Positions 1 through 64,000 of a DNA stretch of 64,000 bases are shown here, in pieces. This DNA is from Actinoallomurus soli (lineage in GTDB: Bacteria > Actinomycetota > Actinomycetes > Streptosporangiales > Streptosporangiaceae). Below the pieces are notes generated by a model. It made no database searches. It was not told the DNA's origin and saw only the letters and a program-made list of their open reading frames with translations. How positions within the stretch are numbered: the first letter of the stretch is position 1; every line of letters begins with the position of its first letter. Position numbers and translations under genes: made by a program. Where the stretch lies: the NCBI RefSeq assembly GCF_024055715.1, contig NZ_JAMXMV010000005.1:62001-126000 (forward strand), written 5' to 3'.

Positions 1-123
1 GCACCGGGCCCGTCGCGCGAGGGGCATCGGCGGGCCGGGGGGCGGCCGCGACTCGGCGCATCGACCCCGGAGCGGCTGGACTGGCGCGTGATCCGGGGTC
101 GGCGGGCGACGGCCGCGGCCGGT

Positions 124-768
124 TCAGTCGTATCGGCGGCCGGTGCGCGAGGAGAGACGTCCCGCGAGATTTCGGGGAATCAGCTTGCCGAGCCCGACCA
201 GGGCCTTGTACTGCGCGCCGGGCACGCTGACCGTGACACCCCGCCGGAGGTCGCGCAGCGCGTCCGCGACGACACGGTCGGCGTCCAGCCAGAGGGGCTC
301 CGGGATGCGCGAGACGTTCATCCTCGCCCGGTCGTGGAACTCGGTGTGCACGAAACCGGGGCACAGAGCCATGACGTGGACGCCCGGGACGTCCGCGGCG
401 ACGCCCTGGCTGAACCCCACCACCCACGCCTTCGACGCCCCGTACGTGCCGCGCGAGAAGAACGCGGCCACCGAGGCGACGTTGATGACGCCGCCCCGGC
501 CGCGCTCCCGCATGCCCGGCAGGGCCGCGTACGTCAGCCGCAGCACCGCCTCGCAGTGCACGCGCAGCATCGTCAGTTCGTCCTCGAGAGGCACCTCCAG
601 GAAACGCCCCTTGTTCCCGAAGCCGGCGTTGCCGCAGTCCTCGGCGGTGCGGGCCAGCCGCTCCCCGTCGCGGGCGAGCAGGATCAGATGGAAGCCGTCC
701 GCGGCGAGCCGCCGGGCGAACGCCGCGCCGATCCCCGAGGTGGCGCCGGTGATGAGGGCAGTGGGCAT
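124..768 (-). CDS. SDR-family oxidoreductase with internal deletion
   Basis: Short-chain dehydrogenase of 214 residues, shorter than the usual ~250. The nucleotide-binding TGATSGIG motif is at residues 7-14, and the catalytic Ser (NVASVAAF) and YGASK Tyr/Lys pair are present further on. The NAG motif that normally lies near residue 85-90 is already at 47-49, directly after the strand-3 Arg region. About 38-40 residues (beta-3/alpha-C/beta-4) therefore appear to be missing in frame. A GAGG Shine-Dalgarno precedes the ATG. Without this part of the Rossmann fold, cofactor binding is doubtful, so the gene may be decaying although its frame is open. The substrate is unknown. Confidence 0.8.
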   Translation of the reverse strand: MPTALITGATSGIGAAFARRLAADGFHLILLARDGERLARTAEDCGNAGFGNKGRFLEVPLEDELTMLRVHCEAVLRLTYAALPGMRERGRGGVINVASVAAFFSRGTYGASKAWVVGFSQGVAADVPGVHVMALCPGFVHTEFHDRARMNVSRIPEPLWLDADRVVADALRDLRRGVTVSVPGAQYKALVGLGKLIPRNLAGRLSSRTGRRYD

Positions 769-954
769 GGCCTCAGGGTATCCGCCACCCGATTCACCGA
801 TCTTGCCGTCGGCGTACCGACGTGGGCGCCTCGGCGCGGGCCCACCGACGTGGGCGCCCCGCCGGGGGCGTACCGACGGGCGCCTCGACGCGGTCGCGGA
901 GCACCGGGCGCCGCGTGGAGCCGCCCGCCCGTGCGCGTGTGGCCGGCGCGCCGG

Positions 955-1650
955 TCAGGCGAGGCAGCGCAGGGCGTCGCGGAGGCCGGGGTCGAGCGGG
1001 TGGTCTCCGGGCAGGCGGCCCACGGTCGCCTCGACGAACTCCGCCGGGGTGAGCCGGCCCAGCGCCTGCGGCGTCCGCACGATCAGGTCGCCGTCGTCGT
1101 CCTCGGCGACCTCGGCCGGGGAGCCCTTCTCCTCCAGCGCGAACCGGCCGACCACCACGCGCCAGGCCGTGCGCTCGCGGGCGTCGTCGACCGGCACGCC
1201 GACGTCGTCGCCGTGGGTGGCGTACTCGGAGGCGTAGTGGAACGCCTGGAGGCCGACGGGGTACGGCCCCGCCATCGTGGGCAGCCGCGCATCGCGGCCG
1301 AGATCGCGCATCCGCCGGCGGGTGTCGCCGTTCCGGGTGCGCCACTCGTCGAGCACCTCTTCCACGGGCATGGTCCGGCGGGTGCGCACGCACCAGTCGT
1401 TGAAGCCCGCGAGGCCGGAGACGCCGTTCTTCTCCAGGCGGGTCCACAGGCCTTCGAGGTCGTCGTGGAGGCAGGCGTGGTTGTAGTCCTCCTCGCCGGC
1501 GAGATGGGCGAGGACGTCGCGGACCGTCCAGCCCTCGCAGCGGGACGGCCGCGCCCAGTCGTCGTCCTTCAGGCCGCTGAAGAAGCGGTCGAGGCGCTCG
1601 GCCTCGGCGTCGAAGATGGCGAACGGGTCGAGATCATCGAGTGTTGTCAC
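955..1650 (-). CDS. Maleylpyruvate isomerase family mycothiol-dependent enzyme
   Basis: DinB-fold four-helix protein of the mycothiol-dependent maleylpyruvate isomerase group: N-terminal helical domain with the typical CEGWTVRDVLAHLAGEE stretch, then a small C-terminal domain ending in the LTPAEFVEATVGR-type region. These cytoplasmic proteins use mycothiol in isomerisations or thiol transfers; the substrate here cannot be read. I chose the GTG at 1650 because AGGAGG lies 6 nt before it; an in-frame ATG at 1683 would add 11 residues without a ribosome site. It is alone between the SDR gene and a lipoprotein gene, all on the minus strand. Confidence 0.82.
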   Translation of the reverse strand: MTTLDDLDPFAIFDAEAERLDRFFSGLKDDDWARPSRCEGWTVRDVLAHLAGEEDYNHACLHDDLEGLWTRLEKNGVSGLAGFNDWCVRTRRTMPVEEVLDEWRTRNGDTRRRMRDLGRDARLPTMAGPYPVGLQAFHYASEYATHGDDVGVPVDDARERTAWRVVVGRFALEEKGSPAEVAEDDDGDLIVRTPQALGRLTPAEFVEATVGRLPGDHPLDPGLRDALRCLA

Positions 1651-1728
1651 GCTCGTCCTCCTGCCCTGAAGACACCGGTCCATTCCGGTACGGCATCCGC
1701 CCGGCGCGGTCTCCCGGGGAACGCCGGC

Positions 1729-2142
1729 TCAGTGGCGGTAGTGGAAGCCGACGCCGTACCGCGCGAGCTTGGCGGACCTGCTGACCTTGACCGCGGTGAG
1801 GGTGAAGTGCCCGACCGTGACGGACTGCGGAGTCGCCGAGGCGGTGATCCTGCGGCTGGCGTGGCCGGACACGTCGGTCAGGATGATCTTCACCTGCCCG
1901 GCGTGGACGGCCCCGGTCTGCACGCGAAGGCCGGCCGCGGTCCTCGTCGTGCCGGCGGCCTGCCACCAGGCCGCCGCCTTGCCGTGGCGCTTCGCGGGCG
2001 AGTGCGACGCGGTGGGCCGCGGGGACGGAGACCTCTTCCGGGCGGTGGCCTGTTCGCGCCGGGCCGCGCCGGCCGGGTCGCTGCAGCCCGCCAGCAGCCC
2101 GAGCGCGACGATCAAGGCCGGAAGGCGTACGCCTCCGCGCAT
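1729..2142 (-). CDS. Small lipoprotein of unknown function
   Basis: Protein of 137 residues with a lipoprotein signal: basic start, hydrophobic core and an LLAGC lipobox with Cys near residue 20. A Pro/Ser/Lys-rich spacer follows, then a ~75-residue beta-rich domain with no family I recognise. It is probably anchored on the outer face of the membrane. GAGGAGG lies just upstream of the ATG. The gene is divergent from homogentisate dioxygenase across about 175 bp, which must hold both promoters. Confidence 0.7.
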   Translation of the reverse strand: MRGGVRLPALIVALGLLAGCSDPAGAARREQATARKRSPSPRPTASHSPAKRHGKAAAWWQAAGTTRTAAGLRVQTGAVHAGQVKIILTDVSGHASRRITASATPQSVTVGHFTLTAVKVSRSAKLARYGVGFHYRH

Positions 2143-2317
2143 TCTTCCTCCTCGTTGAGCGACGGTAGAACCTTAGTCGCTGGCGGGCGCCCCGGTGACC
2201 ACGCCCGTTCTCCGGGGCGGTCCGACCGGCCCGAAGTCTCCTGGCGACCGTCGGGGCGCACGGCCTACAGTCGGCAGTGAAGGTGATCGACGCTTTTCCG
2301 AGATCCGGAGTGTGGAG

Positions 2318-3499
2318 ATGCCCTACTACCGCGCCGTCGGGGAGATCCCCCGTAAACGGCACATCCAGTTCCGCAGACCGGACGGCGGGCTGTACGCCGA
2401 GGAACTGATGGGGGAGGAGGGGTTCTCATCCGACTCCTCGCTGCTCTATCACGTGAACCCGCCGACCGCGATCGTCAAGAGCGAGGGCGTGGACGTGCCC
2501 TCCCACGCCGCCGGGACGTCGCCCAACCACCCGCTCCTGCCACGCCATTTCAAGATGCACGAGCTGACGGCCGGGGGAGACCCGGTGCTCGGACGGCGGC
2601 TGCTGCTCGCCAACGACGACGTCCGCATCTCGTACGTGGCCGCCGACACGGACGGCGACCTGTACCGCAACTCGGCCGGTGACGAGTGCGTGTACGTCGA
2701 GGCCGGCCGGGCGCGGCTCGAATCGACGTACGGGGCGCTGGACGTCGGCCCCGGCGACTATGTCGTGATCCCGACCGGGACCATCCATCGGTTCGTGCGC
2801 ACCGACCCCGCCGCGCCGCTGCGCCTCATCGTTTTCGAGGCGTCCGGGCACATCCGGCCGCCGAGGCGCTACCTGTCGCAGTACGGGCAGTTCCTGGAGC
2901 ACGCGCCGTACAGCGAGCGCGACCTGCGCGGTCCGGCCGAGCCGCTGGTCCTGGAGGGGGAGGACGTGCCGGTGCTCGTCCGCACCCGCGCGGGCCTGTC
3001 CCGGCTGACCTACCGGAACCATCCGCTGGACGTCGTCGGCTGGGACGGCTGCCTCTACCCGTTCGCCTTCAACATCGCCGACTTCGAGCCGATCGTGAAG
3101 CGCACCCACGCGCCGCCGCCGGTGCACCAGACGTTCGAGGGGCCGAACTTCGTCATCTGCTCCTTCTGCCCGCGGCCGCTCGACTTCGACGCGGCGGCGA
3201 TCCCGATCCCGTACAACCACCACAACGTCGACTCCGACGAGGTGATGTTCTACGTCGGCGGGGATTACACGGCGCGCCGGGGATCGGGAATCGACATCGG
3301 GTCGATAAGCCTGCATCCCTCCGGATTCACCCACGGCCCGGCGCCCGGCGCCGTGGAGGGCGTCATCGACGCGGTCGGGAAAGGTCACACGACGACCACG
3401 GAAACGGCCGTGATGATCGATACCTTCCGGCCGCTGAATATCGGCGGAGAGGCGTTCGCCGTCGAGGCGTCCGATTACGCCTGGACCTGGGCTCGCTGA
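2318..3499 (+). CDS. hmgA: Homogentisate 1,2-dioxygenase
   Basis: Fe(II) cupin dioxygenase of the homogentisate 1,2-dioxygenase family, which opens the homogentisate ring to maleylacetoacetate in tyrosine and phenylalanine breakdown. The 393-residue protein keeps the iron-site pattern: His302 and Glu308 (in HHNVDSDE, the same six-residue spacing as in the characterised enzyme) and a His in HPSGFTHGP near 333-339. The length fits the shorter actinobacterial forms (~390) rather than the ~430-residue classical enzyme. I chose the ATG at 2318 because it starts the conserved MPYYRAVGEIPRKRH region; the frame is open further upstream. No other homogentisate-pathway gene is adjacent. A few family members act on related substrates. 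Confidence 0.88.
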   Translation: MPYYRAVGEIPRKRHIQFRRPDGGLYAEELMGEEGFSSDSSLLYHVNPPTAIVKSEGVDVPSHAAGTSPNHPLLPRHFKMHELTAGGDPVLGRRLLLANDDVRISYVAADTDGDLYRNSAGDECVYVEAGRARLESTYGALDVGPGDYVVIPTGTIHRFVRTDPAAPLRLIVFEASGHIRPPRRYLSQYGQFLEHAPYSERDLRGPAEPLVLEGEDVPVLVRTRAGLSRLTYRNHPLDVVGWDGCLYPFAFNIADFEPIVKRTHAPPPVHQTFEGPNFVICSFCPRPLDFDAAAIPIPYNHHNVDSDEVMFYVGGDYTARRGSGIDIGSISLHPSGFTHGPAPGAVEGVIDAVGKGHTTTTETAVMIDTFRPLNIGGEAFAVEASDYAWTWAR

Positions 3500-3783
3500 C
3501 CTTTCCGGCTCCGGGTGAAACGCCGGAGATGTCGAGGTGAGCGTGGCTCGAATCGGCCATTAGCGGCCTTCTCGGCATCTCCGGTCGGCGTCGCCAGTCT
3601 TACCTTTCCAACATCTCCCCAGGAATGCGACGCCTGCAAAAGTCGCAGGCGGTAATCGACGATGACCGAGTGTGAGCAAAGGTCGTCCGGGTAGTAGTGG
3701 CGATGGATCCGAAAGGCCACCGATAAAGGCGGCCGAAAAGGTCCGGGCAACGCAGTTCCTGCTACCTCAAAACGGAGATCTGC

Positions 3784-4143
3784 ATGCGAAAGATGTACGC
3801 GCTCGGAACGGGAACGATGGCTCTCGCCGCAGTCGTGGGGACCGGTCTCGCCGCCCACGCCGACAAGGGCGTGACGCCCGCACGGCCGGCCGCCCACAAG
3901 GCGGCGACCGACGGCTACCAGATCGTCAACCTGCCCAACGCGAACGTCCCCGCCTTCCAGCGGCGCACCGTCTACTGCCCGGCCGGCAAACGCGCCATCG
4001 GCGGCGGTGGCGAGGCCCAGGGCAACGGGGCCATCCTCGTCGGCAGCTTCCCCACTCCCGACGGCCGCGGCTGGATCGCCCTGGGCCGGCAGATCGGCTA
4101 CAGCACGGTCGGGATCAGCGTCTACGCGATCTGCGCGTACTGA
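3784..4143 (+). CDS. Small secreted protein, unknown function
   Basis: Protein of 119 residues with a Sec signal peptide (basic start, alanine-rich core, likely cleavage after AAHA near residue 26). The mature part contains YCPAGKRAIGGGGE, a motif I have seen in many short exported actinobacterial proteins of unknown role, and two Cys that could form a disulfide. GGAG lies before the ATG. The ~285 bp before it carry no recognisable gene. A perfect 14-bp hairpin follows it. Confidence 0.72.
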   Translation: MRKMYALGTGTMALAAVVGTGLAAHADKGVTPARPAAHKAATDGYQIVNLPNANVPAFQRRTVYCPAGKRAIGGGGEAQGNGAILVGSFPTPDGRGWIALGRQIGYSTVGISVYAICAY

Positions 4144-4215
4144 TCCGGACGCGGGCCGTTGCCCCGGGAGGGGACCGAGGGCCCGCGTGACCCGCACATT
4201 CGCGTGACCCCACGG

Positions 4216-4246
4216 CGCCGGCCGCCCGTTCCACGGGCGGCCGGCG
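4216..4246. terminator. Bidirectional hairpin terminator
   Basis: A perfect 14-bp inverted repeat (CGCCGGCCGCCCGT and its complement) with a 3-nt loop, followed by TCTT, lies between two convergent genes. It can stop transcription from both the secreted-protein gene and the ABC importer operon. Confidence 0.85.
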
Positions 4247-4261
4247 TCTTCGTCGCCGCCC

Positions 4262-5914
4262 TCAGGCCAGAACGGGCACCGCCGCGAGAAGGGAACGGGT
4301 GTACTCATGCGTGGGAGAGGCGTACAACTTCTCCACGTCGGCGAGCTCCACGAGCGCGCCGCCGCGCAGCACCGCGACCCGGTCGCTGACCTGGCGGATC
4401 ACCGCGAGGTCGTGGGACACGAAGACGATCGTCAGGCCGTACTCCTCCTGCACGTCGCGGAGCAGGTCGAGGATCTGCGCCTGCGTCGAGACGTCGAGCG
4501 CGGAGACCGCTTCGTCGCAGACCAGCAGCCTGGGCCGCAGCGCCAGCGCACGGGCGATGCCCACGCGCTGGCACTGCCCGCCGGAGAACTCGTGCGGGTA
4601 GCGGTCATGCCGCGCCGGGTCCAGGCCGACGCGCTCCATCAGCTCCCGCGCCGTCCTGCGCGCCTCGCCGTCGGGCACGCCGCGGACCCGCAGCGGGTCG
4701 GCGATGCCGTCGCCGACGGTGCGCCGGGGATTCAGCGAGGACGCCGGGTCCTGGAACACCATCTGCATGTCCCGCCGGATGCGGCGCAGCCGCCTGTCCG
4801 GCAGCCCGGTGATCGTCTCGCCGCCGAAGACGATCCGCCCCGACGTCGGAGGCAGCAGCCCCACCATCATCCGTACGAGCGTGGTCTTGCCGCTGCCGCT
4901 CTCCCCGACGACGCCGAGGGTCTCGCCGCGCCGTACGTCGAGCGAGACGTCGTCCACGGCACGCGTCGTCTCGCGTCGCAGGCCGCGTCCGGGCCGCCGG
5001 AACTCCCGCGTGACGCCGGCCACGGTCAGCAGGGGCTCCCCGGGCACGGGCCGGGCGTCCCGTGGGGCGTCGATGCGGGGCACGGCGTCGAGGAGCGCCC
5101 GGGTGTACGGCCGCGCCGGAGCGCGCAGCACCTCACGCACCGGGCCGCGCTCGACGATCTCGCCCCGGTGCATGACGAGGACCTCATCGGCCGACCGTGA
5201 CACGACGCCGAGGTCGTGCGTGACGAGCAGCAGCGCCATCCCGGTGTCGGCGCGGAGTTCGTCGAGCAGGTCCAGGATCTGCGCCTGCACGGTGACGTCG
5301 AGGGCGCTGGTGGGTTCGTCGGCGACGAGGATCTCCGGTTCGCAGGCCAGCGCCATCGCGATGAGGGCCCGCTGCCGCATGCCGCCGGAGAACTCGTGCG
5401 GACGCGCCCGGGCCCGCCGCGCCGCGTCCGGGATGCCGACCCGGTCGAGCACCTCCACCGCCCGCGTCCACGCGGCCCGGCGATCGGCGCCCGAGTGGAC
5501 GCGGTACACCTCGGCGATCTGGTCGCCGATCCGGTAGTAGGGATCGAGCGCCGTCATCGGATCCTGGAAGATCATCGCGATGCGCCCGCCCCGCACCCGG
5601 CGGACTCCTTCGTCGTCGAGCCCGTTGACCTCCACGCCGTCCGGGCCGCCGAGGAGGATCCGGCCGGTGACCCGCGCGTCGGTGTTCCGGTGCAGGCCGA
5701 GGAGGGCGAGCGCCGTCGTGCTCTTGCCGGACCCCGACTCCCCGACCACGCCGAGCGCGGCACCGGCGGTCAGGTCGAACGAGACCCCGTCGACGGCGCG
5801 GAACGCGCCCGCGCCGGTGGAGTACTCGACGCTCAGCTCGCGCACCGACAGGACGACGTCCCCGCCCTCCCCGCCGTTTCGCCCGGTGCCGGGTTCGCCG
5901 ACCGGCGAGGTCAT
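4262..5914 (-). CDS. ABC importer ATPase, two fused nucleotide-binding domains (DppD-DppF type)
   Basis: 550-residue fusion of the two ATPases of a peptide/nickel-type ABC importer, which energises uptake at the inner face of the membrane. Domain 1 has Walker A GESGSGKST at residues 58-66 and signature FSGGMRQR; domain 2 has Walker A GESGSGKTT at 337-345 and signature FSGGQCQR. Each has the LVADEPTSALD- or LVCDEAVSALD-type Walker B and the oligopeptide-family C-terminal extension. The start ATG overlaps the permease stop (ATGA at 5911-5914), so the two are translationally coupled. It is the last gene of the binding protein-permease-permease-ATPase operon. Confidence 0.93.
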   Translation of the reverse strand: MTSPVGEPGTGRNGGEGGDVVLSVRELSVEYSTGAGAFRAVDGVSFDLTAGAALGVVGESGSGKSTTALALLGLHRNTDARVTGRILLGGPDGVEVNGLDDEGVRRVRGGRIAMIFQDPMTALDPYYRIGDQIAEVYRVHSGADRRAAWTRAVEVLDRVGIPDAARRARARPHEFSGGMRQRALIAMALACEPEILVADEPTSALDVTVQAQILDLLDELRADTGMALLLVTHDLGVVSRSADEVLVMHRGEIVERGPVREVLRAPARPYTRALLDAVPRIDAPRDARPVPGEPLLTVAGVTREFRRPGRGLRRETTRAVDDVSLDVRRGETLGVVGESGSGKTTLVRMMVGLLPPTSGRIVFGGETITGLPDRRLRRIRRDMQMVFQDPASSLNPRRTVGDGIADPLRVRGVPDGEARRTARELMERVGLDPARHDRYPHEFSGGQCQRVGIARALALRPRLLVCDEAVSALDVSTQAQILDLLRDVQEEYGLTIVFVSHDLAVIRQVSDRVAVLRGGALVELADVEKLYASPTHEYTRSLLAAVPVLA

Positions 5915-6900
5915 GTCAGGACCACCCTTCGATCGACCGCCGCGTACAGGAGGTCGGCGGCGGTGTTGGCCAGGACGACGGCCAGTCCCGCCGTCAGGGT
6001 CAGCCCGGCCACCACCGGCAGGTCGACGTTGTTCGACGACTGGACGATCAGCTGACCGATGCCGGGGAGCCCGAACAGCGTCTCGGTGAGCATCGCGTTG
6101 ACCAGGACCGCGCCGAACTCCACCGCGTTGATCGAGATCAGCGGGGTGAGGGCGCCGCGCAGCGCGTGCCGTCCGATGACGCGGCGCTCGGGCAGGCCGT
6201 ACGCGCGGAAGGTCCGGATGTGGTCCTCCGACAGGGTCTCCAGCATGCCGGTGCGCGTCAGCCGCGTGAAGATCGCCGACTGCAGGATCGTCAGCGTCAG
6301 CCACGGCAGGATGAGGTTGCGCGCCCAGCCCACCGGATCCTCGGTCAGCGGCACGTACACCGGGAAGTCCAGCCACTTCAGCCAGCCGCAGAACACCATG
6401 AGCAGCAGCAGGCCGCTCACGAACACCGGGGTGCCGAGGCCGCCGAGAACGAAGACGGTGACGAGGCGGTCGGTGAGCCGTCTCTCGCGCAGGGCCGACA
6501 CCAGGCCGAGGGCGACGCCGGTGACGGTCCACAGGACGAGCGCGCCGGTGGTGAGGGACAGCGACACCGGCAGCCGCTGGGCGATCAGCGAGAGCACCGG
6601 AAGGTCCGTCTGGAACGAGTAGCCCAGGCACGGCGCCGCGCAGTGGCTGACGTCCGGCCCCGAGCTGTAGTCCCGGCCGACGATCAGGCCCTCCAGGAAG
6701 TGCCAGTACTGGGCGGTGATCGGCTGGTCGAGACCGAGCTCGTGGTGGATGGAGGCCAGCCGGCCGCCGTCACAGCCCTTCCCGCAGACGAGCACCGCCG
6801 GGTCGGCGGGGATGGCGTAGAAGATGCCGTAGACGATGGCGGTCATGACGAGCAGCAGCACGAGCAGGCTGCCGAGACGGCGGAGCAGGTAGAGGGTCAC
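5911..6900 (-). CDS. ABC importer permease, DppB type
   Basis: Inner-membrane permease of 329 residues. It has an N-terminal membrane anchor, a ~100-residue periplasmic-side segment containing four Cys (CGKGCDGG and HCAAPC), then five membrane segments with the EAA-type cytoplasmic loop (FRAYGLPERRVIGRHALRGAL) that docks on the ATPase. The GTG at 6900 overlaps the stop of the upstream permease gene (GTGA). Translation further upstream in this frame is only the shadow of that gene. The Cys pairs in the external loop may form disulfides. Confidence 0.92.
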   Translation of the reverse strand: MTLYLLRRLGSLLVLLLVMTAIVYGIFYAIPADPAVLVCGKGCDGGRLASIHHELGLDQPITAQYWHFLEGLIVGRDYSSGPDVSHCAAPCLGYSFQTDLPVLSLIAQRLPVSLSLTTGALVLWTVTGVALGLVSALRERRLTDRLVTVFVLGGLGTPVFVSGLLLLMVFCGWLKWLDFPVYVPLTEDPVGWARNLILPWLTLTILQSAIFTRLTRTGMLETLSEDHIRTFRAYGLPERRVIGRHALRGALTPLISINAVEFGAVLVNAMLTETLFGLPGIGQLIVQSSNNVDLPVVAGLTLTAGLAVVLANTAADLLYAAVDRRVVLT

Positions 6901-7856
6901 CGGCCGCCTCGCAGGGACGCCTTGGGATCCAGGGCCGCGCGCAGCCCGTCCGCGAACAACGTGAACGCCAGCACGGCGGTCAGCAGCGACAGGCCCGGTA
7001 CGAGCACGTACATCGGATCGGCGCGGAACCAGGTCGTGGCGGTCGACAGCATCTGCCCCCAGGAGGAGGTCGGCGGGTGCACGCCCACGCCGAGGAAGGA
7101 CAGTCCCGCCTCGGACACCATGTTCGCCGGCAGCAGGATCGCCGCGTAGGTGAGGACCTGCGGCAGCGCGCCGGGCAGGATCTCGCGCAGCGCGATCCGG
7201 GCCGGCGACGCGCCCGACAGCCGGGCCGCGGCGACGTAGTCCCGGCTCTTGAGGGACAGCACCTGCCCCCGGGTGAGCCGGGCCGTGCCGCCCCAGTTGA
7301 ACAGCCCGATGACCAGCATCAGCAGCACCGGCCGGGGGAACGACTGCGGCACGATCGCCAGCAGCGCGATGGCGAACATCAGCTGCGGGAACGAGATGGC
7401 CAGATCGATGAGCCGGCCCAGCGTGGCGTCGACCCACCGGCCGCCGAACCCCGCGGCCAGCCCGATCGCCACGCCGAGCAGCAGCTGCACGACGAGCGTG
7501 CCGAAGGCGACGGTGAAGGAGATCCGCGCCCCGTACAGCGCACGCGCGAAAAGGTCGCGCCCGGTGGTCGGCTCGACGCCCAGCCAGTGCTCGGCTCCGA
7601 GCCCTCCCAGCGCGCCGCGCGGCACGCCGCCGCGCGCGGAGTCCAGGAGCTGGGTGTGGAAGGTGGTCGTGTCCTGTCCCTCCAGCGCGGCCAGCAGCGG
7701 CGCGAGGACGGCGGCCAGGATGAGCACGGTGGTGACGACCAGGCCGGCCATCGCGGGCCGGTCCGACCGCAGACGGCGCAGCACCTGCCGGGCCCGGGCC
7801 GGCGACCCGGAGACCGCGGCCCCCGGATCGCCGATCTCCGCGACGAGCTCGGTCAC
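6897..7856 (-). CDS. ABC importer permease, DppC type
   Basis: Inner-membrane permease of 319 residues and partner of the DppB-type subunit. It has an N-terminal membrane segment (about 36-57), the family motif LGVEPTTGRDLFARALYGARISF, four to five more helices and an EAA loop (DYVAAARLSGASPARIALREILPGALP). The GTG start has an excellent ribosome site (AAGGAGGT, 3 nt before it). It follows the binding-protein gene by 64 bp and overlaps the next permease gene by 4 bp. Confidence 0.92.
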   Translation of the reverse strand: MTELVAEIGDPGAAVSGSPARARQVLRRLRSDRPAMAGLVVTTVLILAAVLAPLLAALEGQDTTTFHTQLLDSARGGVPRGALGGLGAEHWLGVEPTTGRDLFARALYGARISFTVAFGTLVVQLLLGVAIGLAAGFGGRWVDATLGRLIDLAISFPQLMFAIALLAIVPQSFPRPVLLMLVIGLFNWGGTARLTRGQVLSLKSRDYVAAARLSGASPARIALREILPGALPQVLTYAAILLPANMVSEAGLSFLGVGVHPPTSSWGQMLSTATTWFRADPMYVLVPGLSLLTAVLAFTLFADGLRAALDPKASLRGGR

Positions 7857-7920
7857 GGGACCTCCTTCGTCGGAGAGGTGACCAGAGGTGCTGTGCTCAT
7901 GGTTCGCTCGCTGCGCCCAC

Positions 7921-9624
7921 TCACTTGACCGAGACCATGGCGACGTCGTACGAGCCGCGCCACTCGTCGAGGTAGGTGTTCTTGACGTTCTTGCCGTACA
8001 GCCGCAGGTAGACCGGGTGGAACAGCGGCACCGTGAGCGCCTGCCGGCCGAGCTCGGCGTCCAGCGCGCCCCAGCGGGGCCGCGCCTGCAGCGGGTCGGA
8101 GATCTTGTTGATCGCGTCGAACTCGGCGTTCACCTTCGGGTCGTCGTACTGCGCGAAGTTGTAGTTGCCGCCGTCCTGGAGGATCTGCCGCCCGTCGAAG
8201 ATCGGGGCCAGGAAGGGACCGCCGGTCGGCCAGTCCGCGCCCCAGCCGGCCAGGAAGATGCCCGGCTCGGTGGACGGTTTCGTCTGAACCGACCGGTAGC
8301 TCGCCTGGTCGTAGGCCTGCAGCTTGACGGTGACGCCCGCCTGCTTCAGGGCCTCCTGTACGGCCGTGGCCACCGCCGGGCCGTCCTGACTCGCGTCGTT
8401 GTTGCGGTGGGCGAGCGTGATCGTGAGGTTTGAGTGCCCCGCCTGGGCCAGCAGCTCCTTGGCCTTGGCGGGGTTCCCCGTCGGGCCGGCGGGGAAGGCG
8501 TCGTACGGCTGGTAGCCGAACGCGGCCTGGTCGGGCAGGAACGTCGTGGCCGGCTTGGCGAGCGAGCTGCCGCCGACCGCGTTGACCACCGCCTGCCGGT
8601 TGACGGCGTAGGAGATCGCCTCCCGCACGCGGACGTCGTCGAACGGCTTGACCTTGGTGTTGAAGGCGATGAAGTTCGTGTAGCCGAACTGGCCGCGCAC
8701 GGTGCGCTTCTTCAGGGTCGGATCCGTGGAGATGCGGGCCAGCTCGGCGGGGCTGAGGTCGGTGTCGGTGGTGACCGCGTCGGCGTCCTTGCCCGCGCCG
8801 GTGCTGAGCCGCTGGTTGATCACGGCCGCGCTGAGGCCGTACGTCGCCTCGATCCGGTCGGGGCAGGCCAGCCGCTGGTCGTCGACCGTGCGCGACCAGT
8901 TGGGGTTGCGGACCAGCGTCAGGCTCTTGTCCTGTACGTGGGTCTGCACCTTGTACGGGCCGCTGGAGATCGGGTGTCTCTCGTACGCGGTGCCGCCGTC
9001 CTTGGCCTTCGGCACCGGGGTGAACTGCGTGGCCGTCGCGACGTACGGGAAGTCGCCCTCGGGCTTGCGCAGCTTGAAGACGATCGTCTTGTCGTCGGGG
9101 GTCTGGATCGAGTCCAGCTCCCGCCCCTTGTACGGCCCCTTGTAGTCGGTGCCGCCGACCAGCCAGTCGCGCAGGTAGGGGATGCCGCCCGACAGCTCCG
9201 GCGCGAACGACCGCTCCACGCCCCACTTGACGTCCTTGGCGGTGATGGGCGTGCCGTCCTCGAACTTCAGGCCGTCGCGGAGGTGGTAGGTCCACGTCCT
9301 GGCGTCGTCGCTCGGCGTCCCGGTGTCGGTGGCCAGGTCCGGTGCGACGGTCGTGCCCGCCTGGCCGGGGACCCGCTTGCGGGTGGTCAGGGTCCGGAAG
9401 ACGAGGGACGGGACGGCGCCGCCTCCCGAGGTGTAGATCCGCGCCGGGTCGAAGTGCTCGTCGGTCGCCGAGGTCTGGTTGAGGATGTACAGCGTCCCGC
9501 CCTGGCAGCTCTTCGGGTCGAACGCCGTTCCGGCGGAGGAGGAGGCCGAACCGCCGCCCGAGCAGGCCGTCGCGGCGGCCAGGAGGGTGGTGGCGGTGAG
9601 CAGGGCGGGGACTCGACGCATCAT
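7921..9624 (-). CDS. ABC importer substrate-binding lipoprotein (SBP family 5)
   Basis: Extracellular solute-binding protein of 567 residues for the peptide/nickel-type importer. A lipoprotein signal ends in AAATAC with Cys near residue 21. The body has the family-5 pattern: PDLATDTG, the WTYHLRDGLKFEDGTPITAKDVKWGVERS signature, a central FNTKVKPFDDVRVREAISYAVNR, and a C-terminal ligand-closing lobe. The ligand cannot be deduced. Start is one of two adjacent ATG codons (9624 or 9621); neither has a good ribosome site. It is the first gene of the operon, downstream of the promoter at 9686-9714. Confidence 0.9.
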   Translation of the reverse strand: MMRRVPALLTATTLLAAATACSGGGSASSSAGTAFDPKSCQGGTLYILNQTSATDEHFDPARIYTSGGGAVPSLVFRTLTTRKRVPGQAGTTVAPDLATDTGTPSDDARTWTYHLRDGLKFEDGTPITAKDVKWGVERSFAPELSGGIPYLRDWLVGGTDYKGPYKGRELDSIQTPDDKTIVFKLRKPEGDFPYVATATQFTPVPKAKDGGTAYERHPISSGPYKVQTHVQDKSLTLVRNPNWSRTVDDQRLACPDRIEATYGLSAAVINQRLSTGAGKDADAVTTDTDLSPAELARISTDPTLKKRTVRGQFGYTNFIAFNTKVKPFDDVRVREAISYAVNRQAVVNAVGGSSLAKPATTFLPDQAAFGYQPYDAFPAGPTGNPAKAKELLAQAGHSNLTITLAHRNNDASQDGPAVATAVQEALKQAGVTVKLQAYDQASYRSVQTKPSTEPGIFLAGWGADWPTGGPFLAPIFDGRQILQDGGNYNFAQYDDPKVNAEFDAINKISDPLQARPRWGALDAELGRQALTVPLFHPVYLRLYGKNVKNTYLDEWRGSYDVAMVSVK

Positions 9625-9659
9625 CGGTGGTTTCTCAATCGGGAGACAGTGACGGTGGC

Positions 9660-9677
9660 GGCCTGTCACGGCAGGCC
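9660..9677. promoter_or_regulatory. Inverted repeat in the leader of the ABC importer operon
   Basis: GGCCTG, a 6-nt spacer, then CAGGCC: a perfect 6-bp inverted repeat just downstream of the predicted -10 box and 36 bp before the binding-protein start. It may be a repressor operator or a leader hairpin; no regulator gene is adjacent. Confidence 0.35.
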
Positions 9678-9685
9678 GGGACCGA

Positions 9686-9714
9686 AATATATACTTTCTC
9701 AGTAGGAAAACCAA
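9686..9714 (-). promoter_or_regulatory. Promoter of the ABC importer operon
   Basis: Read on the minus strand: TTGGTT (9714-9709), 17 bp, TATATT (9691-9686). The patch is conspicuously AT-rich and has near-consensus spacing for the principal sigma factor. It lies about 60 bp before the binding-protein start codon. Confidence 0.55.
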
Positions 9715-9849
9715 AGAACTGTCCGTGGCGACACCGACCGCTCCACTCCGGTGTTCCTTCGCGGCCGGATCCGTGATCGACTAGGGGCCCGACCGTGACC
9801 GCGCGGCCCGGCCCCCGGTCCCTGCGGCGCGGCCCGCGAACGGAGAACG

Positions 9850-10779
9850 ATGAATCCACGGTGGGAGGCCTGGGATCTGCTGGGCGGCGAGTACGACGTC
9901 CGGGTGCTCGAACCGTCCCCGCCCGCCGTGGCGACACCACCGTGGTACGCCGACGACCCCCTCGCCGGCCCGTACGGCGCCAAGCTCGTGACCCCCGTGT
10001 GCGGGCTCGGCCGCACCTGGGACGACCTGGCGCGGGAGCGCCCTGAGCTGGCCGGCTTCTGCGCGGATCGCTGGCTGGGGGCCTGGCGCCGCCTCGCCCC
10101 GCTGCCACGGGACTTCGCCGCGACCCGCCGGTCCCTGCACGCCCTGGCCGAACACGTCGTCGCTGTCGCCCGCCGCGCCGCCAACGGGAAGATCGGCCTG
10201 CGGTTCACCCGCGGCGGCTTCGGCACGCCCTACTTCGGCGACGACCGGCAGATCCGCGTCGAGAACGGCCGCCTCGTCGTCGGTGACGTCGTCGCGTCGC
10301 CGTGGACCCTCGCGGACGCCGCCGCCCTGGCCGGCGTCCCGCTGGGGATGCCGCCGGACCTCTACTCTCCGCAGACCCCCGCCGACCCCGGGCTGACCCT
10401 CACGGTGAGCCCGCCCGCCGCCGAGGCGCTCGGCGCGTGGTACGGCTTCGCCTGGTCGGTGCTGGAGCAACTGCGCTTCGACGCCGCCGCGCTCGGCCCG
10501 GGCCGGGTGCAGCTGTGGCCGGAGCACTTCGACGCCGCCGTGGATCTCGGCGACGAGGCCGCAGGCCGGCGGGCCGCGTTCGGCGCGTCGCCGGGCGACG
10601 CCGCGCACCCGGAGCCGTACCTCTACGTCGCGCCCTGGGCCAGGCGGAGGGGCGCGTACTGGAACGACGACGCGTTCGGCGGCGCGTCCCTCCCGTACGC
10701 CGCGCTCATGGCCGCCGACGACCAGCGCGCCACCGCGCTCGACTTCTTCCGCCGGGGCGTGGACACGCTGTCGGCCTGA
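9850..10779 (+). CDS. Conserved hypothetical protein
   Basis: Soluble protein of 309 residues without signal peptide or membrane segment. It resembles a conserved actinobacterial family of unknown function, with blocks FTRGGFGTPYFGDDRQIRVE, LWPEHFD and FGASPGD followed by EPYLYVAPW. The C-terminal LWPEHFD/DEAAGRRA region looks like a conserved active or binding surface, but no catalytic motif can be assigned. It is divergent from the ABC importer operon and followed by a strong hairpin. Confidence 0.75.
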   Translation: MNPRWEAWDLLGGEYDVRVLEPSPPAVATPPWYADDPLAGPYGAKLVTPVCGLGRTWDDLARERPELAGFCADRWLGAWRRLAPLPRDFAATRRSLHALAEHVVAVARRAANGKIGLRFTRGGFGTPYFGDDRQIRVENGRLVVGDVVASPWTLADAAALAGVPLGMPPDLYSPQTPADPGLTLTVSPPAAEALGAWYGFAWSVLEQLRFDAAALGPGRVQLWPEHFDAAVDLGDEAAGRRAAFGASPGDAAHPEPYLYVAPWARRRGAYWNDDAFGGASLPYAALMAADDQRATALDFFRRGVDTLSA

Positions 10780-10791
10780 CCCGGTCTCCAC

Positions 10792-10819
10792 GGTCGGGCC
10801 CGGTCTCTCCGGGCCGACC
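10792..10819 (+). terminator. Rho-independent-like hairpin
   Basis: GGTC, a one-base bulge, then GGCCCGG, a TCTCT loop, CCGGGCC and GACC. This 11-bp GC-rich stem begins 13 bp after the stop of the 9850-10779 gene. No U-tract follows, as is common in actinomycetes. Confidence 0.65.
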
Positions 10820-11100
10820 GGTTCGCAGGGGCCGGCACCATCTTCGTGGGCCGATCCCGTCCACACGGTCGGCGAAGAGGTCTTCCCCGACCCCGTCATG
10901 TTCGCGTCCGGTCTCGGCATGTCCGGTCAAACATCCGCCTTGCCCGTTAAAGAAGTCGGCCGTTTCCACTTCACGGGCCGTCGCGATGGGTAACCGAATC
11001 GCCGGGGCACATTCCCGGCTCGCGGACGCGGGGGATGACGGCGAACCACGGCGTGCGTCCGTACGTGCCCGCCTACGTCATCGGGGGAAAGGAACGGACA
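10820..11100. other. Intergenic region
   Basis: Together with the hairpin before it, about 320 bp without a gene. The short AT-richer stretch around 10925-10960 is the likely promoter area of the lipoprotein gene, but I cannot define -35/-10 boxes with confidence. Confidence 0.4.
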
Positions 11101-11796
11101 ATGCGTAACGGAGTCATTGCCGCCGGAGTGCTGGCCCTGGGCCTGCTCGGCTCGGCCTGCGGCGAGGGCAGCAAGACCACGCCGGAATCGCAGGGCGGCG
11201 GGGGACCGTACGCCCAGCCTTCCAGCCCACAGGTTTCGCCTCCCGGGGTCTCCCCGACGGGGCCCGCGTCGCCGGGTCCGTCCGCGCCCGCGTCGGCTGC
11301 GCCGTCCGAGTCGATGCCGGCCGCCGGTGCCGGGGTGCTCAACGCCAAGAAGACGAGCCTGGGCACCATCCTGGTCGACGGTACGGGCCGGACGCTCTAC
11401 GCCTTCGAGAAGGACAAGGGCCAGGGCGGCAAGTCCGCCTGTGAGGGCGCCTGCGCCAAGGAGTGGCCGCCGTTCGCCGTCGGCGGCGCCGCGCCCGGTT
11501 CGCCCGGCGCGTCACCCGGTGGCTCGCCCGGCGCGTCGCCCGGTGGTTCGCCTGGTGGGTCGCCCGGTGGTTCGCCCGGCGCGTCGCCCAGCGCGGGCCC
11601 CGGGGTGAAGTCGTCCATGCTGTCGACGACGACCCGGTCCGACGGGACCAAGCAGATCGTCTACAACGGCTGGCCGCTGTACTACTACGCGAAGGACACC
11701 TCGCCCGGCGACATGAAGGGCCAGGGCGTCACGTCGTTCGGCGCGCCGTGGTACGTCGTCGGCGCCGACACGGGCGCTCCCATCACCAAGCACTAG
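11101..11796 (+). CDS. Secreted lipoprotein with two COG4315-type repeats
   Basis: 231-residue lipoprotein: signal peptide with LGSAC lipobox (Cys near residue 17), a Pro/Ser/Gly-rich spacer, then a domain with GTILVDGTGRTLYAFEKDKG and the CEGACAKEWPPF motif of the Lipoprotein_15 repeat family. After a Gly-Ser-Pro linker comes a second repeat with QIVYNGWPLYYYAKD and a GQGV..FGAPWYVV end. These repeats occur in exported proteins of unknown role, sometimes linked to redox partners. I chose the ATG at 11101, with AAGGAA before it and immediately preceding the signal peptide. The linker is encoded by near-perfect 12-bp repeats. Confidence 0.85.
   Translation: MRNGVIAAGVLALGLLGSACGEGSKTTPESQGGGGPYAQPSSPQVSPPGVSPTGPASPGPSAPASAAPSESMPAAGAGVLNAKKTSLGTILVDGTGRTLYAFEKDKGQGGKSACEGACAKEWPPFAVGGAAPGSPGASPGGSPGASPGGSPGGSPGGSPGASPSAGPGVKSSMLSTTTRSDGTKQIVYNGWPLYYYAKDTSPGDMKGQGVTSFGAPWYVVGADTGAPITKH
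11499..11590 (+). repeat. 12-bp tandem repeat inside the lipoprotein gene
   Basis: About eight copies of a 12-bp unit encoding Gly-Ser-Pro-Gly or Gly-Ala-Ser-Pro steps, forming the linker between the two lipoprotein repeats. The nucleotide identity between copies suggests recent slippage, so length may vary between strains. Confidence 0.75.
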
Positions 11797-11811
11797 GGTC
11801 TGCTCGGCCGT

Positions 11812-12579
11812 TCACCAGCTCGGCAGCTGCGGCATCGTGTCCGGCAACAGCCAGGACCCGCCGGCCAGCAGCGCGGCGACGGCGACCACGCCGAAGCCGA
11901 ACACCCACAGCAGTCCGGGCATGCCGGTCAGGCGGGCCAGCTGGTCGGCGTCGGAATCGGGTGCGCGGCCCCCGGAGCGCTTGCTCTGCAGCTCCACCAC
12001 GGGCCGCGCCCCCGCGAGCAGGAGGAACCACGTGAACGCGTAGGCGAACGCCGCCTGCACGGTGGCCGAGCCGTACCACGACACGGCGAAGATGACCGCG
12101 CCGGTCGTGACCACCGACACCACGCCGTACGCGTTGCGCACCATCACGAGGATCGCGGCGAGCAGGACGATGCTCGCCCACAGCAGGGCCGTGATGTGCC
12201 CCGCGGCGAGCAGCCCCGCCGCGCCCAGGCCCAGCAGCGGTGGCGTCACGTACCCGGCGAACGCCGTGACGATCATGCCGGGCCCGTACGGCCGGCCGCG
12301 CGACACCGTGACGCCCGAGGTGTCGGAGTGCAGGCGGATGCCCTGCAGCTGCCGCCCGGTGACGAGCGCCGCGAACGCGTGCCCGCCCTCGTGCGCGATG
12401 GTGACGACATTGCGCAGCACGTGCCACACCGAGCGGAAGGACACCGCCACGAGCGCCACCACGCCGGTGACCCCGACCAGCCACCACGACGGGTGCGGCT
12501 GCGTGCCGACGACCTCGTGCCAGACACCGCCGATCGTTGACGTGTGCAACGTCTCACCTCTCCTCATCGACCTGCTCAC
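11812..12579 (-). CDS. M50-family-like membrane metalloprotease
   Basis: Integral membrane protein of 255 residues with several hydrophobic segments. It has the zinc motif HEGGH at 63-67, within or beside a membrane helix, typical of M50-like intramembrane proteases. A GYVTPPLLGLGAAGL segment near 110-125 fits the second conserved helix of actinobacterial M50B-like proteins. The substrate is unknown. The 12579 start is a GTG. A TTG at 12549 has a better ribosome site (GGAGAGG, 7 nt before) and may be the real start. Divergent from the 12678 gene with only 98 bp between. Confidence 0.78.
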   Translation of the reverse strand: MSRSMRRGETLHTSTIGGVWHEVVGTQPHPSWWLVGVTGVVALVAVSFRSVWHVLRNVVTIAHEGGHAFAALVTGRQLQGIRLHSDTSGVTVSRGRPYGPGMIVTAFAGYVTPPLLGLGAAGLLAAGHITALLWASIVLLAAILVMVRNAYGVVSVVTTGAVIFAVSWYGSATVQAAFAYAFTWFLLLAGARPVVELQSKRSGGRAPDSDADQLARLTGMPGLLWVFGFGVVAVAALLAGGSWLLPDTMPQLPSW

Positions 12580-12677
12580 CGCCCCGTACGAGGTACGACG
12601 TGTCCCGCCGCGACGAAGTTTCGCCCGATCGGCGAACCGGCGTCCTCCTTGGAGGCGGACAGTAGGGTAGGGGACCT

Positions 12678-13802
12678 ATGAGCGACCCGTTGATGAGCGT
12701 TTATCCCCCGCTGGAGCCGGCGACGCTGGTCACCCGGCGGTCTCTGCAGTTCCCGTTCAACTCGGACGGGCTGACGCTGACCCACCTGGGGCGCGGCGCG
12801 ATCTGGCTGGCGCTGAAGGCCCTCGGCCTCGGGCCGGGACACCGGCTGGCCATGCCCGCCTACCACTGCGGCTCGGAGGTCGAGGCCGCCCGGCTGGCCG
12901 GCATCGAGGTCATGTTCTACCGGGTGCTCCCCACACTCGAGGCGGACCACGAGGACCTGTTCCGCGTGTCGCGGCAGTGCCACGCGACCTACCTCATCTC
13001 CTACTACGGCTTCCCGATGCCGCCGCTGCCGCCGGGCACGCTGGTGATCGAGGACGCCGCGCACGCGCTGTTCTCCTACGACGGCGGGGCCGCCATCGGC
13101 TCACGCGGCGCCGCGGCGATCTTCTGCCCGCGCAAGTCCCTGGGCGTGCCGGACGGCGGCGCCGTGCTGATCCGGGACGGTCACATCGAGGCCCAGGGCC
13201 GTCCGCCGTGGAAGCGCATGGCCCGGTCGATGGCGTCGCAGAGCATGGGCTGGGCGGCCCAGTCGCGGGCCGGCGTGCTGCGCGCGCCCGCCACGAAGGT
13301 GTTCCGCAAGGTCAGCAAGGCCGAGCAGGCGGTCGAGGAGGGCACGCTCACCGAGGTCGTCATCGGCGAGTGGAACCTCGAGGTCGCCGACCTGGAGGTC
13401 GCCGCCTCGAAGTCCTCCCGGATGACCGAGTGGGCCGTCCACGGCGCCGACGGCGAGGCGATCCGCCAGCACCGCCGCCGCAACTACGCGATCCTGCTGA
13501 ACTCCCTGCCCGACCTGGTCCCCCCGCGTTTCCGCGGCCTGCCCGACGGCGTCGCGCCGCTCTACTACCCCGTGCGCGTTCCGCAGCGCGACCGGACCAT
13601 CGCCGAGCTGCAGAAGCGCGGCGTGCGCTCGATCGAGATCTGGCCGGTGCCGCACCCGCTCCTGGACCGCCACCGGTTCGCCGAGCTGGAGCCGCTGCGT
13701 CACGAGATGCTCGCCCTGCCGGTCCACCAGGGCCTGTCACCGTGGCACATGGAGCAGGTCGCCAAGGCCGCCCGCGAAGCCGTGATCGCCGCGCACCGGT
13801 AG
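12678..13802 (+). CDS. DegT/DnrJ/EryC1/StrS-type PLP-dependent aminotransferase
   Basis: 374-residue fold-type I PLP enzyme related to the sugar aminotransferases of the DegT/StrS family. Visible are the cofactor Asp in VIEDAAHAL, the Schiff-base Lys in FCPRKSLGVPDGG and a conserved substrate-side LYYPVRVP region. No sugar-nucleotide pathway genes are nearby, so the substrate (nucleotide sugar or other amine acceptor) cannot be named. The ATG at 12678 is the first in frame; the 3' end stops 7 bp before the stop of the convergent PstS-like gene. Confidence 0.82.
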   Translation: MSDPLMSVYPPLEPATLVTRRSLQFPFNSDGLTLTHLGRGAIWLALKALGLGPGHRLAMPAYHCGSEVEAARLAGIEVMFYRVLPTLEADHEDLFRVSRQCHATYLISYYGFPMPPLPPGTLVIEDAAHALFSYDGGAAIGSRGAAAIFCPRKSLGVPDGGAVLIRDGHIEAQGRPPWKRMARSMASQSMGWAAQSRAGVLRAPATKVFRKVSKAEQAVEEGTLTEVVIGEWNLEVADLEVAASKSSRMTEWAVHGADGEAIRQHRRRNYAILLNSLPDLVPPRFRGLPDGVAPLYYPVRVPQRDRTIAELQKRGVRSIEIWPVPHPLLDRHRFAELEPLRHEMLALPVHQGLSPWHMEQVAKAAREAVIAAHR

Positions 13803-13809
13803 GAGGCCG

Positions 13810-15504
13810 TCAGGGCGTCTGGGTGCAGAGCGGATTCCGGTCGCCGTTCCGGTCGATGCAGGGCGGGTAGCCCCGGATGCTCAGCTCGGCGCGGGCGTTC
13901 GCGCTGCCCAGGAAGGCGATGAGGTTCCGCAGCAGCGACGAGCCCTCCGGAGCGCCGGCCGTGTAGAGGTACTCCACGGTCCAGAACGGATAGCCCTGGG
14001 CGATGCTGGTCGCCTCGGGGAGCCGGCCGTCGAGCGTCACCACGTGGAACCTCTGCAGCCGGGCGGCCTCGGCCTTGGCCGTCGGCGCGTCCGCGTACCC
14101 GATCGCGCCCGGCGTCTGGGCGACCTTGTCGATGAGCTCGCCCGTGGTGCGCAGCTCGCACCGGATCGTCGGCGCGTGCAGGGGCGGGCTGCTCTCCCGG
14201 CACTCGGTCGAGGACGCCGCGCCCTCCGACCGCCCGAGCAGCTTGCTCTGGAAGATCTGGCGGCTGCCGGACTCACCGTCCCGGCCGACGATCCGGATCG
14301 GGACGTCCTTGCCGCCGAGCTGGCTCCACCGGTGGTACCGGCCGCGGTAGATGTCCCGGAGGTGCGCCAGGCTGAGGTTCGTGACCCCGGTGGTGTCCGA
14401 GAGGATCACGCTGTAGACCACCACCGCCACCGGATGACTCCGCAGGTCGATCGCCGGGTGGGTGGTGTCCGGCCCGTCGTTGAGCACCGCGAGCCCGCCG
14501 CGACTCTGAGCGCCGGCCGCGGACAGGTCGTGCATGCCGGCCCGGCTCCCCGCGAGCTGCAGGTCGATCGACGCCGAGGCGCAGGCCCTGCGGTACTGCC
14601 GGACGATCTCCTGGAGCGGGTCGGAGAAGGCGCTGGACCCCTCCAGGCGCAGATGGCCGCTCGCGCAGTGCAGCGCCGGGTCCGACCTCCGCTGGTAGTA
14701 GTTGGCGACCACGTTCCCGGTCAGGGCGAGGGTGAGCACGACGCCGGCGGCGATCGCGGCCACGGGCCAGCCCAGCCTCCGCTGGCGCTTCTCGTCCTTC
14801 ACCCAGCCACTCGTCAGGGCGCCGTCCGCTTCGATCTTCTTGCTGATCGCGCCGTCCGCCGGGTCGTCCTGCTCGCGCAGGACGACGACGAGCTTGAAAC
14901 GCTGCCGCCGCTCCAGCGACAGGCCGGTCAGCCGGACGCCGTTCCACTGCCGGACGTCCTCGGGCGGCCCGGCGGCCGGGCTCTTGACCAGGCCCGTCAG
15001 ACGGTCGGCCAGTAGTCTGCGGAGCGTTCTCACATCGGGACCGCCGTTTCCCGCGACGACGGTTCCGTTGGTCGTCGCGAAGAATTCCAGGTGGTCCCGT
15101 ACGGCGTCGTGCAGCCGGTCGGTGCTGGCGTCGGAAATCCGCGCGTTCCAGATCACCCGGTCCTTGAAGGTGAACGACAAGGGCCTGGTGAAGTCGGACG
15201 GCTCGATGTCGTAACCGCCGGTGTTCCGGACGCGGATGATGACGATGCTGAGCCGGTCGAAGGTCCGCGCGTACTCCCGCAGTCTCGGGTCCGTCACCGT
15301 CGAGCGGTCCTCCACGTCGTGCAGGGCCACGGGACTGAGACCGATCTTCGAGTTGTACAGCACCCGGTAGGTGATCCGCCTGCGCCGGACGAGGTAGCGG
15401 TCGGCGAGGGGACTCGTCACGAGCAGGACGATGAGGAGCCCCAGGAGGACGTTCTCCTGACGCTGCGCGACGAGTTCGGCGATCGCCTGGACCATGGTCA
15501 GCAT
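13810..15504 (-). CDS. Membrane-tethered PstS-like substrate-binding protein
   Basis: 564 residues in an unusual order. One N-terminal membrane segment (about 18-36), a ~200-residue soluble domain without recognised family, a second membrane segment (about 243-268), then a C-terminal PBP domain of the phosphate-binding (PstS/PBP-like 2) type. The PBP domain shows LEGSSAF and DGESGSRQIF, which correspond to the oxyanion-binding loops of PstS, plus two possible disulfide pairs. The binding domain should face outside and the middle domain should be cytoplasmic. No Pst transporter genes are adjacent, so a sensing role is more likely than transport; that is inference. Confidence 0.75.
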   Translation of the reverse strand: MLTMVQAIAELVAQRQENVLLGLLIVLLVTSPLADRYLVRRRRITYRVLYNSKIGLSPVALHDVEDRSTVTDPRLREYARTFDRLSIVIIRVRNTGGYDIEPSDFTRPLSFTFKDRVIWNARISDASTDRLHDAVRDHLEFFATTNGTVVAGNGGPDVRTLRRLLADRLTGLVKSPAAGPPEDVRQWNGVRLTGLSLERRQRFKLVVVLREQDDPADGAISKKIEADGALTSGWVKDEKRQRRLGWPVAAIAAGVVLTLALTGNVVANYYQRRSDPALHCASGHLRLEGSSAFSDPLQEIVRQYRRACASASIDLQLAGSRAGMHDLSAAGAQSRGGLAVLNDGPDTTHPAIDLRSHPVAVVVYSVILSDTTGVTNLSLAHLRDIYRGRYHRWSQLGGKDVPIRIVGRDGESGSRQIFQSKLLGRSEGAASSTECRESSPPLHAPTIRCELRTTGELIDKVAQTPGAIGYADAPTAKAEAARLQRFHVVTLDGRLPEATSIAQGYPFWTVEYLYTAGAPEGSSLLRNLIAFLGSANARAELSIRGYPPCIDRNGDRNPLCTQTP

Positions 15505-15834
15505 GCCGCCCGTGAACCCCTCCCCGTGTGAGCGGTTCCATGACTCTAGAGCGCATGAGGAAGGGCGCCGCCCGGCGGCGGCTCAATTCACCGGCCTTTC
15601 ACAGGCACGCCATTCCCGCGCCGCCGGCGGTCCATTTCAACGACGGCGCCACTCCTTTCGGGAATTCCGTCGCGCAGCCGAAGGACGCCGATCCGGCACA
15701 AGAAGGGTGCCCGCCCGGGATCGAGCGCGTACGCGGAAGGGCGCCGGCTCCACGCGAACCAGAGGCGTCCGCCCCGGACGGGGCGCGTACGCGACGGCTC
15801 CGGAGCGCCGGAGGCGGTGCCGCGGCGCCGGTCC
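15505..15834. other. Intergenic region
   Basis: 330 bp between the TPR gene stop and the PstS-like gene start. No credible gene on either strand. It has a repeated GCGTACGCG word (near 15728 and 15786) and short GC hairpins, which may end transcription of the TPR gene. Confidence 0.4.
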
Positions 15835-17163
15835 TCAGATCTTGCGGATGAGGACGATCGGGGTCTGCTCGTCCTCGTTGCCGGCGGGGTTGTCGGACAG
15901 GACCTTCTCCACCCACTTGCGGTCGACGCCCTTGGACGCCCCGACGACCCACGCGCCGGTGAGATGGTTGGCGTCGACGACGCAGACGTGGCAGCCGAGC
16001 GCCGCGGACAGGTCCTCCGACAGCTTGTCCGGCCGGCCGGGACCGAACAGCAGGTGGTGGTCGTGCGGCGGGAGGGCCGCCGCCACGTCGTCGATCATGG
16101 CCGCGCCGGGGCCGGCGACGCGGTAGAACCAGCCGCGCTTGCCGACCAGCTTGCCGGCCGCGCCCGCGGCCGCGCCGAGCAGGACCTTGGCCCGGCCCGC
16201 CTCGAGGATCGCGCCTTGCATCCCGGCCGGGCTGTGCAGCGGGCCGATCTTGCCGACGAACTTGCTGAGCTGCTTGGCCATGCCCTCCGGCGTGATCAGC
16301 TCCAGCGGGATCATGCGTCCCTGACCGGCCGACGCCGGGCTCTCCGACAGGGCGAGGATGTCGTCCGGCTGCAGCATCCCCTGCGTCGCCTCCTGGATGA
16401 CCGGGAGGATGCCGGTGCGCAGAGTGATCATCCTGGTTTTGATCGGGATGCGGCGGGCACCGACCGCGCGCTCGTCGACCGGCGGGATGTTCGGCGCCTT
16501 CTCCGGCGCGAGCTCGCCGAAGTGCTGGTGCAGCATCTCCTTGATCTGCTTGTTGCGCGGGTAGATGGACGCGCCGCGCTGGAGGATGTCACGGGCGCCC
16601 GCCGGGTCGCCGGCCTCCAGCCGGAGCGCGGCGAGGAGCGTGTAGTCCGAGGCGTACACCAGGTAGTCGGGGGCCAGCGCGATCAGCTCGGTCTGGTACT
16701 TCAGGGCGCGCGGCTTGTCGCCCCGGTCCACCGCCCACTTCGACAGGCGCTTGAGCGAGTGCCGGCGCAGCTGGGAGTCGTTCACCACCGATTCGAGGAT
16801 CGCCTCGGCGTCGTCGACCCACCCGCCGTCCTTGAGGACGTCGGCCAGCGTCAGGGCGTACCACGGGATCGTCGGGTACTTCTCACGGGCCTGCCGGACG
16901 ATCTGGGTGGCCCGGCCGTAGTCACCGCGCCACTTGTACGCCTCGGCGAGCGCCGCCGTGGCGAACCGCGTGTCACCACCGGCCGCGACCGCCTGCTGGG
17001 CGATCTGCTCGGCCTTCCGGTCGTCGCGCTCGTTGGTGAGGACCAGCCAGGACAGCAGCGACAGGCCGTCACCGTCGAGATCGGACCGCTTGGACTCGAG
17101 GAGCTGCTGGGCCTCCTCGGGCTTGCGGAGCCAGATGTCATAGGCGCGGCTGCTCGTGCTCAT
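15835..17163 (-). CDS. TPR protein with F420-0:gamma-glutamyl-ligase-like C-terminal domain
   Basis: 442 residues. About 1-215 is a helical solenoid with TPR-like pairs (such as ALAEAYKWRGDYGRATQIVRQA and AALRLEAGDPAGARDILQRGASIYP). About 230-442 resembles the CofE/F420 gamma-glutamyl ligase fold: RRIPIKTRMIT, DDILALSESPASAGQGR, and a C-terminal GAWVVGASKGVDR segment. CofE adds glutamate to coenzyme F420-0; whether this homologue has that activity is uncertain because the usual active-site order cannot be checked by eye. No signal peptide. It is a single-gene unit upstream of the PstS-like gene, same strand, 330 bp apart. Confidence 0.68.
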   Translation of the reverse strand: MSTSSRAYDIWLRKPEEAQQLLESKRSDLDGDGLSLLSWLVLTNERDDRKAEQIAQQAVAAGGDTRFATAALAEAYKWRGDYGRATQIVRQAREKYPTIPWYALTLADVLKDGGWVDDAEAILESVVNDSQLRRHSLKRLSKWAVDRGDKPRALKYQTELIALAPDYLVYASDYTLLAALRLEAGDPAGARDILQRGASIYPRNKQIKEMLHQHFGELAPEKAPNIPPVDERAVGARRIPIKTRMITLRTGILPVIQEATQGMLQPDDILALSESPASAGQGRMIPLELITPEGMAKQLSKFVGKIGPLHSPAGMQGAILEAGRAKVLLGAAAGAAGKLVGKRGWFYRVAGPGAAMIDDVAAALPPHDHHLLFGPGRPDKLSEDLSAALGCHVCVVDANHLTGAWVVGASKGVDRKWVEKVLSDNPAGNEDEQTPIVLIRKI

Positions 17164-17324
17164 TGTCGAAACCTCATGCGTCGTCGGCGATCTGCGGGAG
17201 TCGGCCCATCATCTCAGAGTTTCCGGGCGGCCGAAGCGGGACCCGTTCACCGCCGGTTCACCGCCGCGGGATGGGCGGATCGTGGAAAGGAGGGGGGATT
17301 TCGCAGGTTGCATGACCCGGGCTT

Positions 17325-18683
17325 GTGGCCCGGTCGATACCCTTGGGTCTCGTGGACCTCCTCGATTCCTGGCGCGACCTTCCGGCCGCACAGCAGCCCG
17401 ACTGGCCCGACCCGGCCCGGCTCCAAGACGTCGCCGCGCAGCTGCGCAAACTTCCGCCGCTGGTGTTCGCCGGCGAGTGCGATCGGCTCAAGGCCCACCT
17501 CGCCGCCGTGGCGCGCGGTGAGGCGTTCGTCCTGCAGGGCGGCGACTGCGCCGAGACGTTCTCCGGCGCGACCGCCGAGGACGTGCGCAACAAGCTGAAG
17601 ACCCTGCTGCAGATGGCCGTCGTCCTGACCTACGCCGCGAGCGTCCCGGTCGTGAAGATCGGCCGGATGGCGGGGCAGTTCGCCAAGCCGCGGTCCAAGC
17701 CGTCCGAGGTGCGCGACGGCGTGGAGCTGCCCGCCTACCGGGGCGACATGGTCAATGGGTTCGACTTCACGCCGGAGAGCCGCGTGCCGGATCCGGAGCG
17801 GCTGCTGCGGGCCTACCACGCCGCCGCGGTCACGCTGAACCTCACCCGCGCCTTCACCCAGGGCGGCTACGCCGACCTGCGGCAGGTGCACGCCTGGAAC
17901 CACGACTTCGTCGCCGAGAGCCCGGCCGGCCGCCGGTACGAACGGCTGGCCGCGGAGATCGACCGGGCGCTGGCCTTCATGCACGCCGCCGGAGCGGACC
18001 CCGAGGAGTTCCACCGGGTCGAGGTCTACTCCAGCCATGAGGCCCTCCTCCTGGACTACGAACGGGCCCTGACCCGCATCGACTCGCGGTCCGGCCTGCC
18101 GTACGACGTCTCGGGCCACTACCTGTGGATCGGTGAGCGCACCCGGCAGCTCGACGGCGCGCACGTGGAGTTCATGCGCCACATCCGCAACCCCATCGGA
18201 GTCAAGCTCGGGCCGACCACGACCGCCGAGGAGGCCCTCGCGCTCATCGAGCGGCTCGACCCCGACCGCGAGCCCGGCCGGCTCACCTTCGTCACCCGCA
18301 TGGGCGCCAAGCGGATCCGCGAGCACCTCCCATCCCTGGTCGAGAAGGTCACCGCGAGCGGCGCCCAGGTCGCGTGGATCTGCGACCCGATGCACGGCAA
18401 CACCTTCGAGTCGGAGAGCGGGTACAAGACGCGCCGGTTCGACGACGTGCTCGACGAGGTCGCCGGCTTCTTCGAGGTGCACCGGGCGCTCGGCACCCAC
18501 CCGGGCGGCGTGCACATCGAGTTCACCGGCGACGACGTCACCGAGTGCGTCGGCGGCGGCCACGACATCGTCGAGGACGACCTGCACCAGCGGTACGAGA
18601 CGGCCTGCGACCCCCGCCTCAACCGCGGACAGGCCCTCGACCTTGCGTTCATGGTCGCGGAGATGTACCGCGTCGGGAAGTGA
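17325..18683 (+). CDS. aroH: Class II 3-deoxy-7-phosphoheptulonate (DAHP) synthase
   Basis: First enzyme of the shikimate pathway, condensing phosphoenolpyruvate and erythrose-4-phosphate. The plant/actinobacterial class II pattern is clear: GGDCAETF with the metal-site Cys, the KIGRMAGQFAKPRS block, HPGGVHIEFTGDDVTECVGGG and ETACDPRLN near the end. The 452 residues match the class. The start is uncertain: the GTG at 17325 has no close ribosome site, and a GTG at 17352 begins the conserved DLLDSWRDLPAAQQP region, so the real N-terminus may be 9 residues shorter. The 3' end runs into a perfect terminator hairpin at 18708-18737. Confidence 0.92.
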   Translation: MARSIPLGLVDLLDSWRDLPAAQQPDWPDPARLQDVAAQLRKLPPLVFAGECDRLKAHLAAVARGEAFVLQGGDCAETFSGATAEDVRNKLKTLLQMAVVLTYAASVPVVKIGRMAGQFAKPRSKPSEVRDGVELPAYRGDMVNGFDFTPESRVPDPERLLRAYHAAAVTLNLTRAFTQGGYADLRQVHAWNHDFVAESPAGRRYERLAAEIDRALAFMHAAGADPEEFHRVEVYSSHEALLLDYERALTRIDSRSGLPYDVSGHYLWIGERTRQLDGAHVEFMRHIRNPIGVKLGPTTTAEEALALIERLDPDREPGRLTFVTRMGAKRIREHLPSLVEKVTASGAQVAWICDPMHGNTFESESGYKTRRFDDVLDEVAGFFEVHRALGTHPGGVHIEFTGDDVTECVGGGHDIVEDDLHQRYETACDPRLNRGQALDLAFMVAEMYRVGK

Positions 18684-18707
18684 TCCCCGGCTCACGCCGC
18701 TGAGCGG

Positions 18708-18737
18708 GTCCGCGTGGCCGTCTGATGCCACGCGGAC
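18708..18737. terminator. Bidirectional hairpin terminator
   Basis: Perfect 11-bp inverted repeat (GTCCGCGTGGC / GCCACGCGGAC) with an 8-nt loop, 25 bp after the DAHP synthase stop and between convergent genes. Confidence 0.85.
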
Positions 18738-18870
18738 GACGCCGGCGGAGAGGCGGATCGGCGGGCGATCCGGGTGTGCTCGTCTCCGACCACCCGGACG
18801 ACGCCGGCGGAGAGGCGCGGGCCGGGGCGGGCGATCCGGAACGCGGTCGTCTCAGACCACGCGGACCGCG
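18731..18870. repeat. Two ~62-bp direct repeats derived from the 3' end of the NlpC/P60 gene
   Basis: The 22-bp word GGACGACGCCGGCGGAGAGG plus CG occurs twice, about 62 bp apart (from ~18733 and ~18796). Each copy is followed by GGCGGGCGATCCGG-type sequence and a CGTCTC/GACCACSCGG stretch. The same stretch forms the last codons and stop of the NlpC/P60 gene (18852 onward). This looks like tandem duplication of the gene end. Confidence 0.6.
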
Positions 18871-19868
18871 CCCGCGAAGGGGCGGGTCGACAGATCGGCG
18901 ATCCGGACGTGGTCGCCGGTGTGCGGCGCGTGGATGAACTTCCCGTCGCCGATGTACATCCCCATGTGGTGGATGTCGGAGTAGAAGAAGACGAGGTCTC
19001 CCGGCTCCAGCTGGTCCCGGGAGACGTGCACGCCCGCGTTCCACTGGTCGCCGCCGTAGTGCGGCAGGTTGATGCCGACCTGTTCGTAGGCCCACATGGT
19101 CAGGCCCGAGCAGTCGAAGCCCTGGCCGGGCGTCGCGCCGCCCCAGACGTACGGGACGCCGAGCTGGCTCAGCGCGGCCCGTACGGCGCCGACCGCCTTG
19201 CCAGGGCCGCCGGGGATCTCGGGCACCTTCTCGCCCTTGCCGGCGCGCTCGACGGCGTCCTGCAGGAGCGGCTTGCGGACCTTCTCCAGCTCGGCGCGGA
19301 TGGTGGCGCGCTGCCGGGCGAGCCGGCTTCTGAGGGCGGCCGCCTCCGCGGCGCGGTCACGGGCGTCCTGGCCGGTCCGCTGGGCGTTCTGGATCGCCTC
19401 GGTGAGCTGCCGGATCTCGGTGTCGTCCTGCTGCGTGAAGTAGTGCAGGGTCGAGGCCCGGTCCAGCAGCGCGCGCGGGTCCGAGGACGCGAGCAGCGCG
19501 GGCGCGTCGTCGGCCGTGCCGTTCATGTAACGGATCGCGGCGAACCGGCCCACCCTGCGCTGGATGGCCTTCAGCGTTCCGGCGGCGCGGGCCGAGGTCT
19601 GGCCGGCGACGACGGCGGCCCGCTGGGCCTGCTCCAGGCGTACCTTCAGCCCGTTGTACTGCTCGGTGAGCTGTTCGAGCCGGTCGCTCAGTTGGCCGGC
19701 GCGCTGCCGGAGCGCGTCGATGCGGGGACCGGGGCGTGCCGTGTCGGCCAGTGCGGGCGGCGCGAGCCCGGCGACGACGAGGGCGAAGGTCACGACCGCC
19801 GTACGGCGGGCCGTGCCCTTCCCGGGATGAAGAGGGTCGCGGGTGTCCGCGGCGCGGGATCGATCCAT
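18852..19868 (-). CDS. Secreted NlpC/P60 peptidoglycan endopeptidase
   Basis: 338-residue RipA/RpfA-era cell-wall hydrolase. It has a signal peptide (basic start, hydrophobic segment 23-41, cleavage near ALA-DT), a long coiled coil (about 48-215), then a C-terminal NlpC/P60 domain with catalytic Cys253 (GFDCSGL), His301 (HHMGMYIGD) and a likely third residue His313. Such enzymes cut peptide stems of peptidoglycan, and the coiled coil normally restrains activity. The mRNA leader carries a c-di-AMP riboswitch, so expression should follow c-di-AMP levels. Same architecture as many actinobacterial D,L-endopeptidases. Confidence 0.93.
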   Translation of the reverse strand: MDRSRAADTRDPLHPGKGTARRTAVVTFALVVAGLAPPALADTARPGPRIDALRQRAGQLSDRLEQLTEQYNGLKVRLEQAQRAAVVAGQTSARAAGTLKAIQRRVGRFAAIRYMNGTADDAPALLASSDPRALLDRASTLHYFTQQDDTEIRQLTEAIQNAQRTGQDARDRAAEAAALRSRLARQRATIRAELEKVRKPLLQDAVERAGKGEKVPEIPGGPGKAVGAVRAALSQLGVPYVWGGATPGQGFDCSGLTMWAYEQVGINLPHYGGDQWNAGVHVSRDQLEPGDLVFFYSDIHHMGMYIGDGKFIHAPHTGDHVRIADLSTRPFAGAVRVV

Positions 19869-19889
19869 CCAGATGCTCCTCTCCTCAGG

Positions 19890-20060
19890 CCGCCTACCGG
19901 GTTAGCTGACGGGTTCGGACGAGAAGGAGCCCTACCACGGGCCGTCGGCGACGGACGCGGATTCACCCCGGTGCGAAGACGAGGGAACGCCCCGTGCCTC
20001 CGCGAGTGGGTCCCCGGTTCCCCGGCGCGCCACGGCGCGACGGGCGATTCGGCGGTCCGG
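19890..20060 (-). ncRNA. c-di-AMP riboswitch (ydaO/yuaA type)
   Basis: On the minus strand the leader contains, in order, GGGGAACCGGGGACCC, GGGGTGAATCC, GTAGGG, and the hallmark 3' block CCGAACCCGTCAGCTAACC followed by CGGTAGGCG. This is the conserved skeleton of the actinobacterial ydaO-type riboswitch, which turns genes off when c-di-AMP is high. Its 3' edge is 22 nt before the NlpC/P60 start, so control could act on the ribosome site or by termination. The 5' edge is approximate. Confidence 0.92.
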
Positions 20061-20089
20061 CCGTCTCTCGGCCGGTGACGACTCGCTGG

Positions 20090-20118
20090 AGATTAACGGA
20101 TGGTGACGGGGCGTCCAA
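20090..20118 (-). promoter_or_regulatory. Promoter of the NlpC/P60 riboswitch transcript
   Basis: Minus strand TTGGAC (20118-20113), 17 bp, TAATCT (20095-20090). Good match and spacing, about 30 bp upstream of the riboswitch 5' edge. Confidence 0.6.
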
Positions 20119-20199
20119 CGAGAACATGCGGAGATGGCCCGGGGGATCGCAGGATGGTCACTCCGGGTGATGTACGGCTGGTCCTTTGCGCCTAGACGC

Positions 20200-20243
20200 C
20201 GCGGTCCCCGCCTGCCTCCGGGTGGGAGGAGACGGGGACCGCG
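20200..20243 (-). terminator. Long hairpin downstream of the CHAP gene
   Basis: Perfect 11-bp outer stem (CGCGGTCCCCG / CGGGGACCGCG) around a smaller CCTCC/GGAGG stem. It lies ~105 bp after the CHAP gene stop and upstream of the next promoter, so it probably insulates the two riboswitch units. Confidence 0.7.
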
Positions 20244-20347
20244 CGGACGGCGCTGCGAGCGGCCCGGCGCCGCGGCTGAGGCCACGGACCGCGGGACGAT
20301 TGCCGCAGTGCCCTCGTCCTCAGGCCACGGACCTCAGGGGGAGGGCC

Positions 20348-21367
20348 TCAGGACAGAACGGACTCGGACTCGGACTGCGTCTCGGACTCGGTCTCGAGCG
20401 AGCCGTTCTGTGACACCGCGGCGTGCAGGGTGTTCCAGAACGCCAGCTCGACGTCCTCCTCCAGCTCCGCGATCTTGCCCCAGAACTCCTGGTCCTCGGC
20501 CTTCGCGGCGGCCTCGGCGGACAGGACCGGCATGAGCTGGGTGCTGGCGTCGGCCGCGTCCATGTCGGCCACGCTGACCTCGGCGGGCAGCTCGACCGGC
20601 GTACGGTGGTGCTTGCCGCGCTTGCGGACCCGGACGTTCGGCGCCGAGACGGGCACCTTGACCTTCGACTTGCCGACGGCCAGGGCCACCGTCCCGAACA
20701 GCACGACGGCCAGCAGCCCGGTCAGGGCGGCCTGCTGGTCCGGCAGGGGCGCCGACGGGGCGGACGGGTCGTGGGCCGCGGTCGTGTGCGCGTCGACCTG
20801 CGCCTGGACGTCCTTGCCGATCTCCTTGACGGCGGGCGGGGGCGCGGCGTGCTTCGGAGCGTAGTTCTGGTCGGCCTGGGCCGTCTGCGGGGCGGCCGGT
20901 GCCGCCTTCACCTTGACCTTCGAGGGATAGCCGAACCCGACCACCTGGCTGATGTCCCGGGTGGCGCGCGTCAGCGCGTTGTTGTGGTTGGCCTCGATGG
21001 TGTGCAGCGTGTGGCCGTCGACCCGCTCGACGATGCCGACGTGCTCGATGTCGCCGATGCTCTTGCCGCCCGACCAGGAGAAGAAGACGATCGCGCCGGG
21101 CTCGGCCTTGTGGCCCCAGGCGCCCTGCTTCTTGAACCACTTGGCGTGGTCGGGGGTGTAGGCGAACTGGCCGGTCCAGTCCTCGACGCCGGCCTTGTCG
21201 GCCGCCCACGCGAGGAACATGTCACACCAGGCCGACGTCTTGTAGACCGGGTCCTTGCCGACATGCGTGCTGTACCAGTCGCCGAATTTCGTGTAGCCGC
21301 TGGCTTTCTCGTGATAGCCCAGCTGACTCTTGGCGACCTCTAGCAGTTTGTGACCTACTGAATCCAT
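20348..21367 (-). CDS. CHAP-domain protein with internal membrane segment
   Basis: 339 residues. The N-terminal CHAP amidase/endopeptidase domain (about 5-150) has the catalytic pair Cys48 (SAWCDMF) and His109 (DIEHVGIVE). A Pro/Ala-rich spacer follows, then one membrane helix (about 217-237, ALTGLLAVVLFGTVALAVG). The ~100-residue tail has basic and then strongly acidic stretches, ending in a Glu/Ser-rich run. No N-terminal signal peptide is visible, so how the CHAP domain reaches the wall is unclear; an N-out orientation is one option. A c-di-AMP riboswitch precedes it. Confidence 0.85.
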   Translation of the reverse strand: MDSVGHKLLEVAKSQLGYHEKASGYTKFGDWYSTHVGKDPVYKTSAWCDMFLAWAADKAGVEDWTGQFAYTPDHAKWFKKQGAWGHKAEPGAIVFFSWSGGKSIGDIEHVGIVERVDGHTLHTIEANHNNALTRATRDISQVVGFGYPSKVKVKAAPAAPQTAQADQNYAPKHAAPPPAVKEIGKDVQAQVDAHTTAAHDPSAPSAPLPDQQAALTGLLAVVLFGTVALAVGKSKVKVPVSAPNVRVRKRGKHHRTPVELPAEVSVADMDAADASTQLMPVLSAEAAAKAEDQEFWGKIAELEEDVELAFWNTLHAAVSQNGSLETESETQSESESVLS

Positions 21368-21381
21368 TCGCTCCCCTTTTA

Positions 21382-21530
21382 CCGCCTACCGGGTTAGCTG
21401 ACGGGTTCGGGCCAGAGGTAGCCCTACCGTGCGTGACGGATTCACCCCGAGGGACTGATGGGTCCCCGGCTCCCACGACGCTGGTTGCGCCGCCGGGACT
21501 CGGCGGTCGGCCTGCAACCCCCTGGTTGGA
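21382..21530 (-). ncRNA. c-di-AMP riboswitch (ydaO/yuaA type)
   Basis: Second copy of the motif, minus strand: GCCGGGGACCC, GGGGTGAATCCG, GGTAGGGCTACC, and the same 3' block (CCCGAACCCGTCAGCTAACC then CGGTAGGCGG). A GGTTGC/GCAACC pairing at the 5' side may form an accessory stem. The 3' edge lies 15 nt before the CHAP gene start. High c-di-AMP is expected to shut this gene off. Confidence 0.92.
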
Positions 21531-21556
21531 GGTTGGTCACAGCCCGATCTCGGCGA

Positions 21557-21586
21557 AATCTAGCCGAACTCTCGCAACAACGGCAA
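21557..21586 (-). promoter_or_regulatory. Promoter of the CHAP riboswitch transcript
   Basis: Minus strand TTGCCG (21586-21581), 18 bp, TAGATT (21562-21557), about 27 bp before the riboswitch 5' edge, in a locally AT-richer patch. Confidence 0.5.
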
Positions 21587-21589
21587 CGC

Positions 21590-22033
21590 GTTCGGAAACG
21601 AAAGTCTGACACCGATTGCTCACCGAGCGTAGCCGGGCGTGGAGGTGCCCGGTCGGGTAACGCACGAAAAGGCGCTCTCACGTGCGGCGAAGCACGCCTG
21701 GCGAAGCCGGCGGCGGTTTCGGGCGGGGCAGAGCCCAGCAGCGTGCCGTCCCATAAAAAGTGATGAACACGGCATTCAGTCGGGTCCTCTCGGCGAACAT
21801 CCGGGTCCCACGGGGGTATACGCCGGCGAGTCGTGCGCCGGTTCTCCCGCCGCGCGACCCGTGAGGTGGCGCCGGCCGCCGGCGCTCGTGCACCGGCGCT
21901 CGTTCATGGGCGCCCTAACCGATCCTGAAGCGCACCTTAAGCCCCTTACGCGGCGGTTCCCCCGCCGCTTCGCTGAACCCCTGACGCGGTCGTTCGAAGT
22001 CGTTCGAAGTCGCATGAAGGAGAAGGGGAAGAC
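21590..22033. other. Intergenic region before the GH64 gene
   Basis: About 440 bp with no credible gene. It should contain the promoter of the glucanase gene. A short direct repeat GTCGTTCGAA / AGTCGTTCGAA lies near 21990-22010, just before the ribosome site. Confidence 0.4.
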
Positions 22034-23233
22034 GTGAACAGCAGGATGATCGGCAGAAGGTCGTTCCTGGCCTCGACGGCCGCCCTCGGCGCCCTGGCCC
22101 TCGGCGGGGGAGCGACGGGATGCGCCCCGTCGTCGCGGGCCCGGAGCACGGCGGCGACCGCGGGCGGCCTGCCGCTCACCGCCGTGAACCGGACCGGCGC
22201 GCATGCCGCCGCGCCGGTCTACATGTACGTCCTCGGGGTCGACCCGGCGACCGGCGCCCAGGGGCGCGTGACGGCGGACGGCGCGTTCGTCCCCTGCGCG
22301 GCGTCGGACAACGGGCCGGACGGGTTCGCCGACTACGCGATCCCGTTCCGCGACTCCGGCAAGGCGACCGTCGTCCTGCCGAAGATGTCGGGCCGGGTCT
22401 ACTTCTCGATCGGCGATCGGCTGCGCCTGAAGGTCGTCACCGACGGGAACGGCAGGCCCGCCCTGCAGTATCCGGCCGGCTGGGTCGGCACGGACCCGAA
22501 CTACCGGATCCTGCACGACTGGATCGAGTTCACCTACAACGACGCCGGGATGTTCTGCAACACGACCGCGGTCGACATGTTCAGCGTCCCGCTCGCGATC
22601 CGGCTCGCCGGAACCCGCACCCGGACCACCGGCACCCTGGCGTCCGGAGGCCGTGACCGGATCTTCGCCGCGGTGGCGGCGCATCCGGACTTCGCCCGGC
22701 TCGTCGTGGGGGACCGGCTGCGGGTCATCGCGCCCGGACACGGCATCGAGGCGGGCCTGTTCCCGGCCGACTACTACGATCCCTACATCGACGCGGTGTG
22801 GAGCAGGTACCGGGGGACGCCGCTGACGGTGCGAACGGACGCCGGCACGTACACCGGGACGGTCACCGGGGAACGCCTCACCTTCAGCGGCGGCGCCCGG
22901 ACCCCCGGGTCCATCGCCAGGCCGTCGACCCGCGACGTCCTGTTCTGCGGTGGCGCGCTCGCGGCGCCGAACGACGGCGTCACGGGACCCGTCGCCGCGA
23001 TCCTCGGCGCGGCCTTCAACCGCTCGACGCTCCTCTCGGACGCGTCTCAGCCGGTCACCGATCCCGCCCGGTACTACCGGGAGGCCGTGACCAACCACTA
23101 CGCCAAGGCGATGCACGAGGCCGCCGCGGGCGGCGCCGCGTACGGCTTCGCCTTCGACGACGTGGCCGGCCACGCCTCCTACATCCAGGACGGCGCGCCC
23201 ACGTCGGTGACGGTGACGCTGACGCCGTTCTGA
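22034..23233 (+). CDS. Secreted GH64 beta-1,3-glucanase
   Basis: 399-residue glycoside hydrolase family 64 enzyme, expected to cut beta-1,3-glucan into short oligosaccharides. The N-terminal twin-arginine-type signal (GRRSF) leads to a hydrophobic run and a Cys near residue 30 (ATGC), so it may be a Tat-exported lipoprotein. Catalytic candidates Glu165 (WIEFTYNDAG) and Asp181 (VDMFS) have the 16-residue spacing known in the family. GRVYFSIGDRL is also typical. The GTG at 22034 has GGAGAAGGGGAAG before it; an ATG 12 nt later is an alternative. Monocistronic. Confidence 0.88.
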   Translation: MNSRMIGRRSFLASTAALGALALGGGATGCAPSSRARSTAATAGGLPLTAVNRTGAHAAAPVYMYVLGVDPATGAQGRVTADGAFVPCAASDNGPDGFADYAIPFRDSGKATVVLPKMSGRVYFSIGDRLRLKVVTDGNGRPALQYPAGWVGTDPNYRILHDWIEFTYNDAGMFCNTTAVDMFSVPLAIRLAGTRTRTTGTLASGGRDRIFAAVAAHPDFARLVVGDRLRVIAPGHGIEAGLFPADYYDPYIDAVWSRYRGTPLTVRTDAGTYTGTVTGERLTFSGGARTPGSIARPSTRDVLFCGGALAAPNDGVTGPVAAILGAAFNRSTLLSDASQPVTDPARYYREAVTNHYAKAMHEAAAGGAAYGFAFDDVAGHASYIQDGAPTSVTVTLTPF

Positions 23234-23714
23234 GCCGGCGCCCTGATGGCCGGAATCGGTCACTGAGGGACCTAGGGGGCGAAACGTCGCCTGCCCGCGC
23301 CCGTCCGGCTCCGGCCGGTCGCGGACGGCGCTCCGGCCGTTCCCGGGGGGTCCGGTGTCGGCCCAGGTGAGACGCGATGTCCCGGCGCGAGCCCGGCACC
23401 GGCCGCGGCGTGTCCCGCCGGGACGGGACTCGCCGCGGCCGACCGGTTCCGCGGCGGCGCCTCGTGCTCCGTACGGCCGGGCGGGACGGCGGAACGCGTC
23501 TCCGGCCGGGCGGCGGCCGTTCGTCTTCCTGTTTGAATCATGACCCGGGAGATGGAGGGGTGCCGGTGACGGAGGAGGCCGCGGTCATGAGCGAGACGAC
23601 GTCCGGAAGTCAGGCGGGCGGGCCGGCCTGGTGACGGGGAGGCCCCACCGGCCGGAGCGCCGTGCGGGACTCCGCGTGAGACGCCGTGCGGACGAGCGGG
23701 ACGGTGGGTGACCC
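23234..23714. other. Intergenic region with AT-richer patch
   Basis: 480 bp between the glucanase and GntR genes. The AT-richer patch TTCCTGTTTGAATCATGA (about 23526-23543) stands out and is the best candidate for the gntR promoter or an operator. A 22-codon reading frame from a GTG at 23568 with GGAGGGG nearby encodes MTEEAAVMSETTS..., too short to call as a gene. Confidence 0.4.
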
Positions 23715-24392
23715 GTGGCGTTCTACGGTGGCCGCGGGCTGCACGGCCAGACCGTCGAGGCCGTCGCCGACATGATCTTCGCAGGGGAGTTCCGGGAGGG
23801 CGACGGCATCGACGTGGCCGCACTCCAGGAGAGGCTCGGCGTGAGCTCCACCGCGCTGCGCGAGGCGTTGAAGGTGCTGACGGCCAAGGGCCTCATCCTG
23901 GCCCGGCCCAAGCGCGGCACGTTCGTCCGGCCCCGCTCGGACTGGAACCTCCTGGACGGCGACGTCATCCGGTGGAAGTTCGCCGCCGGACCGGACGACG
24001 CCTTCCTCCGCGACCTGCACGAGATCCGCTCCATCATCGAGCCGAGCGTCGCCGGGCTCGCCGCCTCCCGGCGCGACGCGGTCCAGCTGATCACCCTGGA
24101 GCGGGCGCTGCAGCGGATGGAGCGGGCACGCGGGGACGCCACCGAGGTCACCGCCGCCGACGTCGAGTTCCACCGCGCGCTGCACCTGGCCACCGGCAAC
24201 GAGATGCTGATCCGGATGGACGTCATGATGAACGCCGGCCTGGCCGGCCGCGACGCGCTGACGCACGGAGCGGCCGGCGGCGCCGACACGGTCCCGGGCC
24301 ACCGGGCGGTCCTGGAGGCCGTGCGGGCCGGCGACGGCGATGCCGCCGAGGAGGCGATGCGGGCGCTGCTCCTGCGACGCGTGCGGACATGA
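23715..24392 (+). CDS. GntR-family (FadR subfamily) transcriptional regulator
   Basis: 225-residue repressor-type regulator. The winged helix (about 8-75) has the characteristic DVAALQERLGVSSTALREALKVLTAKGLI and PKRGTFV, and is followed by an FCD ligand-binding domain with the metal/ligand acidic and His residues (DLHEIRSIIEP, EFHRALHLATGN and GHRAVLEAV). The effector is probably a small carboxylic acid, as for the family. GTG start. It stands alone, and its targets cannot be named from context. The stop overlaps the ATG of a repeat-encoded small reading frame. Confidence 0.88.
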   Translation: MAFYGGRGLHGQTVEAVADMIFAGEFREGDGIDVAALQERLGVSSTALREALKVLTAKGLILARPKRGTFVRPRSDWNLLDGDVIRWKFAAGPDDAFLRDLHEIRSIIEPSVAGLAASRRDAVQLITLERALQRMERARGDATEVTAADVEFHRALHLATGNEMLIRMDVMMNAGLAGRDALTHGAAGGADTVPGHRAVLEAVRAGDGDAAEEAMRALLLRRVRT

Positions 24393-24574
24393 CGACCGCA
24401 GGCGCGAGCGGTCTCCCCGGCCAGGCCGACGCGGGCCCGGGTTCGACCGGTGAGCTCAGGCGCGACCCGGGCGGCCTCCCCGGCCAGACTGACGCGGGAC
24501 CGGGTTCGACCAGCGGGCTCAGGCGCGACGCGGGCGGCCTCCCCGGCCGGCACCGGCCCGGGTCTGGCCGGTGA
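24389..24574 (+). CDS. Small reading frame made of 21-residue repeats (doubtful)
   Basis: 61-codon frame whose ATG overlaps the GntR stop (ATGA), as in translational coupling. It consists almost entirely of a 21-residue repeat (GGLPGQTDAGPGSTSGLRRDA-like) made by a 63-bp DNA repeat. Low-complexity, no ribosome site of its own and no known family. The coupling may be accidental; I list it because the overlap and in-frame repeat length are consistent with translation. Confidence 0.25.
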   Translation: MTTAGASGLPGQADAGPGSTGELRRDPGGLPGQTDAGPGSTSGLRRDAGGLPGRHRPGSGR

Positions 24575-24590
24575 CCTCAGGCGGTCGCGG
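24410..24590. repeat. 63-bp tandem repeats, ~2.8 copies
   Basis: Copies at 24410-24472 and 24473-24535 differ at a handful of positions; a third partial copy runs to ~24590. Each begins GGYCTCCCCGGCC and contains CCGGGTTCGACC and CTCAGGCGCGAC. The region lies between convergent genes. Confidence 0.85.
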
Positions 24591-24639
24591 ACGGACCAGG
24601 ACTCCCCGGGCGGCGCGGCCTCGGGCCCGGCCGGGGGCC

Positions 24640-25299
24640 TCAGGAGCGGGCGCCGGCGCGGACGGCGTCCTCGATCGGCGTGTCGCCGCCGACGAGCTCG
24701 AGTGTCCGCCCGGCGGTTCCGGGGGTGTCGAGCAGCGCGGCGATCACCCGAGCCACGTCGGCGCGGGTCACCGCGCCCCGCGGCACGGACTCCTCCAGCC
24801 GCACGCGGCCGGTCGCCGGGTCGTCGGTCAGCCGCCCCGGCCGCAGGATCGTCCAGTCCAGGTCGCGCCTGCGCAGGTCCTCCTCGGCCGCCGTCTTGGC
24901 CTCGATGTAGGCGGCCCAGACCTCGTCGCGACCGGGCTCCGGAGGCCGGCCGGCGCCCATCGAGGAGATCTGCACGAACCGGTGGACCCCGGCCCGCTCG
25001 GCCGCGTCGGCGAGCAGCACCGAGGCGGCGCGGTCCACCGTGTCCTTGCGGGCGGTGCCGCTGCCCGGCCCCGCGCCCGCCGCGAACACCACCGCGTCGG
25101 CCCGGTCCAGGTGCACCGCGACGTCCTCCAGGCTCGCGGACTCCAGGTCGCAGACCACCGGGGCGGCGCCGGTGCCCGCGACGTCGGCGGCGTGGTCCGG
25201 ATTGCGGATCAGCCCGACGACGCCGTCACCGCGTGCCGCCAGCAGCTCTTCGAGGAGGAGGGCGATCTTGCCGTGCCCTCCGGCGATCACGATTCTCAT
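24640..25299 (-). CDS. NAD(P)-binding atypical SDR (NmrA/YwnB type)
   Basis: 219-residue protein with the N-terminal dinucleotide motif GGHGKIA at 7-13 and NAD(P)H-discriminating region GLIRNPDH. The body is the small atypical-SDR fold (VVFAAGAG, ISSMGAG, AKTAAEEDLR, WTILRPGRLTDD). Such proteins act as epimerase-like enzymes or redox sensors; the substrate is unknown. It is encoded 51 bp after the quinone-oxidoreductase-like gene on the same strand and probably shares its transcript. Confidence 0.85.
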   Translation of the reverse strand: MRIVIAGGHGKIALLLEELLAARGDGVVGLIRNPDHAADVAGTGAAPVVCDLESASLEDVAVHLDRADAVVFAAGAGPGSGTARKDTVDRAASVLLADAAERAGVHRFVQISSMGAGRPPEPGRDEVWAAYIEAKTAAEEDLRRRDLDWTILRPGRLTDDPATGRVRLEESVPRGAVTRADVARVIAALLDTPGTAGRTLELVGGDTPIEDAVRAGARS

Positions 25300-25350
25300 G
25301 CGTTCCTCAACGCGCCGATGCGGCGACGCTCTTCCCCGGTGTCGCCGGTC

Positions 25351-26277
25351 TCACCCGATCTCCAGCACGATCTTCCCGCGGGTGTGCCCTTCGGCGCTCA
25401 GCCGCTGCGCCTCGGCCGCCTCGCCGAGCGGGAAGGTCCTGGCGACGGTGACGTTCAGCCGCCCGTCGTCGGCCAGTCCCGCGAGCGCGGCGAGATCGGT
25501 CGGATCCGGCCGGACGAAGACGTACCGTCCCCCGCGGTCCCGGACGGACGGGTCGACGATCGACGCCCAGCGTCCCTTGTCGGTCAGCAGCTCCGGCGTG
25601 ACGTCGATGGCCTCCCCGCCCACGAGGTCGAGCGCGGCGCTCACCCCGGTCGGGGCCAGGCGGCGGACCTCGTCCGCGAGGCCGGGCCCGTACGCCACCG
25701 GCTCGGCGCCGAGCTCGCGCAGGTAGTCGTGGTTGTGCGGGCCGGCCGTGCCGATGACGCGGGCGCCCTTGGCCCGCGCGATCTGCACGGCGAACGAGCC
25801 GACGCCGCCCGACGCGTTGTGAATGAGCACCGTGTCGTCGGGAGTGACGGCCAGGGCCTTCGTGAGCGCCTGGTAGGCGGTCAGCCCGGCCAGCGGGATG
25901 CCCGCCGCCTCCGCCCAGGACAGCCTCTTCGGCTTGCGGCCGAGCGTGCGCACCGGTGCCGAGACCAGCTCGGCGTACGTGCCACGGCCGATGTGGTCCT
26001 CCCGGACGTAGCCCATGACCTCGTCCCCGGGCGAGAACTCGCTGACGGCCGGCCCGACCCGCTCGACCACGCCCGCCACGTCCCAGCCGGGGATGACGGG
26101 GAAGTCCGTGGCGAACAGACCGTCGAGGTTGCCCTCCCGGATCTTCCAGTCGACCGGGTTCACGCCGGCCGCCTTCACCCGGACCAGCACGAAGTCGGGT
26201 CCGACCTTCGGCTCGGGCACGTCGGTGAGCTCGAGTACGTCCGGGCCGCCGTATCGCTGCATCGTTATCGCTTTCAC
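25351..26277 (-). CDS. NADP-dependent zinc-less alcohol dehydrogenase / quinone oxidoreductase
   Basis: 308-residue medium-chain reductase. The N-terminal GroES-like domain lacks the structural zinc Cys cluster. The Rossmann domain has the ASGGVGSFAVQIA motif, and it ends with the enoyl-reductase-type GEAAEAQRLSAEGHTRGKIVL tail. This points to a quinone or enone reductase of the zeta-crystallin type. ATG start at the usual MKAITMQRYGGPDVLEL sequence. Upstream neighbour of the NmrA-like gene. Confidence 0.88.
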   Translation of the reverse strand: MKAITMQRYGGPDVLELTDVPEPKVGPDFVLVRVKAAGVNPVDWKIREGNLDGLFATDFPVIPGWDVAGVVERVGPAVSEFSPGDEVMGYVREDHIGRGTYAELVSAPVRTLGRKPKRLSWAEAAGIPLAGLTAYQALTKALAVTPDDTVLIHNASGGVGSFAVQIARAKGARVIGTAGPHNHDYLRELGAEPVAYGPGLADEVRRLAPTGVSAALDLVGGEAIDVTPELLTDKGRWASIVDPSVRDRGGRYVFVRPDPTDLAALAGLADDGRLNVTVARTFPLGEAAEAQRLSAEGHTRGKIVLEIG

Positions 26278-26316
26278 ACATCCAGCCTTACCAGCGCCCG
26301 CTCGCTCACACCTCGA

Positions 26317-26724
26317 CTATCGCCGGACCGCGCCGGGGAAGAGGTGCTTCGGGGGCGTGTCGATCCAGCCCGCCGTCCGCCACATCCGCAGGTACTGGCG
26401 GCGCCCGGCGCCATCCGGGGGTTCTTCCGGCCGGGCCGGATCACCACCGCGCGCGTCACCATGAGGAAGTCGCTCGACGGGCGGATGAGGAGCTGCCAGT
26501 CCAAGGTGCCGTACGCGGAGGTGCGCTCGGTCATCGCCACCCCGAGGGCGGGGCGGCCCAGCGGATCGCGGACCCGCCCGAGGCTGCGGACGCCCGGAAG
26601 CCCCGCGAGCATCCGGTAGATCGCCGCCCGGATCGGCGGCTCGGCGCAGGGCGTACGCGAGGACCCGCGCGTGATATCGCCGGAACATCGCCGTGAACCG
26701 ATCCGCGTCCTCTTCATCGCTCAT
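26317..26724 (-). pseudogene. Remnant of an ECF sigma factor gene fused to a CU044_5270-type gene
   Basis: The first ~32 codons from the ATG at 26724 read like the start of an ECF sigma factor (DADRFTAMFRRYHARVLAYALRRA). The match then stops. From ~26633 to ~26396 a second frame reads IRAAIYRMLAGLPGVRSLGRV..DPLGRP and FLMVTRAVVIRP, like the C-terminal part of the CU044_5270-type proteins often encoded after such sigma factors. The final ~25 residues (QYLRMWRTAGWIDTPPKHLFP) are back in the first frame. A deletion joining the two genes plus at least one frameshift explains this. Confidence 0.6.
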
Positions 26725-26896
26725 CTATGAGATCTCCGCATTCCGTCGTCGTCCGTCTCTTTAGGTCCGGCGGACCGGGGACGGTTACCACCCCGACCGG
26801 CCGGGCTTTTCGAACGGACCGCGGCGCGCGCCGGATCGCGGCGGACGAGGCCGGACCCCGGCGGGCCCGGGCATCGCCGGGTCGGCGGGGCGCCGC

Positions 26897-28741
26897 TCAG
26901 CGGAACCGCGTGTAGCCGGTGAGTCCCAGCAGGAGGAGCGCCGCCGGGCCCAGCACGACCAGCGCGGTGAGCAGGACGCCACGGCCGAGCTGGTACCCGA
27001 GGGGCACGAGCCGTTCGGGCCGTCCCGGGGCGCGCCACGGAACGCGTCCTTCCGCGCCGGCCCGGTCGTCGATCTCCCGGCCGGGCGAGTCCGCCTCCCG
27101 CCGCGCGGAATCCGCCTCCCCGCCGGGGAAGTTCGCTTCCCGGCGCGGGGAGTCCGGCTCGCGGCGCGGGGAGTCCGGCTCGCGGCGCGGGGGATCCGGC
27201 TCGCGGCGCGGGGAGTCCGCCGGCGTGCGCTCCCGTCCGTCGAGCGGCAGCCCGGCCGCCCAGCCGAACAGGTCGGCGAGCGCGGCCGGCGGGGTGTCGA
27301 GACCGGAGGCGAGATAACGCACCTGCCCGGCGGTGCGTTCGAGCGTGCGGATGGTGTTGCCGAGGCCGACCCCCTCCAGCCAGCCGCGCGCGTCCTCCTC
27401 GACGCCCCGGCCGATCGACGTCCGGCGCAGGACGTCGGCCTTGGTGACGACCACGGCGATGCGACGGTGACGGCCCTGGTCGTCGCGGGAGCGCAGATCG
27501 GCGAGCAGCCGCTGCAGCGTGTCGGCGGGGTCCTCCTCGGACGTCGCGGTGGCCTCCACCAGCAGCCGTTCCTCCCGGGACAGCGCGGGGCGCAGCTCCG
27601 GCAGGGCGAACGGGTCGATGACGAACAGCAGCGCCTCGCCGTGGTCGAGGTAGCGCAGCCGCTCGACTCGTGTCGCGCCGGTGTGCAGCTCACCGGCCGG
27701 GTCGAACAGGTAGAGGATCCGGTGGCCCGCCGGCAGGGTCACGTCCAGCATCATGGCGGCGGGCAGTTCGGGGCCGGTCTTGGCGAGGCGCCCGCCCGCG
27801 CCGAGCTCGGCCAGGGCGTCGGCGTACCCGCGGGCGTCCCGCGCCTCGACGAACTCCGCCCGGCCGCCGGCCGCGTCGGTGCCGGCGCGCAGTGCCCGTA
27901 CCGCCAGGAACATCAGCGTCGTCTTGCCGGCGGCGGGGCCGCCGACGAACGGCAGCGGCTCGACCCGCGCCCGGCCGATCCGCGCGGGCAGGGGGCGTCC
28001 GCAGTGCGGGCAGTACGCGCTGAGCCGGAACCGGCCGAGCAGGATCGTCGTGGGCAGCCGGGCGCCGCACCGGCAGACGTGCCGGAACGCGCCCAGCCGG
28101 TTCGGCACCAGGTGGCGGTGCCGTGCGTGGCAGTTCGGGCAGGCGTACGCGGGCAACGCCAGCCGCTCGTAGCAGCCCGGATGCGGGCAGGCCAGCAGGA
28201 TCCTGCGGTAGGCCGCCCACAGCCGCTCGACCGTCCCGAGCACCAGGACGCAGACCGACCAGGCGACGAGGCCGGCGCCCGCCACCGCCACGGTCACCAC
28301 CGCGAAGGCCAGGGCGGCGACGGCCAGCGGCAGGGCGGCCAGCAGGATCCCCGCGCACAGCGCCAGCCAGATCGGGAAGACGGCGAGCCCCTGCGGGAGG
28401 CGGAGCATCCGCGCCGTCAGCGTGGTGACGGCCCGGCGCGCCTCCGCCAGGCACCAGGGGATCGTACGGCGCGTCAGCGTCCGGACGTCCCGCCAGACCT
28501 GGTCGAGGAGGTACTGCGGGTAGGCCGGGTCCGCCGCGTCGGCGGCCGGGCGCGGCACGGCGGAGGGCCCTTCCAGCCCGGTGGCCGTCAGGGTCCGCCA
28601 CGTGACGAGGAAGAACCGGCCGATCCCGGCGCCCGTGGCCACCACCAGGGCGACGGGCACGGCGAACGGGACGACGAACACGAACTCGACCCACACCAGG
28701 CCGACCCAGAGGAAGAACAGCAGGGCGTAGACGACGGGCAC
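26897..28741 (-). CDS. Membrane-anchored P-loop GTPase with zinc ribbons (double-GTPase-system type)
   Basis: 614 residues: two N-terminal membrane helices (about 3-45), a second pair (about 119-168), a cluster of Cys pairs (CPHPGC, CPNC, CRC, CPHC; about 185-250) forming zinc ribbons, then a GTPase domain. The domain has P-loop GGPAAGKTT, Walker B-like LFDPAGE, and TKAD as the base-specificity motif. A 21-bp-repeat linker of SPRREPD units precedes a final membrane helix. The layout matches DO-GTPase-type proteins encoded with GAP1 in predicted conflict systems. GTG start 5 bp after the GAP1 stop. Last gene of the six-gene operon. Confidence 0.75.
   Translation of the reverse strand: MPVVYALLFFLWVGLVWVEFVFVVPFAVPVALVVATGAGIGRFFLVTWRTLTATGLEGPSAVPRPAADAADPAYPQYLLDQVWRDVRTLTRRTIPWCLAEARRAVTTLTARMLRLPQGLAVFPIWLALCAGILLAALPLAVAALAFAVVTVAVAGAGLVAWSVCVLVLGTVERLWAAYRRILLACPHPGCYERLALPAYACPNCHARHRHLVPNRLGAFRHVCRCGARLPTTILLGRFRLSAYCPHCGRPLPARIGRARVEPLPFVGGPAAGKTTLMFLAVRALRAGTDAAGGRAEFVEARDARGYADALAELGAGGRLAKTGPELPAAMMLDVTLPAGHRILYLFDPAGELHTGATRVERLRYLDHGEALLFVIDPFALPELRPALSREERLLVEATATSEEDPADTLQRLLADLRSRDDQGRHRRIAVVVTKADVLRRTSIGRGVEEDARGWLEGVGLGNTIRTLERTAGQVRYLASGLDTPPAALADLFGWAAGLPLDGRERTPADSPRREPDPPRREPDSPRREPDSPRREANFPGGEADSARREADSPGREIDDRAGAEGRVPWRAPGRPERLVPLGYQLGRGVLLTALVVLGPAALLLLGLTGYTRFR
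27080..27228 (-). repeat. 21-bp tandem repeat in the membrane GTPase gene
   Basis: Six to seven copies of a 21-bp unit encoding DSPRREP-type heptads; three central copies are nearly identical at the DNA level. It forms a charged, flexible linker between the GTPase domain and the last membrane helix. Confidence 0.75.
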
Positions 28742-28745
28742 CGTG

Positions 28746-31109
28746 TCACGCCCCCCGCCGGGCGCGCCGCCACGCCGCGGCCAGTCGCGGGTCGCGGTCG
28801 GTGAGCGCCGACTCGACCTGCCGCCGGGCGAACCTGCCCAGCGCGTTCGCCCACGCGTCGAGCGCCGCGACGGTCACGCCGGCCTCCGCGAGACGCGCCC
28901 CGACCTCCGCCAGGTCCGCGCGGCCGCGCCGGTCCAGGTCGGCCAGCCATGGCTCCAGCAGGCCGTCGCACACGGTGTCCGGCACCGCGGCGAGAACCCG
29001 GGCCCGCGCCGCGGGCGAGCGGCCGGCGAGGAACCGCGCGACGCCGGCCAGCGCGCGTTCGTGCAGCGGATCTCCCCGCCGCAGCGTGGTGAGGAACCGG
29101 GCCACGTCATCCTCGGACCCGGCCCGCAGCGTCCGCTCCAAGGTCAGGACCGTACGCGCGGGGCCGGCCAGCGTGGGCAGCCGGTCATGGATCAGCCGCG
29201 CGAGCCGTACGCCCTCCTCGGCGTCCAGCGGCACGCCGTCGAAGACCCGGCGCGGCAGGGCGCGCAGGACGGCGAACCGCCGCATCACCGGGCCCAGCCG
29301 CTCGACCAGCCACCGGCACTCCGGCACGGTCGGCGCCTCGGCCCACAGCACGCCGAGCAGGTCCTCGATGTCGGGCAGGCCGTGGGGTTCGAGTTCGACC
29401 AGCGCGGCGGTGGCCGTGAGGCGGTCGGCGCGCGCGGACAGCACCAGGCCTCCGGTGCGCGGGGCGCGCGTCCAGTCCTGATCGCCGAGCGCGGCGCACG
29501 CCTCAGGCGTGAGCATCGCCCGCCGGACCGCGGGGACGCTCGCCTCCAGTCCGGACACCAGCCCCTGGATCAGGGCCTTCCGCCAGAGCGGCGGAGTCGC
29601 CTCGACCGCTGCGGCCACGTCGCCGTCGCCCCGCCGCGCGCAGGCGGCCGCCGCGGCGGCCACGCACTCGGCGTCGACCGCGCCGTCCACCCGGACCGCC
29701 AGATCGACGAGCCCGGCGAGCGCGCGCAGGTCCGGCGCCTCGCTCATCGCCGTGCGGAAGTCCTCCGGGAGCCCGTCGCGCAGCCGTGTCCGGGTCAGCC
29801 GCGGCCGTACCGCCGGGTCGGCCAGGGCGAGGCGCACGCAGCGCTCGGCGGCCTCCGGCACCGCGTCCGCCAGGGCCTCCGCCAGGTCGAAGCCGACCGC
29901 GGGCAGGGTGGGGCGCAACGACGGCCAGACCCAGCCGGGCACTCCGCGGGCGCGGATCAGCGCGGCGGACACCGCCTGCTCCCCGGCGGAGACGGACGCG
30001 TCCCCCCGGCACAGCGCGAGCAGCGCCGCCGCGCCGTCGAGCGGGGAGACGTCGCCGTCCGTGACCCGGCCGGGGCGGCGCGAGTCCGGCGCCGTGACTC
30101 CGGGAACCTCGCCGCCCGGCGGCCGGCCGGGCGGATGGGAGCCCGCCACCACGCCTCCCGGCACCACGTCCCCCGAGACCTCACCGTCCGGCACCGGGCC
30201 GGGGCGAGCGGGGTCCGGTGCCGCCGCGTCATCGGGCGCGCAGATCAGCTCACCGACGGCGTCGATGCCGTCCAGGTCACCGGTCCGCCAGCATTCCGCG
30301 ATCACCCGGGCGAACCGGCCCGGCCGTACGCCGTCCGGGATGAAGGGCCCGTCGAGGCGGAACCCGCCCTCCGGGCAGGCGGACGGGACCGTGCCGACGA
30401 TGACGTGCGGCGCCGTGTCCGGGTCGGCCGCGTAGGTCGTGAACGACAGGTCGGCCGCGAGCGCCGCGGGCAGTGAGTACGACACGACGGCGATCCACCG
30501 GGCGACCACCTCGGCGTCCTCGGCGACGAGGACCACCCGGCCATGCCCGGCGTCCACCACCGCGGCAACGGCGTCGAGGAGCGCGGCGAGCCGCTCGTGC
30601 GCCTGTTCGCCTCCCAGCCGATCGAGGAGCGAGTCCGGGTCGAACGCCGTGCCGGGCGCCAGGACGGCCGGCGCCGCGTCATCCGCCGGCGCCGGACCGC
30701 CCGCCGCTCCCGGACCGTCGGCCGCCGCCGGATCGTCCGCGACGGGGGAGTCCCACAGGGGGGAGTCCCAGAACTCGATCGGCCGCAGACCCTCCATCTC
30801 CTCCGGTGTGGCCACGATCGCCTGCCCGAGGAAGTTGCCGTACCGGCCCGAGTAGTCGCGGCCGGTGTAGCGGCAGCGGGCCAGCACGAGGTACCCGTCC
30901 GCGCGGCCGTAGGTCAGCGCGGTGGGGAAGCCCGCCAGCTCCTCGGGGCCGGGTGCGGACGGCGCCCCCGGCGGCGGCCGGTACGCCATGGACGGCGTCA
31001 CCGCGCCGACCACGCCGGGCGGCGTGCCCGGGGTCATGCCGACGAACTGGAAGCCGGACCGGCCCGTCGGGCCGCGCTCGGCCGAGGTGTAGGTCAGCCG
31101 CCAGATCAT
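28746..31109 (-). CDS. GTPase-associated protein 1 (GAP1)-like protein
   Basis: 787 residues, no signal or membrane segment. The N-terminal ~110 residues (MIWRLTYTSAERGPTGRSGFQFVGMTPG and the ADGYLVLARCRYTGRDYSGRYGNFLGQAIV block) match the GAP1 N-terminal domain as I know it. The middle has a SYSLPAALAADLSFTTYAADP segment, and the long C-terminal half is an alpha-helical repeat. GAP1 proteins are found next to DO-GTPases, and their biochemical role is unproven. The start ATG at 31109 overlaps the upstream GTPase stop (ATGA). Confidence 0.78.
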   Translation of the reverse strand: MIWRLTYTSAERGPTGRSGFQFVGMTPGTPPGVVGAVTPSMAYRPPPGAPSAPGPEELAGFPTALTYGRADGYLVLARCRYTGRDYSGRYGNFLGQAIVATPEEMEGLRPIEFWDSPLWDSPVADDPAAADGPGAAGGPAPADDAAPAVLAPGTAFDPDSLLDRLGGEQAHERLAALLDAVAAVVDAGHGRVVLVAEDAEVVARWIAVVSYSLPAALAADLSFTTYAADPDTAPHVIVGTVPSACPEGGFRLDGPFIPDGVRPGRFARVIAECWRTGDLDGIDAVGELICAPDDAAAPDPARPGPVPDGEVSGDVVPGGVVAGSHPPGRPPGGEVPGVTAPDSRRPGRVTDGDVSPLDGAAALLALCRGDASVSAGEQAVSAALIRARGVPGWVWPSLRPTLPAVGFDLAEALADAVPEAAERCVRLALADPAVRPRLTRTRLRDGLPEDFRTAMSEAPDLRALAGLVDLAVRVDGAVDAECVAAAAAACARRGDGDVAAAVEATPPLWRKALIQGLVSGLEASVPAVRRAMLTPEACAALGDQDWTRAPRTGGLVLSARADRLTATAALVELEPHGLPDIEDLLGVLWAEAPTVPECRWLVERLGPVMRRFAVLRALPRRVFDGVPLDAEEGVRLARLIHDRLPTLAGPARTVLTLERTLRAGSEDDVARFLTTLRRGDPLHERALAGVARFLAGRSPAARARVLAAVPDTVCDGLLEPWLADLDRRGRADLAEVGARLAEAGVTVAALDAWANALGRFARRQVESALTDRDPRLAAAWRRARRGA

Positions 31110-32263
31110 CCGCGGACCTCGTCGAGCATCCCGAACCGGTACAGCAGCCACAGCAGCGGGTCTTCGACGCGGTACGGGCGGATCCCCCCGGTGCCGACGG
31201 CGCCGTCGCGGGGCACGCCGCCGAGGGCGGACACCCCGAACAGGCCGTACTCGGCGTACTCGTGCCCCAGGTAGCGGTCGAGCTCGCCGGCCTGCCAGTC
31301 GTGCAGCAGCGCGCGCACCTGCTCGTGCACGGCCTCCCGGTCGTCCAGGTCGAGGACGTCGGACCGCTCGGGGTGGCGCTGCAGCGCTCCGTCGAGCGGC
31401 AAGGCGTCGATCTTGGTGAGGGCCACGGCGGCGGGGACCGGCAGCCGCCTGCCGTGCGGGACGTCCCGGCCCGCGCGCAGGAGTTCGGTGACCCGGGCGA
31501 TGACGTTGACGGGGTCACCGTCGGGGTCGCCGTTCCCCGTCTTCAGCTCGATGGGGTCGACGAGGAAGATGATGGCGTCGGCCGCCGCGAGGTAGCGCAG
31601 GTGCAGGTCGGTGACGTCACGGCTGCGCAGGTCCTCGCCCGCCGTGTCGAACAGCACCAGTGTCAGGGACATGTCCCGCTGCCGCAGGCGGCGGCGCCGG
31701 GTCCGGGTGAGGAGGTACACCAGCGGATCGCGCGGGGTCGTCACGGCGCTGGCGGTGGCGGGCAGCAGCCGCCGCTCCCCGAACAGCGGCCGGTGGAAGT
31801 CGCGCTTGTAACGCTCGATCGTGCGGTCGTCACAGGCGACGAGCGAGGTGCCGAGCTCCGCGCCGATCCGGTGGGACAGCTCGTGCAGCAGCACCGCGAT
31901 GTAGGTGCTCTTCCCGGAGTTCTTCGCGCCGACCAGAGCGACGATCTTCCCTGGCGTCTCGCAGTACGCCGCGGGCAGCGGGTTGTGACACTCCGGGCAC
32001 GCGCGGCGCGCCGTGGTCTGCCCGCACTCGGGGCAGACGGCGCGGCGGGCCGGGGCCCGGCCGACCCGGAGCCGCGCCGCCGGCTCCGGCGGGCCGAACA
32101 CGGGAGGCAGCGACGCGGCCGCCGCGGACCCGGTGTAGGCGGCCAGCCGCTCGTCGAGCCGCGGCGCGCAGCCGGGACCGCGTCCAGGACTGCCCGCGCA
32201 CCGGAACGCGATCCGGTCGCGGTCCACTCTCGCGAAACAGTAGGGACAGGTGATCGACGGCAT
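31106..32263 (-). CDS. Zinc-ribbon P-loop GTPase (DO-GTPase type)
   Basis: 385 residues. N-terminal Cys motifs (CPYC at 6-9, C22, C32; CPEC at 77-80 and 89-92, C101) make two zinc ribbons. The GTPase domain has P-loop GAKNSGKS at 112-119, the G3 motif DTAGED, and TKID as G4. Soluble, unlike the membrane GTPase of the same operon. The start at 32263 shares one base with the upstream stop (TGATG). Its likely partners are GAP1 and the membrane GTPase encoded directly downstream. Family assignment is from architecture and neighbourhood. Confidence 0.8.
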   Translation of the reverse strand: MPSITCPYCFARVDRDRIAFRCAGSPGRGPGCAPRLDERLAAYTGSAAAASLPPVFGPPEPAARLRVGRAPARRAVCPECGQTTARRACPECHNPLPAAYCETPGKIVALVGAKNSGKSTYIAVLLHELSHRIGAELGTSLVACDDRTIERYKRDFHRPLFGERRLLPATASAVTTPRDPLVYLLTRTRRRRLRQRDMSLTLVLFDTAGEDLRSRDVTDLHLRYLAAADAIIFLVDPIELKTGNGDPDGDPVNVIARVTELLRAGRDVPHGRRLPVPAAVALTKIDALPLDGALQRHPERSDVLDLDDREAVHEQVRALLHDWQAGELDRYLGHEYAEYGLFGVSALGGVPRDGAVGTGGIRPYRVEDPLLWLLYRFGMLDEVRG

Positions 32264-34797
32264 CAGCCCACTTTCAGGTGGCGGACCGGAGGGTCGCGCA
32301 GGTCGATTGTGTCGTCTTCGGCGAAGCAGCGCAGCCAGAACGGCCGGGGCAGGCGCGGCAGCGCGACCTCCAGGCGCGCGGGCACCTCCACGTCGTTCCA
32401 GGACATCACGGTCCGGCCGTCGCCGGGCCGCTGCGGCATGGGCCCCGACCGGGTCACGAGGACGAGCCGCCGCAGGCGTACGGGGGCGGCGGCGGACAGG
32501 GTGACGGTGAGCGGGCCGCGCAGGCGGGGGCGCCGCACCTCGTAGCCGACGGTCGTGCGGCCCGGCACCATCGTGGTCACGGGCGTGCCGGTGACCCGCC
32601 GTCCCTGCGCCGTACCCGCCGCGGCGACCTCGATCGTGACCGTCTCGTCCGGCGGCGCCGGGAGGCGCACGCCGCCGTGGGCGTCGTAGCCGGCGCGGCC
32701 GACGGGCAGGCGGCGCTCGTCGCCGGTGTCGGACCACCAGGCCACGTCGACCTCGGTGACGTCCGGCGGCCAGTCGAACCCCAGGATGATCACCTCGCCG
32801 CGCCGCTGGGCGACCAGCTCGCGCGGCGGCGTGAGACTCACGTGCTCACGGTGGTCGCCGATCGTGGCGAGGTCCCCGGCGACGGACACGGCCAGCAGCA
32901 CGCCCGGGCCGGTTTCCACGGTGAGGCCGCCCGGAGCGGGCGCCGCGCGCAGGACCCGGCCGATGCGGCGGACGTCGTCCAGCGGCAGGGTCGTGCCGGG
33001 CGGCCAGGGCGGCGGCCCGTCCATCGCGACGAGCTCCACCTCGCCCTCGGCGGGCGGGTCGAAGGTGACGATGAGCCGCCCGGCGGGGTCGTGCTCGACG
33101 CCGAGCCCGGTCACGGGAGCGGGACGGGCGGCGGGCGTCGCGGCGGCGTGCACCCCGGCCGTCACGGTCTCCCGGCCGTCGGCGCCGAGGTACGCGGCGG
33201 CGATGCGGTAGTGGTAGGTCGTCCCGTTGCGCACGGTCTCGTCGCGGAAGCCCGTGCGCGCCGCCGGGACGGGCGTGCCGTCCCGGGTCACGATGACGCG
33301 GACGGCCTCGGGTGGGCAGGACCAGCGGCCCGCGACCACGCGGTCCGCGGCGGTCACGATGACGTCCGCCGGCTCCGGGCGTACGAGGACCGGCCCGGCG
33401 ACCGCGGGCGCCGACGCCGCCGAGCCGCGTACGGCGAACACCGCGTAGTAGACGGGGGCGTTCAGCGGAGGCGCGGGGTCACGGGCGTGGGCGGCCTCCG
33501 CCGCGAGCCGCTCCCCGTCACCGGGATGCCGGGGGACCCGCCCCAGGCAGCGCAGCACGACGTACCCGATCTCGCCGACGCGTGACGGCGACGGCGACCA
33601 GGACAGCGCGACCGCGGCGCCGTCGACGGCCGCCTCGAGCCGCCCGGGCGCCTGCGGTGGCAGCCCGGCCTGCAGCTCGGCGGCGCCCGGCAGGTCGCCG
33701 ACCAGCCGCAGCGCGTCGGCCAGCCGCAGCCACGCCCCGTCGGGATCGGACAGCAGGAGGGACGCCGCCTCCTGGCGCAGCGCCGTCGCCGCCGCCACCC
33801 GGCGGCGCGCCTCGTCCGCGAGGACCCGCGCGTCGCCCTCCGGCTCGCCCGCCTGCCCGGCCACCTCGGCCAGCTCGGCGGCCGCCTGGACCTCGCCGGC
33901 GTCGATGAGGTCGCGCAGCCGCGCGGTCAGGCCGCCCGTGGGAGCGGTCTCCCGCCGGATCGCGAAGACGAGCCGGCGCGCGTCGTCGCGGTCCACCCCG
34001 AGCTCCTCGACGGCGTACCGCAGCAGCGCGCCCTCCGAGGCCCGCTGCTGGTGCCGCTCGCGCAGCCGCGCCACCACGTCGTAGCGCACGAGCTCTCCCA
34101 GCCGGGCGCCGACCTGGCGCACCGCGACCAGGACCGTGTCGGCGTTCGTGCGGTTGCCGTCGTGCGGGTGCCGGCTCCACTGCTCGCCGACCCGCCGCGC
34201 CGCGGGCCGCAGGTCGGGGATCTCACCGAGGACGCGCCCGGCGCCCGGCTCACCGGTCAGGAACTCGCGCAGGTGGCGCGGGCCGAGGGCGTCCAGCGCG
34301 TCACGGGCCCGTGCGTACCCGGCGTAGGGCGGCGCGGCCGGCAGCGGGTCCGGCTCCCGGATCTCCACGCCGACGGCGCGGGCGACGTCCGCGGCCTCAC
34401 CGCCGATCTCCCGCAGGTCGGCGGGCGACAGCATGCGCAGGTCCCCGGCGGCGTCCAGCAGCCGGTCCCGCAGGTCGGCGCGGCGGCGCGCGGCCCGGTC
34501 GCCCGCCGCGTCGATCTCGGCGCGCAACGGGGCCAGGTCGCCCGCCGCCGCCCGCTCGAACAGCGGCGCGAGCCTCAGGTGCTCGCCCTCCAGGCGGTCG
34601 ACCAGCCGGCGGAACCGCAGCCGGCCCCGCGCCTTGCGCCAGCAGGTGCGGACCTGCTTGACCCGGTCGGCCACCTCGCGGGGGACGAGCGGGTCCGGCA
34701 GGGCGTAGCGCAGGCGCAGGTCGTCGGGCGGCTGGTCCCCGGCCGCCCGGGCGGGCTCCAGCACCTCACGGACGTAGCGCCGTTCGTCAAAGACCAC
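32263..34797 (-). CDS. Large helical and fibronectin-III-like protein of the GTPase/Hsp70 operon
   Basis: 844 residues, no signal peptide. About 1-370 is Arg/Glu-rich and alpha-helical (coiled-coil-like helices and a short-repeat region near 290-350). About 375-840 is beta-rich and appears to hold four or five fibronectin-type-III-like domains, for example ALSWSPSPSRVGEIGYVVLRC and a YHYRIAAAY segment. Such proteins likely act as scaffolds. The GTG start overlaps the Hsp70 stop by one base (TAGTG) and the stop overlaps the next ATG, so it is made together with both. No enzymatic motif is seen. Confidence 0.75.
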   Translation of the reverse strand: MVFDERRYVREVLEPARAAGDQPPDDLRLRYALPDPLVPREVADRVKQVRTCWRKARGRLRFRRLVDRLEGEHLRLAPLFERAAAGDLAPLRAEIDAAGDRAARRRADLRDRLLDAAGDLRMLSPADLREIGGEAADVARAVGVEIREPDPLPAAPPYAGYARARDALDALGPRHLREFLTGEPGAGRVLGEIPDLRPAARRVGEQWSRHPHDGNRTNADTVLVAVRQVGARLGELVRYDVVARLRERHQQRASEGALLRYAVEELGVDRDDARRLVFAIRRETAPTGGLTARLRDLIDAGEVQAAAELAEVAGQAGEPEGDARVLADEARRRVAAATALRQEAASLLLSDPDGAWLRLADALRLVGDLPGAAELQAGLPPQAPGRLEAAVDGAAVALSWSPSPSRVGEIGYVVLRCLGRVPRHPGDGERLAAEAAHARDPAPPLNAPVYYAVFAVRGSAASAPAVAGPVLVRPEPADVIVTAADRVVAGRWSCPPEAVRVIVTRDGTPVPAARTGFRDETVRNGTTYHYRIAAAYLGADGRETVTAGVHAAATPAARPAPVTGLGVEHDPAGRLIVTFDPPAEGEVELVAMDGPPPWPPGTTLPLDDVRRIGRVLRAAPAPGGLTVETGPGVLLAVSVAGDLATIGDHREHVSLTPPRELVAQRRGEVIILGFDWPPDVTEVDVAWWSDTGDERRLPVGRAGYDAHGGVRLPAPPDETVTIEVAAAGTAQGRRVTGTPVTTMVPGRTTVGYEVRRPRLRGPLTVTLSAAAPVRLRRLVLVTRSGPMPQRPGDGRTVMSWNDVEVPARLEVALPRLPRPFWLRCFAEDDTIDLRDPPVRHLKVG

Positions 34798-36416
34798 TAG
34801 TCGACGCGTATGCCGGCCAGGTCGGTGCGCGACTGGTGCACCTCTTCCTCGGACATTCCGCCGACCCGCACCTCGAGCGTCAGCTCCTCGGCGGTCTCCT
34901 TCTCCACGGCCGTGACGTGCAGCAGCCCGGAGGTGTCGAGGGCGAACGTCACCTCGATGGGCCAGCCGGCGGGCTTGCCGGGCGGGATCTTCAGCTCGCC
35001 GTCGGCGATCGGCGTGTTGTGGGCCACCTCGGTCGACTCCGCGCTGCCCGCCTGCTCGACCACGATGATCTTCACGATCGTCTGGTCCTCCTCGATCGTC
35101 CCGAACTCGCGGGTCTTGCCGCGCGGGAGCGCGTCGTTGGCGTGCACCAGGTGGACGACGTGCTCCTGCTCGGTGTCCGGGTCGAGCGCGATGACGCCGA
35201 ACGCGCGGGAGGCCACGGTCGTGATCTGCCGGGCCGCCATCCGCTCCTGCTCGCTCTCGGACAGGCCGGCCCGGGTCGCCAGGTCCAGGGCCTTGTCCGT
35301 CTCGCCCTTGGCCAGGAGCTGCCGGTAGGTCTCCTCGAAGGCGTACAGCGCGGCGCCCTTGGCGACCGCCAGGTCGGGGTCCTGCAGCCGGGGGCTCAGC
35401 GCCAGCTCGTCGGCCAGCCGCCGCTGCACGGCGGGCATCTTCGTGGAGCCGCCGACGAGCACGAGGTCGTCGTAGTCGGACACGCCCTTCCCGGCCGCGG
35501 TGGCGAGCGTACGGCCGGTGATCTCGATGGTCCGGTCGAGCAGGTCCTTGGTGATCTCCTCGAACTTCTCCCGGGTCAGCTCGACGGTGGCGACCCGGCC
35601 CTCGTGCATGACGCGGACGACGTGCCGGGTGCGCAGCGACAGGGCCTTCTTGGCCTCCTCCGCGTCGTGCCGCAGCTGCTGCTCGGTGTGCTTGTCGTCG
35701 AGGGGGTCGCCGACGTCGGGGTGCTCCTCGGCGAACCGGCCGGCGAGGTACTCGACGAGCCGGGCGTCCCAGTCGGCGCCGCCGAGCTCGTGGTCGCCGT
35801 CGGTGCAGACGACGGAGATGTCGCCCCCGCGCAGGGTGATGACGGTCGTGTCGAAGGTGCCGCCGCCGAGGTCGTACACCAGGATCGTGCGGTCCGCGGA
35901 CCCGGCGCCGTCCTTCTCCTCGTCGGCCGCCGTCGCGGGGTTGAGCACCCCGTACGTGATGGCGGCGGCGATCGGCTCGGAGATGATGTCGATGACGTTG
36001 AGCCCGGCGATGCGGCCCGCCTTGCGGGTGGCGTCCCGCTCAGCGGCCCCGAAGTAGGCCGGCACCGTGATGACGACGTCGCGGACGTCCTCGCCCGTCG
36101 TGGCGGTCGCGTCGGCCACCAGCTTGCGCAGGACGAACGCGGAGATCTCCTCGGGGGAGTAGTCCCGCTCGTGCAGCTCGCGCGGCACCTCGTGGCCCAT
36201 GTCCCGCTTGATCAGGCTGACCACCAGGTCGGGGAACAGCACGGCGGTGTCCTTCGCCGGCGCGCCGACGACGACGTTGTCGGCGGATTCGAAGTAGACG
36301 ACCGACGGCGTCGTGTCGGTGCCCTCCATGTTGCGCAGCACGGCCGGGCGGCCGACGTCGTCGACGCGCGCGATGCACGAGTGGGTCGTGCCCAGGTCGA
36401 TACCGTAGACAGCCAT
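34797..36416 (-). CDS. Hsp70-family protein lacking the helical lid
   Basis: 539-residue DnaK relative. The complete nucleotide-binding domain has phosphate loops DLGTTHS at 7-13, VYDLGGGTFD and LVGGSTKMPAV, and the family IISEPIAAA block. A substrate-binding beta domain follows (FGVIALD, ANDALPRGK, IPPGKPAGWPIEVTFALDTSGLLHVTA). The sequence ends at about residue 539, where classical DnaK (~610-640) continues into the alpha-helical lid, so client binding may be short-lived or specialised. One base separates it from the GrpE-like gene. It is not the housekeeping DnaK: no dnaJ is present, and the operon partners are GTPases. Confidence 0.9.
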   Translation of the reverse strand: MAVYGIDLGTTHSCIARVDDVGRPAVLRNMEGTDTTPSVVYFESADNVVVGAPAKDTAVLFPDLVVSLIKRDMGHEVPRELHERDYSPEEISAFVLRKLVADATATTGEDVRDVVITVPAYFGAAERDATRKAGRIAGLNVIDIISEPIAAAITYGVLNPATAADEEKDGAGSADRTILVYDLGGGTFDTTVITLRGGDISVVCTDGDHELGGADWDARLVEYLAGRFAEEHPDVGDPLDDKHTEQQLRHDAEEAKKALSLRTRHVVRVMHEGRVATVELTREKFEEITKDLLDRTIEITGRTLATAAGKGVSDYDDLVLVGGSTKMPAVQRRLADELALSPRLQDPDLAVAKGAALYAFEETYRQLLAKGETDKALDLATRAGLSESEQERMAARQITTVASRAFGVIALDPDTEQEHVVHLVHANDALPRGKTREFGTIEEDQTIVKIIVVEQAGSAESTEVAHNTPIADGELKIPPGKPAGWPIEVTFALDTSGLLHVTAVEKETAEELTLEVRVGGMSEEEVHQSRTDLAGIRVD

Positions 36417-36417
36417 C

Positions 36418-37158
36418 TCATTCTCCTCCGACGGGTTCGGCCGCCATCCGGGCGACGATCACCTCGGCGCGTCGTGCGATCCGGTCACCGCGGACGAAGC
36501 CGGCCCGTTGCACCCTGGCCACCGTGCCGTCGAGCTCCGCGTCGTCCACGTCCTGGGTGCCGGCCGGGCGGTGCCGCGCCGGGTCGAACGCCTCACCGGT
36601 CTCCACGGGCATCGGCTCCACGCCGGTGCGCGCGAGGATCTCGGCCAGCTCCTCGGCGATCGCCGCGAGCAGCACCGGCGTGTGGGCGGGGTCCACCGTC
36701 TCCCGCTCGGCCTCCCGCCGGACCAGGTCGTACAGGCGGTACAGCGCAGCGCGCACCGGCTCGAACGCGGTCTGCAGCTCACCGTGGCGCAGCCGCTGGT
36801 TGTCCTCGTGCAGCCGGTCGATGACGCGCTCTCGGTGCGCCGCCCGCTCGTGCTCCCTGCCGACGGTCTCGGTCAGGCCGGCCAGCAGCGACCGGATCTC
36901 CTCGAGCGACACCGCGACGCGCCGGCCGGGCTCGTCCGACGCCGGCTCGTCGGCCGGCGGTTCACCGGCCGGGGACGTGTCCGCCGCCGGCGCGCGCCCG
37001 GGGCGCCGGCGCCGGGGCGCGCGGGAGTGCCCGGGGGCGGGCGGCGGAGGGCCGGCCTCCTCGGCGGGAGGGTCGTTCGGCACCCCGGCGGACCGGCCCG
37101 GGTCGCCGGCCGGCGGGGAGCCGCTCCCGCCGCGGGGGGACTCGGGGTCAACGGGCAT
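36418..37158 (-). CDS. GrpE-like nucleotide exchange factor
   Basis: 246 residues. A disordered Pro/Ala-rich N-terminus (1-75), then a long coiled coil (about 80-135, LEEIRSLLAGLTETVGREHER...VIDRLHEDNQRLR) and a small C-terminal beta domain (DAELDGTVARVQRAGFVRGDRIARRAEVIVA) like the GrpE head. GrpE proteins release ADP from Hsp70; this one presumably serves the lid-less Hsp70 encoded one base downstream. First gene of the six-gene operon. ATG with a weak GAGG site. Confidence 0.85.
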   Translation of the reverse strand: MPVDPESPRGGSGSPPAGDPGRSAGVPNDPPAEEAGPPPPAPGHSRAPRRRRPGRAPAADTSPAGEPPADEPASDEPGRRVAVSLEEIRSLLAGLTETVGREHERAAHRERVIDRLHEDNQRLRHGELQTAFEPVRAALYRLYDLVRREAERETVDPAHTPVLLAAIAEELAEILARTGVEPMPVETGEAFDPARHRPAGTQDVDDAELDGTVARVQRAGFVRGDRIARRAEVIVARMAAEPVGGE

Positions 37159-37586
37159 GGCCTCGCACCATAACTCTGAGTGAGCAGGGACGTCAGCCCA
37201 TTGTCTCCATCACCGGAAGCGGGCACCACCCTTCCGGGCAGTTCGATGTCCCCGCCCGTCACTTTTCCGCGCCCGTCGACCCGGCATTAACCCCCAGACC
37301 TGGCGTTAATCACAGAGAGTGATAAACGGCCTGTTGAACGTCTTACTCCTCGAATTCGGGCATGTTGCGTACGGCGTGCCCGCGCCGCTGCGCGGCTGCC
37401 GCAGCAGACAACGTTCGCCCCGTTGACGACGGTGTGGGGGCGGTCGGTGGCGTGTTCGTTCCGCCGGATGAACGCCGCGCCAAATGACCTTATTGGTGTC
37501 ATGGCCGGGATTGTCCGGTGGCCCTGGCTGGGCCGGTGTTTCCCGGGGGCGCGGGTTTTGTCGTAGGCACCTGCTGTAATCGTCTC
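37159..37586. other. Intergenic region: GTPase-operon promoter and left end of the TnpB element
   Basis: About 430 bp. Near 37170-37195 the minus strand shows CTGACG, 17 bp, TTATGG, a weak promoter candidate for the six-gene operon. Small inverted repeats ATCAC-5-GTGAT (37309-37323) and CAACG-7-CGTTG (~37407-37423) lie further right. The left boundary of the transposon-type element should be in here but I cannot place it. Confidence 0.35.
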
Positions 37587-39020
37587 GTGCCTCGACGTGT
37601 CGACCCGGATGCTCCCCGGACGGTGTTGCGCACCGCCCGGGTCGGCCTGCGCCTCGCCCCCGCCCAGCGACGGCGCTGCTTCGGCCTGCTGGTCGCCGCC
37701 GGGGACGTGTGGGCCTGCGTCCTGGACATGAACCGGTGGCGACGCCAACGCGGCCTGCCAGCCATCGTGGGGTATCAGGCGTTGTGCCGGGAGTTGTCGG
37801 CGGCAGGGCCGGGCACCTTCGGCGACCTTGACACCACCGGAGCGCGGTCGGTGCTGCGCCGGTACAGCGATGCGTGGTTCGCCGCCGCCAAACGCCGCAC
37901 CGGCGGCGATGTCTCCGCGCGGTTCCCGCGCCGTAAACGGCGTCTGATGCCGGTGCGGTATTACCACGGCACCTTCACCCTCACCGGCCGGCACCTGCGG
38001 CTCCCCGTCGCCCGCGGTCGCCCGCCGCTGTGGGTCCGCCTGGACCGGGACCCGCCCTACCCGGCCGAACAGGTCCGCTCGGTCACGTTGCTCAACGAGG
38101 GTGCCCGGTTGTTCGTCGAGGTGACCGCCGAAGTCCCTGTCGCCACCTACCCGCCCGGCCACGAACCCGACCCTGAGCGTGTGGCGGGCGTGGATCTGGG
38201 GGTGATCCACCCGTATGCGGTGGCCGGACCCGGCGGGGAGGGTTTGTTGGTGTCGGGGCGGGCGCTGCGCGCCGAGGCCCACCTGCACCTCAAAGATGCC
38301 AAGTACCGGCGCCGTGCCGTCGCCCGGCGCGCGCCGAGACCGGGGCAGGCGGGGTCGCGGCGGTGGCGTAAGTACCGTGCCCGTCAGCGCAAGCTCGAAG
38401 CCCGGCACAAACGCCGGATCAAACAGGCCCAGCACGAGGCCGCCAAACAGGTCATCGAATGGGCCGTTACACGGCGGATCGGAACCTTAAGGGTCGGCGA
38501 TCCCCGCGGGGTCCTGGAGTTGAAGGCGGGGCGGCGGCACAACCAGCGGCTGCGGGACTGGCGGCCCGGCTACCTGATCCGCTGCCTCAAAGACAAGGCC
38601 GAGCAGGCCGGGATCCGTCTTGAGCTGGTCGATGAGCGTGGGTCGTCTTCGACCTGCCCGGTGTGCGGGCGGCGGGTCCCTAAACCCGTTGGCCGTCGCT
38701 TCCGTTGTATGCATTGTGGTTTCAGCGGGCACCGCGACTTGGTCGGCGGCGCCAACATCGCCCGGCGTGGTCCGGGCGACACCATCACCACCGACACCGA
38801 CACCGAGGATCGGTTTCCGGTGGTGATCACGCACCGTCGAGCCGGACGGCACCTGCCCGGTGCCGGACCGGCACGGCGTGACCCCAGACGACGCCCCCAT
38901 CACGGCACCGCCCACAGGTCCCCTGGCCGGCCGAGGCCCGCCCCACCACCCCCGGCGGGGAGTCGCTCGCCCACAGCGAGGATCAACCAACACGGTCACC
39001 ACACGACCAACGTTGATTGA
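37587..39020 (+). CDS. tnpB: TnpB RNA-guided endonuclease (IS200/IS605 family) with rearranged RuvC site
   Basis: 477 residues from the GTG at 37587; the frame is open back to a GTG at 37518. TnpB proteins are RNA-guided DNA nucleases of IS200/IS605 elements. RuvC-I Asp203 (GVDLGVIHP), C4 zinc finger (CPVC...CMHC) and RuvC-III Asp384 (GHRDLVGGANIA) are present. At the RuvC-II place the usual Glu is Gly (GDPRG, Gly304). Glu350 in VDERGSS lies 46 residues later, matching the alternative-Glu TnpB subtype. A ~80-residue basic, Pro-rich tail follows RuvC-III and probably overlaps the guide-RNA scaffold. No tnpA is nearby. Confidence 0.9.
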   Translation: MPRRVDPDAPRTVLRTARVGLRLAPAQRRRCFGLLVAAGDVWACVLDMNRWRRQRGLPAIVGYQALCRELSAAGPGTFGDLDTTGARSVLRRYSDAWFAAAKRRTGGDVSARFPRRKRRLMPVRYYHGTFTLTGRHLRLPVARGRPPLWVRLDRDPPYPAEQVRSVTLLNEGARLFVEVTAEVPVATYPPGHEPDPERVAGVDLGVIHPYAVAGPGGEGLLVSGRALRAEAHLHLKDAKYRRRAVARRAPRPGQAGSRRWRKYRARQRKLEARHKRRIKQAQHEAAKQVIEWAVTRRIGTLRVGDPRGVLELKAGRRHNQRLRDWRPGYLIRCLKDKAEQAGIRLELVDERGSSSTCPVCGRRVPKPVGRRFRCMHCGFSGHRDLVGGANIARRGPGDTITTDTDTEDRFPVVITHRRAGRHLPGAGPARRDPRRRPHHGTAHRSPGRPRPAPPPPAGSRSPTARINQHGHHTTNVD

Positions 39021-39030
39021 AACGGCACTA
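38770..39030 (+). mobile_element. Right end of the IS200/IS605-type element with probable omegaRNA
   Basis: The 3' end of tnpB encodes a low-complexity tail and the gene stops 7 bp before the convergent cvnD stop. In this family the guide RNA scaffold overlaps the end of tnpB and the guide is copied from DNA beyond the right end. This would place the element's edge at about 39010-39030 (palindrome CAACGTTG at 39010-39017). The exact boundaries and RNA are inferred. Confidence 0.4.
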
Positions 39031-39645
39031 GCGGATGACCGCGCCGGCCTGGCGCTGGCGCTCGGCCATCACGGACAGGACATGCTCCACGAGGGCGATC
39101 AGGACCTGCTTGCCGGACTCGCGCCGACGCACGTCGCACAGAATGATCGGGACCCGGGGGTCCAGGTCCAGCGCGGCGCGGATCTCCTCGGTGTCGTACT
39201 GGATCGCGCCGTCGAAGCAGTTGACGCCCACGATGAACGGCAGCCGCCGCCGCTCGAAGTAGTCGATGGAGGGGAAGGAGTCGGCGAGGCGGCGGGTGTC
39301 GGCGAGGACGACCGCGCCGAGGGCGCCGAGGGCGAGCTCGTCCCACATGAACCAGAACCGGTCCTGGCCGGGAGTGCCGAACAGGTACAGGACGAGGCCG
39401 TCTCGGATGGTGATGCGGCCGAAGTCCATCGCCACGGTGGTCGTGGTCTTGCGCTCCACGCCGGAGGTGTCGTCGATGCCGACGCTGCGGTCCGTCAGTT
39501 GTTCCTCGGTCCGCAGCGGCTTGATCTCGCTGACGGCGCCCACCAGGGTCGTCTTTCCCACGCCGAATCCGCCCGCGACGAGGATCTTCACGGCGAGCGG
39601 CATGGCGGCAGCGCCCCGTGAGGGGTCAGAGCGCCTGGAGTCCAT
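39028..39645 (-). CDS. cvnD: Conservon GTPase CvnD
   Basis: Small MglA/Ras-like GTPase of 205 residues. P-loop GGFGVGKTT, switch/G3 FGTPGQDRFWFMWDEL, and the NCFD G4-like motif. Fourth protein of the conservon, a membrane-associated signalling complex with a histidine-kinase-like protein, a roadblock protein and a DUF742 protein, linked in Streptomyces to control of development and antibiotic output. The ATG at 39645 overlaps the cvnC stop by 20 bp; a second in-frame ATG at 39603 precedes the MPLAVKILV core. The stop faces the TnpB gene. Confidence 0.93.
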   Translation of the reverse strand: MDSRRSDPSRGAAAMPLAVKILVAGGFGVGKTTLVGAVSEIKPLRTEEQLTDRSVGIDDTSGVERKTTTTVAMDFGRITIRDGLVLYLFGTPGQDRFWFMWDELALGALGAVVLADTRRLADSFPSIDYFERRRLPFIVGVNCFDGAIQYDTEEIRAALDLDPRVPIILCDVRRRESGKQVLIALVEHVLSVMAERQRQAGAVIR

Positions 39646-39988
39646 TGAGCACTTCCTTCAAAACCCGTTCGTTGGGAAGACGGTTCTCTGTTTCAGGACG
39701 GCGTACGACGATCAGCCCGAGATCGAGCAGGTCTCCCAGCAGGACCCGCACGACGCCCAGGGGGAGTTTCAGCTTCGCCGAGATCTCCGCCACCGAGAGC
39801 GGGCGCACGCACAGGTCGAGGATGGCGACGTGCTCCGGGCCGGCGTTCGGCGGAGCGAACGTCGACGTCGCCGCCGTCGCGATGATCGCGATCAGGTCGA
39901 AACCCTCACGCGAGGCCCTGGTCCGGCCTCGCGTGAGAGCGTAGGGCCGGACCACCGGCCCTGCTTCGTCGTCGAGCCATTCGCTCAT
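39626..39988 (-). CDS. cvnC: Conservon protein CvnC (DUF742)
   Basis: 120-residue DUF742 protein. It has the conserved start VVRPYALTRGRT, then a winged-helix-like body (LCVRPLSVAEISAKLKLPLGVVRVLLGDLLDLGLI) that could bind DNA or the GTPase. It always accompanies CvnB and CvnD in conservons and overlaps cvnD here by 20 bp, fitting a fixed stoichiometry. Confidence 0.93.
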   Translation of the reverse strand: MSEWLDDEAGPVVRPYALTRGRTRASREGFDLIAIIATAATSTFAPPNAGPEHVAILDLCVRPLSVAEISAKLKLPLGVVRVLLGDLLDLGLIVVRRPETENRLPNERVLKEVLNGLQAL

Positions 39989-40072
39989 TCAGCCGTCCCG
40001 CCTCGTGGGCCGTCGTGGGGAGGGCGACATCGCCGGGTGTCCGTTGTGTTGTCCTCGCACGATCACTCGGCC

Positions 40073-40477
40073 TCACGATTCCACGGCTGAGCGAGGCAGG
40101 GTCGACATGTGCTGGCCGACCCGCTTGACCAGCATCGCCATCTCGTAGGCGATCATACCGACGTCGGCGTCGGCTCCCGCGAGCACCGCGAGGCAGGCGC
40201 CCGAGCCGGCCGCCGTGACGAACAGGAAGGCGTTGTCCATCTCGACGATCGTCTGGCGCACGCCGCCGCCGCCGAACTGGCGTCCGGCGCTCCGGGCGAG
40301 GCTCTGGAAGCTCGCCGCGACCGCCGAGAGGTGCTCGGCGTCCTCCCGGGTGAGGCCGGCGGATGCGCCGACCAGCAGGCCGTCGCTGGAGAGCACCACC
40401 GCCTGCCGCACCTGGGCGACGCGGTTGACGAGGCTGTCCAGCAGCCAGTTGAGTTCCCCCGCAGAACCCGCTGACAT
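40073..40477 (-). CDS. cvnB: Conservon roadblock/LC7 protein CvnB
   Basis: 134-residue roadblock/LC7-fold protein (LDSLVNRVAQVRQAVVLSSDGLLVGASAGL, MDNAFLFVTAAG, ADVGMIAYEMAMLVKRVG). By analogy with MglB it may act on the partner GTPase as a GAP. I chose the ATG at 40477, which shares one base with the cvnA stop (TGATG), so translation is coupled to the kinase gene. An 84-bp gap separates it from cvnC. Confidence 0.93.
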   Translation of the reverse strand: MSAGSAGELNWLLDSLVNRVAQVRQAVVLSSDGLLVGASAGLTREDAEHLSAVAASFQSLARSAGRQFGGGGVRQTIVEMDNAFLFVTAAGSGACLAVLAGADADVGMIAYEMAMLVKRVGQHMSTLPRSAVES

Positions 40478-43443
40478 CAGATGTCCTCCTCTTCGTGATG
40501 GGTGGCGGTCTGCTCGGCGTCCGAGCGGCCGCGCAGCCATCCCTTCTGAATCGAGCTCAGCATGGTGCGGAGCTCCTCCGGCGAACGCTCATTGCTGGTC
40601 GCATTGTTCACGGGCTCGACCTCTTCGCGAAGCTGGGGGGCCAGGTTCGCCTGCCGGACCCGGCGCGGCAGGGCCGGCCTGGTCCCGGAGGTCCCGGACC
40701 CTGCGGTCGCGGATCCGGAGGTCGCGCCGGGCGACGCGGTGGTCTCGGGAGAAGCGGTGTCCGCGGGCTCTTCGGCCGGGTCGAACAGGGAACGGCCCGG
40801 TGACGGCGCTCCGCCGAACCGGCTCGGGAGCGGTGGCCGCTCCTCGGAGGACCCGCCGCGGCGGGTCGGCAGCGGCGGCCGGTCACTGCCGGAGCCCGCG
40901 CCGGGCAACGGCCACTGGCCGCTCGGCGTGTCCGTCCGCGTACCGCCCAGGCCCGTGCCGCCGCTGTCGTACGACGACGCGCCGGGGGAGTACCCGCCCG
41001 TTCCGGACGAGTAGCCGCTCCCGATCTCGTTGTCGTCGGTCTCCTGCGGCTCCTCGCCGTACGCGGAGGGGACGGCGTCGTAGCCGCCGAGGCCCGTGGA
41101 GTACGTGCCCGGCTCGTATCCGGCGGCCGGGAACGAGCCCGTGTCGGATCCGGCGGTGGGGAACGACCCCGTGCCGGCTCCCGCGTCCTGGCCCGTGGAG
41201 TCCTGGGACCGGGAGCCGGTGCCGTACGGCTTCGCGTCGTACGGGCCGGTGCTGTAGGTGGCCTGCCCGCCGGTGTCGGAACGACGCTGGGGGAGCGGCG
41301 GCCGGTCGCCCCGGATCGCCTGAATGGGGCCGGTGATCGGGCCTGTGATCGGGCCGCCGTCCGTGGGGGCCGGGCCGCCGATGGCGCCGATCGGGACCAG
41401 CGCCTCCTCGCCGCGCCGGGTGGTGGCGGGCGGGCCGGCCTCCAGCTCGGGCCGCTCGTCGCCGCGGGCGACGACCGTGTCGGGCAGCAGGACGATCGCC
41501 GTGGTCCCGCCGTACGGCGAGGTGCGGAGTGTGACCTGGACCTGGTGCCGCTGGGCCAGCCGGCCGACGACGAACAGGCCGAGCTGGGCGCTGTTGGACA
41601 GGTCGAAGTCCGGCGGGTTCGTCAGCCGCTCGTTGGCGCGGTCGAGGCTGGCCTGGTCCATGCTCAGGCCGCGGTCCTCCACCTCGAAGGCGAAGCCATG
41701 CGCCACGATCTGGCCGGTGACCTGGACGGTCGTGTCCGGCGGGGAGTAGAGCGTGGCGTTCTCGATGAGCTCGGCGAGCAGGTGGATGAGGTCGGCGACG
41801 GCGGGGCCGGGGACGGCCACGCGGGGCATGGCCGCCACGGTGACCCGTGCGTAGTCCTCCACCTCGGCGGCGGCGGCGCGGGCGACGTCGACGACCGGGA
41901 CCGGGTTGCGCCAGCCGCGGCCGGGCGCCTGCCCGGACAGGATGATGAGGCCTTCCGCGTGGCGGCGCATGCGGGTCGCGAGGTGGTCGAGGCGGAACAG
42001 GTCGTCCAGCTCGTCCGGCTCGGTGACCCGGCGCTCCATGGAGTCCAGCAGGCTGAGCTGGCGGTGCAGCAGCGCTTGGTTGCGGCGCGCCAGGTTCAGG
42101 AAGACCTCGCTGATGCTGCGGCGCAGCCCGGCCTCCTCGACCGCGCCCTGGATCGCGGTGCGGCGGGCGGCGTTGAACGCCTGGCCGACCTGGTCGATCT
42201 CCTGGGTGCCGAAGGACAGCGGCGGTGCCTCGGCGGCGACGTCGACGTCGTCACCGCGGCGCAGCCGGCGGATGACGCTGGGCAGCCGCTCGTTGGCCAG
42301 GTCGAGGGCGGCGCGGCGCAGGCCGGTCAGGTCACGGACGACCGAGCGGCCGACCCAGAGCGACAGGATGAGCGAGGCGATGACCGCGACGAGACCGAGG
42401 GCGCCGGCCAGCGCGACGTTCCGGATGATGCCGTCCGAGACGGGCTTGGCGCGCTCGGCGGCGCTCGCGGTCGACGACAGCTCGAGGCCGCGCAGCCGCG
42501 TGATGATGGAGCTGACCTTGATCTTCCACTTGATGTCCATGCCGGCCAGCGGCTTCGCGGCGGCCTTGCCGGCCATGCCCGCGTGGGGCTGCTGCGGCAT
42601 GTTGTCGGTGAACTGGTCCTCCAGCGCCTGCAGGCCGGTGTACTCGGGCGTCGAGACGATCCGCTGGTAGTAGGCGCGGTCGGCGGGCCGCAGGTCGGGG
42701 ATGATCTGGTCGTAGAGCTCGCGCTGGGTCCCGACGAGCTTGGTGAACTCCACGTGCTCGGAGAACGTCAGGCGGCCGGTGGCCAGCGCGCCGGCCAGCA
42801 GCGCGTCCTCCTGGGAGAGGACCTCGCGCGCTCGCGCCAGGGCGACCTCGTTCTTGGCGTCCTTGGTGACGTCCGGATCGCTCAGGGTCGACAGAGACGA
42901 CTGCAGGGAGATGACGTCGGCGATCGTGTCGGTGTAGTCGTTGAACGCCTGCATGCGGCTTTCCTTGCCGCTGTCGATCGCCCGGCGCTTGGTCTGCAGA
43001 CTGTCGAGGTGCACGAGCACCTCGTGCGTCCACTGCCGCGCCTGGGCGTTCGCGTCCTTCTGTGCGCCCGGGTCGGTGGCCAGCCGCCGGAACAGGTCGG
43101 CCTGCCGGTCGGTGACGAGGCGGCCGGACTCCATCGACGCCCGGTCACCCGCCGACTTGGTGGCCAGGAAGACCACCGCCAACCGGCGCTCCTGCTCCAG
43201 GGCGCTGCCCAGACCCCCGGAGGGGTAGTTCAGATGGTCCTGGATCGTGTTGACATGTCGCAGGTTCAGGCCGTCGCCCAGGGTGATGCTCGCCGCGAAC
43301 ACCCACAAGGTGCTGAGTGACACCAACGGGACGATGAGCAGCAGAACTATCTTGAAGCGGACTGACCTGAAGATGCGGCCGACCCTGGACCGGGACGACC
43401 GCCGACTGACATCTGATCCCACGCGTCGGTCCTTAGATTGCAC
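40477..43443 (-). CDS. cvnA: Conservon sensor histidine-kinase-like protein CvnA
   Basis: 988 residues. Basic N-terminus, membrane helix (about 33-55), extracellular NIT-type (nitrate/nitrite sensing) domain (about 60-320), second membrane helix (about 350-372), HAMP-like segment, a dimerisation helix region (about 430-520), then a GHKL ATPase domain with N box LAELIENATLYSPP, G1 EVEDRGLSMDQ and G2 LGLFVVGRLAQRH. The last ~300 residues are a disordered Gly/Ser/Pro-rich tail. No canonical phospho-acceptor His box is obvious (the place reads LARRNQALLHRQLSLLDSMERR), as in other CvnA proteins. GTG start at 43443; a GTG at 43422 is possible. Confidence 0.92.
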   Translation of the reverse strand: MQSKDRRVGSDVSRRSSRSRVGRIFRSVRFKIVLLLIVPLVSLSTLWVFAASITLGDGLNLRHVNTIQDHLNYPSGGLGSALEQERRLAVVFLATKSAGDRASMESGRLVTDRQADLFRRLATDPGAQKDANAQARQWTHEVLVHLDSLQTKRRAIDSGKESRMQAFNDYTDTIADVISLQSSLSTLSDPDVTKDAKNEVALARAREVLSQEDALLAGALATGRLTFSEHVEFTKLVGTQRELYDQIIPDLRPADRAYYQRIVSTPEYTGLQALEDQFTDNMPQQPHAGMAGKAAAKPLAGMDIKWKIKVSSIITRLRGLELSSTASAAERAKPVSDGIIRNVALAGALGLVAVIASLILSLWVGRSVVRDLTGLRRAALDLANERLPSVIRRLRRGDDVDVAAEAPPLSFGTQEIDQVGQAFNAARRTAIQGAVEEAGLRRSISEVFLNLARRNQALLHRQLSLLDSMERRVTEPDELDDLFRLDHLATRMRRHAEGLIILSGQAPGRGWRNPVPVVDVARAAAAEVEDYARVTVAAMPRVAVPGPAVADLIHLLAELIENATLYSPPDTTVQVTGQIVAHGFAFEVEDRGLSMDQASLDRANERLTNPPDFDLSNSAQLGLFVVGRLAQRHQVQVTLRTSPYGGTTAIVLLPDTVVARGDERPELEAGPPATTRRGEEALVPIGAIGGPAPTDGGPITGPITGPIQAIRGDRPPLPQRRSDTGGQATYSTGPYDAKPYGTGSRSQDSTGQDAGAGTGSFPTAGSDTGSFPAAGYEPGTYSTGLGGYDAVPSAYGEEPQETDDNEIGSGYSSGTGGYSPGASSYDSGGTGLGGTRTDTPSGQWPLPGAGSGSDRPPLPTRRGGSSEERPPLPSRFGGAPSPGRSLFDPAEEPADTASPETTASPGATSGSATAGSGTSGTRPALPRRVRQANLAPQLREEVEPVNNATSNERSPEELRTMLSSIQKGWLRGRSDAEQTATHHEEEDI

Positions 43444-43718
43444 CGCGACAGGCTCGACTTTCAGTGAGGCGGGGGAAACACCGTGTGAACGCGCGGAACT
43501 CTACTAGACATCACGGCGCACACTGGCCGCCTCTGTAAATATCGGGCATCAAACTCCTGGGCGCGGGAGGGTGAACAGTACGCCTTTCGGGACGAATAAC
43601 TGCAGGTAGAAGCGTACTTATCGCACTAAGCATCTCGGGTCGGTCCCAGAACCGGATTTCGGACGATCGGTGACAAGGACTCCGCATCCTCCGCCGGACA
43701 CCCCTAGAATCCGCGATC

Positions 43719-44531
43719 GTGATCCATGACGACCAGCCCCCGGAGACGCTCCCCGTACGTGGACGCTCGCCGCTACCCGGCGGGCGTCACCGCCGGCCGG
43801 GCAGCGGTGATCTTCCCCCCGACGCACCGGTCCTCGTTCTGGCGGTACCCGGAACGGCCCCGGACACCGGCGACGAGATCGCGCGGTTCATCCGCACGTC
43901 CCGTACCGACATCGACATCCGGGTCGCAGCCATCGCCGGTCCCGCGTTCGCGGAGGTCCTGCGCGGCCTGCCCGAGGGCCGGTCGGCGGTCGTGGTCCCC
44001 CTGGTCACCGGCCCGCACCCGCAGATCTACCAGGCCATCAACACGGTGGTCGCGGAGACCGGCGCGCGGGTGACCGTCACCGATCCGCTCGGCCCCCACC
44101 CGCTGCTGGCCGAGGCGCTGCACGTGCGGCTCGCGGACAGCGGCCTGGCGCGCGCCGACCGGATCCGGCAGTTCAGCATCGGCGCGTCCGTCGACGGCGT
44201 CGTCGTCGCCACGGTCGGCGGCGACCCGGCCGTCCGGGAGGCCGACATGACCGCCGTCCTCCTCGCCGCGCGGCTCGCCGTCCCCGTCGTCGCGGCGTCC
44301 ATCGACGGCCGTCCGACGGTGTCCGACGCCGTCTCACGGCTGCGCGAGTCCGGCGGTCAGCGCATCGCCATCGCCCCGTTCGTCATCGGACCGGAGATCG
44401 ACTTCGAGCGCCTCGCCAAGCTCGCGAGCGACGCCGGCCTCGGCTGCGCCGAGCCGCTGGGCGCCCACTCCTCGGTGGTGCGCCTCGTCAACCTGCGCTA
44501 CGAGGTCGCCCTGGACGAGGAGTTGTCATGA
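43719..44531 (+). CDS. CbiX/SirB-like protein, probably not a chelatase
   Basis: 270 residues with two CbiX/SirB-like half domains. In active chelatases the first strand ends in a metal-binding His (GHGSR-type). Here the same place reads LAVPGTAPD and no His is seen; the later family motif is GPHPQIYQAI. A chelatase role is therefore doubtful. GTG start at 43719. Its stop overlaps the next start (ATGA, 44528-44531), coupling it to a polyamine-type binding protein. Divergent from cvnA over 275 bp. Confidence 0.7.
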   Translation: MIHDDQPPETLPVRGRSPLPGGRHRRPGSGDLPPDAPVLVLAVPGTAPDTGDEIARFIRTSRTDIDIRVAAIAGPAFAEVLRGLPEGRSAVVVPLVTGPHPQIYQAINTVVAETGARVTVTDPLGPHPLLAEALHVRLADSGLARADRIRQFSIGASVDGVVVATVGGDPAVREADMTAVLLAARLAVPVVAASIDGRPTVSDAVSRLRESGGQRIAIAPFVIGPEIDFERLAKLASDAGLGCAEPLGAHSSVVRLVNLRYEVALDEELS

Positions 44532-45763
44532 GGTTCACCGGAGCGCGGGGCCGTACGGCTCGCGGGTCCATGAGGTTCGTTCCGAAGGCGAAGTCCTTCA
44601 CCAGGCTCGCCTGCGCCGCGGCGGTCGTGCTGGCCGCGGCCGGGTGCGGCGGCGGTTCGGGCGGCGCCAAGGCCCAGGCGGTGCCGCACCTGCCCGTGCA
44701 GCAGGAGATCGGGGCCTCCGAGGGCCGGCTCAACCTGGTGATCTGGGCCGGGTACGCCGAGGACGGCTCCACCGACAAGCACGTCGACTGGGTGCACGCC
44801 TTCCAGAGGAAGACCGGCTGCAAGGTCAACGCGAAGGTCGCCGACACGTCCGACTCGATGTACGCCCTGATGAAGACCGGGCAGTACGACGGCGTCTCGG
44901 CCTCCGGCGACTCGTCGCTGCGGCTCATCTACGGCGGCCTGGTCGCGCCGGTCAACACCAACCTGCTGAAGAACTACCGCGACATCCCGTCGTACCTGAA
45001 GAACCAGCCGTACAACTCGATCAAGGGCCAGATGTACGGCGCGCCGCACGGCTACGGCGCGAACTACCTGACGTACCGCACGGACAAGATCCAGAACACG
45101 CCCGCGTCCTGGAGCATCGTCTGGGACAAGGGCAGCGCCGCCGCGGACCACGTCGTCGCGTACGACTCGCCGATCTACATCGCCGACGCCGCGCTCTACC
45201 TGAAGGCGCACCGTCCGGACCTGAAGATCACCGACGTGTACGAGCTCTCCCAGAAGCAGTTCGACGCCGCCGTCGACCTGCTCAAGCAGCAGCGCCCGAA
45301 CGTCAACCAGTACTGGTCGAACTACCTCGACGAGGTCGAGGCGTTCAAGGCCGGCGACAACTACGCGGGCACGGCCTGGCAGGTGACCGCGAACCTCGCC
45401 AAGACGGAGAAGGCGCCGATCGGCACCACAATCCCGTCGGAGGGCGCCACCGGGTGGTCGGACACCTGGATGATCGCGGCCCACGCCGAGCACCCGAACT
45501 GCATGTACAAGTGGATGAACTGGATCGAGTCGCCCAAGGTGCAGGCCGCGGTGGCGCAATGGTTCGGTGAGGCCCCGGCCAACCCGAAGGCCTGCAAATA
45601 CGCCGCCAAGGGCTTCTGCACGCAGTTCCGCGTGGGCGACGTCGACTTCTACAAGCGTCTTGCGTTCTGGAAGACTCCGGTCGCAGACTGTGGTGATTCT
45701 CGCGGAACGAGTTGCGTCGACTACTCGAAGTGGACGGAACTCTGGACGCAGATCAAGGGATAG
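44528..45763 (+). CDS. Polyamine-type ABC importer binding lipoprotein, copy 1
   Basis: 411 residues of the PotD/PotF-type solute-binding family. Lipoprotein signal ends in LAAAGC (Cys near 39), with a possible second start at residue 15. Body: LVIWAGYAEDGS, FQRKTGCKV, GQYDGVSASGDSSLRLI, YGAPHGYGANYLTYRT, then GATGWSDTWM and KWMNWIESPKVQAAVAQWFGEAPAN. Ligand contact residues suggest a cationic amine such as putrescine or spermidine. Its nearest relative is the protein encoded at 46918, with the ATPase gene between. Coupled (ATGA) to the CbiX-like gene. Confidence 0.88.
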   Translation: MRFTGARGRTARGSMRFVPKAKSFTRLACAAAVVLAAAGCGGGSGGAKAQAVPHLPVQQEIGASEGRLNLVIWAGYAEDGSTDKHVDWVHAFQRKTGCKVNAKVADTSDSMYALMKTGQYDGVSASGDSSLRLIYGGLVAPVNTNLLKNYRDIPSYLKNQPYNSIKGQMYGAPHGYGANYLTYRTDKIQNTPASWSIVWDKGSAAADHVVAYDSPIYIADAALYLKAHRPDLKITDVYELSQKQFDAAVDLLKQQRPNVNQYWSNYLDEVEAFKAGDNYAGTAWQVTANLAKTEKAPIGTTIPSEGATGWSDTWMIAAHAEHPNCMYKWMNWIESPKVQAAVAQWFGEAPANPKACKYAAKGFCTQFRVGDVDFYKRLAFWKTPVADCGDSRGTSCVDYSKWTELWTQIKG

Positions 45764-46828
45764 ATGATTCAGATGAACACCGAAGAGCCCGGCGTCTCCG
45801 CCGCGGTCGAACTCCGCGCGGTGCGCAAGACCTTCGGCGAGGTCACCGCCGTCGACGGCGTCGACCTGGAGATCGGCGACGGGGAGTTCTTCGCCATGCT
45901 GGGCCCCTCCGGGTCGGGCAAGACGACGGTGCTGCGCATGATCGCCGGGTTCGAGACGCCGACCTCCGGGTCGATCGGCCTCGGCGGCCGCGACGTGACG
46001 AAACTGCCGCCCTTCGAGCGCGACGTCAACACCGTCTTCCAGGACTACGCGCTGTTCCCCCACATGAACGTCCTGGCGAACGTCGAGTACGGCCTCAAGG
46101 TGAAGAAGGTCCCGAAGGCCGAGCGCCGCGAGCGCGCCCTGCAGGCGCTGGCGTCCGTCCGTCTCGAGGGGTTCGAGACGCGTAAGCCGGGCCAGCTGTC
46201 CGGCGGGCAGCGGCAGCGCGTGGCGCTGGCACGTGCGCTCGTCAACCGCCCCAAGGTACTGCTGCTCGACGAGCCGCTCGGCGCCCTCGACCTGAAGCTG
46301 CGCGAGGAGATGCAGGTCGAGCTGAAGGCCATCCAGCGGGAGGTCGGCATCACCTTCCTGTTCGTGACGCACGACCAGGAGGAGGCGCTGACCATGGCCG
46401 ACCGGGTCGCGGTGTTCAACGCGGGCCGGATCGAGCAGGTCGGGACTCCCGCCGATGTGTACGAGGAGCCGGCGACGGCGTTCGTGGCCGGGTTCGTCGG
46501 CACCTCGAACCTCATCGAGGGCGAGGCGGCCCAGTCGATACTCGGCCGGCCGGGCGTGTACAGCGTCCGGCCGGAGAAGCTCCGCGTCGACACGGATCTC
46601 GACGCGGAGCTGCCCGAAGGCGAGCACTCCGCGACCGGCACGGTCGCGGAGGTCGTCTACGCGGGGGCGGCCACTCGGTTCGTCGTCGATCTCGACGCCG
46701 GGGGCCGGTTGGTGGCACTGCAGCAGAACCTGCAGTCCTCGTCGATGGACGTGCTGAAGTTGCGCGAAGCCCGGGTCAGGCTCGCGTGGCGTCGTGAGCA
46801 CGAGTTCGCCATCCCCGGTCCGACGTGA
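45764..46828 (+). CDS. potA: Polyamine-type ABC importer ATPase (PotA type)
   Basis: 354-residue ATPase. Walker [10 protein letters not shown] at 47-55, [13 protein letters not shown] loop, signature [16 protein letters not shown], Walker [13 protein letters not shown] loop [10 protein letters not shown], and a C-terminal TOBE domain (about 270-350) as in PotA/spermidine-type importers. Powers uptake with the two permeases encoded at 48123 and 49033. The ATG follows the preceding TAG stop without a gap. Confidence 0.92.
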
Positions 46829-46917
46829 TGCCGGCCGGTCACCGCCCGACCGGCCGTCTCGCCGCGGCGTGAGTCGCGGTCTTCCCCGAGAAAACCCCTC
46901 ATCTGATCGGAGTTCTC

Positions 46918-48123
46918 ATGCGCGCCACGCGCCTCGCGCTCGTCGCGGTGGCCGCCGTGTCCCTTCTCGCCGCGGGCTGCGGCGGCAACAGCGGCGGGTC
47001 CCATCACGGCGGGACCGGTGCCGGAGGGTTCACGCCCCCGAACATCCCCGCGCTGCAGTCGCTCGGCCAGGGCGAGGGCCAGGTCAACCTGGTCTCCTGG
47101 GCCGGCTACGTGGAGGACGGCTCGAACAACAAGGCCCTCGACTGGGTCCACCCGTTCGAGCAGCAGACCGGCTGCAAGGTGAACAACAAGGTGGCCGGCA
47201 CGTCGGACGAGATGGTCAGCCTGATGAAGACCGGCCAGTACGACGCGGTCTCCGCGTCGGGCGACGCCTCGCTGCGACTGATCGCCGGGGGCACCGTCGC
47301 TCCGGTCAACACGGGCCTGGTCCCGAACTACGCCGACATCTTCCCGGACCTGAAGAACAAGCCGTGGAACTCCGTGAACGGCAAGATGTACGGCATCCCG
47401 CACGGCCGTGGCGCGAACATGCTGATGTGGCGGACGGACAAGGTCAACCCCGCGCCCGACTCCTGGAGCGTGGTCTTCGACCCGAACTCCCCGTACAAGG
47501 GCAAGATCACCGCGTACGACTCGCCGATCTACATCGCCGACGCCGCGCTGTACCTCATGTCCACCCAGCCCGCGCTGGAGATCAAGGACCCGTACGCGCT
47601 GGACCAGAGGCAGTTCGACGCCGCGGTGAACCTGCTCAAGGAGCAGAAGCAGATCGTCGGCGAGTACTGGTCGGACGCCACCAAGATCCAGCAGTCGTTC
47701 AAGGCCGGTGACACCGTCCTCGGCACGACGTGGCAGGTCATCGCGAACGGGCTGTCGGCCGACAAGACCCCGGTCCAGACGGTCCTGCCCAAGGAGGGCG
47801 CGACCGGGTGGTCCGACACCTGGATGGTCGCGGCCAAGGCGCAGCACCCGAACTGCGCCTACAAGTGGCTCAACTGGGTCGTCTCCCCGAAGGTGAACGC
47901 GCAGATCGCCGAGAGCTGGGGCGAGGCGCCGGCCAACAGCAAGTCCTGCGACCTGACCGACGACAAGAACTTCTGCACCACCTACCACGCCGCCGACGCG
48001 CCGTACTGGACGAAGGTCCACTACTGGAACACGCCGATCACGCAGTGCCTCGACGGGCGCAAGGACGTGAAGTGCGTGGACTACGCCAAGTGGACGCAGG
48101 CCTGGACGCAGATCAAGGGCTGA
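46918..48123 (+). CDS. Polyamine-type ABC importer binding lipoprotein, copy 2
   Basis: 401 residues; paralogue of the protein encoded at 44528. Lipoprotein signal with LLAAGC (Cys near 21). Shares the blocks VSWAGYVEDGS, QTGCKVNNKVAGTSDEM, GQYDAVSASGDASLRLIAGG, AYDSPIYIADAALYL, EGATGWSDTWMVAAKAQHPNC and the unusual C-terminus with several Cys, ending in AKWTQAWTQIKG. The stop overlaps the permease start (TGATG). Two receptors on one transporter may widen the ligand range or affinity. Confidence 0.9.
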   Translation: MRATRLALVAVAAVSLLAAGCGGNSGGSHHGGTGAGGFTPPNIPALQSLGQGEGQVNLVSWAGYVEDGSNNKALDWVHPFEQQTGCKVNNKVAGTSDEMVSLMKTGQYDAVSASGDASLRLIAGGTVAPVNTGLVPNYADIFPDLKNKPWNSVNGKMYGIPHGRGANMLMWRTDKVNPAPDSWSVVFDPNSPYKGKITAYDSPIYIADAALYLMSTQPALEIKDPYALDQRQFDAAVNLLKEQKQIVGEYWSDATKIQQSFKAGDTVLGTTWQVIANGLSADKTPVQTVLPKEGATGWSDTWMVAAKAQHPNCAYKWLNWVVSPKVNAQIAESWGEAPANSKSCDLTDDKNFCTTYHAADAPYWTKVHYWNTPITQCLDGRKDVKCVDYAKWTQAWTQIKG

Positions 48124-49013
48124 TGAGCACCACTGTCACGCCCGGCGGACCGGTTCGCCGGTTCGCCGGGCTGCTTCACCGCAGGCCGTACCTCCGCCTG
48201 GCCGCGCTGCTGTCCGCGCCGCTGCTCTGGCTCGTCGTGGCCTACCTCGGGTCCCTCGCGGCCCTGTTCGCCGCGGCGTTCTGGACCACGGACGACTTCA
48301 CCGGCGAGGTGGTCAAGCAGTTCAACCTGGGCAACTTCCAGGAGCTGTGGAACCAGAGCGTCTACCGGACGATCACGCTGCGGAGCGTCGGCGTGGCCGC
48401 CGCGGTCACCGTCATCGACACTGCGGTCGCCTTCCCCATGGCCTTCTACATGGCCAAGATCGCCTCACCGCGCGCGCAGCGCTGGCTGGTGATCGCGGTG
48501 CTGACGCCGCTGTGGGCGAGCTACCTGGTCAAGGCATACGCCTGGCGGATCATGTTCTCCGGGTCCGGCGTGCTCAGCTGGATCCTGGACCCCTTCGGGA
48601 TCCACGGGCCCGGGTACGGCCTGCCGGCCACGATCGTGACCCTGGCCTACCTCTGGCTGCCGTACATGATCCTGCCGATCTACGCGGGCCTGGAGCGGCT
48701 GCCGAACTCCCTGCTGGACGCCGCGGGTGACCTCGGCGCCCGCACCTTCCGGACGTTCCGCACCGTCATCTGGCCGGTGGCCGTCCCCGCGGTGATCGCG
48801 GGATCGATCTTCACGTTCTCGCTCTCGCTCGGCGACTACATCACGGTGAAGATCGTCGGCGGCAAGAGCCAGCTCATCGGCAACGTCGTCTACGACAACA
48901 TCGGCGCCGCCGACAACCTGCCGTTCGCCGCGGCCGTCGCGACGATCCCGGTGGTGATCATGGTGATCTACCTGGTCGCCGTACGCCGCACCGGCGCGCT
49001 GGACAACCTCTGA
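48123..49013 (+). CDS. potB: Polyamine-type ABC importer permease (PotB type)
   Basis: 296-residue inner-membrane permease with six predicted helices and the EAA loop (DAAGDLGARTFRTFRTVIWPVAVPAVIAG) that contacts PotA. The family motif FWTTDDF in the first external loop is typical of PotB. ATG at 48123 overlaps the binding-protein stop by one base. Confidence 0.92.
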   Translation: MSTTVTPGGPVRRFAGLLHRRPYLRLAALLSAPLLWLVVAYLGSLAALFAAAFWTTDDFTGEVVKQFNLGNFQELWNQSVYRTITLRSVGVAAAVTVIDTAVAFPMAFYMAKIASPRAQRWLVIAVLTPLWASYLVKAYAWRIMFSGSGVLSWILDPFGIHGPGYGLPATIVTLAYLWLPYMILPIYAGLERLPNSLLDAAGDLGARTFRTFRTVIWPVAVPAVIAGSIFTFSLSLGDYITVKIVGGKSQLIGNVVYDNIGAADNLPFAAAVATIPVVIMVIYLVAVRRTGALDNL

Positions 49014-49032
49014 CCGCCGGGGGAGACCTGCA

Positions 49033-49839
49033 ATGACACTGTCACGAGGGGCGCGCGTCGCGCTCCGGATCGGGATGATCATCGGCCTGGCCGTCATCTA
49101 CGTGCCGCTGTTCGTCGTGCTCGTCAACTCGTTCAACGCCGACAAGGCGTTCGCGTGGCCGCCGTCGCACCTGACCGGGCACTGGTGGTCGACGGCGTGG
49201 GGCAACGGCGGCGTGCGCACGGCGCTGTGGACGTCGGTGAAGGCCGGGCTCGGGGCCACCCTGGTCGCGCTGGTGCTGGGCACGATGGCGGCGTTCGCCG
49301 TGCAGCGGTACCGGTTCTTCGGCCGCGACACGGTGTCGCTGCTGGTCATCCTGCCGATCGCGCTGCCCGGCATCGTCACGGGCATCGCGCTGAACAACGC
49401 CTTCCGTACGGTGCTGTCGCCGCTGGGGATCCAGCTCGGCCTGTTCACCGTCGTCGTCGGTCACGCGACGTTCTGCGTCGTCACCATCTTCAACAACGTG
49501 CTGGCCCGGCTGCGCCGGCTCGGCACGCGCGTCGAGGAGGCGTCGGCCGATCTGGGCGCTGACACCTTCCAGACATTCCGGTACGTTACTTTTCCGCTAC
49601 TGCGTTCCGCGCTGCTGGCCGGCGGGCTGCTGTCGTTCGCGCTGTCGTTCGACGAGATCATCGTGACGACGTTCACGGCCGGGGCGGGGGTGCAGACGCT
49701 GCCGATCTGGATCTTCAACAACCTGTTCCGGCCGAACCAGGCACCCATCGTCAACGTCGTGGCCGCCGCCCTGATCGTGCTGTCCGTCGTTCCGGTGTAC
49801 CTCGCTCAGCGCGTCTCCGGGGACACCCGCGGCCTGTAG
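49033..49839 (+). CDS. potC: Polyamine-type ABC importer permease (PotC type)
   Basis: 268-residue permease pairing with PotB. Start region IYVPLFVVLVNSFNADKAFAWPP as in PotC, six helices and EAA loop (EEASADLGADTFQTFRYVTFPLLRSALLAGGLLSFALSFDE). Begins 19 bp after potB with GGGGAGA as ribosome site. A run of lower-GC codons near 49580-49600 is the only local oddity. Confidence 0.92.
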   Translation: MTLSRGARVALRIGMIIGLAVIYVPLFVVLVNSFNADKAFAWPPSHLTGHWWSTAWGNGGVRTALWTSVKAGLGATLVALVLGTMAAFAVQRYRFFGRDTVSLLVILPIALPGIVTGIALNNAFRTVLSPLGIQLGLFTVVVGHATFCVVTIFNNVLARLRRLGTRVEEASADLGADTFQTFRYVTFPLLRSALLAGGLLSFALSFDEIIVTTFTAGAGVQTLPIWIFNNLFRPNQAPIVNVVAAALIVLSVVPVYLAQRVSGDTRGL

Positions 49840-49888
49840 CCCCGGGTGTGCCGGGACGACGCCATGAATCCAGGAAGGACCGCTCGCA

Positions 49889-51319
49889 ATGAAGCGCACC
49901 GTCCGTAACTTCGTGAACGGCTCGGCGGTCGACGCCGCCGACGGCCGCACCGCGGACCTGATCAGCCCCGTCACCGGCGAGGCCTTCGGCACTGCCCCGA
50001 TCTCGGGGCAGGCCGAGGTCGACGCGGCGTTCGACGCGGCGTCGCGCGCGTTCGAGACCTGGCGCGACACCACGCCCTCCGAGCGGCAGCTCGCGCTGCT
50101 GCGCATCGCGGACGCCATCGAGGCCCGCGCCGAGGAGCTGATCGCGCTGGAGTCGGAGAACACCGGCAAGCCGATCGGCCTGACGGCGTCGGAGGAGATC
50201 CCGCCGATGGTCGACCAGATCCGGTTCTTCGCCGGCGCGGCGCGGCTCCTGGAGGGCCGCTCCGCCGGGGAGTACATGGCCGGCCACACCTCCTGGATCC
50301 GGCGCGAGCCGATCGGCGTGTGCGCGCAGGTCACGCCGTGGAACTACCCGATGATGATGGCGGTGTGGAAGTTCGCGCCGGCCATCGCCGCGGGCAACAC
50401 GGTCGTGCTCAAGCCGTCCGACACCACTCCCGCGACGACGGCGCTGCTCGCCGAGATCGCCGCCGAGTTCCTGCCGCCGGGCGTCTTCAACGTCGTCTGC
50501 GGCGACCGCGACACCGGACGGCTCCTCGTCGAGCACCCCGTGCCGCAGATGGTCTCCATCACCGGGTCGGTGCGCGCCGGGACCGAGGTCGCCCAGTCGG
50601 CCGCCGCCGACCTGAAGCGCGTCCACCTGGAGCTGGGCGGCAAGGCGCCGGTCATCGTCTTCGACGACGCCGACATCGAGGCCGCGGCCGAGGCGATCGC
50701 CGTCGCCGGCTACTTCAACGCCGGCCAGGACTGCACGGCCGCGACCCGCGTGCTGGCCGCCCCGGGCGTCCACGACGACTTCGTCGCCGCGCTGACCGAG
50801 CAGGCCGCTCAGACCCGTACCGGCCTGCCCGACGACGAGGAGGTCCTCTACGGCCCGCTGAACAACGCCGTGCAGCTCGACCGGGTCGCCGGCTTCATCG
50901 ACCGGCTGCCCGACCACGCGTCCGTGACCGCGGGCGGCTCCCGTACGCGCGAGCAGGGCTTCTTCTACGAGCCGACCGTCGTCTCCGGGCTGCGGCAGGA
51001 CGACGAGGCGGTGCAGCAGGAGATCTTCGGCCCCGTCATCACCGTGCAGCGGTTCTCCGACGAGGACGAGGCCGTCCGCTGGGCCAACGGCGTGAAGTAC
51101 GGCCTGGCCTCCTCGGTGTGGACCCGCGACCACGGCCGGGCGATGCGCGTCTCGCGGCGGCTGGACTTCGGCTGCGTCTGGATCAACACCCACATCCCGC
51201 TCGTCGCCGAGATGCCGCACGGTGGGTTCAAGCACTCCGGGTACGGCAAGGACCTGTCGATGTACGGCTTTGAGGACTACACCCGCGTCAAGCACGTGAT
51301 GTCCAACATCGAGGCCTGA
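49889..51319 (+). CDS. Aldehyde dehydrogenase, gamma-aminobutyraldehyde type
   Basis: 476-residue NAD(P)-dependent aldehyde dehydrogenase. Cofactor loop SITGSVRAGTEV, general base Glu248 (LELGGKAP), nucleophile Cys282 (NAGQDCTAATR), GGFKHSGYGKDLS near the end. Best fit is 4-aminobutyraldehyde dehydrogenase (PatD/YdcW-like), which oxidises the aldehyde made from putrescine to GABA. This fits its place directly after the polyamine importer genes, 49 bp downstream of potC. AAGGA lies before the ATG. Some relatives act on betaine aldehyde. Confidence 0.88.
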   Translation: MKRTVRNFVNGSAVDAADGRTADLISPVTGEAFGTAPISGQAEVDAAFDAASRAFETWRDTTPSERQLALLRIADAIEARAEELIALESENTGKPIGLTASEEIPPMVDQIRFFAGAARLLEGRSAGEYMAGHTSWIRREPIGVCAQVTPWNYPMMMAVWKFAPAIAAGNTVVLKPSDTTPATTALLAEIAAEFLPPGVFNVVCGDRDTGRLLVEHPVPQMVSITGSVRAGTEVAQSAAADLKRVHLELGGKAPVIVFDDADIEAAAEAIAVAGYFNAGQDCTAATRVLAAPGVHDDFVAALTEQAAQTRTGLPDDEEVLYGPLNNAVQLDRVAGFIDRLPDHASVTAGGSRTREQGFFYEPTVVSGLRQDDEAVQQEIFGPVITVQRFSDEDEAVRWANGVKYGLASSVWTRDHGRAMRVSRRLDFGCVWINTHIPLVAEMPHGGFKHSGYGKDLSMYGFEDYTRVKHVMSNIEA

Positions 51320-51343
51320 CCGTTCCCGTGCCTCCGCGCCGGT

Positions 51344-51370
51344 CGCGGCATGGCGAACGCCCATGCCGCG
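51344..51370 (+). terminator. Hairpin terminator of the polyamine operon
   Basis: Perfect 10-bp stem (CGCGGCATGG / CCATGCCGCG) with a 7-nt loop, starting 25 bp after the dehydrogenase stop. Confidence 0.75.
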
Positions 51371-51486
51371 GCCGGGCGCGCTCGCGTCACCGCGCGCGGG
51401 ACCTCGGTCGCCCCGGTCGCCGGCCGGCGTTGGCCGGAATCCGACGTCACGCTCCGATCCGGCCCGGACCGGGCGATGCGGCGGGG

Positions 51487-52086
51487 ATGATGACGCCCAT
51501 GTTGATACGTCATCGTGGGCGGCGGCCGGTCGTCGACCCGACCGCGTACGTCGCGCCCACCGCCGTGCTCGCCGGGGACGTCTCGGTCGGGCCGCGGGCA
51601 CGCGTGATGTACGGCGCGGTGCTGGACGCCGAGGACGAGCGGATCGAGGTCGGCGAGTGCTCGGTCATCTGTGAGAACGCCGTGCTGCGCGGCGCCGTGA
51701 CGCTCGACGACCACGTCTTCGTCGGTCCGCGGGCGACACTGCTCGGCTGCGCGGTGTCCCGTTGCGCGTATCTGGCGACCGGCGCGACCGTGCTCCAGGA
51801 GGCCGTGCTGGGACCCGGCTCGGTCGTGGCGATCGGCGCGGCGGTGCACGCCCGGGGCCGGCTCCCCGAGGAGTTCTTCGTCCCGCCGAACACCGTCTTC
51901 GTCGGCGGGCGCGTGTACGCGCCGGGAGATCCGGAGCTGCCCCAGGCGATCAAGGCGGTCGGCTTCACAGCGGTGGCCTTCGGGGTGGAGATGGCCTGGG
52001 AGGACCGCATCGCCCGCTACGAGCGTGTGGCCGAGGTCCGGTCCGCGCAGTTCGGCGCGCATGCCGACGACGAGGTGGTCGGCTGA
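51487..52086 (+). CDS. Left-handed beta-helix protein, gamma-carbonic-anhydrase-like, without zinc ligands
   Basis: 199 residues with hexapeptide repeats (PTAVLAGDVSVGPRARVMYGAVLDAE, ENAVLRGAVTLDDHVFVGPRATLLGC) and the C-terminal helix of the gamma-carbonic-anhydrase/PaaY group. The three zinc His of active enzymes are not at their usual places (the VGHGAVLHGC-type block reads VGPRATLLGC), so it is probably not a carbonic anhydrase. The start could be any of the ATG codons at 51487, 51490 or 51499. It follows the operon terminator. Confidence 0.78.
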   Translation: MMTPMLIRHRGRRPVVDPTAYVAPTAVLAGDVSVGPRARVMYGAVLDAEDERIEVGECSVICENAVLRGAVTLDDHVFVGPRATLLGCAVSRCAYLATGATVLQEAVLGPGSVVAIGAAVHARGRLPEEFFVPPNTVFVGGRVYAPGDPELPQAIKAVGFTAVAFGVEMAWEDRIARYERVAEVRSAQFGAHADDEVVG

Positions 52087-52156
52087 CCGGCGGCCGCGGC
52101 GATTGATGATCTACAACGTAAAGGCGGCCGCTCTCAGGCGTTGAATCCCCGGCCTC

Positions 52157-52678
52157 TCAGGCGTTGAGCTCGTGGCGCAGCACGCTGTAGACCATGACGT
52201 CCCGCCAGGCGCCGTCGCGGAAGCCGTAGCCGCGCAGCACGCCCTCATGGGTGAACCCGGCCTTCTGCAGCGCCCACTGCTCGGCCGTGTTCGTGACCTC
52301 GGTGATCGCCTCGATCCGGTTGACCTGCGTGTGCGCGAACAGGTACCGGACGAGCAGCCGCTGCGCCTCGGTGCCGTACCCGAGACCGCGGACCTCGGGC
52401 CGCATGGCGACGCCGATGTTCCAGCAGTACGACCTGAGCGACGTGGGCTGCTTACGCCACGAGACCAGCCCCAGCCGCTCGTCGCCGCGCACCACCATGA
52501 GGACGCCCTGGTCGTCGTCGATCAGGCCGTTCTCCTCCCAGCGCCTACGGAAACGCCACTGTTCGAACCAGCCGAGCCAGCCGTGCTCCCCGGTCGCCTC
52601 CGGATCGCCCGTCAGCCTCTCGATCACCGCGAGATCATCCCGGTCCGCAGGCCGCAACCGCAGCTCGTCATCGCCCAT
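52157..52678 (-). CDS. GNAT-family N-acetyltransferase
   Basis: 173-residue acetyltransferase of the RimJ/RimL-like type: start LRLRPADRDDLAVIERL, acetyl-CoA loop RPEVRGLGYGTEAQRLLVRYLF, and NTAEQWALQKAGFTHEGVLRG. Such enzymes acetylate protein N-termini or small amines. The ATG at 52678 starts at the domain edge; the frame is open upstream but the residues there are not protein-like. Isolated gene. Confidence 0.87.
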   Translation of the reverse strand: MGDDELRLRPADRDDLAVIERLTGDPEATGEHGWLGWFEQWRFRRRWEENGLIDDDQGVLMVVRGDERLGLVSWRKQPTSLRSYCWNIGVAMRPEVRGLGYGTEAQRLLVRYLFAHTQVNRIEAITEVTNTAEQWALQKAGFTHEGVLRGYGFRDGAWRDVMVYSVLRHELNA

Positions 52679-52784
52679 GGCGGCAAAGCTTAGGGTCGCC
52701 GCCGGGCGCCAACAATCGGGTGAGCCCCCCGGATCCCGTCGCCCGGCCTCGTACGGGCGCGAGTCCCAGGGGGCCACCGGCCGG

Positions 52785-53645
52785 TCAGGCCGCGTCCAGC
52801 TCCGCGACCTCCTCCGGCGTGAGCTCCAGCTCGGTCGCGGCGGCCGAGTCACGGATCGTCTCCGGGCGGCTCGACCCCGGGATCGGGATCACGACCGGGG
52901 ACTTCGCCAGCATCCAGGCCAGGCAGACCTGCTGCGGGCTCACCCCGTGCGCCCGCGCGACCCGTTCGAAGGCGGAGTGGACGGCTCCCAGGTCACCGGC
53001 CTTGGAGATGCCGCCGAGCGGGCTCCAGGGCAGGAAGGCGACCCCCAGCTCGTCGCAGAGCCGCAGTTCGGGCTCGCTGCTGCGGAACCTCGGTGAGAAC
53101 TCGTTCTGCACGGAGGCCAGGCGGCCGCCGAGGATCTCCCGCGCCTGGCGGATCTGGTCCGGGTTCGCGTTCGAGATGCCGGCCATCCGGATCTTGCCCT
53201 CGTCGAGGAGGTCGCGGATCGCCTCGATGGACTCGGCGTACGGGACGGCGGGGTCCGGCCGGTGGAACTGATAGAGGCCGATCGCCTCGACTCCGAGCCG
53301 CTTGAGCGACGCCTCGCACGCCCGGCGCAGGTGGTCGGGCGAGCCGTCGAGCGCCCAGCTCGCGCCGCCGGGCCGGGTGTGACCGCCCTTCGTCGCGACC
53401 AGCACGTCCGAGGTGTCACCGCCGTACGAGGCCAGGGCCCCGGCGATGAGCGACTCGTTGTGCCCCACATCGTCCGCGCCCAGGCTGTACGCGTCGGCCG
53501 TGTCGATGAGGGTCACGCCCGCGTCGAGAGCCGCATGGATGGTGGCGATGGAACGGCTCTCCTCCGGCCGTCCCTCGATGGACATGGGCATTCCCCCGAG
53601 CCCGATCGCGCTGACCTGGACATCGCCGATCCGGCGAGTACGCAT
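52785..53645 (-). CDS. Aldo/keto reductase
   Basis: 286-residue NADPH-dependent TIM-barrel reductase with the catalytic tetrad Asp48, Tyr53 (DTADAY), Lys86 (ATKGG) and His128 (YQFHRPD). The C-terminal NADP-binding segment is IPIPGSSRPETI. Substrate unknown. Divergent from a LysR gene over ~217 bp, so that regulator may control it. Confidence 0.9.
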   Translation of the reverse strand: MRTRRIGDVQVSAIGLGGMPMSIEGRPEESRSIATIHAALDAGVTLIDTADAYSLGADDVGHNESLIAGALASYGGDTSDVLVATKGGHTRPGGASWALDGSPDHLRRACEASLKRLGVEAIGLYQFHRPDPAVPYAESIEAIRDLLDEGKIRMAGISNANPDQIRQAREILGGRLASVQNEFSPRFRSSEPELRLCDELGVAFLPWSPLGGISKAGDLGAVHSAFERVARAHGVSPQQVCLAWMLAKSPVVIPIPGSSRPETIRDSAAATELELTPEEVAELDAA

Positions 53646-53862
53646 GAAGCAACCTCCGAGACATCCTGCATGAGAAACGGTCGTCGCCCTCGCGCGGCAC
53701 CTGGCGGTGGCGCGACCGGCGACCCCGGCCCCCTACCCGCGAACGGTCGGCATCCTCCGGGGCGGGCGACCTCGTCAAGCCTGCTCGCCGAGGGCATCGC
53801 CTGTCCAACAGAAGAAACCGATGAGATTCAGCAGCCGGAGTGCTCAATTAGAGTGCTCGACC

Positions 53863-54786
53863 GTGGAACTGCGGCATCTCGAGTACTTCCTGGCGGTGGC
53901 CGAGGAGGCGCACTTCACCCGCGCCGCCGAACGCCTGCACCTGGCCCAGTCCGGCCTGTCCGCGTCGATCCGCGCGCTCGAACGCGAACTCGGCGCGCCG
54001 CTCTTCGTCCGGAGCACCCGCCGGGTCGAGCTGACCGAGGCGGGCCGCGCCCTGCTGCCCGAGGCCCGGCGCGCGCTCGCCGGCGTCGCCGCCGCCCGTA
54101 ACGCCGTCGCCGCCGTCCAGGGCCTTCTGCGCGGCACTCTCCGCATCGGCGCGGAGCAGTGCCTGTGCGTCGTGGACCTTCCCGCGCTGCTGTCCCGGTT
54201 CCGGTCCGTGCACCCCGGCGTCGAGATCCGGCTGCGCCAGACCGGCTCCGCCCACCTCGTCGAGGAGGTACGGGGGGCGCGCCTCGACCTCGCGTTCGTC
54301 GCGACCGCGGAGGAACCGCCGGTGGGCGTCGCCCTCACCCCGATCGCGACGGAGCCGATGATGCTGGTCTGCCATCCGGGCCACCGGCTCACCGCCCGCG
54401 ACGCGGTCGACTGGTCGCAGCTGGAAGGCGAGTCCTTCGTCGACTTCCACGCCGACTGGGGAGCGCGCCAGGTCACCGACCGGGCCTTCGAGGCGGCCGG
54501 CCTCCGCCGGCGCGTCGCCCTGGAGGTCAATGACGTGCACAGCCTGCTCGACTTCGTCGGAGCCGACCTGGGCGTGGCCCTGGTGCCCCGGCCGATCGCG
54601 TACAAGGAGCACAAGAACGTACGCGTCCTGCCGCTGCGGGATACGCCGTCCTGGCGCGTGTCGGTCGCGCTGCCCACGGACGGACCGGCGAACAACCCGG
54701 CGTCCCGGGCGCTGCTCGACATCCTCGGCGAATGCCTCGCCCTGCCCGCCGACGCGTCCCCGCTCCCGGTACCCGCCACGCCCTGA
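53863..54786 (+). CDS. LysR-family transcriptional regulator
   Basis: 307 residues. N-terminal winged helix (ELRHLEYFLAVAEEAHFTRAAERLHLAQSGLSASIRALERELGAPLF), then a periplasmic-binding-like effector domain (about 90-295). I chose the GTG at 53863, where the family sequence begins (ELRHLEYF); an in-frame ATG at 53821 has no ribosome site. Divergent from the aldo/keto reductase gene, its likely target. The AT-richer CTCAATTAGAG stretch just before the GTG may hold promoter and operator. Confidence 0.9.
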   Translation: MELRHLEYFLAVAEEAHFTRAAERLHLAQSGLSASIRALERELGAPLFVRSTRRVELTEAGRALLPEARRALAGVAAARNAVAAVQGLLRGTLRIGAEQCLCVVDLPALLSRFRSVHPGVEIRLRQTGSAHLVEEVRGARLDLAFVATAEEPPVGVALTPIATEPMMLVCHPGHRLTARDAVDWSQLEGESFVDFHADWGARQVTDRAFEAAGLRRRVALEVNDVHSLLDFVGADLGVALVPRPIAYKEHKNVRVLPLRDTPSWRVSVALPTDGPANNPASRALLDILGECLALPADASPLPVPATP

Positions 54787-54801
54787 CCTCGCCCGGAAGG
54801 C

Positions 54802-55380
54802 TCACGGGGCGGTGTGCCGGTCGCCGGCGGCCGCGCGGGGACCGGGAGGGCGCGCGCCCGCGCGCCACTCGTCTTCGAGGATGCCGAACACCTCGGAGTC
54901 GCGCCATCCGTCCCGGATCAGCGCGACGTGGCGATGCCGTCCCTCCCACGTCATGCCCAGCTTGGCCAGCACCCGCGCCGACGCGAGATTCCGCGGATCA
55001 CAGGTGGCGAAGATCCGGTGCAGTCCCAGCCGCTCGAAGCCGTGGGAGAGCAGCCGGCTCCCGATGGCCGTGCCCACACCCTGCCCCCAGGCTCGCGGGT
55101 GCACGACATAAGTGATCTCGCCTCGGCGCTGCTCGAAGCTCCGGACGTGCAGTTCGCCCATGCCGACCACGTCCTCCCCGGCACGGGCCACGTAGGCGAA
55201 TCTCTTCTGGGGCACGTGCGACCATGCCTCGACCGCGGCCGCCACGAACTCCCGCGTCTGCTCCTCGGTGTTCGGCCCCCAGAGCTGGAAGCGGCAGACC
55301 GCGGCCAGGGAGGCCCAGGAGTGCACGGCCTCCCAGTCGGCGGGCTCGATCCTGTCCAGCGACACCGGGCGTTGCTCCAT
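54802..55380 (-). CDS. GNAT-family N-acetyltransferase
   Basis: 192-residue acetyltransferase with the RimJ/RimL layout: GELHVRSFEQRRGEITYVVHPRAWGQGVGTAIGSRLL (acetyl-CoA loop RAWGQGVGTA) and GLHRIFATCDPRNLASARVLAKLGMTWEGR. The final ~15 residues are Pro/Ala-rich and unordered. The ATG at 55380 is chosen over an upstream in-frame start for conservation. Divergent from the DinB gene with 43 bp between. Confidence 0.88.
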   Translation of the reverse strand: MEQRPVSLDRIEPADWEAVHSWASLAAVCRFQLWGPNTEEQTREFVAAAVEAWSHVPQKRFAYVARAGEDVVGMGELHVRSFEQRRGEITYVVHPRAWGQGVGTAIGSRLLSHGFERLGLHRIFATCDPRNLASARVLAKLGMTWEGRHRHVALIRDGWRDSEVFGILEDEWRAGARPPGPRAAAGDRHTAP

Positions 55381-55423
55381 GGCCCCGATCCTGCCAGGCG
55401 GCGCTCTACGGCAGAATCCCGTC

Positions 55424-55930
55424 ATGACCGTTGACCGGATCGCCCCGCCGATCATCGGGGGAGAGCGCGAGATGCTGCGCGCGTTCCTCGACTACCACCG
55501 TGCCACGCTCGCGATGAAGTGCGAGGGACTGTCCGACGAGGACCTGCGCCGCGCGTCGGTGCCGTCCTCGGCGTTGTCCCTGCTCGGTCTCGTACGCCAC
55601 ATGGCGGAGGTGGAGCGGACCTGGTTCCGCATCGTGATCGATGGTGAGGACATTCCCCTGGTGTGGTCGGACGCGGGCGACTACCAGGTGGCGTACGACG
55701 CGAGCGCCTCGACGCGGTCGGAGGCCTTCGCGGCCTGGCGGGCGGAGGTCGAGCACGCCCGCCGCATCGAGGAGTCCGCCGAGTCCCTGGACGTCACCGG
55801 TCATCAGCCCAAGTGGGGCGAGGACGTCTCGCTGCGCATGGTGATGCTGCACCTGATCCACGAGTACGCCCGGCACAACGGCCACGCCGACCTCATCCGT
55901 GAGGCCATCGACGGCACCGTCGGCGTCTGA
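55424..55930 (+). CDS. DinB-family protein (DUF664)
   Basis: 168-residue four-helix DinB/YfiT-like protein. Probable metal-binding His: one in SLLGLVRHMAEVERTWF, two in MLHLIHEYARHNGHADLIREA. DUF664 proteins are presumed mycothiol-dependent metal enzymes; the substrate is unknown. ATG at 55424. Confidence 0.87.
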   Translation: MTVDRIAPPIIGGEREMLRAFLDYHRATLAMKCEGLSDEDLRRASVPSSALSLLGLVRHMAEVERTWFRIVIDGEDIPLVWSDAGDYQVAYDASASTRSEAFAAWRAEVEHARRIEESAESLDVTGHQPKWGEDVSLRMVMLHLIHEYARHNGHADLIREAIDGTVGV

Positions 55931-55980
55931 TCCGGGGTTCCGGATCCCGCGCTCGACGACGGCTCGAGCCGGGTAACGGC

Positions 55981-57248
55981 TCAGCCCATCGTGGCGAGGT
56001 AGCGCGATAGGGCCGAGACGTCGCCGGCGTCGGAGATCAGCCCGATATGGCCGTCGGGACGGATCCGCACGAGGGTGCGGTCGGCCGCGCCGTAGGCGCC
56101 GGTGAGATGGCCCTCGGTGTCGGCGATGTCGCCGGGGCCGGTCGGTCGTCCGACGACGTGGAGAGTCCGGAGGCCGGCCGGAGGGACGGCGACCGCGGTC
56201 GGTGCCCCGAAGTTCAGCAGCGTGAAGCGCCCGCCGCGGGTCAGGTCGAACAGCCGGCGTTCGCCCTCCGCCGTCGTCAGCCCGGTCGCGTCGGGGGCGC
56301 GGTCGCCGGCGCGGAGCCGGGCGGTCTCGTCGCGGTCGTCGCGCGCCAGGGCGGAGCCGCGATAACTCACGTTGAGCTGCATGGTGCTCGCGTCGCGGCG
56401 GGTGGGGATGCCCTTCTCTTCGAGCGCCTGCTCGAGCCGAGCGTTCGAGAGGGCGAGCACGCCGGGCGCGACCGGTCGCCGCTCGGCCTCGTAGCTGTCG
56501 AGCAACGCCGGCGAGGCGCCCTTCGCGACCGCCGCGAGTTTCCAGCCGAGGTTGTGCGCGTCCTGGATGCCGGTGTTCATCCCCTGGCCGCCGGCGGGGG
56601 AGTGGATGTGCGCGGCGTCGCCGGCGAGGAACACGCGACCCTCGCGATAGCGGTCGGCGAGGCGGACGTTGGCGCGCCACAGTGACGACCACTCCGGCGC
56701 GTGGAGGCGGATGCCGGTGTGGCCGCTCCGCCGCTCGGGGATCTCTTGCATGTTCGCGAGGCCGGGCTCGGGGTCCTGCCCCGGCGCGATGCCGGCCTGG
56801 TACTGGAGGACGTCGGTCGAGGGCAGCGGGCAGAGGCCGAGGAGGCCCTCCTCGTGCCGCCACATGTGCCAGGCGTCGCGATCGAGGCCGTCGACCCGGA
56901 CATCGGCGACGATCATCCGCACCTCCTCGCGGGTATCGCCCTCGAAGGCGATGCCGGCCTGCTTGCGGACGATGCTGTGGCCGCCGTCGCAACCGGCCAG
57001 CCGGCGCGCGGTGACCGTCTCGGCCTCGCCGCCCTTCACGACCACCGCCGACACGGACTCGTCCGACTGCTCGAAGCCACTGAGCGCGGTGCCGAACTCG
57101 ACCGCGCCGCCGAGCTCCGCCAGCCGCAGCCGCAGCGCCTCCTCGACCCGCCATTGGGGCGTGACCAGGCTTGCCGGGTAAGGGATGTCGGGGCGTTCCC
57201 CGAGCGTCTCGGTGCCGCCCAGCGTCGTCCGGCCGTCGAGAGCGGCCG
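55981..57248 (-). pseudogene. C-terminal part of an FAD-dependent aromatic monooxygenase, separated by inversion
   Basis: Minus-strand reading frame (open from ~57271) that starts in the middle of a PHBH/RdmE-type flavin monooxygenase: PDIPYPASLVTPQWRVEEALRLRLAELG, the second FAD motif GRVFLAGDAAHIHSPAGGQGMNTGIQDAHNLGWK, and the thioredoxin-like C-terminal domain. The N-terminal FAD-binding GxGxxG part is missing here and is found inverted at 57249-57488. A later internal GTG (57054) gives a 357-residue product without FAD domain. Located just downstream of the TetR gene. Confidence 0.8.
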
Positions 57249-57488
57249 ACCGGATCGGCAGTCACGGAACACGCCGACAGTGCTGATCGTCCGTGCCGGC
57301 CCGACCGGGCTGACGCTGGCCTGCGAGCTCGCCCGCAGCGGCGTCTCGTTCCGTTTGATCGAGGCCGCCCCCGGTCCGCGGCCCGGCTCGCGCGGCAAGG
57401 GCGTCCAGCCGCGCACCCTCGAGGTGTTCGACGATCTCGGCGTCGATCGCGTGATCGCCAACGGCCGGATGGTCTCCCGCAGCGGCCG
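57241..57488. repeat. AGCGGCCG repeats flanking the inverted segment
   Basis: AGCGGCCG occurs at 57241-57248 and 57481-57488. Its CGGCCG core is palindromic and so is also an inverted repeat; it marks both edges of the reversed piece. Confidence 0.7.
57249..57488 (+). pseudogene. Inverted N-terminal part of the same FAD-dependent monooxygenase
   Basis: Plus-strand frame reading TPTVLIVRAGPTGLTLACELARSGVSFRLIEA, followed by GSRGKGVQPRTLEVFDDLGV and GRMVSR. This is the FAD-binding N-terminus of the monooxygenase whose remainder lies on the other strand next to it. The first Gly of GxGxxG is Arg here (VRAGPTG). There is no start codon of its own. Turning 57243-57488 around at the CGGCCG sites at both ends would restore the order, beginning with a GTG at 57523 that is 3 nt after the TetR stop, but leaves a one-base frame offset. 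Confidence 0.8.
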
Positions 57489-57526
57489 TGCCGCGAGCGC
57501 TCGCACACCGCGTTCAGCGGCACGGC

Positions 57527-58237
57527 CTACGGCGTGAGCGAGTGGATCGCGGTGATGCCGGCGAGGATGAGACCGATCCCGGCGAGGAACTGCTCGCGGT
57601 CGTCGTGCCCGCGCACCTGGTCCGCGACGGCCCGGGTGAACGGGTAGTCGTCGGGGTCGAGCCGTTCCCATGCCGTCGACACGGCGTCGAGGAACTCGGT
57701 GCGGTCCACGTCGGGCCCGAGAGCGCCGGCGCTCGCGGTGTTCGCGGCGTTCTGGCCGGCGGCGCCGAGGATGTAGTGCATCAGCGCCGACGTCGCCGTG
57801 AACCAACCGCCCTCGGGTACGCCCAGCGCGCGGACCTGCCGGCCGATGCCTTCGAAGATCCGCGGCGCCACCGTCCCCTCGGGACCGCGGGGGAGCTGCG
57901 TCGCGAGCTGCGCGGCGAGCCACGGGTGTTCTTCGACCGCGTCGAACAGGCCGAGGGCGACGGCGCGGATCCCGTCCTGTGGTGAGCCCGGTGGGTCGGT
58001 GGGCTCGATGGCCACGGCGGCGGCGACGACGGCGTCGGTGGCGGCGGCGAGAAGCTCGGCCTTGCCCGTGATGTGCCAGTAGATCGCCCCGGCGCCGGTC
58101 GCGAGGCGCTCGGCCAGCGCGCGGAAGGTGAGACCGCTCTCACCCGCCGTGTCGAGGAGTTCGACGGCGGCGCTGACGATGCTCTCCCGCGAGAGCGGCT
58201 CCTGCCGTCGTTCCGGACGACGCGTCCTGCCTGCCAT
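57527..58237 (-). CDS. TetR-family transcriptional repressor
   Basis: 236 residues. N-terminal helix-turn-helix (SRESIVSAAVELLDTAGESGLTFRALAERLATGAGAIYWHITGKAELL), C-terminal TetR_C-like ligand domain (about 95-230). It faces the TetX-like monooxygenase gene across 138 bp that contain three matching palindromes, so it very probably represses that gene and itself. Downstream on its own strand lies the broken monooxygenase gene. The ligand is perhaps an aromatic or polyketide-like compound, given the neighbours. Confidence 0.9.
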   Translation of the reverse strand: MAGRTRRPERRQEPLSRESIVSAAVELLDTAGESGLTFRALAERLATGAGAIYWHITGKAELLAAATDAVVAAAVAIEPTDPPGSPQDGIRAVALGLFDAVEEHPWLAAQLATQLPRGPEGTVAPRIFEGIGRQVRALGVPEGGWFTATSALMHYILGAAGQNAANTASAGALGPDVDRTEFLDAVSTAWERLDPDDYPFTRAVADQVRGHDDREQFLAGIGLILAGITAIHSLTP

Positions 58238-58256
58238 GCGCTCATTCTAGGCGTCG

Positions 58257-58324
58257 TGGAACGCCATTCCAGCTTGACAATGCTGGAACGCCGTTCCATG
58301 CTGGCGCCTTGGAACGACGTTCCA
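58257..58324. promoter_or_regulatory. Three TetR operator palindromes
   Basis: TGGAACGCCATTCCA (58257-58271), TGGAACGCCGTTCCA (58284-58298) and TGGAACGACGTTCCA (58310-58324). All are 15-bp sites with TGGAACG arms, with centres 27 and 26 bp apart, between tetR and the monooxygenase gene. Confidence 0.9.
58274..58302 (+). promoter_or_regulatory. Promoter of the TetX-like monooxygenase gene
   Basis: TTGACA (58274-58279), 17 bp, CATGCT (58297-58302). The -35 box is consensus and the -10 weak. The middle palindrome lies between the two boxes, so bound repressor would block the polymerase. Confidence 0.65.
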
Positions 58325-58375
58325 GAGATGATCCGCCGGGTCTCCGCCGGCGGTCACGATCAGGAGGAGATCACC

Positions 58376-59500
58376 ATGACGCGTCACGTCACGATCATCG
58401 GCGCCGGACTCGGCGGCCTCACGCTCGCCCGCGTCCTGCACGTCCACGGGATCCCGGCCACCGTCTACGAGGCAGAGCCCTCCCCGACGGCGCGCGCGCA
58501 GGGCGGCATGCTCGACATCCACCACCACAACGGCCAACCGGCCCTTCGGGCGGCGGGCCTGATCGAGGAGTTCCACGGCCTCGTCCTGGAAGGCCGCCAG
58601 GCGTCACGGGCCCTGGCCCCGGACGGGACCGTTCTGTTCGAGGAACACGACGACGGCACGGGTGGACGCCCCGAGGTGATGCGCGGTGAGCTTCGGCGGA
58701 TGCTGCTCGACTCGCTCCCGGCCGGCACCGTCCGGTGGGGGCACAAGGCCGGCGGCGTTCGTGCCCTCGGCGAGGGCCGCCACGAGGTGACCTTCGCCGA
58801 CGGCACCTCCGTCGTCACGAGCCTGCTGGTCGGCGCGGACGGCGCGTGGTCACGGGTCCGGCCGCTGCTGTCCGACGCCGTACCCGAGTACGTCGGCATG
58901 TCGTTCATCGAGACCTACCTGTTCGACGCCGACACCCGGCATCCGGCCGCCGCGAAGGCCGTCGGCGGCGGGACGATGTTCGCGCTCGCGCCGGGAAAGG
59001 CGATCCAGGCCCACCGGGAGAGCGGCGGGACCCTCCACACCTACGTGGCGCTCCGCAAACCGCAGGACTGGTTCGCCCGCGTCGATCTCACCGATCGCGC
59101 CGCGGCCACCGCGCGGATCGCGCGGGAGTTCGACGGCTGGGCACCGGAGCTTACCGCGCTGATCACCGACGGTGACACCGCACCGGTCCTGCGCCCCCTC
59201 TACACCCTGCCCGGCGGGCACCGCTGGGATCGGGTGCCGGGCGTGACCCTGCTCGGCGACGCCGCCCACCTCATGCCCCCGTCCGGCGAAGGCGCCAACC
59301 TGGCCATGTACGACGGCGCCGAACTCGGCAAGGCCATCGCCGCGCACCCCGACGACATCGAGGCCGCGCTCACCGAGTACGAGCAGGCCCTGTTCCCCCG
59401 CAGCGCCGCGGAGGCCGCCGACGCCACCCACCTCTACGAGCTCATGTACGGCGACGACGCGCCACACAGCCTGATCGACATGTTCACCGCGCATGAGTAG
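58376..59500 (+). CDS. FAD-dependent monooxygenase, TetX-like
   Basis: 374-residue group A flavin monooxygenase. FAD motif GAGLGGL at 9-15, DG-type motif LLVGADGAWSRVRP, and GD motif GVTLLGDAAHLMPPSGEGANLAMYDGAEL. Closest in kind to TetX-type enzymes that hydroxylate tetracyclines and to other aromatic hydroxylases; I cannot say it confers resistance. AGGAGGAG precedes the ATG at 58376. Controlled by the adjacent TetR. Confidence 0.9.
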   Translation: MTRHVTIIGAGLGGLTLARVLHVHGIPATVYEAEPSPTARAQGGMLDIHHHNGQPALRAAGLIEEFHGLVLEGRQASRALAPDGTVLFEEHDDGTGGRPEVMRGELRRMLLDSLPAGTVRWGHKAGGVRALGEGRHEVTFADGTSVVTSLLVGADGAWSRVRPLLSDAVPEYVGMSFIETYLFDADTRHPAAAKAVGGGTMFALAPGKAIQAHRESGGTLHTYVALRKPQDWFARVDLTDRAAATARIAREFDGWAPELTALITDGDTAPVLRPLYTLPGGHRWDRVPGVTLLGDAAHLMPPSGEGANLAMYDGAELGKAIAAHPDDIEAALTEYEQALFPRSAAEAADATHLYELMYGDDAPHSLIDMFTAHE

Positions 59501-59686
59501 CCGCTCACCCGGAATCGGGCTGAGCCCGATGTCGCTCATCGCCTGACCATAACCTGATGAGGCGATGTCCTGGCTGGTCCTGATGGTCCCAGGAATGACA
59601 GGAACTTCTCCGCATGTCGCCCGGCAAATAGCGTTTTCCGCGGATCTTTCACATCGATCCTTTCTTTGTGAGTGAGGAGAAGTGCG

Positions 59687-60478
59687 ATGGCGGATAGCGA
59701 GGCGGGGGCCGGTCGAGACGGCGCCGTCCGGCGGGTGGCGATCGTGACGGGTGGGAGCCGGGGCATCGGCCGATCGGCGGTGCTGGACCTGGCCGCGCAC
59801 GGAGTCGATGTCGTCTTCACCTACAACTCCGAGGCCGGCGCTGCGGACGAGGTGGTCGCCGAGGCGCGCAAGCATGGACAGCGGGTCAGTGCCCTGCAGT
59901 TGGACGTGAGCGAGGTCGACACGTTCGGCTCCTTCGTCGAGGAGGTGCGCGCCGAACTCACCGCGTGGGGCACGGACCGATTCGACTACCTGGTCAACAA
60001 CGCCGGGATCTGGCACACCGCCTCGTTCGCGGACACGACACCGGAGGATCTCGACCGGCTCTACGCCGTCAACGTGCGGGGAGTCTTCTTCGTCACGCAG
60101 AAGCTCATCCCGCTGCTCCGGGATCGGGGACGGATTGTGAACCTGTCCTCGGGGCTCGTGCGCTTCGTGTTCCCGGGCAAGGCCGCGTACGCGATGAGCA
60201 AAGGCGCGATCGAGCCGCTGACCAGGTACCTCGCCGCCGAACTCGCCCCGCGCGGGATCAGGGTCAACACCCTGGCTCCCGGCGCGACGGCGACCGACTT
60301 CAGCGGCGGCGTCATCCGGGACGACCCGAACTACCGCAAGCGTGTCGGGGAGATCACCGCGCTCGGCCGCCCGGCCGAGCCGCAGGAGATCGGCTCGGTG
60401 GTCGCCGCACTGCTGTCCGACGACATGCACTGGATCAACGGCGAGCGAATCGAAGCGTCCGGCGGCATGCGGCTCTAG
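59687..60478 (+). CDS. SDR-family oxidoreductase
   Basis: 263-residue classical SDR: TGGSRGIG nucleotide motif, NNAG, catalytic Ser in VNLSSGLVRF, YAMSK Tyr/Lys pair, C-terminal NGERIEASGGM. Close to 3-oxoacyl-ACP reductase/glucose dehydrogenase-like enzymes. GAGGAGAA is placed correctly for the ATG at 59687; an in-frame GTG 15 nt upstream is less likely. About 43 bp before the amidohydrolase gene, so probably co-transcribed. Confidence 0.9.
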   Translation: MADSEAGAGRDGAVRRVAIVTGGSRGIGRSAVLDLAAHGVDVVFTYNSEAGAADEVVAEARKHGQRVSALQLDVSEVDTFGSFVEEVRAELTAWGTDRFDYLVNNAGIWHTASFADTTPEDLDRLYAVNVRGVFFVTQKLIPLLRDRGRIVNLSSGLVRFVFPGKAAYAMSKGAIEPLTRYLAAELAPRGIRVNTLAPGATATDFSGGVIRDDPNYRKRVGEITALGRPAEPQEIGSVVAALLSDDMHWINGERIEASGGMRL

Positions 60479-60520
60479 CCCCTGACCACACCCACATCAT
60501 CCAGCGAGGGAACCTGAGCC

Positions 60521-61561
60521 ATGACCAGCACGACAAGACAACGAGTCATCGCCGTCGAGGAGCACTTCGTCACGGAACGCTATTGGAACCAGACCGAGAA
60601 CCTTGCGGTGGCGCCGGGCGAGGAGATCGAACAACAATTCGTCCTCAACTTCGTGCAGAACCCGCGGATGCGCCCGCGGCTCAGCGACATCCCTACGCGA
60701 CTGGCCGAGATGGACGCGGCCGGCGTCGACCTCTCGGTCCTGAGCCTCAACCCGCCCGGTGTGCAGATCTACGCCGACGCTGCCCGTGCGACGTCGCTCG
60801 CGCGCGATATGAACGACACGCTCGCGGAACTCATCCGTCGGTACCCAGGGCGATTCGCGGGCCTCGGCGCCGTCGCGCCGCAAGATCCTGAGGCCGCAGC
60901 CACTGAGGTGAGCCGAGTGATCGGGAAGCTGGGGTTCGGCGGAGTCCTCATCGGATCCCACACCCACGGCCACTACCTCGACGAGCCGGACATGGAGCCG
61001 TTGCTCGCGGCCCTCGAGCATGAGAACGCCACGCTGTACCTGCATCCGCGCTCGCCCAGCCCGCAGATGCTGGCCCCGTTCACGGACTACGGCATGGTCG
61101 CAGCACTGTGGGGATTCCAGGCCGAGGTCGGAACGCACGCGATCAGGCTGATCATGAGCGGTGTGCTCGACCGCCACCCGAACCTGAAGATCGTGCTAGG
61201 CCATCTCGGAGAGGGACTGCCGTTCTGGCTCTGGCGACTGGACAACATCTACGAGAAGACCCTTGGTTGGGCCGGCGACCTACTCGGCATGGTGAAGCTG
61301 GAACTCAAGCCCAGCGAGTACGTACTGCGCAACTTCACTCTCACCACCAGCGGTATGTGCGACCAGGACGTCTTCGCCTACACCCTGCGCAAGGTCGGGG
61401 CGGAGCGGCTCATGTTCGCAGTCGACTACCCGTACGAGGACAGTCACGTCGCCACCGAATTCCTGGATGCGGCCGACCTCACCGCCGAGCAGCGCGCCCT
61501 TGTGAGCCATGCCAACGCGGAGCGGCTGTTCCGCATCCCAAATACAGATCCACGCGAATGA
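60521..61561 (+). CDS. Amidohydrolase 2 family protein (ACMSD / resorcylate decarboxylase type)
   Basis: 346-residue TIM-barrel metal enzyme related to aminocarboxymuconate-semialdehyde decarboxylase and gamma-resorcylate decarboxylase. Metal and catalytic candidates: Glu in AVEEHF, His in LYLHPRSP, His in VLGHLGEG, Asp in FAVDYPYED. Non-oxidative decarboxylation or hydrolysis of an aromatic acid fits the surrounding monooxygenase and SDR genes. ATG at 60521 with GAGGGAACC before it. Codon use is less GC-biased than the rest of the window. Confidence 0.85.
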   Translation: MTSTTRQRVIAVEEHFVTERYWNQTENLAVAPGEEIEQQFVLNFVQNPRMRPRLSDIPTRLAEMDAAGVDLSVLSLNPPGVQIYADAARATSLARDMNDTLAELIRRYPGRFAGLGAVAPQDPEAAATEVSRVIGKLGFGGVLIGSHTHGHYLDEPDMEPLLAALEHENATLYLHPRSPSPQMLAPFTDYGMVAALWGFQAEVGTHAIRLIMSGVLDRHPNLKIVLGHLGEGLPFWLWRLDNIYEKTLGWAGDLLGMVKLELKPSEYVLRNFTLTTSGMCDQDVFAYTLRKVGAERLMFAVDYPYEDSHVATEFLDAADLTAEQRALVSHANAERLFRIPNTDPRE

Positions 61562-61819
61562 GACGAGCCGGCCGCTGTCCGATCCAACACACCGCCGTAG
61601 ACGGCGTGCCGCCACGAGGCGCCGTACCGGCCCCCCGGGACGTTGCTGGGACAGCAGGGGACCGGGCTGCAACGACCTCGGAGCACCTGGAGGCGAGCAG
61701 GGCCTGTGCACGTAGGGTACGGGGATGGGCCGGGCCCGGCAGGCGCCTCCCAACCCGGCCCGCGCATGCCGCCATTACTCGATGACTACCCGAGACCTCG
61801 CTGCGACGGCCGTTCGAGC
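61562..61819. other. Intergenic region
   Basis: No credible gene. Part of a roughly 900-bp stretch (61562-62474) with less GC-biased composition between the amidohydrolase and patatin genes. Confidence 0.4.
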
Positions 61820-62167
61820 TCAGCCGGTGGAGGCGGTCACGGTGGTGTTGGCGTCGAGTTCGCTGCCGGTCGGCTTGGCGTCGCCGCTGTGCGCGACGAC
61901 GAAGTCCTCGCCCAGCACATCCTTGGCCACCCGCAGATGATCGAGGTCTGGCTCTCCGCACTCGGCGACATGGCCATCGATGGCCTTCATGATGCGCTCC
62001 ACCGTGCCGTGGTCGTGCCCCAGGCGCTGCTCGGCGTAGACGGCCACGCCCAGCTTGAGCAGCAGTTTCTGCGCGCGCCGGTGCTCGTTCCACTCCTCGA
62101 TGGCCTCGACGCCGATCGTGCCGTGTTCGACGGCGGCGGCACAGCCGGTCGGGTCACCGCGGCGAGA
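61820..62167 (-). pseudogene. Unrecognised coding relic, possibly 5'-truncated
   Basis: Open frame of 115 codons that looks protein-like throughout (GTIGVEAIEEWNEHRRAQKLLLKLG, YAEQRLGHDHGTVERIMKAIDGHVAECGE, AKDVLGEDFVVAHSGD) but has no convincing start. A GTG at 62047 gives 75 residues without a ribosome site. The same frame continues upstream beyond a TGA (62168-62170) with STDFIVATTRRLYTGKIL, which also looks protein-like. A nonsense-broken or truncated gene is the best reading; no family recognised. Confidence 0.4.
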
Positions 62168-62170
62168 TCA

Positions 62171-62474
62171 GAGAATCTTGCCGGTGTAGAGACGACGGGT
62201 TGTCGCGACGATGAAATCCGTAGACGAGTCGCCGTCGCCGATCGGCGCATCGGCCAGAGGCTCTCGAACAGCGGCCGGACGACTTAGACCAGCATCAACG
62301 CCGCACGAGGGTTGGCTGCCGGATCGAGCCGACGTCCGGGGGAAAAGTGGGGGGATGGCTCCGTGCCCCCTCGGACCCATGCGCAGCGTAGGTTCGAGCC
62401 CATGTCCTGCCATCTCAGCCACGGTGCGTCGATCGAGCACGGCGACTACCTCACCCCGCCGGCCTCGTGACCCC
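62171..62474. other. Possible relic region
   Basis: Contains the minus-strand fragment reading DFIVATTRRLYTGKIL and otherwise nothing convincing on either strand. Lies just after the patatin gene stop. Confidence 0.3.
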
Positions 62475-63347
62475 TCACGCCGATCCGGAACCGGGTATCA
62501 GGTGACGGACGGCGTCGGCCTCGTGGCGGCCCTGGGCGCGGCCCGCGTGTGCCGCGGCATCCCGGACCGATGGGTCGAGGGGATTGGGGCCCATCGCGGC
62601 GAGGGACGCCTCGTCAGGGTGGATGACCGTGACGGTGGAACCCCGGCCGCGCAGCTGTTCGACGACCTCGTCCAGCGGGCCGCCCCAGGGCGGGACCGGG
62701 GCGTCGGCGGGGACGGGGGACAGGATGAGGACGCGGTCGTATCCCAGCGCGAGGTCGGCGTTCTCGTTGGAGTGGGCGCCGCCGTCGACGTACTTGCGGC
62801 CGTCGATGGAGACCGGAGGCCAGATCCCGGGAACGGCGCAACTGGCCGCCACCGCGTCGACCAACCCGACGCCGGACGCCGGGTCGAAGATCCGCCGCTC
62901 GCCCGTCTCCGCGTCGACGGCGACGATGGCGATCGGGCGTTCCGGCCAGTCGAAGGACGGCAGACGTGAGGCGATGGCCTCCCGTCGTTCCTTCTCCGGG
63001 ACCGTACGGGCCTCTCGCGCCCACGCGCCGATGCGGCGGCGCATCTCCAGCGCGTCCTCCGCCCCCGCCATGACCTCCGCGATCGTCGAGGCATAGGCGG
63101 GCAGGTCAAGCTCGGCGGGGATCTCACGCGCCTGCAGCGCGGGGTCGACCTGCCGCCGGAACAGCTCCTCCAGCGGCAGGCCACTGCCCACCTGGGCGGT
63201 CACGGCGGATCCGGCCGACGTGCCGACGATCAGATCGGCGCCGAGCACGCCGGCGCCGGCGTCCGCCAGGCCCACGAGGACCCCGGTCTCCCAGGCGATC
63301 CCCGCGACGCCGCCGCCCCCGAGGACCAATGCGCTTCGTACGGTCAT
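62475..63347 (-). CDS. Patatin-like phospholipase
   Basis: 290-residue lipid acyl hydrolase: oxyanion loop GGGGVAG at 10-16, nucleophile elbow GTSAGS (Ser near 45), and dyad Asp in VDGGAHSN. No signal peptide or membrane helix, so probably cytoplasmic. Acts on phospholipid or other acyl esters; the natural substrate is unknown. ATG at 63347. Confidence 0.9.
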   Translation of the reverse strand: MTVRSALVLGGGGVAGIAWETGVLVGLADAGAGVLGADLIVGTSAGSAVTAQVGSGLPLEELFRRQVDPALQAREIPAELDLPAYASTIAEVMAGAEDALEMRRRIGAWAREARTVPEKERREAIASRLPSFDWPERPIAIVAVDAETGERRIFDPASGVGLVDAVAASCAVPGIWPPVSIDGRKYVDGGAHSNENADLALGYDRVLILSPVPADAPVPPWGGPLDEVVEQLRGRGSTVTVIHPDEASLAAMGPNPLDPSVRDAAAHAGRAQGRHEADAVRHLIPGSGSA

Positions 63348-63485
63348 GTCCCCATCCTGACGTCCGGCCCCGGCCGGGCGCTTCCGCGTCCGTGGTGATC
63401 GTTCTCACGGCGTGCGCCGGGAATTCGCCCGACCGGCGGCGTGGGGTAGGTTCGAACGCGGTTCGGTTCGTTCCCTGGAGCGCAG

Positions 63486-64000
63486 ATGACCCTCAGCTCG
63501 CCCGCCGACGTCCGTGAGCGTCTCGCGGCCGTCGACTACCTGGCCGACGACGCGATCGCGACGACCGTCTACCTCGCCGCCGCGCTCGGCAAGCCGCTCC
63601 TGGTCGAGGGCCCCGCCGGGGTCGGCAAGACGGAGCTGGCCAAGGCCGTCGCCTCGATCACCGACGCGCGCCTCGTACGGCTCCAGTGCTACGAGGGCCT
63701 CGACGAGGCGCGCGCCCTGTACGAGTGGAACTACAAGAAGCAGCTGCTGCGCATCCAGGCGGCCGGCGACCAGTCGTGGAGCGCCACGCACGACGACATC
63801 TTCAGCGAGGAGTTCCTGCTGGAGCGGCCGCTGCTGACCGCCATCCGGCGCACCGATCCGACGGTCCTGCTGATCGACGAGATCGACAAGGCGGACGTCG
63901 AGGTCGAGGGACTGCTCCTGGAGGTGCTGTCGGACTTCCAGGTGACCATCCCCGAACTCGGGACGATCACGGCGGCGCGCCGGCCGATCGTCGTGCTCAC
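63486..64000 (+). CDS. MoxR-family AAA+ ATPase (partial, runs off the window)
   Basis: First 171 codons of a MoxR-type ATPase: MTLSSPADVRERL start, Walker A GPAGVGKTE, Walker B LLIDEIDKAD, and the family sequence YEGLDEARALYEWNYKKQLLRIQ. MoxR proteins act as chaperone-like activators, often with a von Willebrand A-domain partner encoded downstream, which would lie outside this window. GGAG lies before the ATG at 63486. No stop before 64000. Confidence 0.92.
   Translation, partial: MTLSSPADVRERLAAVDYLADDAIATTVYLAAALGKPLLVEGPAGVGKTELAKAVASITDARLVRLQCYEGLDEARALYEWNYKKQLLRIQAAGDQSWSATHDDIFSEEFLLERPLLTAIRRTDPTVLLIDEIDKADVEVEGLLLEVLSDFQVTIPELGTITAARRPIVVL

Follow-up and report, generated by a model that had tools for sequence, protein, structure and literature searches.

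Comparative analysis of a GAP1-N2-type double-GTPase operon with an Hsp70/GrpE pair in Actinoallomurus soli

The six minus-strand genes at positions 26,897 to 37,158 of the window (i.e. the whole 64,000-nucleotide stretch of the Actinoallomurus soli contig NZ_JAMXMV010000005.1 that was analysed) almost certainly constitute a GAP1-N2-type double-GTPase system of the HSP70/GrpE theme; these genes travel together beyond chance and, in the clade to which the window copy belongs, follow a vertical, purifying pattern of inheritance. DO-GTPases and GAP1 were named by Kaur et al. 2020 (PMC7159879), who describe, as a computational prediction, the HSP70/GrpE theme of actinobacteria as the second theme, present in approximately 14% of the GAP1-N2 neighbourhoods: HSP70 and GrpE are accompanied by a protein with FNIII repeats and by two paralogous DO-GTPases with zinc ribbons, the second of which spans the membrane with four helices at its N-terminus and one at its C-terminus. 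Because that paper describes the same theme, the union of chaperones and FN3 scaffold in one unit, which a preceding sequence-only reading of the window had singled out as its striking part, was already in print; the facts presented here refine the picture of a known system rather than establishing a new kind. A literature search limited to open-licence papers retrieved no experimental work on the GAP1 system of the HSP70/GrpE theme. The features are the following, in the order of transcription (the Pfam matches of GrpE, HSP70, both DO-GTPase2 proteins, GAP1-N2 and GAP1-M were all over the curated cut-offs):

36418..37158, minus strand: GrpE-like nucleotide exchange factor, 246 amino acids, with a long low-complexity N-terminus (Pfam GrpE 9.5e-13, residues 151-236)
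34797..36416, minus strand: Hsp70, 539 amino acids (Pfam HSP70 4.2e-102; match to mycobacterial DnaK; motif counts)
32263..34797, minus strand: scaffold (helical plus fibronectin III) protein, 844 amino acids, GTG start (profile, AlphaFold2, Foldseek)
31106..32263, minus strand: soluble DO-GTPase2, 385 amino acids, N-terminal zinc-ribbon Cys pairs (Pfam DO-GTPase2 1.5e-9; motifs)
28746..31109, minus strand: GAP1 (GTPase-associated protein 1), 787 amino acids (Pfam GAP1-N2 1.3e-36, GAP1-M 8.3e-24; AlphaFold2)
30843..30845, minus strand: codon of GAP1 Arg89, candidate arginine finger; the residue lies in the loop that connects the strands at residues 73-84 and 90-100
26897..28741, minus strand: membrane DO-GTPase2, 614 amino acids, GTG start (Pfam DO-GTPase2 1.2e-17; hydropathy, motifs)

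All six genes were open, with gaps or overlaps of 1-4 bp between neighbours. As read from the sequence, the GrpE/Hsp70 junction is a gap of 1 bp, the junctions of Hsp70 with the FN3 protein (TAGTG) and of the FN3 protein with the soluble DO-GTPase (TGATG) are overlaps of 1 bp, the soluble DO-GTPase and GAP1 overlap by 4 bp (ATGA), and GAP1 and the membrane DO-GTPase are separated by 4 bp. Coordinates and junction sequences therefore agreed on the tight coupling that had been noted before, and the previous assignment of the proteins at 26,897, 28,746 and 31,106 to a GTPase, GAP1 and a second GTPase was confirmed by their Pfam matches (DO-GTPase2, GAP1-N2/M and DO-GTPase2, respectively), i.e. 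they do not belong to unrelated families. Immediately before grpE a conserved stretch was observed; directly upstream of the operon, a conservon is located in Actinoallomurus.

Matches to GAP1-M or GAP1-N2 were present in 17 of 80 relatives, in 152 of 341 genomes of the organism's family and in 4 of 296 genomes of a phylum sample (own genome included in each count), and 78 loci were fetched and surveyed with six protein models. The complete set of six genes was found in 59 of the 78 loci, as the supposed linkage of the genes had implied. Among the 19 incomplete loci, six were cut by contig ends, as judged from the coordinates (L027, L035, L045, L080, L087, L090), eleven were without detected Hsp70 or GrpE (L041, L047, L048, L049, L086, L095-L098, L133, L134), L092 was without the membrane GTPase and L120 without detected GrpE. 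The gene order was apparently altered in four of the 59 complete loci (L082, L111, L113, L114) when whole stop-to-stop frames were compared, which we attribute, for the group and not case by case, to open frames that overlap. The locus count did not include L131, a further fragment next to L111; the model-building sets omitted all cut sequences as well as the doubtful matches of L047 (Hsp70), L030 (GAP1), L035 (soluble GTPase) and L048 (FN3). With the FN3-protein profile and a threshold of 1e-30, relatives turned up in 32 of 296 class genomes (own genome included), and the pairwise distances of the six proteins were correlated with each other in 20 genomes (r 0.85-0.96).

The nucleotide-binding motifs of the DO-GTPases were intact: The soluble protein of the window exhibits the P-loop GAKNSGKS, the G3 motif DTAGED and the G4 motif TKID, and the P-loop was kept in 76 of 76 soluble and 74 of 74 membrane DO-GTPases. 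The G3 glycine was followed by a glutamate in all rows shown (21/21 and 26/26; 74/76 with a cruder pattern for the soluble DO-GTPase), a position which we take to be that of Gln61 in Ras. The G4 motif corresponded to TKxD or SKxD in most rows, with SRxD or TRxD in a few membrane GTPases (L032, L099). The membrane DO-GTPase contains zinc-ribbon Cys pairs and its GTPase domain at residues 262-480; according to a crude hydropathy scan, it possesses two N-terminal hydrophobic stretches and one C-terminal stretch, and, across 74 membrane DO-GTPases, the same scan revealed two or more N-terminal stretches in every protein but the C-terminal one in only 47.

In the AlphaFold2 model of GAP1 (mean pLDDT 85.7), the N2 part (residues 1-127) and the M part (162-247) are followed by a disordered linker and a helical solenoid (356-787), so that a longin-like, an alpha/beta and a helical part succeed each other, with weak fold statistics; a Pfam roadblock match was absent. 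For the DENN module, a longin domain followed by the alpha/beta DENN and the helical d-DENN part has been described (PMC3521125), and the catalytic arginine of the DENN GAPs is positioned in the loop between longin strands 4 and 5 (PMC12803157). Arg-89 of GAP1 was an arginine in all 77 rows with a residue at this position (79 rows in total) and constituted the sole Arg/Lys column reaching at least 85%; if the strands of the model are read as longin strands, it is located between strands 4 and 5. The modeled fold and Arg-89 together suggest that GAP1 may act as a genuine GTPase-activating protein, and its action as such through Arg-89 is conceivable, albeit rather doubtful at present. Alternatively, GAP1 might serve as a GEF or solely as a scaffold, in which case its longin-like head would bind GTPases without catalysis and Arg-89 would be a structural residue; we rate this reading somewhat below even. 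It would agree with the discovery of DENN modules as Rab GEFs (PMC3521125), with the use of longin domains as binding modules, with the weak statistics of the longin/DENN likeness, and with the about equal conservation of the residues next to Arg-89 (Gly-91 in 77/77, Asn-92 in 77/78 rows), as expected for a structural turn; it is opposed by the position of the single near-invariant Arg/Lys residue at the very site where the DENN GAPs hold their catalytic arginine (PMC12803157).

The AlphaFold2 model of the scaffold protein (mean pLDDT 89.0) consists of an all-helical part (residues 5-377) and of beta-sandwiches of the fibronectin III type (388-844). A Pfam search yielded neither FN3 nor TPR; however, the profile of 18 aligned relatives matched fibronectin at 2.5e-11 and a Foldseek comparison of the model with fibronectin gave 4.9e-13, FN3 repeats occupying the fold-match lists, and the FN3-like character proposed by the sequence-only reading was thus retained. 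A J domain was considered for this protein but was not detected: The HPD motif was found in none of 70 FN3 proteins within the first 130 residues, and hhalign assigned a probability of 0.4% to the match with a J-domain profile built from three J domains only. HPD letters elsewhere (8/73 FN3 proteins, 43/65 Hsp70s) were not taken as J domains. The helices of the model that were candidates for such a domain (39-57 and 60-84) are joined by a two-residue turn.

The Hsp70 of the operon comprises an ATPase domain (approximately residues 3-359), a non-canonical linker stretch (approximately 360-405) and a beta substrate-binding domain (approximately 406-529), and is devoid of the alpha lid; its match to the DnaK of mycobacteria is split into two blocks, residues 4-384 and 414-529. 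Four ATPase motifs were present in 64 of 64 operon Hsp70s and one in 62 of 64. As 64 of 65 sequences measured 527-576 amino acids (the remaining one being a fragment of 108 amino acids) and the rows shown ended just past the beta domain, the absence of the lid, previously read from the window protein, was correct and proved to be general. A canonical hydrophobic interdomain linker was detected in none of the 64 operon Hsp70s with a wider pattern, and both DnaKs encoded elsewhere in the A. soli genome, which served as control, carry it (VLLLDV and VVLLDV); in the aligned rows, its place is occupied by a variable stretch that looks partly helical by eye. Outside the operon, the genome encodes two DnaKs of full length and gave four matches to the J domain, and the operon Hsp70 may be stimulated by a borrowed J protein or via the FN3 protein. 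Heat-shock control was rejected, as neither HAIR nor CIRCE patterns were found upstream in the eight genus members, some of the upstream stretches being short. A conserved Hsp70 that lacks both the lid and the usual linker would represent a natural test of which parts of an Hsp70 are required to act on a dedicated client.

The Hsp70-GrpE pair might also be a dedicated folding aid only, acting on the GTPases or the scaffold and standing outside a GTPase switch, which we consider quite improbable. In some related GAP1 loci, neither Hsp70 nor GrpE was detected (e.g. L041, L048, L086, L096, L097, L133, L134), and the GTPase/GAP1 core can consequently do without chaperones. In the window clade, however, the chaperone genes were missing solely at contig ends or, in the case of GrpE, in L120, and they stand first in the operon.

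The trees of Hsp70 and of the soluble GTPase separated the window clade (28 Hsp70 rows, support 100/100) from a second, patchier set; the rpoB comparison made alongside these trees left out G001. The groups of the window clade tracked genera, the eight Actinoallomurus sequences forming one clade, and GAP1-M or GAP1-N2 was present in all Actinoallomurus genomes (8/8) and in 11 of 11, 5 of 5 and 62 of 65 genomes of the genera labelled g32, g289 and g38 in the survey, respectively. The three g38 genomes without GAP1 match consisted of 570-800 contigs and contained FN3-protein matches of 1.4e-129 (strong), 5.8e-34 (partial) and 1.8e-6 (25 residues only); a window-type locus was fetched from 11 of the 65 g38 and 6 of the 11 g32 genomes and was six-gene complete in all of them. 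For the flank test, 53 loci were used as window clade, part of them placed by tree and the rest by score and genus: A flanking gene was common to 95 of 103 same-genus and 149 of 978 cross-genus pairs, as opposed to none of the 329 pairs between window clade and second clade. The second clade itself had common flanks in 4 of 20 cross-genus pairs and in the one within-genus pair, numbers too few to infer a higher mobility.

The distances of the six proteins correlated with those of rpoB (r 0.79-0.88; 20 genomes). Pairwise Nei-Gojobori dN/dS values against the seven genus-mates, a measure that single-site selection would escape, ranged from 0.08-0.16 (soluble GTPase) and 0.10-0.22 (Hsp70) over 0.24-0.37 (FN3 protein) and 0.22-0.38 (membrane GTPase) to 0.31-0.54 (GrpE) and 0.41-0.48 (GAP1; six pairs, since the A. 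spadix GAP1 with its two reading frames was omitted, the G001 pair using a contig-cut GAP1). Diversifying selection as a sign of an arms race was rejected: dN exceeded dS in only one of 94 analysed segments (N-terminus of GrpE, 0.17/0.16) and was lower in all others. Likewise, mobile carriage was rejected: GAP1 and the FN3 protein had no match on plasmids and the DO-GTPase had none in phages, and none of 27 matches of a single GAP1 pattern in viral contigs was confirmed. Genus-wide presence, trees and distances broadly resembling those of rpoB, common flanks and purifying selection thus weaken a mobile defence reading for the window clade, in which a core cellular function appears moderately probable instead; if so, the function should be sought in growth, envelope or development besides phage defence.

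According to the conflict-system proposal of Kaur et al., the FN3 protein and GAP1 would sense an invader, the GTPases would set the threshold and Hsp70 assemblies would act as effector. This is the published inference for the whole family, and the preference of GAP1-N2 for multicellular bacteria (601 of 904 organisms) and the variable components of the systems are in line with it (PMC7159879), as are the patchy occurrence of the second clade (G005, G617, G619, G650 and G652 hold one copy per clade) and the rank of GAP1 as the second fastest-diverging protein. For the operon under study, we nevertheless regard an anti-invader function as unlikely: None of the six proteins matched PADLOC-DB 2.0.0 at 0.01, nor did nine of ten scanned neighbouring proteins (the tenth is an ABC-type ATPase matching mad3/mad8), the window clade is present genus-wide with common flanks, the plasmid and phage searches mentioned above were negative, and the patchy clade shows no clear loss of synteny across genera relative to the window clade. 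Furthermore, the FN3 protein is not hypervariable, its beta part being conserved to the same degree as its helical part. The role in defence or self-recognition that the sequence-only reading had assumed is therefore not upheld by the PADLOC result and the vertical pattern of inheritance in the window clade.

As our preferred reading in outline, the operon would encode a membrane-associated G-protein switch with GAP1, a scaffold and the Hsp70/GrpE pair in a conserved cellular function, a picture to which we assign a nearly even chance. The soluble and the membrane DO-GTPase would form the switch, the longin-like head of GAP1 would bind them and the invariant Arg-89 would promote hydrolysis, the helical solenoid of GAP1 together with the helical/FN3 protein would provide the scaffold, and the lid-less, GrpE-driven Hsp70 would load or reset the GTPase complex in each ATP cycle. 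What was observed is the gene content, the protein families, the intact nucleotide-binding motifs, the joint inheritance and the vertical pattern; beyond these, we infer the contacts and activities, the pairing of the GTPases, the role of the chaperones, the site of action and the purpose. In its most specific form, i.e. a bacterial DENN-like GAP1 with an Arg-89 finger acting on paired soluble and membrane DO-GTPases, driven by a lid-less Hsp70 and serving as core machine and not as mobile defence, the proposal is distinctly unlikely as a whole. If it were true, bacteria would possess an equivalent of the longin-DENN scheme by which eukaryotes control GTPases, complete with a chaperone devoted to it. 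Provided that GAP1 is a longin/DENN-like GAP, a single point mutant would test the logic of the switch directly and bear on the origin of GTPase control in eukaryotes.

Among the known systems, the HSP70/GrpE theme of Kaur et al. shares with the operon the zinc-ribbon DO-GTPase, the membrane DO-GTPase, GAP1-N2/M, the FNIII protein, HSP70 and GrpE (PMC7159879). In contrast to the FNIII protein of this theme, which "typically" carries a fused DnaJ domain or TPRs, the protein of the present operon has a helical N-terminus without HPD motif and without Pfam TPR, and the neighbourhoods, described there as mobile, differ from the window clade with its vertical appearance. The sections of that paper on the theme make no mention of a lid-less, linker-altered Hsp70 or of a longin/DENN-like GAP1, and the words longin and DENN are absent from its main text. 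The DENN-module/longin-domain GAPs (FLCN-FNIP, C9ORF72-SMCR8, Avl9) may resemble the modeled GAP1 in the order of longin-like, alpha/beta and all-helical parts, a likeness with weak fold statistics, and, as far as the strand assignment of the model holds, in having a conserved arginine after strand 4 and before strand 5 of the longin-like region. TagF, a repressor of type VI secretion, is also counted among the closest known systems. Canonical DnaK/Hsp70 proteins have the ATPase motifs and the beta substrate domain in common with the operon Hsp70, whereas the latter is without the canonical hydrophobic linker and the alpha lid and has no detected J-domain protein in its operon. Finally, MglA-MglB and the conservons offer a working parallel in which a GTPase is combined with a partner of the PAS/longin/roadblock type (PMC3521125), but their GTPases belong to another family and GAP1 differs from such partners in having no Pfam roadblock match.

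Directly upstream of the operon lies a set of NIT sensor histidine kinase, roadblock, DUF742 and GTPase genes that we take to be conservon-like, and between this set and grpE, the first gene of the operon, two further features can be placed on the window.

Features between the operon and its conservon-like neighbour (window coordinates)
37159-37250, minus strand: conserved stretch around CTCACTCAGAGTTATGGTGCGAG, just upstream of grpE
37518-39020, plus strand: IS605-type TnpB-like gene (Cas12f1-like TNB domain), between the conservon and grpE
39028-43443, minus strand: the conservon-like set

The GTPase gene of the conservon-like set lay beside the operon in 8/8 members of the genus Actinoallomurus. 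Since these share a single common ancestor, the adjacency counts as one event and, in consequence, a functional link is not claimed. The TnpB-like gene was not found in the seven genus-mate loci searched; in three of them its place was taken by a different opposite-strand gene, judged by eye to be an acyltransferase. The stretch preceding grpE was common to those genus members whose upstream sequence reached that far and is possibly a promoter or operator; it matched neither of the heat-shock control patterns HAIR and CIRCE.

In Actinoallomurus spadix (G004), the GAP1 gene (locus L030, 7962-10483) is split over two overlapping reading frames and is thus frameshifted in this genome, either by mutation or by sequencing error. 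A second, diverged rpoB occurred in some genomes of the family (loci L161, L162 and L163, also placed in the tree).

The window's own genome (G000) has two further DnaK genes, at C19 and C57, both with canonical linkers and each with a DnaJ match at a distance of at most about 1.5 kb. A second Hsp70-like match adjoined the operon in loci L032, L042, L102, L124, L126 and L130, all outside the clade that groups with the window's system in the Hsp70 and soluble-GTPase trees; Kaur et al. 2020 (PMC7159879) likewise give such a match for a subset of systems.
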